Translations under genes and position numbers: made by a program
Shown: positions 1 through 37,810 of the stretch, piece after piece
How the letters are laid out: each line of letters starts with the position of its first letter
Numbering within the stretch: position 1 is the first letter of the stretch
Source of the DNA: Alphaproteobacteria bacterium
GTDB taxonomy: Bacteria > Pseudomonadota > Alphaproteobacteria > Rs-D84
Assembly (NCBI GenBank): GCA_017617915.1
Contig: JAFZVH010000046.1
Coordinates: 1-37,810, forward strand
DNA: 37,810 nt
Direction of reading: 5' to 3'
The notes under the pieces: model-generated
The model's input: the letters and a program-made list of their open reading frames with translations, nothing else
What the model was told of the DNA's origin: nothing
The model's database searches: none

Positions 1-207
1 GCAAAGAAAGCGGCGAAGCCAGAAGTAAAAGCGGCGGCGGCAAAAGAAGAAGTTGCAACTGATGCGGCGCCAAAGAAAGCGGCCAAAGCAGAAAAGCCAG
101 CTAAAGCGGCAACAAAAAAAGTTGCGGCAAAAGAACCTGCGGCACGTGCGGCAAAACCTGCGGCCAAGAAAGCCGTTGCGGTAAAGCGTCGTGCAACAGG
201 CAAATAA
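1..207 (+). CDS. C-terminal end of a Lys/Ala-rich basic protein (5' end outside window)
   Basis: The first 68 codons of the window are open in frame 1 and end at TAA 205-207. They encode a low-complexity tail made almost only of Ala, Lys, Pro, Glu and Val in repeats such as AAKPAAKK and APKKAAKA, ending in KRRATGK. Such tails occur on histone H1-like proteins and as extensions of ribosomal or nucleoid proteins in bacteria. The folded part lies outside the window, so the family cannot be named. A strong intrinsic terminator follows 21 bases after the stop, so this is the last gene of its transcript. I am sure it is coding (composition, terminator placement) but not of its function. Confidence 0.75.
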   Translation, partial: AKKAAKPEVKAAAAKEEVATDAAPKKAAKAEKPAKAATKKVAAKEPAARAAKPAAKKAVAVKRRATGK

Positions 208-228
208 AGCCAAGTAAATATTTTTTAG

Positions 229-252
229 AGACCCCGTTCGGGGTCTTTTTTA
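229..252 (+). terminator. Intrinsic terminator after the Lys/Ala-rich gene
   Basis: A perfect 7-bp stem AGACCCC/GGGGTCT with a 4-base GTTC loop (229-246) is followed by a run of T. It separates the upstream gene from the promoter at 264. Confidence 0.9.
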
Positions 253-263
253 TTTTATTCTGC

Positions 264-292
264 TTGTCATATATTGCTTTTTTTGATAAAAT
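264..292 (+). promoter_or_regulatory. Sigma-70 promoter of the 882 aa Cys-rich gene
   Basis: TTGTCA (264-269), 17-base spacer, TAAAAT (287-292). Predicted transcription start is near 299, leaving a leader of about 22 bases that holds AGAAGGAAAGAG. It rules out a start codon at 264, which would lie inside the -35 box. Confidence 0.7.
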
Positions 293-320
293 AATCAAGA
301 TAGTAGAAGGAAAGAGAATT

Positions 321-2969
321 TTGAAAAATATTCTTGTGGTATTCTTGATATTTGTCGGCTGTTTGGATGCTGCGGTGGCCGCAACCGCGGGTGGTGTGCG
401 TTCGCGGACCTCTGCAACAACAGAACAAGCAACGCAAACGGCGCGTTCTGCGCGGCGCAGCACATCTGAAACTGCGGTTGTTTCGCGTGGGTCGGCGACC
501 CAAGTTGCACAGCCGACTGTTCAACAGCGTGGCCGCGCCACAACGCAAAATAATGTGGCCGCACAAACGGTGTCGCGTGGTCGTGCGGCAAAAACGCAAA
601 GTGTTGTGGGCAGTGGAACCAAGGTCGCAGCGGCGGCCCAGAATACACTTGTTGATGAAGAATGTTTGAACAAATTTAATGGATGTATGGATTCTTTTTG
701 CATGATGGACAACGCAAATGGCGGACGTTGTATGTGCAGTGATAAAAATTCTGAATATGATGCGATTTTGGCGGAAATTCAAAAATTAGATACCCAGAGT
801 TACGAAATGGCGACCGCTGGGGTTGAAAAGATTCAGATGGGCGAAGATGGCGAAGCGGTTATGGCCAAAGTAGACGCGATTACAAAAAGTGTCGCGGGCG
901 ATAAAAACCAATCAAAGCGCGATTTATTGGATTTTTCAAATTGGAATTCCTCGGTGGAATTTGATGATATGCAAGATATTTTTGCGACCGCGGATGATGA
1001 TATCAGCAAACAGACAGGTGACAAATTGTTTCGTGCTTCGGCGGATTTGTGCAATGCCCAGATTCCAGAATGTTCTGCGCATAAAACAATGATGGAATCG
1101 ATGTACAAGCAGCGCGTGCGTTCTGACTGTGCGGCATATGAAAACAGTTTGAAGCAACAGCGTACGCAAAGCGCACAAAAATTGGCGGCGGCACAAAATG
1201 CGATGCGTGAGGCAGCATTAGAACAGTATCGCAGTGCGAATAAGTATGATTTGGGGCAATGCACATTTCAATTCAAACAGTGTATGCAGACGACAGGTGG
1301 ATGTGGTGAAGATTTTTCTGGCTGTGTGACATCGGATTACATTTCAAAACAACTTAAAAAGAAAACAAGTCAAAAGACACAAATCCAAGGTGCGCTTACT
1401 GTGATAGAGATTGCGGCATCGACCTATGATTCGTTGGAATCGAAAAAGCCGTTATGTATGGATGTGACCAAGCAGTGCGTTGCTGTGCGCGACCAAGTCT
1501 GGGATACTTTCTTGCGTGAAGTTGCGCCAGAGTTGAAGTCTGCGGAGTTGATTGCCGAAAATAATGTTCGTTCGTCTTGCATTTCGAATATTTCGCAATG
1601 TTTTCAAAAGGCATGTAAAGACAATATAGACCCAAAGGACCCCGAAGGTTCTTATGATTTATGTTTGACGCGCCCTAATACTTTCCGGTCGTTGTGCAAG
1701 GTTGAAATAGAACCATGCGAGGCGATGGACAAAAAAATTATAGAATCCGTTTATGCGCGGTTGGCATCTATGCGTGTAGATTCTTGTACCAAGGCGTTCA
1801 AATCTTGTTTGCAAAACGAAGATAGATGTGGCGAAAACTATACGCAATGTGTTGGTTTGGATACAGATACGATAGTTGGTTTGTGTCCCGCGGAAACTCT
1901 GACGGCCTGTATGTACGAAGGGCAGGGCAAAAACGTTAAGAAGTCAGAAGAGATTTATGAAGAGTTGTTGAAAGTTGCCGAAGGCGTATTCTTGTCGATT
2001 GACAGTAATATGTTGACGCAGTGTCAAAAGGCGGCTGACGCGGCGATGGTCAAGGTTTGTGGTGATACAGCATCGTGTGACGCTTTTGCAGAGGACAGTG
2101 TTATAGGAACTGAATCTTTGATAAGTTATGAAGATGGCGAGGGCGGAACAGTTCTTGATGGTTTGGCGAATTTTAAATTGTTGACCTTGAATCAGAATGA
2201 AACGAATCAACAAGGCAATCAAAAAGTCACGTATGATATAGATTATGGTGGTTATAAAAGTATGTTTGATGCGCCAAGCTCAAAAAATGCGGTTACAGTG
2301 GCAAGAATTAAATCTGCGATGGACAGTTTGATAATGTCTGTTAAACAAAAACTGGATATCATTGCCAAAGATCCTGTTGTTGATGTGTGTCTGAATGGGC
2401 GTGAACAGACATGGCGGTACAGTGCGAACCGCGACGATGGGGAATATAATAAATTTACGCGATTTCCGCACTTGTTAGATACGTATGGTTCCAAGATTTT
2501 CGAATCTGCGGTAAGTCAGGCGACTGCAAATTATGAATCTAAATATAATGACTTTATCAGCGAAGCAGCCAAGGCGCGTGACCAAGATAAAAAGGCCGCA
2601 ATGTGTTTGTCTATTGCGTCTAATGTGGAAGACAAACAAATTAAAGAAGGTGATATCGAAATTGGATATGTCTTTGGCCATATAGATACTTCTGCAACTG
2701 GGTATTCAGAGTACGAATTGACGGTGCCAGGCGATGATGGTAAGCCAGTTGTTGTTACTAAGGTAAACAAGACGGCGATATACAGTCCAAGTACAGAGAT
2801 GTGTATCATTAAAACCGTAACGCAAAATTGCAAAGACCAGAGTATTTTGAGTTGTGTGGGGTTTAGTGGGTCTGGTACCGACAGAAAGTGCGATGGTTAT
2901 CTTTTGGTCTATAAGCCGTGCATCAAATGGCAAACCCCAGTTGAAACGACCCAGGAAATTCAAATGTAA
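321..2969 (+). CDS. Secreted Cys-rich repeat protein, 882 aa, TTG start
   Basis: Unrecognised secreted protein. From TTG 321 it begins with a clean signal peptide (KNILVVFLIFVGCLDAAVA), about 20 residues. This start is chosen because AGAAGGAAAGAG precedes it and because the longer frame begins inside the promoter. The mature N-terminus (about 20-110) is low complexity, rich in Ala, Thr, Arg and Gln with RGRA-type motifs. After that come repeated Cys modules: around 115-145 (CLNKFNGCMDSFC...), around 314-335 (CTFQFKQCMQTTGGCGEDF...C), and around 489-511 (CTKAFKSCLQNEDRCGENY...C), plus simpler pairs between them. The pattern recurs in the proteins at 3092, 7808 and 9108, so these four genes form a paralogous group. 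An oxidising compartment (periplasm or cell surface) and disulfide bonds are inferred. No enzyme motif seen. Confidence 0.8.
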   Translation: MKNILVVFLIFVGCLDAAVAATAGGVRSRTSATTEQATQTARSARRSTSETAVVSRGSATQVAQPTVQQRGRATTQNNVAAQTVSRGRAAKTQSVVGSGTKVAAAAQNTLVDEECLNKFNGCMDSFCMMDNANGGRCMCSDKNSEYDAILAEIQKLDTQSYEMATAGVEKIQMGEDGEAVMAKVDAITKSVAGDKNQSKRDLLDFSNWNSSVEFDDMQDIFATADDDISKQTGDKLFRASADLCNAQIPECSAHKTMMESMYKQRVRSDCAAYENSLKQQRTQSAQKLAAAQNAMREAALEQYRSANKYDLGQCTFQFKQCMQTTGGCGEDFSGCVTSDYISKQLKKKTSQKTQIQGALTVIEIAASTYDSLESKKPLCMDVTKQCVAVRDQVWDTFLREVAPELKSAELIAENNVRSSCISNISQCFQKACKDNIDPKDPEGSYDLCLTRPNTFRSLCKVEIEPCEAMDKKIIESVYARLASMRVDSCTKAFKSCLQNEDRCGENYTQCVGLDTDTIVGLCPAETLTACMYEGQGKNVKKSEEIYEELLKVAEGVFLSIDSNMLTQCQKAADAAMVKVCGDTASCDAFAEDSVIGTESLISYEDGEGGTVLDGLANFKLLTLNQNETNQQGNQKVTYDIDYGGYKSMFDAPSSKNAVTVARIKSAMDSLIMSVKQKLDIIAKDPVVDVCLNGREQTWRYSANRDDGEYNKFTRFPHLLDTYGSKIFESAVSQATANYESKYNDFISEAAKARDQDKKAAMCLSIASNVEDKQIKEGDIEIGYVFGHIDTSATGYSEYELTVPGDDGKPVVVTKVNKTAIYSPSTEMCIIKTVTQNCKDQSILSCVGFSGSGTDRKCDGYLLVYKPCIKWQTPVETTQEIQM

Positions 2970-2970
2970 C

Positions 2971-3026
2971 TAGTGTTAGTGGTTAGTGTAAGTGGTTAGG
3001 GGCGTTCGCACTGACCACTGCCCACT
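2971..3026. repeat. Imperfect inverted repeat with a dispersed GTTAGTGG-type motif
   Basis: The left arm AGTGTTAGTGGTTAGTG (2972-2988) pairs with CACTGACCACTGCCCACT (3009-3026) through about 15 pairs counting G-U, around a 20-base loop. Positions 2971-2993 match 15659-15681 at about 20 of 23 bases, so it belongs to a dispersed family. It may also end transcription of the upstream gene, though no T-run follows. Confidence 0.6.
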
Positions 3027-3036
3027 AAAAAATACT

Positions 3037-3064
3037 TTGTTATAATGTTTTTTTATGATATAAT
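3037..3064 (+). promoter_or_regulatory. Promoter of the 757 aa Cys-rich gene
   Basis: TTGTTA (3037-3042), 16-base spacer, TATAAT (3059-3064) with an upstream TGA giving an extended -10. Predicted start near 3071, and AGAAAGGAGAGG lies just before the ATG at 3092. Confidence 0.75.
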
Positions 3065-3091
3065 ACAAGGAATAGAAAGGAGAGGTCTTTC

Positions 3092-5365
3092 ATGCAAAAA
3101 TTGCTGAAAATAACGGGTTATAGTCTAATATTTGCTTGTGCATTTGCGGTTGCGGATGCGTCATGGGCGGCGGAAACTGCGCGCGGGGCATCGGCGCGGG
3201 GGCGCGACCGTGTCGCGGTTAGTACTGCAACATCGCGTATGCCGTCCATTCCAATTTTGCCGGTCAGTGCAACCGGAAATATCACGTTTTCACAAGATGT
3301 GATTGACCCTGAACCGACGCCAGAGCCAACCCCGGGGCCAACACCTGGGCCAACTCCGACACCTGTGCCTGTTTGTCCAGATGGCGGCGTGATGAATTCA
3401 ACCTATACGGTTCAAGATTGTATGAACGATGTTCTGGCTTGTGTCAACGGTGGTGCGCTGCCTAATGGAATAAATTCGCTCTATGACGAAGATGTGCGTA
3501 ATTCTATTATGAACGGCATGGGGCTGTGCATGGTTCAGGTTGACAAGTGCATTTCGACCGTTCGTGTAAATTGCCAAAACGTATACGAAAGCAGTGCCGA
3601 TGTTTGGATTGACTTTAATATTCGCAAAGTCCAACCATCGTACTATGCATTCGTTTTGCGTCAAACAGGTCTAACCCCGACCCAGGCGAAAAACACCTGC
3701 CTGTTGCTGGACAAGAACACATACGGTTCGTCCCTTGATGCAGTTGGCCAAGACGATTTGGTAACGGGTGAATACGGACGCGACGAAAGCGCATATAATC
3801 GAACAAAACACACCAAATTGGTAAAAAAGAATCCACAAGGCGTTGAAGTTAACAACAACGGTCAGTATGATGCAAAACGTGGATATTATGCGCGTTGGGA
3901 TGCGGAAAAGGCCGAATGCTTGTTGCGTGTCGCGGCATATAACAAAGACAAGCTTATCACAAATGAATGGCTGGACGTTTTTGGCGACAACAGACCGGCC
4001 GAAGTGTGGCAGGCCACAGGTTCTACATTTACATGCAATAAAGACCTGTTTGGTTTCGCGTTAAGAAACCAAACCAAGTCGATGGCATTGGTTGGTATTG
4101 GTGGTGGAACTGTTGTTGGTGGTGTGGTTGGTGCACTAACCGGCCACAAAGCAACCACAGGCTTTGATTGCAATGATGCAGAGTTGCGTAAAAAATTGTT
4201 AAAGGAAATAAAAGAAAAAAATAAGGCTGGTGCGCTGCGGGTGTATGTCAAAAACAGCACCTCCACAGATTCCCAAGGCAAAAGCACCTCCACAATTTCC
4301 CAAGGCATGAGCGAACTTACCGACACTCAATGCACAGCTATTATAGAGGCCTATGATAACTGGGTTCAACTTGAAGAAGAATATGCAAGATGCCAAGATA
4401 AATTTGCAACCGATAAATGTGTAACTTTCGTATTTGCGGATATTACAAATATCCAAGGCGCAACCGTATCGGATACAGAGCAGAAATACATTGAAGAAGC
4501 GATGAAAAAGTCAACCGACTGTCAAGCACGCGAGGCACCGACAATTGCGAATCTGTTAAAACAATGCTCGTTTAAAAATCTTCACACCGGCAATTTAAGT
4601 TGTGGAACAGAAGGGCAGCAATGTGTACCTTATGGTCAAATTGGTGCCGATGTACGCGCTATGCGGGATATTTTCGCCGACCTTAGCGTATTGAACGAAG
4701 GGCGGAAAGGTACCGTTTTGAAAAATACTTTGATTGGGGCGGGAATCGGCGCAGGTGTTGGTGGTGCTGCGACGGCGATTACCGCTTTTGTAGAAGGCAA
4801 CAATATCAACTGTCGCGTGGGTGATGATTTGAATCGCGTTGGGCTGAATAAATCCCATACTATTGACAGGTTGCGCGATTTCTACGTAAAGTGGGCATTG
4901 AACTTGCCGAATGCGATGACGCCGACCGCGGTTGTTACGAATTGCGAAAACTGGGCATTGTCCTGCAACCTGTACACAGATGCGAACGAATGCGCATCCG
5001 CGGTGTTCAACTATCGCCCAGGTGGCCTTACCACGACACAGTTGATAAGCAACCCTTGTCAGGTTTCGGGCAGTGCATGCATCGCGAATTTGACAACGGC
5101 GAACAATTATGGGCTGTGCCTGAATACTTTCCCAACGGTCAACAACTGTGACCAATGGCGGAACGAATGCGCAAAGTTCACAGATGTAACCTCTTGTGAT
5201 GCGGCACAGTTCTATTATGCCCCAATGAGTACGACTGTATCACGTGCGTGCGTATATTCTGTTGGTGGCAATACTTGTGGTATGAATTCGTCTGTTGCCG
5301 GCAATTATGTGAATATGTCGACCTGTTCATATGTTGCCGAACCGTCGGGTCCCGCAGTGCAGTAA
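3092..5365 (+). CDS. Secreted Cys-rich glycine-zipper protein, 757 aa
   Basis: Signal peptide 1-27 (ending SWAA), then a basic Ala/Arg-rich stretch and a Pro-rich linker (about 72-94, EPTPEPTPGPTP...). Cys pairs follow at 110-161. Two modules then repeat one design: a Cys-bearing segment, a glycine zipper, and a closing Cys. The first is FTCNKDLFGF at 313-322, the zipper GIGGGTVVGGVVGALTG at 335-351, and Cys 360. The second zipper is GAGIGAGVGGAATAI at 549-563 with Cys 574. The first module resembles residues 330-396 of the 430 aa protein at 7808. The C-terminus (617-745) contains two copies of a unit N-C-(E/D)-x-W-x3-C with TD and a later Y-x-P motif. Glycine zippers usually insert into or pack against membranes, so an envelope location is inferred. 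Own promoter and a strong ribosome binding site. Function unknown. Confidence 0.8.
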   Translation: MQKLLKITGYSLIFACAFAVADASWAAETARGASARGRDRVAVSTATSRMPSIPILPVSATGNITFSQDVIDPEPTPEPTPGPTPGPTPTPVPVCPDGGVMNSTYTVQDCMNDVLACVNGGALPNGINSLYDEDVRNSIMNGMGLCMVQVDKCISTVRVNCQNVYESSADVWIDFNIRKVQPSYYAFVLRQTGLTPTQAKNTCLLLDKNTYGSSLDAVGQDDLVTGEYGRDESAYNRTKHTKLVKKNPQGVEVNNNGQYDAKRGYYARWDAEKAECLLRVAAYNKDKLITNEWLDVFGDNRPAEVWQATGSTFTCNKDLFGFALRNQTKSMALVGIGGGTVVGGVVGALTGHKATTGFDCNDAELRKKLLKEIKEKNKAGALRVYVKNSTSTDSQGKSTSTISQGMSELTDTQCTAIIEAYDNWVQLEEEYARCQDKFATDKCVTFVFADITNIQGATVSDTEQKYIEEAMKKSTDCQAREAPTIANLLKQCSFKNLHTGNLSCGTEGQQCVPYGQIGADVRAMRDIFADLSVLNEGRKGTVLKNTLIGAGIGAGVGGAATAITAFVEGNNINCRVGDDLNRVGLNKSHTIDRLRDFYVKWALNLPNAMTPTAVVTNCENWALSCNLYTDANECASAVFNYRPGGLTTTQLISNPCQVSGSACIANLTTANNYGLCLNTFPTVNNCDQWRNECAKFTDVTSCDAAQFYYAPMSTTVSRACVYSVGGNTCGMNSSVAGNYVNMSTCSYVAEPSGPAVQ

Positions 5366-5400
5366 AAAAGACAGAAATTTATATTGTGTCCTGTATCTGA

Positions 5401-5449
5401 CCGCCCCGCAAGGGGCGGTTAGTAAATCGCGGTACCGCCCGCACTAACC
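5401..5449. repeat. GC-rich hairpin and nested inverted repeat after the 757 aa gene
   Basis: A perfect stem CCGCCCC/GGGGCGG with a 4-base GCAA loop (5401-5418) lies 36 bases past the stop. Directly after it, GGTTAGT (5417-5423) is inverted as ACTAACC (5443-5449) around the palindrome GCGGTACCGC. The GGTTAGTG/CACTAACC words match the elements at 2971 and 15659. The hairpin may act as a terminator, but there is no T-tract. Confidence 0.55.
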
Positions 5450-5458
5450 ATTATATTC

Positions 5459-5486
5459 TTGACAGATTGTAAAATGTGTCTATAAT
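5459..5486 (+). promoter_or_regulatory. Consensus sigma-70 promoter, probably leaderless
   Basis: Perfect TTGACA (5459-5464), 16-base spacer, perfect TATAAT (5481-5486). The start point should be near 5492-5494, which is on the ATGATG of the next gene (5491-5496). Confidence 0.85.
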
Positions 5487-5490
5487 TATC

Positions 5491-6507
5491 ATGATGAAAA
5501 AGATATTTGATATTTTGGTTACGCATTATCGGGCGGTTGTTTGGACAGTATTTTATGTCGCCGTCATGTGGGTAGTATTACGCGGCTTGTTCGGTTTTAA
5601 TATGTTTTCTGGTGCGCATTGGACACATATGTTGCATATGCATTTGCATGGTTTTAGTGGTTTGGTTTTTGGATTGTTGGTCTTGGCGGCGGTGCCATTG
5701 TATGTTGCAACAACTGTTTTAACACTGCGCAACAAATCTGTGCCGATTAAGGTTCCAATGCCAAATTGTTTTATGCCACCTGCGCCACCGCCACCAGCGG
5801 CACCCGCCGAACCAGTTGTCACCGAACGTGAAACTTTACCGGTATTGCCGCATGGTATTCCCCAAGAAATGCGCGAAAGTTTTATGCGTGCGCGTAAAAA
5901 TTATGGCACGCGCCAGATGTCTGTCTTTAACAAGGCGCCATTTGCAGATGCCCCAATTGTTGCCCAGAAATCAGAAACGCCGCGCGTGGTCGAGGAACCA
6001 AAACCCGATACAAATTTTACACCGATATTCGAACATTTAGATGGTGTGCACGATACTGAAACAGGCCTGCCAATACCAACGGATTTTGATATCTCGGCGG
6101 ATTCAGATGTGCCGGTATTTGCCGATATAAACTTTGATGACGACGACGATGAAGTGTCGGATGACAATGTCATAACCGAAAAAGAATCAGATTTGTATGA
6201 ATTTTTGGTTGGCGCAGGTATTGACGCATCCATGCAAGATGGTTTAATAATTGCAAATGGTTTTGCAATTGCATCACATATGGACGAGGATTTTTGGGTT
6301 GCAGATGAACTGGATTGGTTTGGTGCAGGCAAACAAAAACCATCACCAATTGCGGAACTGGTAAAAATAAAAGAGAAGTTTAAACCAGTTCTATATCTGG
6401 GTGCGACAAATATTATGGACTTTGAAACGATATCACAAGATTGGCGCGATAATGGCATAACCATCGTCACAGACCGCGATGAATTGTTAAGATTGGTTCA
6501 GGCGTAA
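5491..6507 (+). CDS. Two-helix membrane protein with acidic linker and unknown cytosolic domain
   Basis: Not recognised. The promoter places the mRNA start at 5492-5494, so translation probably begins at ATG 5494 (or 5491) without a leader; the upstream GTG at 5476 is excluded because it lies in the promoter spacer. Length about 338 aa. Residues ~10-32 and ~47-72 are hydrophobic and should form two membrane helices, with short basic ends. A Pro/Ala-rich stretch (PAPPPPAAPAEP) and an acidic low-complexity linker (DDDDDEVSDD) follow. The last ~110 residues look like a small mixed alpha/beta domain (GLIIANGFAIASHM, VLYLGATNIMDF, GITIVTDRDELLRLV). No catalytic motif that I trust. It sits between a secreted Cys-rich gene and a convergent methyltransferase-like gene. 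Confidence 0.75.
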   Translation: MMKKIFDILVTHYRAVVWTVFYVAVMWVVLRGLFGFNMFSGAHWTHMLHMHLHGFSGLVFGLLVLAAVPLYVATTVLTLRNKSVPIKVPMPNCFMPPAPPPPAAPAEPVVTERETLPVLPHGIPQEMRESFMRARKNYGTRQMSVFNKAPFADAPIVAQKSETPRVVEEPKPDTNFTPIFEHLDGVHDTETGLPIPTDFDISADSDVPVFADINFDDDDDEVSDDNVITEKESDLYEFLVGAGIDASMQDGLIIANGFAIASHMDEDFWVADELDWFGAGKQKPSPIAELVKIKEKFKPVLYLGATNIMDFETISQDWRDNGITIVTDRDELLRLVQA

Positions 6508-6517
6508 AGTATTAAAT

Positions 6518-7414
6518 TTATCTTGATTGTGATGGCGCAAGTATCATAAGTATTCCATTGCTGGAATCAACAAAATCAAATTTGTTTAATTCGCTGCGCG
6601 TGGCCGCATTGACCAGTTGGGCCACTTTTTTGGCGGGCGTATTTGATGATACATATAATGCCACGCGCCCGTCATCGGCCAGGCCAGGGCGAACAATGTT
6701 TAAGGATTTTATAATTTGGTTTTCTGTGCGATAGTGTTCAAAGACATTTGATAAATAAATCAAGTCATACTTTTTTGTCATATAATTCGGCAAACTGTCA
6801 ACATCGGACCAGATAAAGTTCATTTGTTGGATGCCATTTTCGCGTGTGGCCGCGTATTCTGTTTCATTTGGTAAATGTTCGTGATAAACGCCAATGCCTT
6901 GCTTAAATATGAAACAGCCGCGCATTTGTTGAATGGCATTTTGCGTTGTGCGCGGACATTTGGCGGAAATTTTATCAAAAGCGTAAATATCAGACGGTTG
7001 GGCGGCAGGGCGCAGACTGTATACAAAATTTGTGTAATCTTTGTAATCCAATGTTTGAATTGCGGCGATTTTCAGGTCAGTTATAACTTTGGCAAAATAA
7101 CTGATGTCAAATGTGTCAACGGATTTTGCACCGTTTGTCGCAAAAGCAATTGGGTGATCGCCACTGCCGGCGATGGTTAAAACAGATTGGTTTTGTGGTT
7201 TCAAAGACTTTACGATAAAACGCCAATCTTCGTTTGTTGTAACATATGCGGGCGAATATGCGCCATAGTTGGAAAGGATGATATCTGTATCACTTAATTT
7301 AACATTTTTATGGGTCGTGTGCGCCAGTTTTTGCCAGTCTGGAATATATTTGCCGGTGCGCGCGTTATAACTGGCGCGTGCCTTGGCGGAATAAAAATGT
7401 GCGTTTGGCATCAT
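6518..7414 (-). CDS. SAM-binding Rossmann protein, DUF3419/BtaA-like
   Basis: 298 aa. A glycine-rich SAM motif, VLTIAGSGDHPIAF (about 78-91), is followed by an acidic strand end (TFDIS) and by KIAAIQTLDYKDY. This order resembles the DUF3419 family, which includes BtaA (S-adenosylmethionine:diacylglycerol 3-amino-3-carboxypropyltransferase), where the motif is VLTIxSxGxN. A later strand, KKYDLIYLSNVFEHY, looks like methyltransferase motif IV/post-I. The substrate cannot be told; a BtaB-type partner is not in the window. The start is ATG 7414 because GGGAG precedes it by a few bases; a GTG at 7435 lies inside the leader hairpin. The transcript has its own consensus promoter (7443-7470), and its Shine-Dalgarno is in the 3' arm of a hairpin (see 7421). 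Confidence 0.7.
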   Translation of the reverse strand: MMPNAHFYSAKARASYNARTGKYIPDWQKLAHTTHKNVKLSDTDIILSNYGAYSPAYVTTNEDWRFIVKSLKPQNQSVLTIAGSGDHPIAFATNGAKSVDTFDISYFAKVITDLKIAAIQTLDYKDYTNFVYSLRPAAQPSDIYAFDKISAKCPRTTQNAIQQMRGCFIFKQGIGVYHEHLPNETEYAATRENGIQQMNFIWSDVDSLPNYMTKKYDLIYLSNVFEHYRTENQIIKSLNIVRPGLADDGRVALYVSSNTPAKKVAQLVNAATRSELNKFDFVDSSNGILMILAPSQSR

Positions 7415-7420
7415 AAAAAC

Positions 7421-7440
7421 TCCCTGTGTTTCCACAGGGA
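7421..7440 (-). promoter_or_regulatory. 5'-terminal hairpin sequestering the Shine-Dalgarno
   Basis: On the - strand TCCCTGTG-GAAA-CACAGGGA forms a perfect 8-bp stem with a GAAA loop. The predicted transcription start is at about its first base, and the GGGA of the 3' arm is the ribosome binding site for ATG 7414. Confidence 0.75.
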
Positions 7441-7442
7441 CA

Positions 7443-7470
7443 AATATAGTTTAAATTTTGTTTTTGTCAA
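7443..7470 (-). promoter_or_regulatory. Promoter of the DUF3419-like gene
   Basis: On the - strand, TTGACA (7470-7465), 16-base spacer, TATATT (7448-7443). Start predicted at about 7438-7440, the first bases of the hairpin. Confidence 0.75.
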
Positions 7471-7494
7471 GTTGTTTACAATCGTCGGTATTTG

Positions 7495-7836
7495 TTATTC
7501 ACCACCATCGGAGTCAGATGGCCCGCTTTTTGTATATCCTTGACCGGTCTCATTTGAATATCCGCCACTATCGTGGGTATTGCTACTCGCTCCGGTAAAT
7601 GCATCTGCGTGATCATCTGCATTCATGTGGGTGTTAGGCTCATTGCTACTCGCTCCGGTAAATGCATCTGCGTGATCATCTGCATTCATGTGGGTGTTAG
7701 GCTCATTGCTACTCGCTCCGTTAAATGTATCTGCATGCTCATCTGCTTTATTTATTGCCTCTTGGTCGCCGCTCGGGGTTGTTGGAGTACCTCCACCACC
7801 GCTGCCTTTACCCCCCACCATTCGCTTTTTTGCCAC
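7495..7836 (-). CDS. Repeat-containing tail ORF, probably the frameshifted end of the 430 aa gene
   Basis: 113 codons, from a Gly/Ser/Pro-rich start (GGKGSGGGGTPTTPSG) into a repetitive Asn/Asp/His/Ala-rich part built from a 21-residue unit (NEPNTHMNADDHADAFTGA plus SS), ending in a Gly/Ser/Asp-rich tail. Its 5' end overlaps the last 29 bases of the 430 aa gene in the +1 frame. Neither GTG 7836 nor ATG 7821 has a ribosome binding site. Removing one G from the G6 tract at 7811-7816 would join the two frames as NGGG-KGSGGGG without a break, so I read this as a C-terminal domain separated by a frameshift (phase variation, ribosomal slippage, decay or assembly error). As an independent gene it is poorly supported. 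Confidence 0.5.
   Translation of the reverse strand: MAKKRMVGGKGSGGGGTPTTPSGDQEAINKADEHADTFNGASSNEPNTHMNADDHADAFTGASSNEPNTHMNADDHADAFTGASSNTHDSGGYSNETGQGYTKSGPSDSDGGE
7579..7750. repeat. 63-bp tandem repeat, two full copies and a degenerate third
   Basis: Copies begin at 7579, 7642 and 7705, exactly 63 bases apart. The first two are near identical and the third diverges after about 35 bases. The period is a multiple of three and keeps the reading frame, so copy-number change would alter tail length without breaking it. Confidence 0.9.
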
Positions 7837-9100
7837 TGCTCAAAAATGTTTGTTCTTTTTTTTCTTCGTTCCAACTGCATTTGCCGCCTTTCCAAGTGCC
7901 GCCAGCATCTTTGCAGTCGTTTTTTGCCTCTTTCTTTTCTTTTGTGGCTTTCCATCCGTTTAGGCTGGCACCAGATGACCACAAACCTGCCGCTGTTCCA
8001 AAGCCTGCACCCAGTGCCGCACCGGTTGCAGATTGCTGTTCGCGGGTGATGCGGTATGCGTTTTCTTTGTATGTTGTTACATCAACGCCGAACCAATCGG
8101 GTGTGCATTGAAATTTATTACCGGCATAAAGTTTCTTTGACGCAAGCGGTTTTTCAAAATCGCTTGACCAGAAATTCACAGTATAAACACAGTCTAGGGT
8201 GCGTTCGTCAAACATTGCCCCAAGGTCTTCGCAGGTGTGGCGCATCAGATTCCGCAGGGCGTACAGACGCTGTTCGTCTTTCTTTACCTGTCCAACTTTG
8301 ATGGTGCGTAATTCACTGAATACATCCATGAAACGCGCGGCCAAACCGCTGTCTTGTTCGCGGCACTCTTTGGCAATATTGGCGCACGCTGAAATCGCCT
8401 TGTCTTCTTGCGCCTTGGACAGGCAATTAGTAAGTGTGCCGCCGCAGGCTTCGGATATACAATTTGCATAGTTCGTACCGCAATTGATAACAGACTGATA
8501 ATAAGATAAACGCAAATTTGCATCACGATCCGCCAAAATTTCTGGCGCAAGCGCCGCAAACTCCGTCGCTGTACAGTTTGTTGTGTTGCGGCATAAATCT
8601 AGTTTCGAACCCCAGATTGTTGTGTTGTCTGTGGCGCAATCGGAAAAATCGTCACCGCATTTTTCTTGCATACAGGCGCGCAGACTGTTATTACAATTTG
8701 CCGCACCCGATGGTGTGGGATTGTTTGATGATGACCCACCATTGGAATTATTATAGGTAGCCATGTATTCTTGAATGGCGTTTGCCGAACCAGGGTCAGA
8801 ATTCAGCAAACTGGGACTTGAAATTTCCGCCATAGCATTGGCAAATGTCGTAGATTTATTGTCAACAATAATGGGTTCTTCTGGCATTTCTTCGATTTCT
8901 TCTTCAGTGTTCAAATCGTTTGAATTTGTCGCAGGTGTCTGAGTTATTGTGGCTGCGCGATTTTGTACGCGTGCCGCCGCCGCGCGATTTCCTGCTGTAG
9001 GGCGATTTACCACCGCTGCGCTTGCATCCAGTATAACCGGCAGTGTTGAAATAATGCCGATACAAGCATATTTATAAAAAAATCTAAACACTTGTTTCAT
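7808..9100 (-). CDS. Secreted Cys-rich glycine-zipper protein, 430 aa
   Basis: Signal peptide about 1-29 (ending DASAA), then an Arg/Ala-rich segment (NRAAAARVQNRAA) and an acidic Ser/Asn-rich linker. Cys modules: 136-155 (CNNSLRACMQEKCGDDFSDC) and 207-226 (CGTNYANCISEACGGTLTNC), the clearest form of the family motif C-x6-C-x4-C-G-x5-C. Residues 330-396 hold FQCTPDWFGV, a glycine zipper GAALGAGFGTAAG and a closing Cys, matching the 757 aa protein. The gene is 7 bases downstream of the 297 aa gene and is cotranscribed with it. It stops at TAA 7810-7808 directly after a G6 tract; see the tail ORF at 7495. Localisation at the periplasm or surface is inferred from the signal peptide and Cys content. 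Function unknown. Confidence 0.8.
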   Translation of the reverse strand: MKQVFRFFYKYACIGIISTLPVILDASAAVVNRPTAGNRAAAARVQNRAATITQTPATNSNDLNTEEEIEEMPEEPIIVDNKSTTFANAMAEISSPSLLNSDPGSANAIQEYMATYNNSNGGSSSNNPTPSGAANCNNSLRACMQEKCGDDFSDCATDNTTIWGSKLDLCRNTTNCTATEFAALAPEILADRDANLRLSYYQSVINCGTNYANCISEACGGTLTNCLSKAQEDKAISACANIAKECREQDSGLAARFMDVFSELRTIKVGQVKKDEQRLYALRNLMRHTCEDLGAMFDERTLDCVYTVNFWSSDFEKPLASKKLYAGNKFQCTPDWFGVDVTTYKENAYRITREQQSATGAALGAGFGTAAGLWSSGASLNGWKATKEKKEAKNDCKDAGGTWKGGKCSWNEEKKEQTFLSSGKKANGGG

Positions 9101-9107
9101 AGTGGTT

Positions 9108-10001
9108 TTACCTTGTGCCTTGGTTGGTGGAGGGTATATTTATAACTGTTCCTTTTGGTACCTTGATATTACCTGTCATGCCGTCGCATGCGGTTTTGTA
9201 ATGGGCGCAGAGTAATTCAGCAATTTTATCGTTAAAGGCACCCGTAAGAGTGTTTTTGCATTCTGTAAAATCCGTCTTTTTTTGACAGTTTGAAACAACG
9301 TTGTTCCATCTGTTTTTGCGTTCTGTTTGAATGTCTTGAACCAGTTCCCTAAGTTGTGTTTGTGCATTTGCAACACTCTTGTTGCGAGAGGTTTTGGTTT
9401 CGTTTTTTACCTTGTTGACATATTCATCGCAGCCCGTTGCCGCGGTTGCGCATTCTGCAATGATTCTGTCTAAATCTGAATCTTGGGTACACATTTCATA
9501 CCGGCGACCGCATTTTGTTTCGATGCAATTTTCCAATGTTTGTGTGCACTTTAGTTCAGAAGGTTTTTGTGTGGCGGTTGCTATGGCCTTGTCGGTTTGA
9601 ACGGTTGCACCGGCGGCCTTGCAAGATTGTTCTATCAATTTATCGTAAATATTTGAAACATCATCGGCGGTGCAATTACCGACCTTTTTAATGCATTCTG
9701 TGGTTGCCCAAATATAGCGTTTCCCAGGGTCAGATGGCGCAACGGCCAATTCTTTGTCGGTAAGAGCGTACTTGGAAGATTGCCCAACACTGATGTTTTT
9801 TAACCCTTGTTGTTTGGGCGGGGTGCCGGCCAGCGAGGTTCCGCAATATTGACAACGCGCCGCAGGATTCATGCCTATATTTATCGCGCAGGCGGAATCC
9901 AGACAACGTGTAATATTGGTCTGGGAACATTTTGGGGCAGCCGCGCAAACTGTTGGAATTACGCCAAAAAATACTGTCAAAAACAGATTTGAATGTTTCA
10001 T
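9108..10001 (-). CDS. Secreted Cys-rich protein, 297 aa, first gene of a two-gene operon
   Basis: Signal peptide about 1-21 (MKHSNLFLTVFFGVIPTVCAA). It carries about 20 Cys in the mature part, including the family motif CTQTLENCIETKCGRRYEMC (about residues 153-172) and an N-terminal cluster CSQTNITRCLDSAC with CQYC. It lacks the glycine zipper and the Arg-rich N-terminus of its larger relatives. A helical, Gln/Lys/Arg-rich middle (about 200-245) may form a coiled coil. AGGCAGGG precedes ATG 10001. The 430 aa gene follows after 7 bases, so the products probably work together. No known enzyme family recognised. Confidence 0.8.
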   Translation of the reverse strand: MKHSNLFLTVFFGVIPTVCAAAPKCSQTNITRCLDSACAINIGMNPAARCQYCGTSLAGTPPKQQGLKNISVGQSSKYALTDKELAVAPSDPGKRYIWATTECIKKVGNCTADDVSNIYDKLIEQSCKAAGATVQTDKAIATATQKPSELKCTQTLENCIETKCGRRYEMCTQDSDLDRIIAECATAATGCDEYVNKVKNETKTSRNKSVANAQTQLRELVQDIQTERKNRWNNVVSNCQKKTDFTECKNTLTGAFNDKIAELLCAHYKTACDGMTGNIKVPKGTVINIPSTNQGTR

Positions 10002-10023
10002 AAACCCTGCCTACTTCTTGCAT

Positions 10024-10052
10024 ATTTTATCAAAAAAACACATTTGTTGCAA
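10024..10052 (-). promoter_or_regulatory. Promoter of the Cys-rich operon
   Basis: On the - strand TTGCAA (10052-10047), 17-base spacer, TAAAAT (10029-10024). It lies back to back with the + strand promoter at 10074; the two -35 boxes are 21 bases apart, so a shared regulator could act on both. Confidence 0.65.
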
Positions 10053-10073
10053 ATCTTATTTATACATATATGC

Positions 10074-10101
10074 TTGACAATGATAAAATATTGTCTATAA
10101 T
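10074..10101 (+). promoter_or_regulatory. Promoter of the 178 aa membrane protein gene
   Basis: Perfect TTGACA (10074-10079), 16-base spacer, perfect TATAAT (10096-10101). Start near 10108, with AAAGGGAAAAG before ATG 10147. Confidence 0.85.
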
Positions 10102-10146
10102 ATTAAGTGTAAAACAAGAACCTAATATAAACAAAAGGGAAAAGAA

Positions 10147-10683
10147 ATGGCAAACAGAAAAAAAATATATCCAGAAACATGGGTCTTTGCGGGCTCGGTT
10201 GTGGTTGGTGCGTTGATAATTGCGCTTGGGATGCGTGGATGCAAAGGTTGTTCAGATTGTAATGACCAGACCGTATACGGTTCTAAGGCAAAGGCTGATA
10301 CTGTTGTGGTGAACAAAAGTACTGTTACGATAAACGGTAATAATAATGTTGTTAACATCAATCAAAATATCAACACTGGTGCGCATGGTGTAATAAACAA
10401 CACTCCTTGTGCAAAACCGGCGGTGAAGAAAACAGCACAGCCAAAAGCAAAATCGGAACCAAAACCGACTAAGAGCGAAACAAAGGTGGCAAATGCTGAT
10501 GTTATAATCGTTGATTGCTATGGCAATCTGACACGTAAAACCCAAAAGGTGTATTATAGAAATGTGGATGGACAGACTGTTGTAGACAGCATTGTCGATG
10601 TCAAAAAAGCCGCAGAGGCTTTGCGTGCAATCGATACGTGCAACTGCATCAAAAGTGACAGTTTGGTTGTAAGAAGCAAATAG
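10147..10683 (+). CDS. Single-pass membrane protein with Cys cluster and Asn-rich segment
   Basis: 178 aa, not recognised. A basic start (MANRKKIYPE) precedes one membrane helix (about 12-29, WVFAGSVVVGALIIALGM), followed at once by CKGCSDC. Residues ~52-80 are a polar beta-prone stretch with repeated Asn and Val (TVTINGNNNVVNINQNINTG), like short beta-solenoid turns. A Lys/Pro/Ala-rich linker comes next, then a small C-terminal domain with Cys 134, 162 and 164 (DTCNCIK). Topology by the positive-inside rule puts the Cys parts in the periplasm. It is divergently transcribed from the Cys-rich operon and ends in its own terminator. Confidence 0.75.
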   Translation: MANRKKIYPETWVFAGSVVVGALIIALGMRGCKGCSDCNDQTVYGSKAKADTVVVNKSTVTINGNNNVVNINQNINTGAHGVINNTPCAKPAVKKTAQPKAKSEPKPTKSETKVANADVIIVDCYGNLTRKTQKVYYRNVDGQTVVDSIVDVKKAAEALRAIDTCNCIKSDSLVVRSK

Positions 10684-10709
10684 TCTTGTAACAAGTGAAT
10701 GTATAAAAC

Positions 10710-10739
10710 GTCGGGATCAACAGTCCCGACTTGTTTTTT
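10710..10739 (+). terminator. Intrinsic terminator
   Basis: GTCGGGA (10710-10716) pairs with TCCCGAC (10724-10730) over a 7-base loop, followed by TTGTTTTTT. Confidence 0.9.
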
Positions 10740-10743
10740 CCCC

Positions 10744-10773
10744 TAGACTTGGTGTGGCGGATTGTGTTAAAAT
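10744..10773 (+). promoter_or_regulatory. Possible promoter of the 1108 aa gene
   Basis: TAAAAT (10768-10773) with only a weak -35 (TAGACT, 10744-10749, 18-base spacer). Start would be near 10780, giving a 13-base leader with TAGGA next to ATG 10793. Confidence 0.4.
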
Positions 10774-10792
10774 GTCTGCATAGAGTGTAGGA

Positions 10793-13700
10793 ATGAATTT
10801 CGCCAAAACAAGTGTTTTTACATTGTGTTTTGCGCCGCTGGCGTTGCATGCGGCCGATGATTTTACAATGTCTGCGCAAGTGTTGGCGGCGGCGCGTGCC
10901 GGTAATGCACGTCAAGTGCAGATTCTTGTCAACAGTGGCGCCAATGTCAATTTTGTTGATGCAACTGGTTTATCTTTGGTTTGTACTGCACTTATGAACA
11001 ATGATATGACGGCGGTACAAATATTGCAATCTTATGGTGCAGATTCTTCCACTTGTGATACCCAAATAAAGACATACAAGGCGAAAAATACACCACAACA
11101 GACAGGAGGTTTTTTTAGTGGTCTGTCTACAACCCAAGGTATGGTTTTGACTGGGGCGGTTGCCGCAGCGGCGATTGGTGGTGTCGTTTTATTGACAGAT
11201 GTATTTGACCATGACAACGATAATAATACCACTGGGGGTTCTTCGGGCGGCGGGTCGTCTGGTGGTGGGTCTTCAACAACCAGTGGCACTGCGTGGTCGG
11301 CGGGCGCGTTGCCGTATGGTCCATCTATGGTGAATGCTGCGCAAGAAAGCGCCAATTATGCGAATAATTTGGCATATTATGCACCATCTGACGAAGAGAG
11401 TATTTTGTATCAGAATTTTTATCTGATGAACCATAATCCAAATTTGAACTATAACTATTTATTGTTGATGCGTGGCTATTCGCCGCTGGCGCGCGGGTAT
11501 TTGGGGCAAAGAACTTTACGAAATCCGACCAGTCATGCGCCATTGGCGTTACGTGATTCTAATGGTGATTGGCTATATTCTTATGGGGCGTGGTCTGTTC
11601 AAGGTGGGCGACCGGTGAATGTTGCGCTGGTGACCGCGAATGGAATAAACGCTGCGGCCGATACATCGTTGGAAAATAAATTTTTGGTTTGGGCGGGCGT
11701 AAATACTGATGGCACACCCAGCCCAGCAAGCGCAGAAACGATTTACAGCAAGTATTACAATAATTTGCTGACCCCAGATGGTGCCAACGAGCCAGAAATC
11801 GAAGAAGATACCAGTTTCGATTTGTCCGGTTCTGGAACGGCGATACATAATACTGCGGCATCAGACAGTGATAATATGTTGGCAAAGATTGTCGGTGGTA
11901 ATGATGCGGGCTATGCAAATGCAGATTTCTTTGGTTTTATGCCGAATGGACAAATGACGATATATCGTACCGGTGGCGGGGCAGGGGCCACAGATTATAA
12001 AAATTATTCTGCAATTTTGGATGCCGCAGTTCGAAAACTTGATTTGGCGAATGGGCGCAGCAAAGTTTCGGTAATTGCAAATCTGGACGTGATTGAGCCA
12101 TTGCACGAAACGGAAGCCAAGACAATAAATGATTTGCTGTCCGTTGCGGCGACTGACTATAAAACAACTTTCGCGGAATTTGTTGGTGCGGCATATGGTA
12201 CAAATGATATAAATGATTTGCCTGCGGACAAAGCGACGAGTTTTTTTAATAATCTGGGTTCCTTGTATACTCCACTAACTGTGTTTTCAACAGGCGCGTC
12301 CAAGACGGATAGTACTTATTCTGGCGCATATAAGCTTGCGACCTTTGAAAATGCGGCGCCATTGGTTTATGCTAATTCAAATCATTTGTTTATGTCGGTT
12401 GTCGCGGTTGGTTCTTTGACGCCAAACGGAACAATTGCGGCAAATACTGCCGGGAACCAAAATCAGTATGAACTGTCAAAATGGCAAGACACCGCGTCAG
12501 GAAACTATTATAAATCGCGTGTTTGCGGAATTGCGGGCGCCGGCAGTGCAAACATTGACCCTTGGTGTTTTGCGGCGGTTGGTTTGACGGATGAAATGGC
12601 AACTGCGGCGGCGGCAGGTGCGGCGGGTGTGTTGATGTCTGCGTTTGATTATATGACCCCCCAAGAAATATTTACACTTTTGGCACTGACGGCGGACGGG
12701 CCTTTGATGGCGCGCACTACGGCGGGCGCATCGCTTACATCCACAGAATTGCTAAGTTATTTACAGGGACAATATGATATGCCGAACGAATATCAGTTCC
12801 GTATAGATAACGGTGAAGACTATATGGATGTGTTTAAGGAAGTTTACGGCTATGGTGTTATAAACCTTGAACGCGCGACAACACCTGGAACAAATTTGTT
12901 TTTCTATGATGGAACAAAAATTATATCGACATCAGGCAACGCCTATTGGCGTGCGGCGGCAAATACAGGTTTGCGTACATCATCTGCCTTGAATATAGGA
13001 CGCGTTGCGGTTGACACTGCGGCATATGATGTTTTGGAAAGCGTTGATGGTTCAATGAGTTTGCCGCGCATTTGGAAAAACAGTTTTACCTTGGGTGATG
13101 ATGGGCGTCATGCGTTGTATATGGGCGATGTCTTGGGCGATTTGAAAACACGTGCGGCGGATGATGATACAGTACAGTTTGGTGATTTTGCGTTTAGTTT
13201 GACGCGCAGCCCGCGTGCATACAATGATGCGTTTGGTGGGCTTGATAATATGCGCCTTAGTTATACTAATGCAAATTGGAATTTGGCGGTAGATTACCAA
13301 CATTATTTGACGAACGGTGAATCGCGGTTCTATGGAATGTCGAATCCTGTTTTGAATTTGGCATCGAATGCAATTTCTGGCGGTGCTAATTACAGAGCAG
13401 GTAAATGGTCCTTTGGTGGTCGCGCGTTTTCTGGTGTAATTACTGACGAAGGATTGTTGCAGACCGATCCAACAATTTTATCAGAATACGAACCGATGCG
13501 TTTGGGCTTGATGTCTGGTGCGGCGGCGGAACTGGGATGGCGTGATGCGAATTTTGGTTTGATGACTTCGTTTGGTGCAGTGTGTGAAAATAATACAGTT
13601 CTTGGTGCGTATGCAACGGGTCTGATGGGAATAGATGCGACAGATACGAATTATGTTGATATAGACGCGTTCTGGCGGCCGACCGATTCAGTTCGGTTGC

Positions 13701-14119
13701 GCGCGCGCGCGACCTTTGCGCGCAGTGATGTTGATATGCGTTATGGTACCCAGATGGCGTTGTCGCCACTTGCTTCAAACGCGTTTGCGTTGGGCGCAGA
13801 TATCGCGAATTGGTCGTTTGGTGCATCAATGCCTTTGGCGGTGACAAACGGTGCGGCGCATATGGCGTATGCAGATTATGAAATAATAACAGATGAAAAC
13901 GGACATTATGATTTGGCGATTCGTGATATGGGAACGCAACGAATCGATATGGCGGCGCATTCGCGTGAAGTTCGATTGAACGCAATATATCGTCATCGCT
14001 TTGGTGAATTCACAGATGGTGCACTTGGGTTTATCTATCGCATTCATCCGAATCATACTTCAGAGTTTGGAAACGAATCGGTATTCATGATGAAGCTGAC
14101 ACACGCACTTGGAATTTAA
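10793..14119 (+). CDS. Ankyrin + inactive S8-like passenger + beta-barrel autotransporter-like protein
   Basis: 1108 aa. Signal peptide 1-20 (ends LALHA). Residues ~25-90 are two ankyrin-type repeats (AARAGNARQVQILVNSGANV; NNDMTAVQILQSYGAD). A hydrophobic Gly/Ala segment (117-135) and a Gly/Ser linker (148-162) follow. Residues ~240-700 follow the S8 subtilase layout: strand VNVALVTANGI (276-286), VVAVGSLTPNGTIA (536-549), the Cys pair CGI...WCFAAVG (578-598), the helix EMATAAAAGAAGVLM (601-615) and YGYGVINLERA (686-696). The catalytic Asp, His and Ser positions are not conserved: the GTSMA motif reads TDEMA here. The last ~330 residues alternate like a beta-barrel (WNLAVDYQHYL, WSFGGRAFSG, VRLRARATFA), fitting an outer-membrane autotransporter domain, although the last residue is Ile and not Phe. 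Probably a surface-exposed pseudo-protease; role unknown. Confidence 0.75.
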   Translation: MNFAKTSVFTLCFAPLALHAADDFTMSAQVLAAARAGNARQVQILVNSGANVNFVDATGLSLVCTALMNNDMTAVQILQSYGADSSTCDTQIKTYKAKNTPQQTGGFFSGLSTTQGMVLTGAVAAAAIGGVVLLTDVFDHDNDNNTTGGSSGGGSSGGGSSTTSGTAWSAGALPYGPSMVNAAQESANYANNLAYYAPSDEESILYQNFYLMNHNPNLNYNYLLLMRGYSPLARGYLGQRTLRNPTSHAPLALRDSNGDWLYSYGAWSVQGGRPVNVALVTANGINAAADTSLENKFLVWAGVNTDGTPSPASAETIYSKYYNNLLTPDGANEPEIEEDTSFDLSGSGTAIHNTAASDSDNMLAKIVGGNDAGYANADFFGFMPNGQMTIYRTGGGAGATDYKNYSAILDAAVRKLDLANGRSKVSVIANLDVIEPLHETEAKTINDLLSVAATDYKTTFAEFVGAAYGTNDINDLPADKATSFFNNLGSLYTPLTVFSTGASKTDSTYSGAYKLATFENAAPLVYANSNHLFMSVVAVGSLTPNGTIAANTAGNQNQYELSKWQDTASGNYYKSRVCGIAGAGSANIDPWCFAAVGLTDEMATAAAAGAAGVLMSAFDYMTPQEIFTLLALTADGPLMARTTAGASLTSTELLSYLQGQYDMPNEYQFRIDNGEDYMDVFKEVYGYGVINLERATTPGTNLFFYDGTKIISTSGNAYWRAAANTGLRTSSALNIGRVAVDTAAYDVLESVDGSMSLPRIWKNSFTLGDDGRHALYMGDVLGDLKTRAADDDTVQFGDFAFSLTRSPRAYNDAFGGLDNMRLSYTNANWNLAVDYQHYLTNGESRFYGMSNPVLNLASNAISGGANYRAGKWSFGGRAFSGVITDEGLLQTDPTILSEYEPMRLGLMSGAAAELGWRDANFGLMTSFGAVCENNTVLGAYATGLMGIDATDTNYVDIDAFWRPTDSVRLRARATFARSDVDMRYGTQMALSPLASNAFALGADIANWSFGASMPLAVTNGAAHMAYADYEIITDENGHYDLAIRDMGTQRIDMAAHSREVRLNAIYRHRFGEFTDGALGFIYRIHPNHTSEFGNESVFMMKLTHALGI

Positions 14120-14132
14120 GCAGATAAAAAAC

Positions 14133-14160
14133 GGGCGCGTTTGCGCCCATTTATTTTTTT
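14133..14160. terminator. Bidirectional terminator between convergent genes
   Basis: GGGCGC-GTTT-GCGCCC (14133-14148) has ATTTATTTTTTT on the + side and GTTTTTTATC on the - side, so it can end both the 1108 aa gene and the DUF1015 gene. Confidence 0.85.
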
Positions 14161-14168
14161 GCCAATTT

Positions 14169-15407
14169 TTATGACAATTTGTGAATCACTAAACCGCTGC
14201 GCAGTTTTGGTTCAAACCAAGTTGTCTTTGGTGGCATAATGTTGCCAGTGTCGGCGATGTCGATAATCTGGCGCATTGTGACGGGGTACAGTGCGAACGC
14301 CGCAACCATTTCGCCGCTGTCAACGCGCTTTTGCAGTTCGCCCAAACCGCGGATGCCGCCAACGAAATCGATTCGTTTGCTGGTGCGCAGGTCGCCCAAA
14401 TTCAAGATTTTATCGAATACTAAATTGGACAGGACCGTTACATCCAATACACCGATTGGATCGTTATCGTTATATGTTCCTTCGCGTGCGGTCAGTGAAT
14501 ACCATTTGCCGTTCAGGTACATACCAAAGTTATGCAACTTTGTTGGCTTGTAAATTTCGGCGCCCATTTCCTTTACTTCAAAGGACTTTGAGAGTTCCGC
14601 CAAGAATTGTTCCGGTGTCAGCCCATTCAGGTCTTTGACAACGCGGTTATAGTCGATAACTTTCAACTGGCTTTCTGGGAAAATCACCGCCAAGAAATAG
14701 TTGTATTCTTCATCGCCAGTGTGATTCGGATTTTGTTCGCGTTTTTCTGCACCAACGCGTGCCGCGGCGGCAGTGCGATGGTGGCCGTCTGCGACATACA
14801 TTGCCGGAATGTTCTTGAATATTTCTGTGATGCGTGCGTTGATTGCATCATCATCGATGACCCAGAAAGTGTGGCCGAAACCATCGGCGGCGACAAAGTC
14901 GTATTCTGGTTCGTGTGTTTTGACAAAGTTTTCCACGATTTCGTTCATTTCCGCAACATCAGGATACGCAAAGAACACAGGTTCAATGTTTGCGTTTTGG
15001 ATACGCACGTGAATCATACGATCGTCTTCTTTGTCTTTGCGGGTCAGTTCGTGCTTTTTGATTTTGCCGGTCATATAGTCGTCAACATTTGCGGCGGCAA
15101 CCAAACCATACTGTGTCCGGCCGTCCATAGTTTGCGCATAAATGTAGTACATTTCTTTATTGTCTTGTTTCAGCCAACCGCGTTCCTGCCACAGTTTGAA
15201 ATTTTCGACGGCTTTGTCATAAACGGGTTGACTATGTTCGTCGGCAATCGGGTCAAAATCGATTTCTGGTTTAATGATATGCAGCAAAGATTTTTCGCCG
15301 GCCTCGGCCTTGGCTTCGACCGAGTTCAAAACATCATATGGACGTGAAGCAACTTCGGCGGCCAGTTCGCGTGGCGGACGCACACCTGCAAATGGTTTTA
15401 TTTTCAT
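14169..15407 (-). CDS. DUF1015 family protein
   Basis: 412 aa, a full-length DUF1015 protein. The start, MKIKPFAGVRPPRELAAEVASRPYD, is the family's typical N-terminus. Other typical segments are HIIKPEIDF, YIYAQTMDGRTQYGLVAAA, the YVADGHHRTAAA motif (about residue 210) and IRGLGELQKRVDSGEMVAAFALYPVT. The HHR motif resembles ParB/sulfiredoxin-like folds, but no reaction is established for the family as far as I know. The protein has no signal peptide, so it is cytosolic. AGGAG lies 8 bases before the ATG. It is monocistronic, convergent with the 1108 aa gene. Confidence 0.9.
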   Translation of the reverse strand: MKIKPFAGVRPPRELAAEVASRPYDVLNSVEAKAEAGEKSLLHIIKPEIDFDPIADEHSQPVYDKAVENFKLWQERGWLKQDNKEMYYIYAQTMDGRTQYGLVAAANVDDYMTGKIKKHELTRKDKEDDRMIHVRIQNANIEPVFFAYPDVAEMNEIVENFVKTHEPEYDFVAADGFGHTFWVIDDDAINARITEIFKNIPAMYVADGHHRTAAAARVGAEKREQNPNHTGDEEYNYFLAVIFPESQLKVIDYNRVVKDLNGLTPEQFLAELSKSFEVKEMGAEIYKPTKLHNFGMYLNGKWYSLTAREGTYNDNDPIGVLDVTVLSNLVFDKILNLGDLRTSKRIDFVGGIRGLGELQKRVDSGEMVAAFALYPVTMRQIIDIADTGNIMPPKTTWFEPKLRSGLVIHKLS

Positions 15408-15441
15408 AGGGGTTATCTCCTTTTTTTGTTAAAGCGCAGTG

Positions 15442-15469
15442 ATTATAAACCTTTTTTTGCAAAAGGCAA
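15442..15469 (-). promoter_or_regulatory. Promoter of the DUF1015 gene
   Basis: On the - strand TTGCCT (15469-15464), 16-base spacer, perfect TATAAT (15447-15442). The leader of about 28 bases contains AAAGGAG. Confidence 0.65.
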
Positions 15470-15535
15470 TAATTGGGGTGATTTTTTGCATAAAAGTTGA
15501 TAAATTCGGCAAAAATTTCTTTACCTGTGCGGATT

Positions 15536-15598
15536 ACTGCGGTAACTCCGTGCAGTACTACTCCGACTTCCGGTCGGGCGTTTTCGGGTCTGTCGCCC
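15536..15598. other. Block of three consecutive stem-loops in the 15408-15754 gap
   Basis: ACTGC/GCAGT (15536-15556), CCGAC/GTCGG (15563-15577) and GGGCG/CGCCC (15576-15598, sharing two bases with the previous stem). No T-run follows on either strand. It could be a small structured RNA or a degraded repeat. A 99-codon open frame crosses it on the - strand but runs into the DUF1015 gene and is not convincing. Confidence 0.4.
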
Positions 15599-15626
15599 AA
15601 TAAATTTTGATTGTTTTTGTTTTGAT

Positions 15627-15655
15627 TCGTCACCCCGCTGAAAAGCGGGGTCTCG
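15627..15655. repeat. REP-like palindrome (CGTCACCCCGCT type)
   Basis: CCCCGCT-GAAA-AGCGGGG (15633-15650) is a perfect 7-bp stem with a GNRA loop, flanked by CGTCA and TCTCGG. Palindromes of the form CGTCAxCCCGxx...xxCGGGxTC are abundant dispersed repeats in many alphaproteobacteria. This assignment is by resemblance. Confidence 0.6.
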
Positions 15656-15658
15656 GCG

Positions 15659-15720
15659 TAGTGTTAGTGGCTGGTGTTAGTTCCCCTCTGGCTAGAGGGG
15701 TGCCCGCAGGGCGGGGTGTC
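15659..15720. repeat. Dispersed repeat with CCCCTCT hairpin
   Basis: The 23 bases 15659-15681 match 2971-2993 (about 20 of 23). A perfect hairpin CCCCTCT-GGCT-AGAGGGG (15683-15700) and GCCCGCAGGGC (15702-15712) follow. Together with the neighbouring palindromes this gap is packed with repeat elements. Confidence 0.6.
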
Positions 15721-15721
15721 G

Positions 15722-15750
15722 CAAAAATCCCCTTCTTGATAAGAAGGGGA
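15722..15750 (-). terminator. Terminator of the choloylglycine hydrolase-family gene
   Basis: On the - strand TCCCCTTCTT-ATC-AAGAAGGGGA (15750-15728) is a 10-bp stem followed by TTTTTG. It begins 5 bases after the stop. Confidence 0.9.
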
Positions 15751-15754
15751 ATTG

Positions 15755-16834
15755 TTATCTCTTTATCGGGGCGTCCAGAACCGTTTCATCGCGTATCATA
15801 TCCAGTGGATAGAACTGGAACGGAACAGTTTCAAAGTCTATGCCGCGGATGTCTATGTGTCGCAATGTACGGTTATACATAGTGTGATAATATATCTGGC
15901 CATGCGTTATGTCGGTTGCAACTGTCCACTGGGTCGCCGAAGGCATATCGAAACTGGGCGTTTGGGTCGGCTGGGTCGTGCCGAATGGAACATCCATATT
16001 GTTCAATATATGAAACGCTTGCTTTATTGTTTGGTCGCCTGTCGCTTGCGGAATCGCAAAGTCGCGGAAAAATGTCGCGCGAACGAATCGCGACGGCGAA
16101 GAAAAGTCGCCCGGCAATCCCATCAGGCCTGTGCCATGACTTAGTGATTGCAGTTTTAATGGCCCGAATTTGACCGGCTGGGTCGTGCCAGATTTCAGGT
16201 TGATATAGTTGTTCAGGTTCGTCAAATGCCATGGCAGGCCCGGCGCGTTCGCGATAACTCCGTTCGGGTTGTCGTAAAATGTCGCAACACCGTCGATGAT
16301 TTCCATAACTACTTGGCGCCCCGACGGTTCGGTAATGCGCCAATGCACAGTCGATGCAGTTGGGTCTATGTTGATGATGCGGACACCGTCGATTGCGTCT
16401 TTGAGTTGGTCTATGGTTGAAAATTGCGACAGTATCCATGACACGACCTGAAAGTCCGCCAATGATATGTCGCGCGTGGCGGCGGAATAGGGCCGATATT
16501 TACCAAAGCGCGGGAAATAGAACAGTTCCGCGGACAGGCCGACTTCGTTTGTGCCGTCAACGATGAATTCTGGGCGCTGCATCCCAAGGCCAACAAAGCC
16601 GTATTTTGCGGTGAACTTTACGCCATTTTGTGTGCCGTCTGGCAACAGTGACTGTTCAACGTGGCCGCGCGGAACAATGACATAGATATTGTTCATTTCG
16701 GACCCTGACCAATCGACAGTGCGCGCAACAACGACCGATTTATCAAGCGCCTGCATAGTGATGCCTGTACAGGCGGACGCAGAATTTATGGCACCAATTA
16801 TGGCGCAAATTGCAAAGATAGAAATGTGTTTCAT
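15755..16834 (-). CDS. Choloylglycine hydrolase / penicillin V acylase family amidase, secreted
   Basis: 359 aa. Signal peptide 1-21 (MKHISIFAI...NSASA), so the mature enzyme would begin with Cys22, the Ntn-hydrolase nucleophile. The other family residues are visible: Arg38 and Asp41 (VVARTVDW), the Asn of DGTNEVGLSAELFYF, the Asn of VIANAPGLPWHLTNLNNY, and the Arg of SPSRFVRATFF. This family hydrolyses linear amides such as conjugated bile salts, penicillin V or acyl-homoserine lactones; the substrate here cannot be decided from sequence. The Sec signal places it in the periplasm, as for Gram-negative members. AAAGGAAAA precedes ATG 16834. A longer frame to 17056 is excluded because it reads antisense through tRNA-Gln. 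Monocistronic, with its own terminator. Confidence 0.9.
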   Translation of the reverse strand: MKHISIFAICAIIGAINSASACTGITMQALDKSVVVARTVDWSGSEMNNIYVIVPRGHVEQSLLPDGTQNGVKFTAKYGFVGLGMQRPEFIVDGTNEVGLSAELFYFPRFGKYRPYSAATRDISLADFQVVSWILSQFSTIDQLKDAIDGVRIINIDPTASTVHWRITEPSGRQVVMEIIDGVATFYDNPNGVIANAPGLPWHLTNLNNYINLKSGTTQPVKFGPLKLQSLSHGTGLMGLPGDFSSPSRFVRATFFRDFAIPQATGDQTIKQAFHILNNMDVPFGTTQPTQTPSFDMPSATQWTVATDITHGQIYYHTMYNRTLRHIDIRGIDFETVPFQFYPLDMIRDETVLDAPIKR

Positions 16835-16864
16835 TGGGTTTTCCTTTGGTTTGGTGATGCCTGA

Positions 16865-16870
16865 ATTATA
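16865..16870 (-). promoter_or_regulatory. -10 box of the amidase gene
   Basis: TATAAT on the - strand, about 31 bases upstream of ATG 16834. No good -35 is visible at 16-18 bases. Confidence 0.5.
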
Positions 16871-16921
16871 CGCGGTTTTGCGCCAAAAAGGCATAGGAAC
16901 GAATGCGCCCGCATTTTTTAT

Positions 16922-16950
16922 TTGCAAAAGCCGAAAGCGCGTTTTATAAT
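16922..16950 (+). promoter_or_regulatory. Promoter of tRNA-Gln
   Basis: TTGCAA (16922-16927), 17-base spacer, TATAAT (16945-16950). Start near 16957, four bases before the tRNA. Confidence 0.8.
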
Positions 16951-16960
16951 GGCGACCACT

Positions 16961-17034
16961 TGGGGCATAGTTTAATGGTAGAACTCCGGACTCTGACTCC
17001 GTCAGTGTTGGTTCGAATCCAGCTGCCCCAACCA
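16961..17034 (+). tRNA. tRNA-Gln (CTG anticodon)
   Basis: A full cloverleaf: acceptor TGGGGCA/TGCCCCA with discriminator A and an encoded CCA (17032-17034), D arm GTTT/GAAC, anticodon loop CTCTGAC (anticodon CTG), T arm GTTGG-TTCGAAT-CCAGC. The outer pair of the anticodon stem is C-T, a mismatch; E. coli tRNA-Gln has C-G there. The gene reads CAG codons. Its 3' end is duplicated downstream (see 17202). Confidence 0.95.
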
Positions 17035-17035
17035 A

Positions 17036-17077
17036 GATAAAATAAAAATGTCCCAACGGGGCATTTTTATTTTATCA
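17036..17077. terminator. tRNA-Gln terminator, long AT-rich palindrome
   Basis: GATAAAAATAAAAATG pairs with CATTTTTATTTTATC (one bulged A) around TCCCAACGGGG. A near-identical copy of the hairpin, including the CAACCAA before it, is at 17862-17906. Confidence 0.85.
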
Positions 17078-17078
17078 G

Positions 17079-17212
17079 GGGCAGCTGGATCGGTGCGAGT
17101 GCAAAGCACGCAGCACCAATACGAGAATAGACAATTAAGAAAATGTTAAAAAATCGACGGATGGAGATTTTTTTGATTTTCGTTATTGTGTATCGAGGCA
17201 CCCAGCTGCCCC
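17079..17212. other. Segment bounded by inverted copies of the tRNA-Gln 3' end
   Basis: GGGGCAGCTGG (17079-17089) and CCAGCTGCCCC (17202-17212) are perfect inverted copies of the tRNA-Gln 3' end. Counting a 4-base bulge the stem extends with GGTGC/GCACC to about 15 bp. A second hairpin (GGTGC..GTGC-AAA-GCAC..GCACC) lies at 17093-17118. No reading frame is convincing in 17035-17360, so the stretch may encode a structured RNA or be the scar of an element. Confidence 0.5.
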
Positions 17213-17222
17213 AACCAAGATA
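17202..17222 (+). repeat. Direct repeat of tRNA-Gln 3' end (att-like)
   Basis: 21 bases identical to 17019-17039, covering the end of the T arm, the acceptor 3' strand, CCA and 5 flanking bases. This is what integration into a tRNA 3' end leaves behind. Confidence 0.8.
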
Positions 17223-17311
17223 GACAACCGTTCGTGTCAGAGCGGTTTTTCTTTTAATTTCTAATATTCCCAGCGAGTTCGAATGTTGGAATTGTAAAAA
17301 CAATAAAAAAA

Positions 17312-17340
17312 TTGCCACTTTCGAACTTTTATGATACAAT
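17312..17340 (+). promoter_or_regulatory. Promoter of the 133 aa membrane protein gene
   Basis: TTGCCA (17312-17317), 17-base spacer, TACAAT (17335-17340). GGAAAGGAG sits just before ATG 17361. Confidence 0.75.
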
Positions 17341-17360
17341 TCCAAGGAAAGGAGTAAAAA

Positions 17361-17762
17361 ATGAAAAAATGGCAAGAATTCTTATTATGGTTTGTGTGCT
17401 TTGCGTTTATATATGTAGCAGTTGAGTTCATAAAAACATTGGCAGAAAATGGAACACTTAGCAAATGGACTTTTGCATTGGTTGCGTTGGCGATGTTTGT
17501 TGTTGGATGGATAGCGGCATTTATAGGCGCAAAATCCTTGAAAAGTAAAAAGACTGAGAAAAAGAATAATTGGATAGTTGGATTGATATATTTTGTTATT
17601 GTGTGGTCTGTCTGTATGACATTTGATGTAATGATATACTCATTAGAGAATAACATATTAAACACATACTATTTCATTGGCATAGGTTCAGCATTGTTGT
17701 TTACAGGTTGGGCTTGTGGTCGTATGGAAACAGTTCTCCAAAAACCAAAAAAACGCAAATAA
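17361..17762 (+). CDS. Small four-helix membrane protein in tRNA-linked island
   Basis: 133 aa, not recognised. Four hydrophobic segments at about 7-25, 38-58, 72-92 and 100-118 (for example FLLWFVCFAFIYVAV and WIVGLIYFVIVWSVCM). A Lys-rich loop (KSKKTEKKNN) lies between helices 2 and 3, and the tail is basic (QKPKKRK), so both ends and that loop should face the cytosol. It has its own promoter and a strong ribosome binding site. It lies between the direct repeats at 17028-17072 and 17862-17906, so it looks like cargo of a small mobile or integrated segment. It is AT-richer than the core genes. Confidence 0.75.
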   Translation: MKKWQEFLLWFVCFAFIYVAVEFIKTLAENGTLSKWTFALVALAMFVVGWIAAFIGAKSLKSKKTEKKNNWIVGLIYFVIVWSVCMTFDVMIYSLENNILNTYYFIGIGSALLFTGWACGRMETVLQKPKKRK

Positions 17763-17861
17763 GTTATTTGTTGTAATTTTGGTATATAGAGTTTGCTTTT
17801 TCGCTTCCTCAGTATCTTGTCCGATTTTGATTATATCGGCTCGCGAATTGCACAGATAGCA

Positions 17862-17906
17862 CAACCAAGATAAAATAAAAATGTCCCAACGGGGCATTTT
17901 TATTTT
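17862..17906 (+). repeat. Second copy of the tRNA-Gln flank and terminator
   Basis: About 45 bases match 17028-17073 with a one-base A indel: CAACCAAGAT, the AT-rich arms and TCCCAACGGGG. It covers the end of the PcfJ-like gene (TAA 17902-17900) and can serve as its terminator. Confidence 0.8.
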
Positions 17907-19600
17907 TGTGCTTTCTGTGATAAAGATGCAAGTATGTTTCCCAGACTTGCTTTACGCAGCGCAATTTGTTCTTTCCATGCGGCTATGGTTTCATCTTCGG
18001 GGCCTATAATATCATCAAGTTTGTTTTCTAGGTAAATTGGAACGAACGATTTTTTCGTTAGTTTTGTGTTAAACAGGTAAATTACGCCGCCAATATTATG
18101 GGGCAGGCCGCGTAGTGATGTAAGTGGATTGTTGCTGAATTTACAATCCCCAGTAACAGTATATGGGGCGCCTTCCAGATTGGATAACTTGTTCGTTGGA
18201 CAACCAAAATCTCCGTTTATCTTTGCCTTGGACATATTGGGCAATTTATCCAGATCCATAGCGGCCAAGTCCATTCCATGTTTCGAGACAAAATGTTCTG
18301 GCAAATCAAATAGGTCGTATAAAACACCATCTTGTTTTATGTATGCAATCAGTTTGTTCCAACCTGTGTCTGGTATAGTTAGATTTTCTTGACGCATAAA
18401 TGTCCGCACCGCTTTTCTTAAACTTGCATCACATGGAACATTGTTTTTATATCCAAAGCATTGAACCACTTTGGAATTATTTATTTCCAGTGTCAGGTAT
18501 GAAACACCTTGTTTGTTACGGATGGAATAAATTTCTGTCCTGGGTTCATGAACTTTGTTGTCATAGTATCCATCCCCGACACAATGTTCCAGTACTTCAC
18601 CTTCGTAATCTAATGCGGCAGGGGTGAATAATTGTGCAACATAATAATCGTCATCTAAATCCATTATCTTATATGCGCCCTTGTTCGCCAAGCGCATATT
18701 ACGTTCGTGGATTTTTTCTGAAACAATCTTGTGGCGGTGCCATGTTTTTGCTAATTTCAATACTTGTTTAAAACCATCATACTCATTGCAACTTTTCAAA
18801 TAATCAAATCGAACTGTTGGAGAATGGTTTGTTTGAATTGCGGTTTTTATTTGCTTGTCTAAATATTCCTGGGCCACAGAGTATAAAAAGTCGCGAATTA
18901 AATAGATGTTATTTATTATTTTGCTGTCCAGTTTGTTTGCGTCAAACTTTCTTGGAAACGTTAGGCGGAATAGGTGGGCGCGAATTTTTTTGTTAAAATA
19001 TTGGTACAGTATTCCGCGAACGATTAAATCTTTGTTTTGTTCAACGGTTGTAATGTCGAATTCTTGCTTGCGCATTGTGCGGTATTTGGTGTTTTCTATT
19101 TTGCCGCTAAATAACATTTTGTTGAAATACTCATCCATAGATTGTGGGTGAGATTTGTCAAATATTTCTAATTCGGACTTTAGTTTTTGCATTTCGGTAT
19201 TATGTTCCGAATCATTCGGGCATTGTATTACTAATTGTAAATTATTGGGTAGCAAAGTTATATTATGTCCACGTGACAGCAATATGTTGTACATTTTTTG
19301 GGTTGCATCAGTGGTGTAAAATGTTAGTAAATATTGAATAATTGGTTGGTCTTTGTCCCAGCTCCAAGTGTTGCGGATAAATTGAGTTGTTGTTTTATTG
19401 TCTGGTGTTTCAAAAGGTATTATATAATGTATGCCGTTATTGTCACAATCTGTCACAGAGTGAATATGGAAAGTATGCAACAAATCTTGTTGAATCGCTG
19501 TGGCACGCTTGGCACTGTTACAAAACAAAGCAAATTTTGCCTTTGGTTCAAGGTTGATACTTTGTATATCGGGTAAAAATTCAAATAATTCAGTTCCCAT
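17900..19600 (-). CDS. PcfJ-like domain protein with leucine-rich-type C-terminal repeats
   Basis: 566 aa. Residues ~320-390 match the PcfJ-like pattern: LDYEGEVLEHCVGDGYY, then TEIYSIRNKQGVSYLTLEI and KVVQCFGYKN, with the HCVG and Q-x-x-G-x-x-N signatures. PcfJ-like proteins are known from conjugative plasmids, phages and islands; their biochemical role is not firmly established. Residues ~465-515 contain short units (LSNLEGAPYTVTGDCKFSNN; LTSLRGLPHNIGG) like the LTSLEGAP repeats common in phage and accessory proteins. No signal peptide. There is no Shine-Dalgarno before ATG 19600 and the leader is AT-rich. It borders the tRNA-Gln direct repeats, which supports an accessory origin. Confidence 0.75.
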   Translation of the reverse strand: MGTELFEFLPDIQSINLEPKAKFALFCNSAKRATAIQQDLLHTFHIHSVTDCDNNGIHYIIPFETPDNKTTTQFIRNTWSWDKDQPIIQYLLTFYTTDATQKMYNILLSRGHNITLLPNNLQLVIQCPNDSEHNTEMQKLKSELEIFDKSHPQSMDEYFNKMLFSGKIENTKYRTMRKQEFDITTVEQNKDLIVRGILYQYFNKKIRAHLFRLTFPRKFDANKLDSKIINNIYLIRDFLYSVAQEYLDKQIKTAIQTNHSPTVRFDYLKSCNEYDGFKQVLKLAKTWHRHKIVSEKIHERNMRLANKGAYKIMDLDDDYYVAQLFTPAALDYEGEVLEHCVGDGYYDNKVHEPRTEIYSIRNKQGVSYLTLEINNSKVVQCFGYKNNVPCDASLRKAVRTFMRQENLTIPDTGWNKLIAYIKQDGVLYDLFDLPEHFVSKHGMDLAAMDLDKLPNMSKAKINGDFGCPTNKLSNLEGAPYTVTGDCKFSNNPLTSLRGLPHNIGGVIYLFNTKLTKKSFVPIYLENKLDDIIGPEDETIAAWKEQIALRKASLGNILASLSQKAQK

Positions 19601-19628
19601 AAAATGTTTTATATTTTTGCTTGTTATA

Positions 19629-19656
19629 TATTTACACTAAATTTTTGTTTTGTCAA
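19629..19656 (-). promoter_or_regulatory. Promoter of the PcfJ-like gene
   Basis: On the - strand TTGACA (19656-19651), 16-base spacer, TAAATA (19634-19629). Leader about 22 bases. Confidence 0.65.
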
Positions 19657-19715
19657 ATATTTATTGGATTAGTGTATTGGAATTTTTTTGTGAAAGTTGT
19701 TTTTATAAATTCCCG

Positions 19716-19745
19716 TTGCATATTATCTTGAATCACTGTTATAAT
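19716..19745 (+). promoter_or_regulatory. Promoter of the kinase-like gene pair
   Basis: TTGCAT (19716-19721), 18-base spacer, perfect TATAAT (19740-19745). Start near 19752, leaving a 16-17 base leader without a clear ribosome binding site. Confidence 0.6.
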
Positions 19746-19768
19746 AGGAACATATTCTTGAAAAAAAT

Positions 19769-20524
19769 ATGAGGCATTTTATATCAAATTTTGTTTGTTT
19801 ATTTATTCCGCGCAAATCCCTGCGGGACAAGGTGAGGACGCTGTTGTACTATCGACCACAAGTGCGCGAATACAGGCGTTTTGTGCGCGACTATGCGCGG
19901 CGGCACAATATGAAACGGTGCAAAATGCAAATCAAAGTTGGCTGGATTTGCTGTAATTTAATCGTAATTTTGAATAATAAATGTGTGTTTAAGTTTCCAC
20001 TGAAAAGTGATGGACGGGAATTGGCAACGCGCGAAAAACGAATAACTGATGCTTTGCGCCCGATTTCGCCGATTAAAATTCCAGAAATGGAAATTATTCC
20101 TTATAAAGATATCGTTGTTAAGAAGTATGAATTTGCGCGCGGAACTTTGTTTTCTGAACTGTCGCCGTCCGATGTGGCACAGCATTCCCAACATCTGGCG
20201 CAACAAATTGCAAACTTTCTTTATGTGTTGGCCAAGGCGGATCCAAAAGAACTGCGTGATTTGAAACAGAAACCGAACGAGGCGCCAAAGTTTTTATATG
20301 GGTGGAATCATGGCGATATTTGGCAGAATTTTATGGTTGACCCCAAGACTTTCGATATTACTTATTTTATAGATTGGGAATCGGCAAATTTTGGTTCACT
20401 GTATCCTTGTTTGTATTCTGCGGACTATCACTGGGTTCGGTTTGATTATCGTGGCTTGGCGATTTACATTATGGCCGAATATGCGAAACTCTATTATAAC
20501 GGCGCGAGTGTAAAAGCCAAATGA
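19769..20524 (+). CDS. Aminoglycoside-phosphotransferase-like kinase, 251 aa
   Basis: Kinase fold of the APH/choline kinase type. Lys74 in CVFKFP is the likely ATP-binding Lys, and the Glu in TREKRITDAL fits the helix-C Glu. The catalytic loop reads HGDIWQN (H181, D183, N187) and the metal-binding segment reads FIDWE (D202). The small size and the N-terminal MRHFISNFVCLFIPRKSLRDK, which resembles the first residues of some LPS/capsule enzymes, suggest a sugar kinase for surface glycans rather than an antibiotic resistance enzyme; this is inference. The next gene overlaps by ATGA (20521-20524) and is a paralogue (about 45% identical over the shared core by eye), so the two are translationally coupled. 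Confidence 0.75.
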   Translation: MRHFISNFVCLFIPRKSLRDKVRTLLYYRPQVREYRRFVRDYARRHNMKRCKMQIKVGWICCNLIVILNNKCVFKFPLKSDGRELATREKRITDALRPISPIKIPEMEIIPYKDIVVKKYEFARGTLFSELSPSDVAQHSQHLAQQIANFLYVLAKADPKELRDLKQKPNEAPKFLYGWNHGDIWQNFMVDPKTFDITYFIDWESANFGSLYPCLYSADYHWVRFDYRGLAIYIMAEYAKLYYNGASVKAK

Positions 20525-21228
20525 AAAAGGTTCTTGTGAATGTTTTATGTATGTTTGTACCAACACGCCAACGGCGCAAGGCATTGCGTATGGAATTGAC
20601 GCACCCGATTCGCCGGTGGACACGTTTTGCCAAGTCTTTCAGTAATATGGCGCATCCACGCGCAAGATATACTTATGGTTTTCGTTGTATAAATTTTGTT
20701 GTAACGGTTGATGATAAGTTTGTGTTTAAATTTCCGCTAAATGGTGATGGTGTGGCGGTTGCGCGGCGCGAAAAGGCCATAACTGATGCTTTGCGTGCGA
20801 TTTCACCGATTAAGATTCCACAAATGGAAATATTGAATTTTGATGGTCTTGCGGTACGCAAATACGAGTGTATAAATGGTATAGGTTTTCATTCTTTGAC
20901 CCGCGAAACGCAAACTGCACACGCAGATAAAATTGCGCGGCAACTTGCGCGGTTTCTGTACATTGTTGGGCGCGCCGATCCGATAGAGATTCGTAATATG
21001 AAAGACAAAAAATCTGATAAACCTGGGTTGATGTATGGATGGAATCAGAATGACCTGTGGGATAATTTTATACTGAATCCAAAAACGTTTGATATCGTTG
21101 GAATTATAGATTGGGAAGAGGCGGTTTTTGGCGATTTCTCGCGCAGTTTTACAAGTGGTATCGGTAATGGTGTTATCAAAAGTGCACTGTTGCGAGAGTA
21201 TTTAAAATTATATTTGCGCTATAAATAA
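20521..21228 (+). CDS. Paralogous kinase-like protein with altered catalytic loop, 235 aa
   Basis: Tandem duplicate of the preceding gene: shared blocks FVFKFPLNGDG, REKAITDALRAISPIKIP and NPKTFDI...IIDWEE. Where the first protein has HGDIWQN, this one has QNDLWDN (residues 176-182): the catalytic Asp and the Asn stay, but His and Gly are replaced. It may be a weak kinase, one with another substrate, or a regulatory partner of the first. Its start overlaps the first gene's stop (ATGA). A gap of 106 bases without a clear terminator separates it from the next gene. Confidence 0.75.
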   Translation: MKKVLVNVLCMFVPTRQRRKALRMELTHPIRRWTRFAKSFSNMAHPRARYTYGFRCINFVVTVDDKFVFKFPLNGDGVAVARREKAITDALRAISPIKIPQMEILNFDGLAVRKYECINGIGFHSLTRETQTAHADKIARQLARFLYIVGRADPIEIRNMKDKKSDKPGLMYGWNQNDLWDNFILNPKTFDIVGIIDWEEAVFGDFSRSFTSGIGNGVIKSALLREYLKLYLRYK

Positions 21229-21334
21229 TTTGACGAAACGCGCGCTGAGATTGTGACAGCAGTTTATGCTTGCAAACATAAAAAATAAGTTCTAGGCTCT
21301 TGGATGGAAGGACTATTCAACCAAGGGGGAAATT

Positions 21335-24300
21335 ATGAAAAAATTCCATAGAGTTCACAATATTGTTTTGGGTGTATCGGTTTTGCCGGCACTGTTGATT
21401 ATGCCTGCGATGGGCGCAGCACCGAATTTGGATGGTGATGCATTTTTGTTCGGTGATGTAAATTGGACAAATCAAAACGTTGCATATGGTCAGGCAGCCT
21501 TTGGCGGACGCCGTATGAATGTTTGGAATGGGCAGCAGTATCAGAATGATTTCCCTCAGTATCAAATGGCGGGTCGTTCTTTGACAATGTCTAGCAGTGA
21601 TATTTATGTTGGACCTGTGACGTTGACCTTGCGTGAATTGGGCGCAGACGAAGCGTTCAAATTTAATTACCAATGGATAGTTAATAATGACCCAGAAACA
21701 GATATAGATTTAGCATCTGATGAATGGGCGGGTGTTAAGTGGAATGATAGCTATCATTCGGTAACAGACGAAGAAACAGGTGATGTATTATCTGTTGGTG
21801 TGTATGAAAAGCTGAGTAGTGTAATTGGCGCTTCAAATGCGAATTATACAGCAAACCCTGTGTTTGTTATGTCGCGGCGTGATGATGATGTAGCGGCGGG
21901 TTCAATGTCCTTTACTGGTACAACGGCGATGATAGACGGTTCGACCATAAATGCTGACTCTATTTCTGTTACGGATGGATCGGTACTTACAATCGCAAAC
22001 CAAGATCACAGCAAACTTGGTGCATTTTTGCCGGGTGATATAGATTCGGATGGTGTTACGACACTGAATGCAAGGACAATAGATATTGACGGTTCGCGGA
22101 TATTGGTAAATGAAGACGCGTCTTTGACGGTTAATGCCACAGAAAGAGCAACTTTCGAAAATGGTGTTACAAATGGTTATGGCGGTATGTTGTATAATAT
22201 GGGTAATGTTACGATTTCCAATGCAACATTTGATAACAATCATACATCTACCGAAGGGTATGGTGGCGCTGTATTTAACGGAATGGGGTTATTGACATTA
22301 AATAATGTAACTTTTGAAAATAATGGTGCCGATTATGATGGTGGGGCCATATCAAGTGCTACCTCTAATATTAGAGCAGACGCAAAACCCGATGATTTTA
22401 CAGCAGATGTTATAAATGAAACAACCGTAAGGGCTTACTGGGCGTCCAAGAATGGATTCGACGCCAAAAATAAAATGATCATTACAGATTCTACCTTTGA
22501 TCATAATACGGTGAATTTGTATTCTGGGGGGGCATTAGGGGTTTATTCTGATGCCTTTATCCAAGGTTCGCATTTTACTGATAACAATGCAGGTGGACAT
22601 ACCCCGGCCGATTCGACCGATGGTGGTGGTGCAATATATGCGGGCGGTTGGGCTCGCCTTGACATTAATGATAGCGATTTTTCGGATAATAGTTCCAATT
22701 ATGGTGGCGCCATAGCGACAACGCGTGCGGGAAAAGAGAATGGGATATATCTGCATATATCAAATTCTGAATTTATACACAATACCGCAACTGTTGCGGG
22801 TGGTGCGATTGCCAATGATTTTGCGGATGCTATATTTACAGATGTTAAATTTGCTGACAACACAGCGAATGATATGGGGGGCGCGATATACAACAAGAAT
22901 GGTTTAACCATTGCGGCGCGGAATAAAGATGTAACCTTTGCAAACAATACCGCAAATGGCAGTGCGAATGATATCTATAATGCGGGCAGTTTGGCATTGG
23001 ATGCGTCGGCAGGTCGTTTGATTTCTTTGGCGGGCGGTATTGATGGTGTAAGTGGTACATTGGATATTGTCGGCGATGGAACAGTTGATATTGCAAATGC
23101 ATTGAAAAACCAAACGGTTACTCAAAGTGCAGGCGAATTGCATTTGCGCGATGTTGATTTAACTGGTTCGACGATTGCTGTTGGCAAAAACGCAACAATC
23201 AATACAATTGATAATGCGGTAAATGATTACTCTTCGTTTATTACACTGGCGGATGGCGCAAGCGTTCGCGCGGATGCAACGGATACCGCAGCGGATAAAT
23301 TTGCACTGGCGACGGATAAAACGGTCAATTTAACCAGTTTGAATTTGCTGTCCGATTTCACAGGCGAAAAAATAAATCAACTGACATCTTCTGGTAAGAT
23401 TGCGGTCGCAGACACTGTTAAGACTTATACTTCAACAACCAAGTACACAGTTGCGGGCTCAAGTGATAACAGTGGAAACATTACCATTACAAGTGCGGGT
23501 ACAGGTGGTTTGTTCGCGGCGGCGGATGATACAACCACAGGCACGCGTGAAGCAGTTACTTATTCTGTAACGGCGGACGATACGACGGTGGCATCGGCGG
23601 CTGAAATTAAAAATGCAGATTTAATTGTCAAAGGTAATGGTGCAACCAATCAGGTGTCTTTGGATGCTAATCTGACGGTTGGCGATACATCCAGTTTGAC
23701 AATCGAAGATGCAAGTTTCGCGGGTGCTGGCACTATTGAAAACAAAAGTGGCGGTGTTTTGACTATTTTGGATTCGATAATTGCGACAAATATCAATAAC
23801 GCAGGTGTGCTGTATTCAGATCCGACAACATATTCTGCTGTTGTATCTAACAGTGGAACAGCGTCATTTGATGCGGATACATTTGATACAACCGCAACAT
23901 TAAACAACACCGGCATAGTAAATCTGTTAAATGGTGTTATCTTTAATGATGGTGCAAAGATTACCGGTAATGGAGTGACCAATTTAGTCAGTGGGGAAAC
24001 GGTGTTCAATAATACTGTGTCGTCAAATACAGTTAAATTGGCAAAAGGTGCGGACTTTTCGGGTATATTGACTGGTACAGGTGCATTGGATACGCGCAAT
24101 GACACAATTGATGAAATCACTGGTGGTGTTGCGGGTGGTAACCTGTACGTTGATGCCAAGTTAAGGGGCGTAACAGGCGCAATCGACACTTTGGCCAGTT
24201 CAACAGGCGCGACCATCAAGGAAATCAATATTACTGATTCTGAATACGGCACAAATGGCTCGTATGCTCTGACAGTTGGTGATGCTTTGTTGGCCAACGA

Positions 24301-26497
24301 TTTAAAAATCTCTGGTAATATGAACTATTTCACCAAGGTATCGAAAAACGGTAGCGATGTAGTATTCAGTGATAAACTGATGAATACATCTGGTATGCAT
24401 AATCAGTTAGGTGATTGGGCAGATGGTAATTATATTTCTGCATCCAGTACATATGACACCACAACAGATGCATATACTGCACAAGGTCAGACTGTCGGCC
24501 AGGCTTTGACAGCATTGGATAATGCAATGGCAAATGTTGCCGTAACCGCAAATGCAGGTGATTTGCACACGGCAATTAATACAATTATGACTTATCCTGG
24601 TGTTTCTGCAGATGATAAGAGAGATGCCTTGGCAGGATTGTTAACAACGGGGACGGTTGCAGACCAAACCCTTACGGCGGCATCTACTGCTGAAGCAGTG
24701 TCCAGTTACTTAATTCTGACTGGCGACTTAATGTCTGAATATGACTTTGGTTGGGATATCAATACTGGGTTGCAGAACGACTTGGATGCCAATGATAAAT
24801 ACAAAATTGCTGTGCTGAATAATACGGCTGTGACAGACAAAACTGTTGCGGGCGCAATCAATGCTAATACAGCAAGTATAAATGCGTTGGATTCGGCAAT
24901 GACGGGCAAGCAGTCGTTGATTGATGACGAAAACAAACTTGCGGCATCGTTGATTGAAACAAGCACAAGTGCACAATTTGTGTCTGCGGCAGAAAAGTCA
25001 ACATGGAACGGAAAACAGAATGCGATTACTGACAGTTCTACAATTGCAAAAGACGGAACAGGACTGAAGATTGTCGATCATTCTGTTGGTTCAACCCAAT
25101 TGTCTTCAGATGTTAATACATTGTTAACAAAGGCTGGTACTGCATTACAGACATCGGCTTTGACCAATACTAATTTGAGTGGTACCACACAGGCGGCTAA
25201 TTTGACATTGTCGGGAAATCTGACTCTGGGTGGCGTTACAACAAATGGTATTGATACGGTAGTGACAGCGGAAAGTACAAAACTGATAACATCTGGTGCG
25301 GTAAGCACTGCGATCACAAACGCATTGGAAAACAGCGGTTATCAAACATCTGAGAATGTTAATACATCAATTGCAAACAATGGACAAAACGCTGTATATA
25401 ATGCAAATACTGTCCAAGCAGGTACAGTTGGTAAGGCTATCAAAGATATCAATGATGTTATGGGGACAATTAATGGTTTGATTGCCAGTGCAGACGCAAC
25501 TACAACATCAAACAATGTGACACCATACAGTGGAAACTTGGCGGTTGGAACAACCGTAGAAGGACACTTGTTGGCGTTGGATGCATCGATTGGTGATATG
25601 CGTGGTTTTGCGGCAACCGATGGAACGGGCAATACCTATGCGACCAATACAACCAGTGTCGCTGCTAACTTAGTGGCCTTGGATGGTGCAGCACAAACAA
25701 ATGCCCAAGCGATAAGCGATTTGGAAACCGTTGTAGGCCATGCAAGTTCGGGTACTAATGCGGCAACAGGTTTGTTTGCAAATGTCGAGACAAATGCAAA
25801 TGCGATTGCAGTATTGAATGGCGATGAATCGGTTGCAAATTCTGTTGCAAATAAGATCGCAACGGCTTTGGCAGATAGCGGCATGATGACAACAGGAAAT
25901 GTTACTGCGGCGATTGTATCGCAAGGTCAAAATGCAACATATAACGTAAATACTGTTCAAGCTGGCACGGTTGGTAAGGCAATTGCTGATAATGCAAGTG
26001 CAATCGAGGACATCAATGATTCTGCTGTGATGCAATCTGGTATTACCAGTGAAAAGGTTGCTTTGATTGATACCAATGCAGCAGATATAGCAGCGGAAAG
26101 AACACGTGCGATGGATGCGGAAACAACTTTGCGTAACGATTTCGCAAGTGCGGATACCTTGACTTTGGTTGATGCCAAGAATTTTGCCGCGCAACGTGAT
26201 GCGTTGACACTGGGTGCGGCGAATGCCTATACTGACAGACAAGTCGAAAAGTTGGATAAGAACTTGTCTGCTGGTGTTGCTGGCGCAGTTGCATTGTCTT
26301 CGGTTGCGGTGTCTAATGTTCATCGTGGCGAAGTATCTGTTGGCGCCGGATATGGTTACTTTAATGGTCAGTCCGCAGGTGCCTTTGGTGCGGCGATGGG
26401 GCTGTCAAACAGATGGTCGGTTAATGCCGGTGCGGGCGTGTCGGGATATGATGTATCCTTCCGCGCAGGTACGAATTATAAATTCAAATTGTTCTAA
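21335..26497 (+). CDS. Giant surface adhesin: Pmp-like beta-helix plus YadA-type trimeric anchor, 1720 aa
   Basis: Signal peptide about 1-28 (ends MPAMGA). Residues ~285-535 carry Chlamydia Pmp-like GGA(I/V/L) and FxxN motifs (GGAVFNGMG, FENNGADYDGGAI, FSDNSSNYGGAIA, FADNTANDMGGAIYN), a right-handed beta-helix signature. A long Thr/Asn/Ala-rich passenger follows. From ~1010 a stalk appears, with two copies of a unit GQNA-x-YN-x-NTVQAGTVGKAI (about 1348 and 1531) and heptad-like segments (LVALDGAAQTNAQAISDLE). Residues ~1627-1720 are a YadA-type anchor: AYTDRQVEKLDKNLSAGVAG, AVALSSVAVSNV and GEVSVGAGYGYFNGQSAGAF, ending in Phe. YadA anchors form trimers in the outer membrane, whereas Pmp passengers are usually on monomeric autotransporters, so the combination is unusual. 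AAGGGGGA precedes the ATG. Confidence 0.85.
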   Translation: MKKFHRVHNIVLGVSVLPALLIMPAMGAAPNLDGDAFLFGDVNWTNQNVAYGQAAFGGRRMNVWNGQQYQNDFPQYQMAGRSLTMSSSDIYVGPVTLTLRELGADEAFKFNYQWIVNNDPETDIDLASDEWAGVKWNDSYHSVTDEETGDVLSVGVYEKLSSVIGASNANYTANPVFVMSRRDDDVAAGSMSFTGTTAMIDGSTINADSISVTDGSVLTIANQDHSKLGAFLPGDIDSDGVTTLNARTIDIDGSRILVNEDASLTVNATERATFENGVTNGYGGMLYNMGNVTISNATFDNNHTSTEGYGGAVFNGMGLLTLNNVTFENNGADYDGGAISSATSNIRADAKPDDFTADVINETTVRAYWASKNGFDAKNKMIITDSTFDHNTVNLYSGGALGVYSDAFIQGSHFTDNNAGGHTPADSTDGGGAIYAGGWARLDINDSDFSDNSSNYGGAIATTRAGKENGIYLHISNSEFIHNTATVAGGAIANDFADAIFTDVKFADNTANDMGGAIYNKNGLTIAARNKDVTFANNTANGSANDIYNAGSLALDASAGRLISLAGGIDGVSGTLDIVGDGTVDIANALKNQTVTQSAGELHLRDVDLTGSTIAVGKNATINTIDNAVNDYSSFITLADGASVRADATDTAADKFALATDKTVNLTSLNLLSDFTGEKINQLTSSGKIAVADTVKTYTSTTKYTVAGSSDNSGNITITSAGTGGLFAAADDTTTGTREAVTYSVTADDTTVASAAEIKNADLIVKGNGATNQVSLDANLTVGDTSSLTIEDASFAGAGTIENKSGGVLTILDSIIATNINNAGVLYSDPTTYSAVVSNSGTASFDADTFDTTATLNNTGIVNLLNGVIFNDGAKITGNGVTNLVSGETVFNNTVSSNTVKLAKGADFSGILTGTGALDTRNDTIDEITGGVAGGNLYVDAKLRGVTGAIDTLASSTGATIKEINITDSEYGTNGSYALTVGDALLANDLKISGNMNYFTKVSKNGSDVVFSDKLMNTSGMHNQLGDWADGNYISASSTYDTTTDAYTAQGQTVGQALTALDNAMANVAVTANAGDLHTAINTIMTYPGVSADDKRDALAGLLTTGTVADQTLTAASTAEAVSSYLILTGDLMSEYDFGWDINTGLQNDLDANDKYKIAVLNNTAVTDKTVAGAINANTASINALDSAMTGKQSLIDDENKLAASLIETSTSAQFVSAAEKSTWNGKQNAITDSSTIAKDGTGLKIVDHSVGSTQLSSDVNTLLTKAGTALQTSALTNTNLSGTTQAANLTLSGNLTLGGVTTNGIDTVVTAESTKLITSGAVSTAITNALENSGYQTSENVNTSIANNGQNAVYNANTVQAGTVGKAIKDINDVMGTINGLIASADATTTSNNVTPYSGNLAVGTTVEGHLLALDASIGDMRGFAATDGTGNTYATNTTSVAANLVALDGAAQTNAQAISDLETVVGHASSGTNAATGLFANVETNANAIAVLNGDESVANSVANKIATALADSGMMTTGNVTAAIVSQGQNATYNVNTVQAGTVGKAIADNASAIEDINDSAVMQSGITSEKVALIDTNAADIAAERTRAMDAETTLRNDFASADTLTLVDAKNFAAQRDALTLGAANAYTDRQVEKLDKNLSAGVAGAVALSSVAVSNVHRGEVSVGAGYGYFNGQSAGAFGAAMGLSNRWSVNAGAGVSGYDVSFRAGTNYKFKLF

Positions 26498-26521
26498 TTA
26501 TAGAAAATTTGAATTCGAATT

Positions 26522-26552
26522 GTGTGGGCGCAAGTGCGCCCACATATTTTTT
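26522..26552 (+). terminator. Intrinsic terminator after the YadA-type gene
   Basis: GTGGGCGC-AAGT-GCGCCCAC (26524-26543) followed by ATATTTTTT. Confidence 0.9.
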
Positions 26553-26564
26553 AGAATTTTATTC

Positions 26565-26593
26565 TTGTGTTATAGGCGCGTGCAGTGTATCAT
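26565..26593 (+). promoter_or_regulatory. Promoter of the 1265 aa autotransporter gene
   Basis: TTGTGT (26565-26570), 17-base spacer, TATCAT (26588-26593). Start near 26600, with AGAGAGGGA before TTG 26620. Confidence 0.55.
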
Positions 26594-26619
26594 ATTACTT
26601 GTTAAAGAGAGGGAATAAA

Positions 26620-29600
26620 TTGAAGAAATATTATGTTATTTTATTAGGTGCATTTGTTTGTGCAGTATTTGGCGACTCGTCTGTATTTGCTGACATTATT
26701 ACAACCAGACAGGAAGTGAATGATGGCAATGAACTGACTGTTAATGCTGATTTATACCAAGGCATAAATAATCCTTGGCTTGACGGGGGTGCGATTTGGA
26801 ATGCGGGCACATTGACGGTGAATCAGGGCAGTTTTACGGGTAATGTGGGTAAAAATGGTGGTGCAATTTATAATTCTGGTACGACTGTTATAACCGGGGG
26901 AACTTTTTCAGGAAATACTGGGCGGGCCAATGGTGGCGCAATATATTCTTCTGGAACCTTGACGATAAACTCAAGCGCAGCTAGGGGGGTGTTGTTTGAA
27001 AATAACAAGATGGTTGGTAATGCGGCGAATGATATCTATTTGGTTGGTGTTGATGCGGATAATCGTACAGTATTAAACCTGAATGCTTATGATGCGCAAA
27101 CGCATAACATTCAATTGAATGGCGGTATTGCGGGCGAATATTATGATATCAATATAAATGGTAATGCTGGGTATACTGGTCGGGTTGTTGTTGGTAATTT
27201 AACAGGCGCGAGTAATTTGACAATAAGTGCCGGTGAACTGGTTGTGTTGGGGGGCGCTAATAATGGTCAGATATCTGGTACAGGTACATTTGTCGTTGGT
27301 AATGGCAGTGCGTCGGTTACGTATAATAATGCGGGATTTATTTCCGCACCGGTAAATATTGCAGCAAACGGAACATTGTCTACTGATGCGCATTTCTTGC
27401 ATTCAGATGTTGTGAATAATGGGGTATTGCAACTGAATGATGCAAGTTTAAGTCATAATATTACGGGTGGTGGAATAACGCGCATAAATGGAACAGTTTC
27501 AACTTCGGCAACCATTGCAAATTCCATTAGTATTTTGTCAAACAAATCTTTGACCGCGGCATCGGCGAATTTGTTGGCTGGTACGGTTGCAAATTCTGGC
27601 ACATTGACATTGAATGGTGGAACATTGTCGACAAATATCACTGGCGTTCCTGGGCAAACCGTTATAGATGGCACGGTTATTGCGGCGTCTAGTGTCAACA
27701 TCCAAAACGCTGTCACAATAAATTCTGGTAAATCTTTGCAAATAAATGCCTATGGTTTGCATGGCGCAGTGGATAATTCTGGAACATTATTCTTGGGCGA
27801 TGGAACTTTGGCCAGGTCGGTAAGTGGAACTGGTACAACGCATATTTCGGGTGTGGTTTATTTGAATGATTCAATTTCAAATGCGATAGTGATAGATGAT
27901 GAAAATGAATTGACGGCCAATGCAGACAATATTGGTGGTGATTTAGATAATCAAAATGGAACATTATTTTTGACAGGCGGTGCTTTGGGGCACAGTGTTT
28001 CGGGTGCCGGTAATACGCATATCACAAATACTGTTGAATTTGCAGATAATATCGGTGTTGCCAATGTTGTTACGGTTGATGCAAGCAATCAGTTGACTGC
28101 AAATGCAAGTGCTTTTCAAAACGCTGTTATAAATCAGGCAGGCACATTGACATTGAACGGTGGGTTGTTATCGGCAAATATTACTGGGGCAGGTAGCACA
28201 CATATCGTCAATGATGTCACAGTAAATGCAGATGTTGCAAATGATTTGTATTTGGATAATACCAGTGTCACAACCTTTGGCACCAGTGGTGCGATTACGG
28301 ATGGTGGAAGAATTGTTGCAAATGGTGGTGGGTTATCATTTATAGATGATGTGATAGACACAATCGATTTACAACAGATTGACTTGCAGCAAAATATGAA
28401 TGTTGCATTGGATTTGAATTTGGCGGACTTAACATCAGATGTATTTAGTGCAAACTATGATACGCATAGTGCGGCAAACAAGTGGGTTATTGTTTCAAAA
28501 TTGAATTTGATGACAAATACTACGAATTTGATAGACGATGATACGACACTGCATATTGTTGATGGCACAATCGGAAGCAAAGTCAAACTTGCGGATAATA
28601 TAGAATTTGTAAACGCAGGCGATATAGCAAGTGTATTGTTGGGATATAATTATAATGCAACCACAGGGGGCGATATAAAACTGTCCTATGCTACGATTGA
28701 AGATGCAGTCACATCGGCGGTCGCGTCAGACAAGACAATTGTGTTGGGGCAAGATACCAATGTTAATTCTGGTGCGGCATTGGTCGGCAATTCTTTGGCG
28801 ATTTCTGGCGCAAATCATTCCATTACTGGTGACGGGAATACGGGTATTTCTGTATCCAGTGGTCAAGATTTAACAATATCAAATGTTTCTGAAATTAGTG
28901 GTTTTACTAATACAATAACAAATAATGGTGGAACAGTGTCTTTGTCCGCGGTGAATTTTGCGAATTCGGCGACAACAGATATTGTGAATAATTCTGGTAC
29001 GTTGAATTTAAATAATGTCCAGATCAACGCTATTTCAAATGATGGCGCACTGAATTTAATTGGCGATGTTGTTTTGAACGGCGACATCACAGGTGGTGGC
29101 GATTTGTTGGTTGATTCAGGTGCTGTGTTGAATTTGGGTGGTCAAGCGATAACTCAAGATAGTATCACTGTCAATGGTCTGGTTCAAACATCTGTGTCGA
29201 ACATGGGGCATTTGACCGCAGGTGTAATCGGTGGCGATGGCGTGTTAGAATTGTTGGATGTGCGCGCGTCTGGTTTGTATGATTTGTTTGAAGGTGTTTC
29301 AACTTTGCCAGTTGATGCAGGTGCTTTGTTTAATACAACAAATACTGCATCGGGTGTTTTAGTAGAAATAAAACCGGCAGATGAAATAGTTATGGCATAC
29401 GATATTAGTACCGATGCGGCCAATACGATAGTGAATTTAGCGAACACAACAGATGATGGTTTAGTTGATGTTGGTGTGCGTATGCGTGATGAATTGTTGG
29501 CTGGCAATACAGATTTTGTAGAACGTGTTACCGATTCTTTGAATCCTGAAACGGGCGCAGTTGTGCAATCTGTTCATACTGTTGCACGTGATGTTGTAAG

Positions 29601-30417
29601 TAAAATTGCCACCGCCAGAGATACCATCAAACCGTCAAAGGCCGACAAAGGTGTTGCGATTTGGACCCAAGGTATTTATGCACATACTAAACAAAATGAT
29701 ATGTTCGGTGGCAATATGCATGGTGTTTCTGGTGGGGTTGTTCAATTTGATGCGAATAAATTGTTTGGACTTGGGTATTCATTTGGGCATTCTGATATTT
29801 TGACCAATTCGCGTGATATAGATGCAGATGCATCAACATTGTTCTTGTATGGGCAATATCGGCGTGCAAATTGGTATGCAAACGCAATGTTGAATTATAC
29901 AGTGTCTGATTTTACCGAAGATGCGAATATATCCGGTATAAAGATTGTCGCAAATTATGATGCTAAATCTTATGGCGCCCAGATTATGACAGGTTATGAT
30001 TTCACAGATGGTATGACACCAGAAATTGGGTTGCAGTATATGCATATGGATATCGATGCATATAAGAATTCTTTGGGGGTTAAAAACAGTTTTGAAAGTT
30101 CTGATTATTTGACTTTTGTGCTTGGTACAAAGTATGCGCATGACTTTGATATTGCAGGCAAAGTGTTGTTGCAACCCCAAGCGCACTATGCATTAAAATA
30201 TGATATGCTGTCTGATACTTCAACTGTCACAGTGTCTACGCCAGATGTTGCATCTTATACGTTGGATGTTGAACGTTTGTCGCGTATGGCGGGCGAATTG
30301 GGAATTGGACTTAGTGCAAAATACCGTGGATTTAATTTATCATTGAATTATGATTTAGAATTGCGTGACGGGTACAGTGCACAATACGGTCGTGTGAAAC
30401 TTAAATATAATTTCTAG
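26620..30417 (+). CDS. Classical autotransporter with repeat passenger, 1265 aa, TTG start
   Basis: Start TTG 26620 is chosen: GAGAGGGA lies just upstream and the signal peptide (KKYYVILLGAFVCAVFGDSSVFA) begins there. The longer frame from 26509 runs back through the previous terminator. The passenger opens with beta-helix turns (NGGAIYNSG, NGGAIYSSG) and a segment AANDIYLVG...IQLNGGIAG that matches the 1720 aa protein's ANDIYNAG...ISLAGGIDG. Five ~60-residue repeats follow (residues ~260-552). A last ~260-residue autotransporter beta-domain starts near GVAIWTQGIYAHTK, with paired strands (WYANAMLNYTVS, YGAQIMTGYDF) and the usual terminal Phe (VKLKYNF). The product should be a surface-displayed, perhaps adhesive, protein. 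No protease motif was seen. It is adjacent to the YadA-type gene but has its own promoter. Confidence 0.88.
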   Translation: MKKYYVILLGAFVCAVFGDSSVFADIITTRQEVNDGNELTVNADLYQGINNPWLDGGAIWNAGTLTVNQGSFTGNVGKNGGAIYNSGTTVITGGTFSGNTGRANGGAIYSSGTLTINSSAARGVLFENNKMVGNAANDIYLVGVDADNRTVLNLNAYDAQTHNIQLNGGIAGEYYDININGNAGYTGRVVVGNLTGASNLTISAGELVVLGGANNGQISGTGTFVVGNGSASVTYNNAGFISAPVNIAANGTLSTDAHFLHSDVVNNGVLQLNDASLSHNITGGGITRINGTVSTSATIANSISILSNKSLTAASANLLAGTVANSGTLTLNGGTLSTNITGVPGQTVIDGTVIAASSVNIQNAVTINSGKSLQINAYGLHGAVDNSGTLFLGDGTLARSVSGTGTTHISGVVYLNDSISNAIVIDDENELTANADNIGGDLDNQNGTLFLTGGALGHSVSGAGNTHITNTVEFADNIGVANVVTVDASNQLTANASAFQNAVINQAGTLTLNGGLLSANITGAGSTHIVNDVTVNADVANDLYLDNTSVTTFGTSGAITDGGRIVANGGGLSFIDDVIDTIDLQQIDLQQNMNVALDLNLADLTSDVFSANYDTHSAANKWVIVSKLNLMTNTTNLIDDDTTLHIVDGTIGSKVKLADNIEFVNAGDIASVLLGYNYNATTGGDIKLSYATIEDAVTSAVASDKTIVLGQDTNVNSGAALVGNSLAISGANHSITGDGNTGISVSSGQDLTISNVSEISGFTNTITNNGGTVSLSAVNFANSATTDIVNNSGTLNLNNVQINAISNDGALNLIGDVVLNGDITGGGDLLVDSGAVLNLGGQAITQDSITVNGLVQTSVSNMGHLTAGVIGGDGVLELLDVRASGLYDLFEGVSTLPVDAGALFNTTNTASGVLVEIKPADEIVMAYDISTDAANTIVNLANTTDDGLVDVGVRMRDELLAGNTDFVERVTDSLNPETGAVVQSVHTVARDVVSKIATARDTIKPSKADKGVAIWTQGIYAHTKQNDMFGGNMHGVSGGVVQFDANKLFGLGYSFGHSDILTNSRDIDADASTLFLYGQYRRANWYANAMLNYTVSDFTEDANISGIKIVANYDAKSYGAQIMTGYDFTDGMTPEIGLQYMHMDIDAYKNSLGVKNSFESSDYLTFVLGTKYAHDFDIAGKVLLQPQAHYALKYDMLSDTSTVTVSTPDVASYTLDVERLSRMAGELGIGLSAKYRGFNLSLNYDLELRDGYSAQYGRVKLKYNF
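27397..28276 (+). repeat. Five degenerate ~180-base coding repeats in the autotransporter passenger
   Basis: Each unit follows a pattern close to (L/I/F)-x-(G/N)-x-V-x-N-x-GTL-x-L-x-(G/D)G-x-L-x3-(I/V)(T/S)G-x-G-x-T-H-I. The copies begin near 27397, 27577, 27760, 27934 and 28114. They differ at DNA level, so the duplication is old. Confidence 0.75.
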
Positions 30418-30432
30418 GGCATTAGAAACAAA

Positions 30433-30465
30433 AAATAAATGGACGCATTTTGCGTTCATTTATTT
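30433..30465. terminator. Bidirectional terminator between autotransporter and ccrM
   Basis: AAATAAATGGACGCA pairs with TGCGTTCATTTATTT (one G-U) around TTT, with A/T runs on both sides. It serves both convergent genes. Confidence 0.85.
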
Positions 30466-30480
30466 TATGCATGGAATATT

Positions 30481-31581
30481 TTATGCCGCTTTTTTGATTC
30501 CTGTTTTGATACTGCGAACATATTTACGCAGTTCATCGATAGACACCAGTTTGCCATCGCGTTTTTCCGCCGACCAATAATCCCAACCATTATAACTGAC
30601 GCTGTGTTGCATACGTGCCGCCATAACATGAATGGATGCTTTGCCATACAGGCTGTGTACCAAATTACCGTCTGCTGTAATCATCGCGCGTTCGCCGCGT
30701 GGACTAACCAAACTTTGCCCAACATACAGCAAGCCACCTTCGATAAGTTCGCTGAATGCGACACGAATTTCATCGCGTTTAGGTTTAGCAACCTCGATAG
30801 CCGACAAATCGCGTGGAACAACATTTGCAACCCGTTCGCGTGCCGCCATAACATAAGATTGTTCGCGGTCAATGCCAATAAACCTGCGCCCTAATTCTTT
30901 TGCGGCGGCGGCGGTGGTACCACTGCCCACGAATGGGTCAAGAATTATGTCGTTTGGTTTTGTTGATGCCAAAATTACGCGGCGCAACAAATCGATAGGT
31001 TTTTGTGTGTTGTGCAAACTTTTGCCATTTTCATCTTTCAAACGTTCTTCCCCAAGGCAAATATTCATTTCCCAATCAGAACGCATTTGCTTGCCGCCGT
31101 TCAATTTTTTCATAGTTTCATAATTGAAAGTATATTTGCCGGTCTTGGTCGGTGTTGCCCATATCAGTGTTTCATGTGCGTTCGTAAAACGCGTGCCACG
31201 AAAGTTCGGCATAGGATTTGTTTTTACCCAAACAATATCATTCAAAATCCAAAAGCCCAGTTCTTGTAAAATTGCCCCCAGATGGAATATGTTGTGGTAA
31301 GAGCCCATTGCCCACATTGCGCCAGTTGGTCGTAAAACGCGTTTGCATTCTGTAAGCCAGGCGCGTGTAAATTCTTTGTATTCGTCTGTTGATTCAAAGG
31401 TGTCCCATTCGTCACGTACCGCACGCGCAGCAGTCTGATCTTCGGGGCGATAAAGAGTTTTCTGACCCAATTGCAAATTATACGGTGGATCGGCAAATAC
31501 CGCATCCACAGAACCGTCGGGAATGCCCCGCATAAGTTCTATGCAATCGCCAAGTAAAATTTTGTTTAGGTATTTGTCCAT
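30481..31581 (-). CDS. ccrM: CcrM-type DNA adenine methyltransferase (GANTC)
   Basis: 366 aa, close to Caulobacter CcrM (358 aa). A beta-class N6-adenine methyltransferase: DPPYNLQL (motif IV) near residue 32 comes first, then the recognition region (MPNFRGTRFTNAHETLIWA, MRSDWEMNICLGEERLK), then the SAM motif DPFVGSGTT. The C-terminal ~85 residues (FSELIEGGLLYVGQSL...NGWDYWSAE) are the CcrM-specific extension used in DNA binding. It methylates the A of GANTC after replication and links the cell cycle to transcription in alphaproteobacteria. The start is ATG 31581 behind GAGAGAG; an upstream TTG at 31602 falls in the -10 box. It is divergent from nrdR. Confidence 0.95.
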   Translation of the reverse strand: MDKYLNKILLGDCIELMRGIPDGSVDAVFADPPYNLQLGQKTLYRPEDQTAARAVRDEWDTFESTDEYKEFTRAWLTECKRVLRPTGAMWAMGSYHNIFHLGAILQELGFWILNDIVWVKTNPMPNFRGTRFTNAHETLIWATPTKTGKYTFNYETMKKLNGGKQMRSDWEMNICLGEERLKDENGKSLHNTQKPIDLLRRVILASTKPNDIILDPFVGSGTTAAAAKELGRRFIGIDREQSYVMAARERVANVVPRDLSAIEVAKPKRDEIRVAFSELIEGGLLYVGQSLVSPRGERAMITADGNLVHSLYGKASIHVMAARMQHSVSYNGWDYWSAEKRDGKLVSIDELRKYVRSIKTGIKKAA

Positions 31582-31601
31582 AAAACTCTCTCGTATGAAC
31601 A

Positions 31602-31610
31602 ATTATACCA
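31602..31610 (-). promoter_or_regulatory. Extended -10 promoter of ccrM
   Basis: TGGTATAAT on the - strand (31610-31602) with no clear -35. Start near 31595, giving a 14-base leader. I saw no GANTC site in 31600-31740. Confidence 0.6.
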
Positions 31611-31704
31611 TATTTTGTGTTTAATTTTTTGATAGCAAAGCGTGTAATTGTAAAAAAAAGTCTTGATTTTTTATAAAAATATCATTTTTTGAAAATAAAA
31701 ATGC

Positions 31705-31733
31705 TTTACTCTTGGCGAATAGATTGCTAAATT
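31705..31733 (+). promoter_or_regulatory. Promoter of nrdR, predicted leaderless
   Basis: TTTACT (31705-31710), 17-base spacer, TAAATT (31728-31733). The start point would be 31740-31741, the A of the nrdR ATG. Confidence 0.6.
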
Positions 31734-31740
31734 ATGCCGT

Positions 31741-32241
31741 ATGAGATGCCCTTATTGTAATTATGCAGACAGCAGGGTCGCAGATTCGCGCCCTGATATG
31801 GAGAGCGGAACTATCCGCCGTCGGCGCGTTTGCAATCAGTGTGGTGCTAAATTCACAACGGTTGAACGGGTTCAGATGCGTGATTTGGTCGTGCGCAAAA
31901 ACAGTGGCAAGACCGAAGCGTTCGATCGCGATAAACTGAAACGCAGTATCAAATTGGCTTGTCATAATCGCGAGGTTGGGGACGAACAGATTGAACGTTT
32001 GGTTGCGTCGATTCAGCGCAGATTGGAAACAGAAACGATTGACGATATGGTCACCAGTGCCCAGGTTGGTGAAATGGTTTCTGATTCTTTGTTGAATTTG
32101 GACCCGATTGCGTTTGTGCGATTTGTTTCGGTTTATCGCAAGTTTTCAAAAATTTCTGATTTTAAAAAGATTATTGACACTATCCCAGAGGTTTCAGATG
32201 ATGCGGTTGTTTGTAAACTGCCGAAAACATCATTGTTCTGA
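31741..32241 (+). CDS. nrdR: Transcriptional repressor NrdR
   Basis: 166 aa, slightly longer than usual. The N-terminal zinc ribbon has C3, C6 (MRCPYC) and C31, C34 (CNQC). It continues into the ATP-cone domain (RDLVVRKNSGKTEAFDRDKLKRSIKLAC) and ends with the family motif DPIAFVRFVSVYRKF. NrdR senses ATP/dATP and represses ribonucleotide reductase genes by binding NrdR boxes. The ATG has no ribosome binding site, and the -10 box is only 7 bases away, so the mRNA is probably leaderless. The lytic transglycosylase gene follows after 11 bases, as an operon. Confidence 0.96.
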   Translation: MRCPYCNYADSRVADSRPDMESGTIRRRRVCNQCGAKFTTVERVQMRDLVVRKNSGKTEAFDRDKLKRSIKLACHNREVGDEQIERLVASIQRRLETETIDDMVTSAQVGEMVSDSLLNLDPIAFVRFVSVYRKFSKISDFKKIIDTIPEVSDDAVVCKLPKTSLF

Positions 32242-32252
32242 AAGGTGCATAA

Positions 32253-33974
32253 ATGAAGAAAATCCTGATTCTGGTTTTATTAGCGTTTATGCCAATGTGC
32301 GGTTTTGCGACTGTGCATATTGATGTGCTGTCCGATGCAGATGAAAGTTTATATTCTCAGATTTTTACTTTGCAAGACGCTGAAAAAATTGCCGCCGCAG
32401 AAAAATTAGAACGGCAAATTTCTGATCCGATTTTGAAAAACGAGATTTTATTTCAACGTTATACTTCCAAGACTTATCATACCAAGGGAACAGAAGTAAA
32501 ATCTTGGATGGACAAGTATGCGAATATGCCGGGCGCGGCGCGAATGGAAAAGTTGGCGCGCATAAAACAGGTTAGTGTAAAATCTGCAAGTGTTCCAAAC
32601 ATATTATCTGGTGGTGGGTCGATTGAAACGGCGCAATCTGAAACTTGGACGGCAAAACATTACAAAGATTCGGTTGAATCAACCATCAAGAAATTCAAAA
32701 AGGCTATACGCAGCGGCAGCACCAAGACCGCGCGCAATATATTGGAAGATAAATCTTTCCGCCGCAGTTTAACAGAATCTGACTATGGGCGTTTGGCGGG
32801 GCGTTTGTCGTATGTTTATTACACAAATGGCGAAGATGAACTTGCAAAAAAGTGGGGTTTTGTGGCGTCTGATGCAAATTCTGAATATGGTCTTTGGACT
32901 ATGGGGTTGTTGTATTTCAAAGAGAAAAAATATAAAGAAAGCGAAAAATATTTCAGTAAAATTTTGCAACTTGAACAGATAAACAATGCCCGCAAGACCG
33001 AGGCGGCTTTTTGGGCTGGGCGCGCCGCAGATGAAAATGGCGATTGGGGCGCGGCAAAAAAATATTGGAAGATTGCGGCGGCATATCCAATGGCCTTTTA
33101 TGGTGCGTTGGCGGCGACAATGCTTGGTGATGTTCCAGAATATGAATTTTTTGAACAAGAATTGTCCGATGAAGATATTGAAGAACTGCGGCGCAATAAG
33201 TATGGGAAAGTGGCGCTGGCATTATTGCAGGTGAACCGCAAAGATCGTGCGGAAGAATATCTGAAATATATGATAACTGCGCGTGCGACAGATAAAAGTT
33301 TGCATTCGATAAATTCTGTGGCGACGGCGTATGGTTTGCCACGTGTGGCTATTCAGGCATCTGGTGTTATTCGTGACCGCGGCATTTTGGAAATCGACGA
33401 AGATGTGATTTATTCTGCGCAATATCCTTTGCCAGATTGGGAACCTATGGGCGGCTGGTCTATTGACAGGGCATTGTTGCTTGCCATAACGAAACAAGAA
33501 AGTGGTTTCAGGACAAATGTTAAATCGGGTGCAGGCGCAAATGGTTTGATGCAAATTATGCCCAGTACCGCAAAACGTGTTGCACGCGCAAACAAGGTCA
33601 AGATGTCTGATATAGATATGTCTAATCCTGAACATAATATGTTCTTGGGGCAACAATATATTGTTGATTTGCTGGAACATCCAAATATTCACAACAATAT
33701 TATTAAAATGCTGATTGCATATAATGCAGGTATGGGGTCATTGGTCAAATATGAAAAAACTTTTGAAACAAACGATCCGTTGTTGTATTTGGAAAGTTTT
33801 CCGGCATACGAAACGCGCGGGTATATAAAACGTGTGATGGCGAACCTGTGGTTGTATCGTGCGCGGTTGGGACAGCCGTTAACGACATTAAAGGTTTTGG
33901 CGGATTCCAAATGGCCTCTTTATAACAGTGAAGATGAATTTGTTCGGACTAAATCGATTCCATATTCTATTTAA
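32253..33974 (+). CDS. Soluble lytic murein transglycosylase (Slt70-like)
   Basis: 573 aa. Signal peptide about 1-19 (ends CGFA). A long alpha-helical superhelix (about 40-380), with TPR/HEAT-like pieces such as YGLWTMGLLYFKEKKYKES, matches the Slt70 U-shaped domain. The C-terminal SLT domain holds the catalytic Glu (AITKQESGF, about residue 416), then GANGLMQIMPSTA and IAYNAGMGSLVKY, the classical SLT motifs. It cleaves the MurNAc-GlcNAc bond of peptidoglycan in the periplasm, forming 1,6-anhydroMurNAc. AAAGGTG precedes ATG 32253. It is cotranscribed with nrdR, and rnhB begins directly at its stop codon. Confidence 0.93.
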   Translation: MKKILILVLLAFMPMCGFATVHIDVLSDADESLYSQIFTLQDAEKIAAAEKLERQISDPILKNEILFQRYTSKTYHTKGTEVKSWMDKYANMPGAARMEKLARIKQVSVKSASVPNILSGGGSIETAQSETWTAKHYKDSVESTIKKFKKAIRSGSTKTARNILEDKSFRRSLTESDYGRLAGRLSYVYYTNGEDELAKKWGFVASDANSEYGLWTMGLLYFKEKKYKESEKYFSKILQLEQINNARKTEAAFWAGRAADENGDWGAAKKYWKIAAAYPMAFYGALAATMLGDVPEYEFFEQELSDEDIEELRRNKYGKVALALLQVNRKDRAEEYLKYMITARATDKSLHSINSVATAYGLPRVAIQASGVIRDRGILEIDEDVIYSAQYPLPDWEPMGGWSIDRALLLAITKQESGFRTNVKSGAGANGLMQIMPSTAKRVARANKVKMSDIDMSNPEHNMFLGQQYIVDLLEHPNIHNNIIKMLIAYNAGMGSLVKYEKTFETNDPLLYLESFPAYETRGYIKRVMANLWLYRARLGQPLTTLKVLADSKWPLYNSEDEFVRTKSIPYSI

Positions 33975-34592
33975 TTGGTGGTGCCAGTGTTAGAGGTCGC
34001 AGATTTTTCATTGGAACGTGAATGTTGTGGTGTTGTTGCGGGCTGTGATGAAGCAGGCCGCGGTCCTTTATGTGGCCCTGTTGTTGCGGCGGCGGTTATT
34101 TTCCCAAGTTTTGATATAGATATTCCGGTGGTTATTCGTGATTCTAAACAAATGTCTGCGCACCAACGCGCGGTTGCATACGATTGGATAACACAAAATA
34201 CAATATGGGCGGTCGGCGAATGCAGTGCGGCCGAAATAGACGAGTTGAATATACTCTGGGCGTCAATGCGTGCAATGGAACGTGCGGTTGCGGGACTTAG
34301 TCTGCAGCCAGATATGTGTTTGGTTGATGGTAATCGTGTGCCAAAAAATCTGATTGGACGTGCGGTTGTGCATGGTGATGCGCGGTCGCTGTCTATTGCG
34401 GCGGCGTCCATAATTGCCAAGGAAACACGTGATAAAATTATGCGGGAACTGGCGGACAAATTCCCAATGTACGGTTGGGATAAAAATGCGGGCTATCCTA
34501 CCGCAGAGCACCTGCGCGCGATTGAAAAATATGGCATAACCGAACATCATCGCAAAACTTTCGGCCCAGTTAAGAAATGCCTTTTAGGTTGA
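33975..34592 (+). CDS. rnhB: Ribonuclease HII
   Basis: 205 aa. Catalytic motifs are present: GCDEAGRGPLCGPVVAAAV (Asp, Glu), DSKQ, LVDGN (Asp) and ASIIAKETRDKIM with HGD before it; the end, YPTAEHLRAIEKYGITEHHRKTF, is typical. It degrades the RNA strand of RNA-DNA hybrids and removes misincorporated ribonucleotides. The start is uncertain: TTG 33975 touches the stop of the upstream gene (TAATTG), and GTG codons at 33978, 33981 and 33987 are alternatives. No Shine-Dalgarno is visible, so coupled re-initiation is likely. Confidence 0.93.
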   Translation: MVVPVLEVADFSLERECCGVVAGCDEAGRGPLCGPVVAAAVIFPSFDIDIPVVIRDSKQMSAHQRAVAYDWITQNTIWAVGECSAAEIDELNILWASMRAMERAVAGLSLQPDMCLVDGNRVPKNLIGRAVVHGDARSLSIAAASIIAKETRDKIMRELADKFPMYGWDKNAGYPTAEHLRAIEKYGITEHHRKTFGPVKKCLLG

Positions 34593-34617
34593 TTTTGCAG
34601 GTATAAAATGTTATAAC
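34589..34617 (+). promoter_or_regulatory. Promoter of pgk
   Basis: TTGATT (34589-34594, overlapping the rnhB stop), 17-base spacer, TATAAC (34612-34617). Start near 34624, and AAAGGAG precedes ATG 34652. Confidence 0.65.
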
Positions 34618-34651
34618 TTTGCCACTGATTGTTTATAAGAAAGGAGAAAAG

Positions 34652-35818
34652 ATGAAACTTCGTGGTTTGACGGGTATAGATTTGCGTGGCAAATATGTCT
34701 TGCTGCGTGATGATTTTAATGTTCAGATTGTTGACGGCAAAATTACCGAAGGTTTTCGTATTGAAAAAAGTATGCCTACGATAGATTTCTTGCGTGCGGC
34801 GGGGGCGCGTGTTGCGATAGTGTCGCATCTTGGGCGGCCAAAGGGCGCGCGTGATATGAAGTATTCGCTGCGGCCGGTTGCGGAATATATGCATTTGCCA
34901 CTGATAGATGATTGTCTGGATAAAGCGTTTCTGTCGCAAATGCATGATGGTGACGTGGTGCTGCTTGAAAACGTACGTTTTTATGCAGGCGAAGAAAGCA
35001 ATGACCCAGAATTTTCGAAAATGTTGGCGTCAGGTTTTGATTTGTTTGTGAATGATGCATTTGCGGTTTCGCACCGCGCACATGCAAGTACGGTTGGTGT
35101 AACCGAATATTTGTCGTCTTATGCGGGGCTGCTGTTGCAAAGTGAAATTGAAAATCTTACGCGTATAATGGAAAAACCAAAACATCCGGTCTTGTCCATT
35201 GTTGCGGGTTCCAAAGTTTCAACCAAGATTGGTGTTTTGCGCGCGCTGATTAAAATGTCTGACACGGTTATTGTTGGTGGTGCACTGGGGACAACATTTA
35301 ACTATGCGTGCGGGGAAAATGTTGGAAATTCGCTTTATGAGCCAGACCAGAAAGAAAACGCGTTGGAAATTATGAAATTTGCATCGGAAAATAATTGTCG
35401 GCTGTTGATACCACTGGACAAAGGTGTTGGCCCAGACTTTGCACCGGATGCGCCACGCACAGATAAAGATATGGCGGACATTTTACCGGACGATGTAATT
35501 ATTGACGGTGGGCCGAAAACCGCCGCGCGCGATATTATGGAAATAAATCGCGCCGCAACAGTTATCTGGAACGGTACCGTTGGTATGGCAGAATGGATGC
35601 CAACATGGTCTTTTGGTTCTTTTGCGATTGCGCGCGCGATTGCAGAAAATACCCGCGCGGGTAAATTGGAAAGTATTGTTGGTGGTGGCGATACTATTGC
35701 TTGTCTGGATGCATGCGGCGTTATGGATGATGTCACATACGCGTCAACCGGTGGTGGCGCATTTTTGGAATTTATCGAGGGCCGCGAATTGCCTGCAATA
35801 AAAGTGTTAGAGGAATAA
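34652..35818 (+). CDS. pgk: Phosphoglycerate kinase
   Basis: 388 aa, normal length. Motifs: LRDDFNVQ (the usual RVDFNVP, here with Asp for Val), HLGRPKG, LLENVRFY, FVNDAFAVSHRAHAS, AGSKVSTKIGVL, WNGTVGMAE (usual NGPxG) and VGGGDTIACL, ending in STGGGAFLEFIEGRELP. It transfers phosphate between 1,3-bisphosphoglycerate and ADP in glycolysis. The start is ATG 34652 behind AAAGGAG; a longer frame from 34619 begins just after the -10 box. It stands alone in its own transcript; gap or the rest of a glycolytic operon is not present. Confidence 0.96.
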   Translation: MKLRGLTGIDLRGKYVLLRDDFNVQIVDGKITEGFRIEKSMPTIDFLRAAGARVAIVSHLGRPKGARDMKYSLRPVAEYMHLPLIDDCLDKAFLSQMHDGDVVLLENVRFYAGEESNDPEFSKMLASGFDLFVNDAFAVSHRAHASTVGVTEYLSSYAGLLLQSEIENLTRIMEKPKHPVLSIVAGSKVSTKIGVLRALIKMSDTVIVGGALGTTFNYACGENVGNSLYEPDQKENALEIMKFASENNCRLLIPLDKGVGPDFAPDAPRTDKDMADILPDDVIIDGGPKTAARDIMEINRAATVIWNGTVGMAEWMPTWSFGSFAIARAIAENTRAGKLESIVGGGDTIACLDACGVMDDVTYASTGGGAFLEFIEGRELPAIKVLEE

Positions 35819-35832
35819 AACCAAAAATTTTA

Positions 35833-35861
35833 TTGTTAGCAGAATAAAATTTATCTACAAT
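35833..35861 (+). promoter_or_regulatory. Promoter of aroK, predicted leaderless
   Basis: TTGTTA (35833-35838), 17-base spacer, TACAAT (35856-35861). Start near 35868-35869, the A of the ATG at 35869. The upstream ATG at 35860 overlaps the -10 box. Confidence 0.7.
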
Positions 35862-35868
35862 GATTCCC

Positions 35869-36417
35869 ATGAACAACACAATCAATCTAGATAAGCCAAT
35901 AGTTATGGTCGGCCTTATGGGCGCAGGGAAAACCAGTGTGGGACGCGCACTTGCGCATCATTTGGGCGTGCCTTTTGTCGATTCGGATAAAGAAATCGAA
36001 CGTGCCGCCGGATGCAGTGTTGTTGATATTTTCTCGCTGTATGGTGAACAAGAATTTCGCCGCGTAGAACAGCAAGTCTTTGCGCGTATTATGGACACTG
36101 GGTCGCGGGTCAAGGTTATTTCTACGGGCGAGGGCGCATTTATTACGCCTGAAATTCGCGCGCGTGTGTTGGACGATGCAATCAGTATCTGGTTAAAGGC
36201 CGATTTAGACTTGTTGGTAAAACGAACAGGCTTTCGTAATACGCGGCCGCAACTGTTGCATAGCGACAGTAAAAAGATTTTGGAACAACTGATTGCCGAG
36301 CGCTATGACACATATGCGCAGGCCAATATCACCGTTGAAACACTGGATGAAAATTTACACAAAACTTTGGACAAGGTAATTGGTGCCTTGGACCAGTATA
36401 TAAAACAAAAGGAGTAA
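35869..36417 (+). CDS. aroK: Shikimate kinase
   Basis: 182 aa from ATG 35869. The Walker A is GLMGAGKTSVGR, then FVDSDKEIE (Asp for Mg/shikimate), EFRRVE (Arg for shikimate), RTGFRNTRPQLL (lid Arg) and ERYDTYAQA. The shikimate-binding glycine motif, usually STGGGAF, reads STGEGAF here. It phosphorylates shikimate in aromatic amino acid synthesis. In many proteobacteria aroB follows aroK; here mscL follows after three bases and takes its ribosome binding site (AAAGGAG) from the end of aroK. The start codon is chosen from the promoter position. Confidence 0.92.
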   Translation: MNNTINLDKPIVMVGLMGAGKTSVGRALAHHLGVPFVDSDKEIERAAGCSVVDIFSLYGEQEFRRVEQQVFARIMDTGSRVKVISTGEGAFITPEIRARVLDDAISIWLKADLDLLVKRTGFRNTRPQLLHSDSKKILEQLIAERYDTYAQANITVETLDENLHKTLDKVIGALDQYIKQKE

Positions 36418-36420
36418 AAA

Positions 36421-36957
36421 ATGGGTCTGGGTAATTTTTTCAAAGAATTTCGCAGTTTCGCAGAACGTGGTAATGTAATCGATATGGCGATAGGTATCAT
36501 CGTTGGGTCTGTGATGACCAGTGTTGTGAACTCGCTGGTTTCCGATATTATTATGCCGCCGATTGGATTGTTAATTGGTGGTGTTGATTTTTCACAAATC
36601 TTTTTTGTGATTTCGGGCGGTGCGGGTCAGCACTTTAATACAATTGCCGAAGCCCAAGCGGCGGGCGCTACAACAATCAATTTGGGTGTGTTCATAAATA
36701 CTTTGATTAGTTTCGTAATTACTATGTTTGCGGCGTTCTTGATTGTGCGTATGGTCAACAAGATGAAAAGCAAACAGGCCGTTACGACAACGGTGTGTCC
36801 ATATTGCAAGCAGACGGTTGATATTACCGCGACAAAATGTCCGCATTGCTGTTCGGCGTTGATACCGGGCGAAGTCAAGGCGCCCGAGGCCAGCGATATC
36901 GCCAAAAGTATTCATAAATTGAAAAAATTGGTCAAAATTAAAAAGATAAAAAAGTAA
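36421..36957 (+). CDS. mscL: Large-conductance mechanosensitive channel with C-terminal zinc ribbon
   Basis: 178 aa. The N-terminus, FFKEFRSFAERGNVIDMAIGIIVG, and TM1 with the DIIMPPIGLLIGG end are standard MscL; TM2 is about 86-109 (FINTLISFVITMFAAFLIV). After RMVNKMKSK comes CPYCKQTVDITATKCPHC, a C-x2-C-x12-C-x2-C zinc ribbon, then a Lys-rich tail. MscL opens under osmotic down-shock in the inner membrane. The ribbon replaces the usual short helical bundle and is seen in some other MscL proteins. It is cotranscribed with aroK and followed by a terminator. Confidence 0.95.
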   Translation: MGLGNFFKEFRSFAERGNVIDMAIGIIVGSVMTSVVNSLVSDIIMPPIGLLIGGVDFSQIFFVISGGAGQHFNTIAEAQAAGATTINLGVFINTLISFVITMFAAFLIVRMVNKMKSKQAVTTTVCPYCKQTVDITATKCPHCCSALIPGEVKAPEASDIAKSIHKLKKLVKIKKIKK

Positions 36958-36963
36958 AAAACG

Positions 36964-36994
36964 CGCCCCAATCGGGGCGTTTGTTTATTTGTTT
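36964..36994. terminator. Bidirectional terminator after mscL
   Basis: CGCCCC-AATC-GGGGCG (36964-36979) has a T-rich tail on the + side and CGTTTTTTAC on the - side. It ends both mscL and the convergent 168 aa gene. Confidence 0.85.
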
Positions 36995-37491
36995 CTATTT
37001 CTTTCTATATAATTTATGTTTTGTGATGCAAGTAATTTCAATTTTATTTTGTCTAACTGGTCCATTATCGCATCTGAATCTGGCAGTATACTGTATGCTC
37101 CGTTGGCATAGAATTGCAGCCAGAATATATAGTCGTTTATTTTTGTTTCCAATGGATTTGTGTAACGCTTGCCCGCCGCTTTGTTCTTTATTGCCGTAAA
37201 GAGTTCTAGCAGCATAAGGTCCCCCGGTTTCCACACGCGACCGTCACAACGAACCTCTTGATAACCAGTGGTATTTTTTTTATAGAACAATAATGTTTGA
37301 TAAAGCCTGTTATGATGTTCTGTTTGCGTAAGCGCGTATGGCCCAAAATCATAAAGGGTTATAAAATCATGATGCTGTTTATATTGGTCCAATACTTTAT
37401 AGTCGGCGGTTACGGACGGCTGGCCATCGGGGTATGAAATTTTGACAGGATTGGCCTCTAGGGCGGCATACATTTCAATGATTGTATTCAT
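36985..37491 (-). CDS. Conserved-looking small protein of unknown function, 168 aa
   Basis: Not recognised. No signal peptide or membrane helix. It is rich in Tyr, Asn and Lys, with a mixed beta/alpha composition (PVKISYPDGQPSV, DFITLYDFGPYALTQTEHH, LYQTLLFYKKN), and a helical C-terminal half (LMLLELFTAIKNKAAGKRY, MDQLDKIKLKLLA). The start is ATG 37491 behind AAAAGGACA. A longer frame to 37545 has no ribosome binding site. It has a TATAAT (37530-37525, - strand) about 34 bases upstream. It lies between mscL and tRNA-His. Confidence 0.65.
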   Translation of the reverse strand: MNTIIEMYAALEANPVKISYPDGQPSVTADYKVLDQYKQHHDFITLYDFGPYALTQTEHHNRLYQTLLFYKKNTTGYQEVRCDGRVWKPGDLMLLELFTAIKNKAAGKRYTNPLETKINDYIFWLQFYANGAYSILPDSDAIMDQLDKIKLKLLASQNINYIERNRNK

Positions 37492-37524
37492 ATTTGTTGT
37501 CCTTTTTTGCTTTAGGCAAGTTGG

Positions 37525-37530
37525 ATTATA
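37525..37530 (-). promoter_or_regulatory. -10 box of the 168 aa gene
   Basis: TATAAT on the - strand; the -35 region (CTTTTA) is weak. Confidence 0.45.
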
Positions 37531-37560
37531 AATGATTTTTGGCAAATTAAAAGAAAAATC

Positions 37561-37589
37561 TTGAAAACCGAATATTTTAATGATAAACT
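37561..37589 (+). promoter_or_regulatory. Promoter of tRNA-His
   Basis: TTGAAA (37561-37566), 17-base spacer, TAAACT (37584-37589). Start near 37596. Confidence 0.65.
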
Positions 37590-37602
37590 GCGGCTTGCCT
37601 AT

Positions 37603-37680
37603 GGCGGATGTAGCTCAGCTGGTTAGAGCGTCGGTTTGTGGTACCGAATGTCGCCGGTTCGAATCCGGTCATCCGCCCCA
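37603..37680 (+). tRNA. tRNA-His (GTG anticodon)
   Basis: Acceptor GCGGATG/CATCCGC with an extra 5' G (37603) facing discriminator C, the hallmark of tRNA-His, and encoded CCA (37678-37680). D arm GCTC/GAGC, anticodon loop TTGTGGT with GTG, T arm GCCGG-TTCGAAT-CCGGT. A terminator hairpin follows at once. Confidence 0.96.
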
Positions 37681-37686
37681 GAATTC

Positions 37687-37711
37687 AAAAATGCCCAAGT
37701 GGGCATTTTTT
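37687..37711 (+). terminator. Terminator after tRNA-His
   Basis: AAAAATGCCC-AAGT-GGGCATTTTT (37687-37710), a 10-bp stem ending in T. Confidence 0.9.
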
Positions 37712-37810
37712 AATTCTCTGGACGGGTCGGGTGAGAACCGGAGGTTCGACGCGATAGCCGGTTTCACAAATGTAATGTAGTGAAACCGTTGCGTGCGGAA
37801 GGGTCCCAAC
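37712..37810. other. Degenerate inverted copy of tRNA-His end and hairpin at window edge
   Basis: AATTCTCTGG (37713-37722) and ACCGGAGGTTCGA (37737-37749) loosely follow the reverse complement of the tRNA-His 3' half. A perfect 9-bp hairpin CGGTTTCAC/GTGAAACCG lies at 37759-37788. The arrangement recalls the stretch after tRNA-Gln. No gene seen. Confidence 0.4.

Follow-up and report, generated by a model that had tools for sequence, protein, structure and literature searches.

What kind of structure is encoded by four neighbouring genes for exported, cysteine-rich proteins that resemble no described family? The window analyzed here, a 37,810-nt stretch of contig JAFZVH010000046.1 from an alphaproteobacterium of the order Rs-D84, carries such a set in its first 10 kb. 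The first-pass annotation took the four products to be paralogues and suggested a disulfide-linked surface or periplasmic assembly, possibly a cross-linked envelope layer like that of chlamydiae.

A conserved chromosomal cluster

The open reading frames proposed at 321, 3092, 7808 and 9108 (P0001 to P0004; Table 1) are confirmed as real and conserved genes, each with the predicted signal peptide (type-I-like, judged by eye). The co-occurrence suggested as a check was also found: the genes stay grouped in 20 further clusters, which come from about eight genera, and are jointly absent from one 99%-complete genome (G028). In most of the related clusters RpoA-RplQ, recognised by eye, precedes P0001, and P0004 lies 7 nt upstream of P0003, both on the minus strand. 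The counterpart of the membrane-protein gene that follows P0002 in the window is located in related genomes between P0001 and P0002, on the opposite strand. To judge from the intervening sequence, P0001 is probably a transcription unit of its own, separate from rplQ; promoter-like sites in the region are about 1.7-fold enriched relative to shuffles. A mobile or phage origin was set aside, given the conserved chromosomal place beside rpoA-rplQ and no phage or plasmid match, as was a sequence artefact, 20 further genomes being in agreement. No relatives were found in plasmids, phages or viral contigs. One large neighbour encoded in the window contains Chlam_PMP repeats.

Table 1. Features at the left end of the window (positions in the window).
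Feature	Position	Strand	Remarks
3' end of rplQ-like gene, Lys/Ala-rich tail	1..207	+	from sequence; conserved left neighbour
Terminator-like hairpin, 9-pair stem, then T-run	227..248	+	from sequence; 3' of rplQ
Promoter-like site TTGTCA-17-TAAAAT, TG-extended	264..292	+	consensus match only; 5' of P0001
P0001: signal peptide, basic A/R/T-rich stretch, N-terminal Cys domain, more Cys modules, beta-rich C-terminus	321..2969	+	TTG start, 882 aa, 36 mature Cys
P0001 low-complexity basic segment, residues 21-108	381..644	+	10 R, 2 K, 2 D/E; low model confidence
P0001 N-terminal Cys domain, residues 112-345	654..1355	+	defines the order-wide family
P0002: exported, Cys-rich	3092..5365	+	757 aa, 30 mature Cys
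Membrane protein, hydrophobic N-terminal segments	5476..6507	+	conserved neighbour
Methyltransferase-like protein (DUF3419/Methyltransf)	6518..7435	-	frequent neighbour
Small ORF, putative coding, 63-bp tandem repeat (2.7 copies)	7495..7836	-	gene X here in related genomes
P0003: two Cys modules, F-x-C motif, Gly-zipper	7808..9100	-	430 aa, 17 mature Cys (odd)
P0003 Cys332 codon (F-Q-C-T-P-D-W-F-G)	8105..8107	-	proposed unpaired/intermolecular Cys, from parity and shared motif
P0004: two Cys modules	9108..10001	-	297 aa, 18 mature Cys
Small membrane-anchored protein	10147..10683	+	positional counterpart in related genomes
Ankyrin/subtilase-like/beta-barrel autotransporter-like protein	10793..14119	+	conserved right neighbour; weak Pfam scores, barrel by eye

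In related genomes a further gene, X, usually stands next to P0003; in the window it is not adjacent. X encodes Gly-zipper segments and a core with an isolated Cys, together with EGF-like regions. PF00691 (OmpA) and CarboxypepD_reg were matched in the one full copy scanned, in which the OmpA domain terminates the protein; in most other copies this terminal domain was recognised by eye.

A shared module and an order-wide family

P0001, P0003 and P0004 share a C-x6-C-x4-C-G-x5-C module (74-88%; null maximum 13%), with pairwise profile scores of 49-60 against null maxima of 24-37 (40 shuffles each); CNNSLRACMQEKCGDDFSDC and CTQTLENCIETKCGRRYEMC are instances of the motif. Across 13 proteins of the window's genome the strict form, C-x6-C-x4..8-C-G-x4..6-C, was counted 10 times, compared with 0.02 times in composition-shuffled copies. 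P0002 contains no copy of it; by profile, P0002 shows no match to P0001 (6.9%) or P0004 (0.8%), and the match to P0003 (80%) is limited to a short F-x-C plus Gly-zipper segment, P0002 carrying two Gly-zipper segments and an F-T-C-N-K-D-L-F-G motif. The N-terminal Cys domain of P0001 (C-x6-C-M-D-x2-C-x9-C-x-C, then C-x6-C-x6-C-G-x5-C) is found in neither P0002 nor P0003, and the start of P0004 (C-x7-C-x4-C-x11-C-x2-C) is only similar to it. Simple paralogy of all four was set aside. The kinship and repeated motif originally claimed for the whole set stand for P0001, P0003 and P0004, but not for P0002. Similarly, of the three larger proteins described as having a basic Ala/Arg/Thr-rich start, P0001 has a strong one (12 R/K vs 2 D/E in 88 aa); in P0002 and P0003 it is short and gives way to acidic residues.

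The N-terminal domain recurs in nine further genes of the window's genome, ten in total, and likewise in ten proteins of a related genome, G036. The reading took in G036 piecewise and about 62% of the window's genome. The first-pass annotation had understated the size of this family. Across the order the domain is present in 113 of 114 genomes, and 380 genomes from elsewhere in the Alphaproteobacteria lack it. Its copies resolve into ten ortholog groups, of which most have support of at least 97; a genome typically has a single copy of each. The proteins measure 650-1100 aa, and about ten such genes, roughly 3% of genomes of 0.7-1.1 Mb, are kept in nearly every sampled species of one family. 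These genomes have been reported to be without most biosynthesis. These tiny-genome alphaproteobacteria are probably gut-dwelling and are thought to be partner-dependent (PMC12306168). Retention of about ten large genes in reduced genomes suggests that they serve a core function in this poorly known lineage, either periplasmic or at the cell surface.

Searches of Pfam, NCBIfam and PHROGs gave no useful match for P0001-P0004, no type IV secretion system (T4SS) component family appeared among their Pfam/NCBIfam matches, and PDB sequence searches with queries A1 and A5 returned chance matches only. Structure predictions, run on two proteins singly, gave helical models of modest mean pLDDT (65 and 72); neither had a Foldseek match at E < 0.001, and the best VIA Z scores (5.9 and 6.5) lie under the level expected by chance for helical models. 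The matches returned by Foldseek and VIA, generic helical or levivirus-coat-like sheets at Z < 7, were not trusted. The family is as unrecognised as first described, and the pattern named beforehand as contrary to its reading, homologues that never co-occur and match a known enzyme, was not what was found.

Cysteine parity and the oxidation pathway

Under the parity criterion for disulfide pairing, as used in PMC7678975, the mature Cys count is even in 35 of 37 sequences of P0001, in all 19 of P0002 and all 32 of P0004, and odd in 31 of 32 of P0003 and 12 of 13 of X, the orthologues in these counts not being independent samples. Family members of the window's own genome are even in 9/9 cases, and controls gave even and odd counts near 50:50. 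The alignments contain invariant Cys columns, and Cys co-variation is perfect for P0001 columns 831/877 and P0002 columns 504/511. In P0004, 31 of 32 aligned sequences hold 20 Cys; the window copy has lost two jointly.

Because parity is even, nearly all disulfides are expected to be intramolecular, and most are probably internal braces within the chain. P0003 and X seem to keep one spare Cys each, about one candidate intermolecular residue per protein, and one intermolecular disulfide is therefore predicted; odd parity could alternatively stem from a free thiol or from cofactor binding. In this way parity sharpens a vague cysteine-rich label to one named cysteine and one named partner to test.

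Of 59 genomes of the order, 56 encode a DsbA-like oxidase (PF01323), with the motif CPYC in the window's genome. That the proteins form disulfides, as first proposed, is supported by even parity, invariant Cys columns and this distribution of DsbA. The co-occurrence envisaged with DsbA and DsbB holds for the former but not for the latter: DsbB (PF02600) was detected in 0/59 genomes of the order and VKOR (PF07884) in 0/41, control genomes giving matches for both. The absence of detectable DsbB or VKOR raises the question of how DsbA is re-oxidised.

A candidate envelope assembly and its alternatives

The best explanation, with roughly an even chance of being right, is that the locus codes for components of a lineage-specific envelope assembly, built of exported alpha-helical proteins that are braced by disulfides, oxidised by DsbA and linked between chains through the spare Cys of P0003 and X. 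It builds on the observed conservation, synteny, family expansion, lineage restriction, parity and DsbA; the oxidised state, pairing partner, Gly-zipper membrane contact, envelope location and scaffold function are proposed on that base. P0001 would be one of about ten ancient paralogues, each secreted, probably via Sec, and oxidised in the periplasm by membrane-anchored DsbA. Almost all of their Cys would pair inside the chain and staple helical hairpins, because C-x6-C sets two Cys on one helix face, and P0004 would behave in the same manner. P0003 and the OmpA-domain protein X, usually downstream in one operon, would each retain one unpaired Cys beside a Gly-zipper segment. This residue would probably form a single intermolecular disulfide, either P0003-X or in a homodimer, through which the helical proteins would be fastened to a base anchored in membrane and peptidoglycan. 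More tentatively, the envelope of the whole order may be built on ten core members of one previously undescribed family, helical and disulfide-stapled, which the P0003-X disulfide attaches to membrane and wall. If true, streamlined, partner-dependent bacteria would have a new type of envelope scaffold.

TraN of F-type conjugation is a large, exported, Cys-rich envelope protein, and the proteins described here might similarly be outer-membrane or surface parts of a divergent T4SS or pilus. G036 encodes VirB4-like (E 5e-11), VirB3-like (E 6e-7) and borderline VirB8-like proteins as well as T2SSE/T2SSF genes, and one of its module-bearing proteins (689300-692428) lies near pilin-like genes. This reading is nevertheless unlikely: across the 20 related loci read, the four genes never adjoin T4SS genes, no TraN-type Pfam match or other sequence match was obtained, and ten paralogues are many for a single machine. 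Binding of metal ions or cofactors in place of disulfides is very improbable; the high Cys content and the odd counts of P0003 and X would suit it, but the proteins are exported to an oxidising compartment with DsbA, even parity is near-strict, Cys losses are paired, and the residues are scattered along long helices rather than packed in clusters.

If the proteins were instead secreted as adhesins or effectors, whether released to a host or prey cell or displayed toward it, the basic R/T/A-rich arm behind the signal peptide would serve to bind acidic polymers; such a role would fit a partner-dependent lineage (PMC12306168). This is rather improbable, since each ortholog group is mostly one vertically inherited copy, unlike fast-changing effector or variable-adhesin sets, and the genes are linked to OmpA-domain and Gly-zipper proteins. 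Dense cross-linking of the Cys-rich proteins to one another, the chlamydia-like layer first suggested, is improbable and not supported. Export, high Cys content, DsbA and a PMP-repeat protein in the window recall OmcA/OmcB of the chlamydial outer membrane complex, and the basic region at residues 21-108 of P0001 (weaker in P0002 and P0003) recalls that at residues 41-79 of OmcB (PMC2229832). The even counts of P0001, P0002, P0004 and most other members nevertheless speak for pairing within chains, the unpaired look being limited to P0003 and X. Among Pfam matches, taken to E = 1 for P0001-P0004 and to 0.05 for other members, none belongs to a chlamydial Cys-rich family, and about ten paralogues of helical repeat-like architecture set the present family apart from OmcA/OmcB. 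Genes for rod shape and peptidoglycan are, moreover, reported to be retained in Rs-D84 genomes (PMC12306168).

The disulfide-braced assembly favored here has partial parallels elsewhere. X, with its Gly-zippers and C-terminal OmpA domain (in the scanned copy), resembles OmpA/Pal-type peptidoglycan-binding proteins, from which it differs by the CarboxypepD_reg-like and EGF-like regions and a new isolated-Cys core. In helical-hairpin disulfide proteins (CHCH, twin CX9C), two Cys are spaced on one helix face. The likeness is of architecture only, the Cys spacing suggesting helix-helix stapling, whereas here the spacing is C-x6-C, the proteins are large, bacterial and exported, and no Pfam match links them. 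Less in keeping with this assembly, X is missing from the window cluster; the core of X (Gly-zipper and single Cys, without the OmpA domain) is encoded elsewhere in that genome, on two further contigs.

Gene order and inheritance of the locus

The source draft genome (726 kb in 58 contigs, 88% complete) contributes the window as one entire contig. P0001, P0002, P0003 and P0004 are all open frames with exported-looking products, and P0003 and P0004, both on the minus strand, are separated by 7 nt. In 20 related clusters from approximately eight genera, with neighbour identities assigned by eye, the usual order starts with rpoA-rplQ, after which come P0001 in one to three copies, a gene for a membrane protein, and P0002; X (a gene for a Cys-rich protein, described below), P0003 and P0004 follow in convergent orientation, and beyond them lie genes for a small membrane protein and for an ankyrin/autotransporter-like protein. 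A minority of clusters are rearranged or interrupted by contig ends. The window cluster lacks X and carries a small ORF with 63-bp repeats at that place.

Of 60 family genomes, 56 carry P0003; P0002 is present in 40 of the 41 family genomes sampled and has one weak match in the remainder of the order. P0002 and P0003 are both missing from G028, a related genome that is 99% complete, where P0001 and P0004 gave weak or paralogous matches only and other paralogues of the P0001-type N-terminal Cys domain (N-domain) are retained. Two further genomes, G044 and G016, lack both P0003 and P0004.

Features of the window and of related loci
Feature	Location	Strand	Remarks
rplQ-like tail	1-207		window starts within gene
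Terminator-like hairpin	227-248		between rplQ-like tail and P0001
P0001	321-2969	+	
P0002	3092-5365	+	
Promoter match	5459-5486		perfect TTGACA-16-TATAAT; upstream of membrane-protein gene at 5476
63-bp tandem repeat	7579-7746		2.7 copies, 96% matches; within small ORF adjoining P0003
P0003	7808-9100	-	
P0004	9108-10001	-	
Promoter match	10074-10101		perfect TTGACA-16-TATAAT; upstream of gene at 10147
Choloylglycine hydrolase family protein	15755-16840	-	E 4e-59
Large exported protein	21335-26497	+	Chlamydia PMP repeats (E 2e-9), YadA-type anchor (E 5e-8)
Autotransporter-like protein	26509-30417		next gene; similar GGAIYN repeats by eye; no Pfam match
X-core proteins	L228:3310-4401 and L230:3181-5001		own genome, unlinked; Gly-zipper/single Cys
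Exported protein, 180 Cys	G036 84880-91719		2279 aa
Exported protein, 102 Cys	G036 141853-146025		1390 aa

Relationships among the Cys-rich proteins

Profiles of P0001 (37 sequences), P0003 (32), P0004 (32) and P0002 (19) were compared against 40 column-shuffled controls. Scores exceeded the null maximum for P0001 with P0003 (59.7 against 37.4), P0001 with P0004 (48.8 against 24.1), P0003 with P0004 (48.7 against 28.6) and P0002 with P0003 (52.7 against 28.3); match probabilities of the P0002 profile were 6.9% with P0001 and 0.8% with P0004. The first-pass annotation had proposed four paralogues; P0001, P0003 and P0004 do share the C-x6-C-x4-C-G-x5-C module, but P0002 contains no copy of it and is linked instead to P0003, through F-x-C-x2-D/N-x-F-G and a Gly-zipper segment.

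Searching the source genome with P0001 returned additional matching places, and ten proteins there carry the N-terminal pattern C-x6-C-M-D-x2-C-x9-C-x-C, with near-constant first spacings of 6, 4, 9 and 1. The N-domain family is thus far bigger than the window cluster. Of the 114 genomes of the order, 113 gave matches to its profile, 7-17 each in the source family vs 1-5 each in five other families; in a class-wide sample it matched the five included genomes of the order alone (0/380 others). When 46 domains drawn from several genomes were placed in a tree, ten groups resolved, most with support of at least 97; the source genome and the related genome G036 each contribute one member to nine of them, and one was found only in G036 and G028. 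The tenth source-genome domain, truncated at a contig end, was too short for inclusion. On this tree the expansion is old and vertically retained; tandem duplication of P0001 is occasional.

Cysteine parity and probable disulfide bonding

It is accepted that even cysteine numbers mark disulfide proteins that are exported (PMC7678975). Counted after the signal peptide, cysteines are even in P0001 (35/37), P0002 (19/19) and P0004 (32/32) and odd in P0003 (31/32) and X (12/13), while totals vary within each family (15 to 41 in P0003, for example). N-domain proteins are even in 9/9 counted from the source genome and 9/10 from G036, the tenth (29 Cys) being odd with a crude signal-peptide cut. Controls were mixed: 9 even/10 odd and 7/5 in neighbouring non-exported families, 41/44 among all exported-looking G036 proteins and 129/107 among other G036 proteins. 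The parity signal in the four families and X is taken as strong, with no formal probability attached because orthologues are related. Since fourteen other invariant cysteines of P0003 group along the sequence into seven close pairs, Cys332, in the F-x-C motif, is the candidate unpaired residue. Two exported G036 proteins with 180 and 102 cysteines apparently represent a Cys-rich type distinct from the N-domain family.

AlphaFold models gave a confident helical core at 131-292 of P0003 (mean pLDDT 65) and, in P0001 (mean pLDDT 72), mostly long helices (113-580 and 643-767) with strands at 774-881; searches of both against solved structures returned nothing above chance level. The C-x6-C spacing sets both cysteines on one helix face, suggesting stapling of helix hairpins.

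Of 59 genomes searched in the order, 56 encode DsbA-like proteins; the source genome is among them, and its protein has a CPYC motif and a membrane anchor. DsbB (0/59) and VKOR (0/41) were not found in genomes of the order, and control genomes gave matches; a different re-oxidation partner for DsbA is therefore expected.

Proposed envelope assembly and alternatives

X is exported and Cys-rich (574-1075 aa in examples); one scanned copy matched CarboxypepD_reg_2 (E 7e-12) and, at its C-terminus, an OmpA domain (E 1e-14), with similar ends seen by eye in the others. Its core comprises two Gly-zipper stretches flanking the F-x-C cysteine, with no further cysteine nearby. This core occurs, lacking the OmpA domain, on two other contigs of the source genome; the single source-genome protein scanned had no Pfam match in the core, and one of the two is fused to ankyrin-like repeats.

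The best-supported reading of the locus is an envelope assembly, putative in location and function, of internally disulfide-braced helical proteins, in which P0003 and X, as presumptive partners, would likely form a covalent junction to membrane and peptidoglycan. Cysteine parity disfavours the dense, chlamydia-like cross-linking first suggested for these proteins, none of which matched a chlamydial family. The main rival is a role in type IV secretion or a pilus, so ranked on the strength of the VirB3/VirB4-like and T2SSE/F genes present in G036, although these do not adjoin the genes of the locus; an envelope assembly remains preferred. Scattered VirB3-, VirB4-, borderline VirB8-like, T2SSE/T2SSF and pilin-like genes of G036 (L215, L218, L201 and L206) suggest that the lineage may possess a divergent system of this kind.

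Elsewhere in the window, the combination of PMP repeats and a YadA-type anchor in one protein is an unusual mix. The choloylglycine hydrolase family protein possibly acts on bile salts, which, if true, would fit a gut habitat.

Follow-up and report, generated by a model that had tools for sequence, protein, structure and literature searches.

The window analysed here, a 37,810-nucleotide stretch from an alphaproteobacterial genome (0.73 Mb, 88% complete), harbours at 10793–14119 an uninterrupted reading frame on the forward strand that encodes a protein of 1108 aa. This protein runs from a signal peptide through two ankyrin repeats, a hydrophobic helix and a Gly/Ser linker into a region derived from subtilisin-type (S8) proteases, and ends in a strand-rich C-terminal domain. 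The gene is flanked by terminator-like hairpins and preceded by a promoter-like site, and is therefore probably transcribed alone. All features are listed in Table 1.

Table 1. Features of the S8-derived gene and its surroundings in the window.
Feature	Position	Strand	Basis or remark
Exported Cys-rich proteins, cluster	264..5365	+	no Pfam match
Exported Cys-rich proteins, cluster	7808..10001	-	no Pfam match
Conserved neighbour, exported Cys-rich protein, 430 aa, divergent	7808..9100	-	synteny
Conserved neighbour, exported Cys-rich protein, 297 aa, divergent	9108..10001	-	synteny
Terminator-like hairpin	10710..10730		
Promoter-like site TAGACT-18-TAAAAT with TG extension, just 5′ of the start	10744..10773	+	consensus match only
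Whole gene, 1108 aa, probably monocistronic	10793..14119	+	terminator-like sites at both flanks
Signal peptide, residues 1–21 (MNFAKTSVFTLCFAPLALHAA)	10793..10855	+	by eye; same pattern in family members
Two ankyrin repeats, residues 22–95, cysteine pair C64/C88	10856..11077	+	Pfam matches, alignments
Ala/Gly-rich hydrophobic helix, residues 110–139	11120..11209	+	best 19-mer hydropathy 2.17; present in active relatives too
Gly/Ser/Asp/Asn linker, residues 140–168	11210..11296	+	sequence
Pseudo-S8 domain, residues ~220–702	11450..12898	+	alignments, profile comparison
Catalytic Asp position = Thr281 (VTANG); 78 T, 5 S, 1 N among 84	11633..11635	+	alignment
Catalytic His position = Ser359 (DSDNMLAKI); 15 different residues, His in 0/84	11867..11869	+	alignment
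Oxyanion Asn position = Ala502 (STGA); Asn in 1/84, others E, A, G etc.	12296..12298	+	alignment
Cys578 to Cys592, 100% conserved in the family; lines up with the pair in active relatives and with the Ssp Cys288–Cys295 disulfide	12524..12568	+	alignment
Catalytic Ser position = Glu601 (TDEMA); Glu 62/84, Ser 0/84	12593..12595	+	alignment
Probable beta-barrel, C-terminal, residues 740–1108	13010..14116	+	homology to C-terminal domain of S8 relatives
Bidirectional terminator-like hairpin	14129..14152	.	
Choloylglycine hydrolase family protein	15755..17056	-	CBAH, 7.5e-59; apparent signal peptide further in than listed start
Two adjacent similar APH-type phosphotransferase-like genes	19769..21228	+	
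1720-aa trimeric-autotransporter-like surface protein	21335..26497	+	Chlamydia PMP-type repeat and YadA-like membrane anchor
1302-aa exported ORF, directly 3′ of the YadA-like gene	26509..30417	+	repeated GGAIYNSGT-type motifs; start codon unsure

The N-terminus resembles a Sec signal peptide when judged by eye, and the protein is accordingly predicted to be exported. The ankyrin repeats reported in the initial annotation could be confirmed by way of relatives. The match of the window protein itself, at about residues 32–86, is weak (Ank_2, E = 0.0015, short of the curated cut-off), whereas close relatives exceed the Ank_4 cut-off (23.6 and 22.8 bits against 22.7) and their repeats align column for column with those of the window protein. 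Sub-threshold matches of the window protein to a DDE transposase and to AnkY/AnkH, located in the barrel and the ankyrin part, were dismissed as noise or generic ankyrin similarity.

In a Sec-exported outer-membrane protein a hydrophobic helix ahead of the passenger is unusual. Here a helix of transmembrane strength separates the signal peptide from the passenger, also in the active relatives. Two related S8 proteins, L169 and L171, instead display a lipobox-like Cys followed by a run of Gly at the place where the others have the helix and the Gly linker. N-terminal lipidation keeps NalP and SphB1 on the cell surface (PMC9289746), and by this analogy, together with the lipobox-like Cys, the helix may, as a guess, be a tether equivalent to such lipidation.

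The initial annotation had read the motif order of S8 autotransporter proteases in the central region. The window protein falls below the Pfam threshold for PF00082 (13.0 bits against 21.8, residues 489–642; 20.4 bits in the genome scan), so that descent was tested through three more distant relatives, L067, L068 and L069, which belong to two other families of the same order and are hereafter called intermediates. Unlike the window protein they pass the cut-off at 58–86 bits (3.5e-24, 1.2e-15 and 1.8e-21, respectively), and they align through every motif that had been named, which bears the motif order out. A profile of 50 S8 domains of the family compared by hhalign with intact S8 paralogues of ~620 aa gave a probability of 98.1 (E 1.1e-13), and compared with the intermediates 97.5, while an unrelated control profile gave 0.1 and so ruled out a chance match as the source of the motif order. 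Active, intermediate and dead proteins all have a CG..C cysteine pair immediately ahead of the APG segment; the pair corresponds to the Cys288–Cys295 disulfide at the last strand of Ssp (PMC9977779). Profile similarity, this pair and the phylogenetic tree described below together show the S8 descent of the family, and a subtilisin-like fold of the region would follow from homology. AlphaFold models built from six sequences stayed at very low confidence, with pLDDT 31.0 for the full protein and 31.3 for residues 170–722. An unrelated exported protein that acquired S8-like motifs by convergence would explain why the window protein alone is under the Pfam threshold and why the profile of 50 pseudo-S8 domains matched no S8 structure in the PDB. 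Such an origin is nevertheless extremely improbable, because intact, intermediate and dead proteins form an unbroken series whose members share the ankyrin cysteine pair, the CG..C pair, an SAF.YM helix and a YG.G.INLERA segment.

The four catalytic sites were placed by aligning the family through the intermediates, the His site, in a gapped region, being the least certain of the four. The segments VTANG, SDNMLAKI and TDEMA, in which the triad had been said to be replaced, fell at the Asp, His and Ser positions, and STGA at that of the oxyanion Asn. Where an active subtilase has its Asp/His/Ser triad and oxyanion Asn, the window protein thus carries T281, S359, A502 and E601. The inspection of these sites in homologues that the annotation had recommended covered 84 full-length family members from 13 genera and clearly favours a dead protease: Asp, His and the nucleophile Ser were each found in 0/84, and the oxyanion Asn in 1/84. 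Across the whole S8 region of these 84 members no Ser or His was conserved at 90% or above, which excludes a relocated classical triad for the family.

The protein might still be an enzyme by relocated or unorthodox catalysis, for instance based on Glu, Thr or Cys, or by a sedolisin-like rearrangement. The residues that now occupy former catalytic positions are non-random (Glu601 in 62/84, Thr281 in 78/84), and D343, D378, D635, E519, K365, T393 and T633 are conserved at 90% or above. However, no Ser or His is conserved, some members have L, M, Q, D, V, A or G in place of Glu601, 15 different residues occur in the His column, and the oxyanion Asn has been lost. The two invariant Cys are those of the ancestral disulfide. 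We consider such an enzyme very improbable.

The intermediates have lost only part of the catalytic machinery. Phe or Tyr takes the place of His (SFATQ, RYMTQ) and Ala or Gly that of Ser (GSAAA, GAGAA), while the oxyanion Asn is kept in all three (STGND, SAGNE) and Asp in two (IVDTAG), L068 having a Gly in its place (IGTEG). All three also carry a big insert directly before the former catalytic Ser motif, of more than 100 residues in L069 and more than 300 in L067 and L068. Catalytically intact proteins of the ankyrin-helix-S8-barrel layout were found in three other alphaproteobacterial families (L163, L165 and L168; L167 is 5′-truncated), with PF00082 matches of 7.8e-28 to 1e-46. The ankyrin fusion is therefore not unique to the dead protein and predates the loss of catalysis.

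In a maximum-likelihood tree built with the catalytic columns removed, the dead family came out as a single clade (100/100), with a long branch (2.11) leading to it, and was united with the intermediates at 96/92. Since intact, half-dead and dead relatives are all present, an order of losses can be read. The ancestor would have been an ankyrin-bearing S8 autotransporter-like protease. On the most parsimonious reading, the loss of His and Ser preceded the divergence of the order's three families and fell in the ancestor common to the window's family and its two sister families, whereas Asp and the oxyanion Asn disappeared thereafter in the ancestor of the window's family. This order requires two losses of Asp, the second in L068.

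The barrel-type C-terminus of the initial annotation stood up by homology: the domain is homologous to that of the intermediates (97.7), whose domain in turn shares homology with the one in the active S8 proteins (100), making a beta-barrel probable. Searches with PF03797 at E up to 10 gave no match in the window protein and eight relatives, so that the domain is not recognised as a type Va translocator barrel; no Pfam family above cut-off matched it or the corresponding domains of the active relatives, and barrel profiles matched no solved barrel in the PDB. The low-confidence model (pLDDT 31) shows the domain as strand-rich. In subtilisin-like autotransporters of group 15 a beta-helix of ~200 aa follows the protease domain (PMC9289746). 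By inspection, the S8 region is here separated from the first barrel strands by only ~40 residues, and no Ssp-like beta-helix stalk was recognised in the pseudoprotease.

Within the genus the gene is present as one copy in 57 of 59 genomes, one of these copies being a fragment at a contig end, and is absent from two. The family also occurs in the other genera searched within the same taxonomic family, with open frames of ~1080–1410 aa, and one genome (G068) contains a C-terminal fragment of a further distant relative. No match was found in the searched genomes of three other families of the order (f2, f4 and f5), and no relatives in viral contigs. The named relatives are metagenome-assembled genomes (MAGs), two of them from sheep colon, and as the genomes are mostly MAGs the absences are soft.

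Selection was estimated by the Nei-Gojobori method in nine close pairs, several with high dS, so that the values are approximate. The dN/dS ratio was 0.04–0.12 for the S8 region, 0.035–0.15 for the barrel and, where computable, 0.01–0.06 for the ankyrin part. Together with the intact reading frames these low ratios rule out a decaying pseudogene. Lost catalytic residues combined with retained purifying selection mark the protein, by sequence, as a pseudoprotease. Genomes below about 1 Mb rarely retain idle 3.3-kb genes, and the preservation of a dead protease in 57/59 genomes thus argues for an important non-catalytic task.

Mean pairwise identity varied along the protein and was highest in the ankyrin part (0.72), followed by the helix (0.63), the barrel (0.48) and the two S8 halves (0.41 and 0.49). 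An insert of 57–142 residues after residue ~396 is present in 63/84 members and absent from 21/84, including the window clade. Both the insert and the passenger's identity far below that of the ankyrin part would suit a purely structural role as surface coat or adhesin, in which the S8 shell carries variable loops and inserts facing the host or phages. Yet no non-synonymous excess was seen, the dN/dS of the S8 region being as low as that of the barrel, and exposure at the cell surface is itself a prediction. A purely structural role is possible but on the whole unlikely. The strong conservation of ankyrin and helix suggests a constant cellular partner for these parts and an S8 part that meets changing surroundings.

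As for partners, the sole candidates in the neighbourhood are the two divergent genes of the conserved Cys-rich pair. The pair was found near the pseudoprotease in nearly every locus of the genus with enough upstream sequence and in three sister-genus genomes (G208, G199 and G196). Deeper branches that were sampled lacked it, save for a weaker match to one of the two in G218. Among the other neighbours in Table 1, CBAH relatives occur near the pseudoprotease in six other loci.

A partner elsewhere in the genome could be the active S8 autotransporter of ~620 aa, which the dead protein might bind, chaperone, inhibit or compete with. The C. difficile pseudoproteases CspA and CspC work beside the active CspB (PMC6636752), and an intact S8 paralogue of related layout is carried by 35/59 genomes of the genus. 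The window genome and many genomes more than 90% complete nevertheless carry the dead protein without this paralogue, and no second S8 protein was found in the sister-family genomes searched. Dependence on the paralogue is thus unsupported by co-occurrence, and a regulatory partnership appears improbable. The paralogues (L071–L090, ~605–706 aa) have a very short spacing of the Asp and His motifs, with D..HG within ~10 residues.

The loss of all catalytic residues in a gene under tight selection argues for a role other than cutting, most likely binding. We therefore favour, as reasonably probable, an exported outer-membrane pseudoprotease that descended from an ankyrin-bearing S8 autotransporter-like protease and whose core acts without chemistry, most likely as a binding module or scaffold. 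The C-terminal barrel would anchor the S8 core in the outer membrane, where the former protease domain, tied by its old disulfide, may bind a partner or ligand or serve as a scaffold facing a varying environment, while the ankyrin/helix module probably touches a constant partner within the bacterium. More tentatively, and with less than even confidence, the protein may be seen as an ancient, family-wide and near-essential surface pseudoprotease, retained by almost all members of a gut lineage with reduced genomes, whose S8 core is a receptor or binding module, the ankyrin/helix part serving for transmission or as an anchor in the periplasm.

Pseudoenzymes are easily overlooked, since they fall below annotation thresholds. 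The novelty here is a pseudoprotease branch within the subtilisin-type autotransporters that is fixed and under selection, with an ankyrin fusion older than the catalytic loss, and a literature search of partial coverage returned no description of a pseudo-S8 autotransporter. For the Rs-D84/Enterousia lineage, which may include this genome, a recent study describes numerous hypothetical proteins bound to the membrane that stand in for the usual uptake systems (PMC12306168).

The closest known systems include the subtilisin-like autotransporters of group 15 (Ssp, 8E7F; EprS, NalP, SphB1 and fusolisin), in which an exported S8 passenger likewise stands ahead of a C-terminal membrane domain. When the active relatives were compared with the PDB, Ssp scored best (6.4e-27 and 5.8e-32); it has the same disulfide adjoining the last strand before Ser (PMC9977779). 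The window's family differs from this group in the loss of all catalytic residues, in the N-terminal ankyrin repeats and hydrophobic helix, and in the unrecognised beta-helix stalk and the barrel without a PF03797 match. L163, L165 and L168 agree with the window protein in domain order, in the two ankyrin cysteines, the hydrophobic helix and the Gly-rich linker, and in the CG..C pair, and their barrel is related, but they differ in their intact Asp/His/Asn/Ser and strong PF00082 matches. L067, L068 and L069 have the architecture of the window protein with His and Ser gone, but unlike the window protein all keep Asn, two keep Asp, and their S8 domain is recognised by Pfam. The ~620-aa S8 autotransporter of the same genus has a signal peptide, a hydrophobic segment, a linker, a related S8 core and a barrel-like end; it differs by its intact triad, a short Cys-flanked segment in place of the ankyrin repeats, and its more limited occurrence. 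Finally, CspA and CspC of Clostridioides difficile are S8 domains in which catalytic residues have been substituted and whose essential role is non-catalytic (PMC6636752), although they are soluble spore proteins with two catalytic residues changed and with neither ankyrin repeats nor barrel. If the favoured reading is true, the pseudoprotease described here would be a Gram-negative, membrane-bound counterpart of the germinant-sensing pseudoprotease CspC.

Follow-up and report, generated by a model that had tools for sequence, protein, structure and literature searches.

Monomeric (type Va) and trimeric (type Vc) autotransporters are usually kept as separate classes, each with its own kinds of passenger. 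According to PMC6555100, type Va passengers are usually β-helices, and type Vc proteins are highly intertwined trimers; in PMC7247746, TAA trimers are likewise highly intertwined, and the left-handed β-roll and the β-prism suffice for most TAA heads. Among monomeric proteins, the chlamydial Pmps carry paired FxxN and GGA[IVL] motifs in the rungs of a right-handed β-helix; their repeat is divided from a middle region, proposed to be the first to fold, by one rung in which an Asp is fully conserved (PMC10715098). A short linker joins the Pmp passenger to a monomeric-type transmembrane barrel. The two classes have been combined by engineering: Hbp was fused to Hia β-domains, in a work that also cites surface-displayed Hap-Hia fusions (PMC5802855), and a trimeric anchor can therefore carry such a passenger when engineered. 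A search of open PMC papers gave no published natural β-helix passenger on a trimeric anchor. At the locus described here, related passengers are found on both anchors.

The window, meaning the whole stretch of 37,810 nucleotides that was analysed, is the entire contig C21 of a MAG of 725,819 bases. It contains an open frame (Table 1) that starts with ATG and encodes 1720 amino acids without an internal stop, at an even GC of 0.40–0.45 throughout (600-base steps). Like YadA, Hia and AtaA of type Vc, the encoded protein has an N-terminal signal, a long predicted helical stalk, a four-strand PF03895 anchor and a C-terminal Phe; unlike the heads of that type, its head is predicted to be a right-handed β-helix and has homologues on monomeric anchors. 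The paired motifs of its rungs are those of the Pmps, yet the chain ends in a YadA anchor.

Table 1. Features of the YadA-anchored gene and its surroundings (positions in the window; residues of the encoded protein)
Feature	Positions	Strand	Basis or remark
Two kinase-like genes, second matching APH above cut-off	19769–21228	+	Also adjoin many relatives of both anchor types
Whole gene	21335–26497	+	One chain, from beta-helical passenger through helical stalk to YadA anchor
Signal peptide-like start MKKFHRVHNIVLGVSVLPALLIMPAMGA, residues 1–28	21335–21418	+	By eye from the sequence
N-terminal beta domain, residues 30–268	21422–22138	+	Identity search and AF2 model
Pmp-type beta-helix rungs with GGA[IVL] and FxxN, residues 270–560	22142–23014	+	PF02415, POMP_repeat, AF2 model
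Junction rung TFANNTANGSANDIYN...GGIDG, residues 533–572	22931–23050	+	Common to both anchor classes
Adapter beta-helix, residues 573–1014	23051–24376	+	Present only in YadA-anchored proteins
Most conserved block (alignment A1), beta-helix end to stalk entry	23915–24529	+	Ends NY[YF]T...F[SG]DKLxN, TVGxALTALD
Helical stalk, residues 1054–1656	24494–26302	+	AF2 models; in the second, confidence is low except towards the C-terminus
First GQNA...TVQAGTVGKAI unit GQNAVYNANTVQAGTVGKAI, residues 1350–1369	25382–25441	+	Exact letters
Second GQNA...TVQAGTVGKAI unit GQNATYNVNTVQAGTVGKAI, residues 1531–1550	25925–25984	+	Exact letters
YadA anchor PF03895, four predicted membrane strands, residues 1667–1715	26327–26485	+	Pfam, AF2, Foldseek
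Next gene: Pmp-repeat autotransporter with type Va barrel, in tandem	26509–30417	+	POMP_repeat; barrel identity to relatives
Locus flank: ccrM-like DNA methylase (− strand), nrdR, SLT transglycosylase, rnhB, pgk	30481–35818		Conserved

The initial annotation, made from the letters of this stretch, had taken GGAI and FxxN repeats for a Pmp-type β-helix set on a YadA-type anchor. This core reading is borne out by profiles, by two structure models, by fold matches and by its recurrence in relatives. For the passenger, the window protein matches Chlam_PMP of Pfam (PF02415, E 1.6e-9, above the curated cut-off) as well as POMP_repeat of NCBIfam (TIGR01376); beyond this repeat, neither collection gave a further Pmp family match. 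An AF2 model of residues 28–1120, made from 18 sequences (mean pLDDT 83.9, pTM 0.69), places a β-helix at 28–1014, a low-confidence linker of about 40 residues behind it, and then a helix at 1054–1086. In VIA-align, on which the fold assignment is based together with the profiles, pertactin comes out on top (Z 23.8, 325 residues, 4.1 Å), followed by phage tailspikes and alginate epimerases (Z 20–23.5) and by other right-handed β-helices. Foldseek returned no match to this model at E≤0.001, its best being Ag43 (E 2.7e-3), and phmmer found none among PDB sequences at 0.1. Taken as a model, a right-handed parallel β-helix of the Pmp/pertactin kind is supported for the head. Pertactin and Ag43, the type Va proteins with the best fold matches, share this right-handed β-helix; type Va proteins have a 12-strand single-chain barrel, whereas the window protein has four strands. 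PF03797, the Pfam profile of that single-chain barrel, is absent from the window protein and from all 12 YadA-type proteins collected here, which have the same architecture and come from different, mostly rumen, Alphaproteobacteria assemblies. It could be argued that GGAI and FxxN arose here by chance and that the protein is an ordinary trimeric adhesin, its head left-handed as in YadA; GGA-like motifs are indeed possible in glycine-rich repeats. This is very improbable, given the pertactin-like fold and the presence of PF02415 in all 12 proteins; at E≤0.01 the sole Pfam family found in them besides PF02415 and PF03895 is Beta_helix PF13229, itself right-handed, in one member, and no YadA head or stalk model is matched.

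At the C-terminus, the YadA anchor claimed in the initial annotation is recovered by a clear Pfam match (PF03895, residues 1665–1717, E 4.7e-8, above cut-off) and by structural comparison. The second AF2 model covers residues 1040–1720 (33 sequences, mean pLDDT 63.5, pTM 0.27); poorly resolved along the stalk, it ends in one long helix (1564–1656) followed by exactly four strands. Its five matches in Foldseek at E≤0.001 are all anchors, those of AtaA (9vnj), Hia (3emo, 2gr7, 2gr8) and YadA (2lme), with target TM 0.71–0.86. Both copies of the GQNA...TVQAGTVGKAI unit noticed earlier in the stalk are there to the letter. Hydrophobic periodicity gave no clear heptad in most segments: 56 of 200 shuffles were as high as the whole stalk, and 13 of 200 as high as its best segment, 1450–1600. 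Some type Vc members have an extended signal peptide, the ESPR, which is not obligatory; its profile (PF13018) matched none of the 12 YadA-type proteins at E≤0.01. A YTD motif precedes the anchor in 8 of 11 YadA-type members (L143 was excluded from this count and from alignment A5), and in the window protein it resembles the YxD folding motif cited in PMC6555100. The four strands of one chain are too few to close a barrel of this kind; going by the known anchors, we infer that the window protein would assemble as a homotrimer.

The initial annotation had, moreover, imagined three β-helices side by side on the trimeric stalk. Three helices on one stalk would follow from four strands per chain and the trimer they point to; their lying side by side is not favoured. 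The likeness to phage tailspikes is relevant here, as these also consist of right-handed β-helices, three per assembly, although tailspikes are not known to have an outer-membrane anchor or export stalk. Pam1, CBA120 TSP3 and Sf6, which are trimers, are among the close fold matches, and the title of the P22 tailspike structure entry states a trimer as well. A trimeric stalk would bring three helices together, and they could then pack into one prism-like head in the tailspike manner. We consider this somewhat unlikely. Large hydrophobics occupy rung positions at the same frequency in YadA-type (0.267, 88 rungs) and type Va proteins (0.266, 363 rungs; L139, with a different barrel, excluded), and the largest single-position difference between the classes is 0.13 (permutation p 0.16). 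This equal composition, a weak and indirect test, does not point to a specialised packing face and speaks slightly for separate arms; the low-confidence linker that leads from the end of the β-helix to the start of the stalk also argues against a prism.

An assembly error joining two genes had been named as an outcome that would refute this reading. The MAG lies in 58 contigs and is 88% complete with 5.74% contamination, and in another genome positive for the A1 block (G149) the gene is divided between two contigs, both of which would suit an assembly or binning artefact. Against it, the same block recurs at eleven further loci in other assemblies, on contigs of up to 688,656 bases (another being of 415,725 bases); 11 of the 12 proteins, each of them one open frame, match both profiles; a well-conserved, class-specific adapter bridges the join; and GC does not shift over the window frame. 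An artefact is therefore hardly credible.

Looking for the same architecture in relatives, as the initial annotation had proposed, gave the 12 proteins of alignment A3, of which all have PF02415 and 11 have PF03895; the single exception (L143) lies on a contig that ends inside the stalk, before the anchor. A scan of species genomes with A1 returned 11 loci in Alphaproteobacteria or proteobacteria MAGs, several of them from the rumen or abomasum of roe deer, sheep, yak and water buffalo; the open frames of L153 and L154 span 1994 and 2090 codons. The block is present in 11 of 156 genomes of the window's genus, in none of the 45 genomes of the order outside it (11 of 201 in the order, all in the genus) and in none of the 27 family genomes outside it (11 of 183 in the family). 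PF03895 by itself was detected in 59 of the 156 genomes; among 43 anchor frames other than the window's in the first 96 genomes, five are long with repeated GGA motifs, and the others are shorter stalk-type frames or contig ends. A whole-protein scan for relatives gave 37 pattern matches, none of them confirmed. PF02415 was detected in 9 of 398 genomes of a phylum sample, by a search that may be insensitive to the 19-residue repeat; one of the eight besides the window's also has PF03895, on a separate frame. It is worth adding that the anchors of L037, L153 and L154 are of another sequence type, with AFRAGITFGL or RAGVTFGW at the end; exchange may thus have affected the anchor as well.

The same passenger is found on monomeric barrels. 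Residues 1–582 of the window protein, used as query, have relatives in 68 of the 156 genus genomes. Forty of these relatives were fetched: 34 have a type Va barrel (in L110 it is cut within the barrel), three a YadA anchor, one (L143) is cut in the stalk and two are cut before any anchor. With the window's next gene included, and with L106 and L118 dropped as their contigs end before any anchor, the type Va set has 35 rows, PF03797 being matched in 33 and PF02415 in 31. The N-terminal domain (30–268) is 31–54% identical to that of 10 type Va proteins, four other YadA-type proteins and one protein truncated before its anchor. Window residues 235–553 share 59% identity with type Va L105, and residues 4–615 share 37% with type Va L107, while the similarity to the YadA-type L108 extends to residue 1065. 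At the DNA level, among the best seven matches per gene, each of the 12 YadA-type loci has counterparts in type Va genes, 65–86% identical; within these best seven, and with approximate gene starts and L146 left uncut, partners and segments differ from locus to locus, and among the matches listed all precede the junction wherever it was located.

This junction is a rung with the consensus FxGNxAxGxANDI[YH]N...GGIxG, common to both classes, and homology between the classes ends soon after its ANDI[Y/H]N...GGI. Behind it, HHalign gave a probability of 1.5% between the classes, compared with 100% between two halves of the YadA set. All downstream sequence was therefore exchanged as a block. From junction to C-terminus there are 425–497 residues in 30 of 35 type Va proteins and 973–1699 in 10 of 12 YadA-type proteins; the segment between junction and barrel takes 167–198 residues in 29 of 30 type Va proteins, and the YadA-type adapter 443–497 in 9 of 10. 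The junctions were located by a regular expression, L109 and L143 giving no match and L139 being kept (it is also in alignment A4); where it matched twice, we used the earlier match for L153 and L154, and the later match for L051. There are thus two cassettes, one of a constant size of about 480 residues for type Va and one of about 970–1700 residues for type Vc, the latter with its own conserved adapter. By analogy, the conserved Asp of ANDI may be the counterpart of the conserved Asp of the Pmp rung.

Both classes also occupy the same locus. Ahead of the methylase-nrdR-transglycosylase-rnhB-pgk flank lie eight YadA-type loci (the window, L145, L147, L148, L150, L151, L152 and L155) and four type Va loci (L170, whose fetched stretch stops before pgk, L181, L182 and L183); the remainder of the 18 stretches taken around type Va genes do not reach the methylase or lack it. 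By tblastn at 1e-6, a type Va barrel is absent from seven of the eight YadA-type loci, the window being the sole exception, and a YadA anchor from all four type Va loci. The tree of the five flanking proteins requires three changes of anchor type, all of them forced by well-supported branches, and a single clade of YadA-type loci is rejected (AU p 0.00066). The N-terminal domain tree (16 rows), in which 5 of 13 inner branches are well supported and some end branches are long, requires three changes as well, two of them forced, and again rejects one clade of YadA-type passengers (AU p 0.0033). Since relatives carry matching β-helices on either anchor, the anchors have apparently been swapped repeatedly.

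The window itself holds both kinds of gene in tandem, 11 bases apart by longest ORF, although the true start of the second is probably near 26599 or later. The barrel of this second gene reaches 51% identity with type Va relatives, yet has no PF03797 match; to the type Va barrels at the same locus in G054 and G104 it is only 46% identical, while those two are 89% identical to each other. A recent fusion through deletion between the tandem genes was also considered and was rejected, the G054 and G104 barrels not being the closest to the window's. With both gene types side by side, part of the pattern could be gene loss and not cassette exchange, and an ancestor with a tandem of the two genes, followed by differential loss, could turn the three changes on the flanking-gene tree into losses. 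As an account with no exchange at the locus, this is unlikely: all loci but the window show a single anchor type by tblastn, as given above, the window's type Va barrel is distant from the G054/G104 pair, and YadA-type passengers are not one clade. Above all, N-terminal domain, rungs and junction are common to both classes at up to 59% identity, and therefore at least one exchange must have joined one passenger to different C-termini. Loss from a tandem ancestor could thus explain part of the locus pattern, not the shared passenger.

Built on the computed domains, folds, breakpoint, shared locus and repeated changes of anchor type, the interpretation that we hold to be quite likely is that of a type Vc autotransporter with a Pmp/pertactin β-helix head of about 1000 residues, displayed in threes as a multivalent adhesin, in a family that arose by exchange of C-terminal cassettes. 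The chain would be exported by Sec via its signal peptide, and a single 12-strand barrel would be built by three chains, with four strands from each. The stalks would traverse this barrel and then coil, and outside the cell surface the β-helix of each chain would fold rung by rung from the adapter towards the N-terminus, leaving three β-helices on one stalk with a presumptive role in adhesion. At the locus, the N-terminal domain, Pmp rungs and junction would be kept, followed by either the monomeric or the trimeric cassette. In contrast to the man-made Hap- and Hbp-Hia fusions, this is a natural family, in which an adapter of its own links β-helix and stalk. Perhaps, and we propose this tentatively, cassettes are naturally exchanged at this locus, one β-helical adhesin having been switched in evolution between single and threefold display; the adapter of about 440 residues would be a dedicated converter that seeds three separate helices, and the heads would form a third TAA head class. 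Related passengers on both anchors would isolate the effect of copy number, one versus three, on adhesion; the model of folding-driven secretion becomes testable with three β-helices on one pore; and the family offers a natural design for showing β-helical proteins in threes.

Several minor observations can be added. A third Pmp-repeat autotransporter of the window's genome (L136, contig C1) is a type Va protein of 812 aa, and the stretch just before the barrel of type Va L111 is 68% identical to it. L037, L045, L054, L109 and L113–L116 have an N-terminal extension, approximately MKQ[ST][RK]T..KELTA.YRAVLRHG, before the hydrophobic signal; such extensions occur on both anchor types, with a related form on some stalk-only TAAs, and in the 12 YadA-type proteins Pfam ESPR does not match the extension. 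For the kinase-like pair ahead of the gene, a role in surface decoration would be a guess. Elsewhere in the window, five long frames (297–901 aa) between 264 and 10001 are without a Pfam match at 0.001. Finally, a tRNA-Gln at 16961–17034 overlaps the N-terminal end of a choloylglycine-hydrolase frame on the opposite strand (15755–17056), so the TTG start of the latter is probably placed too early.
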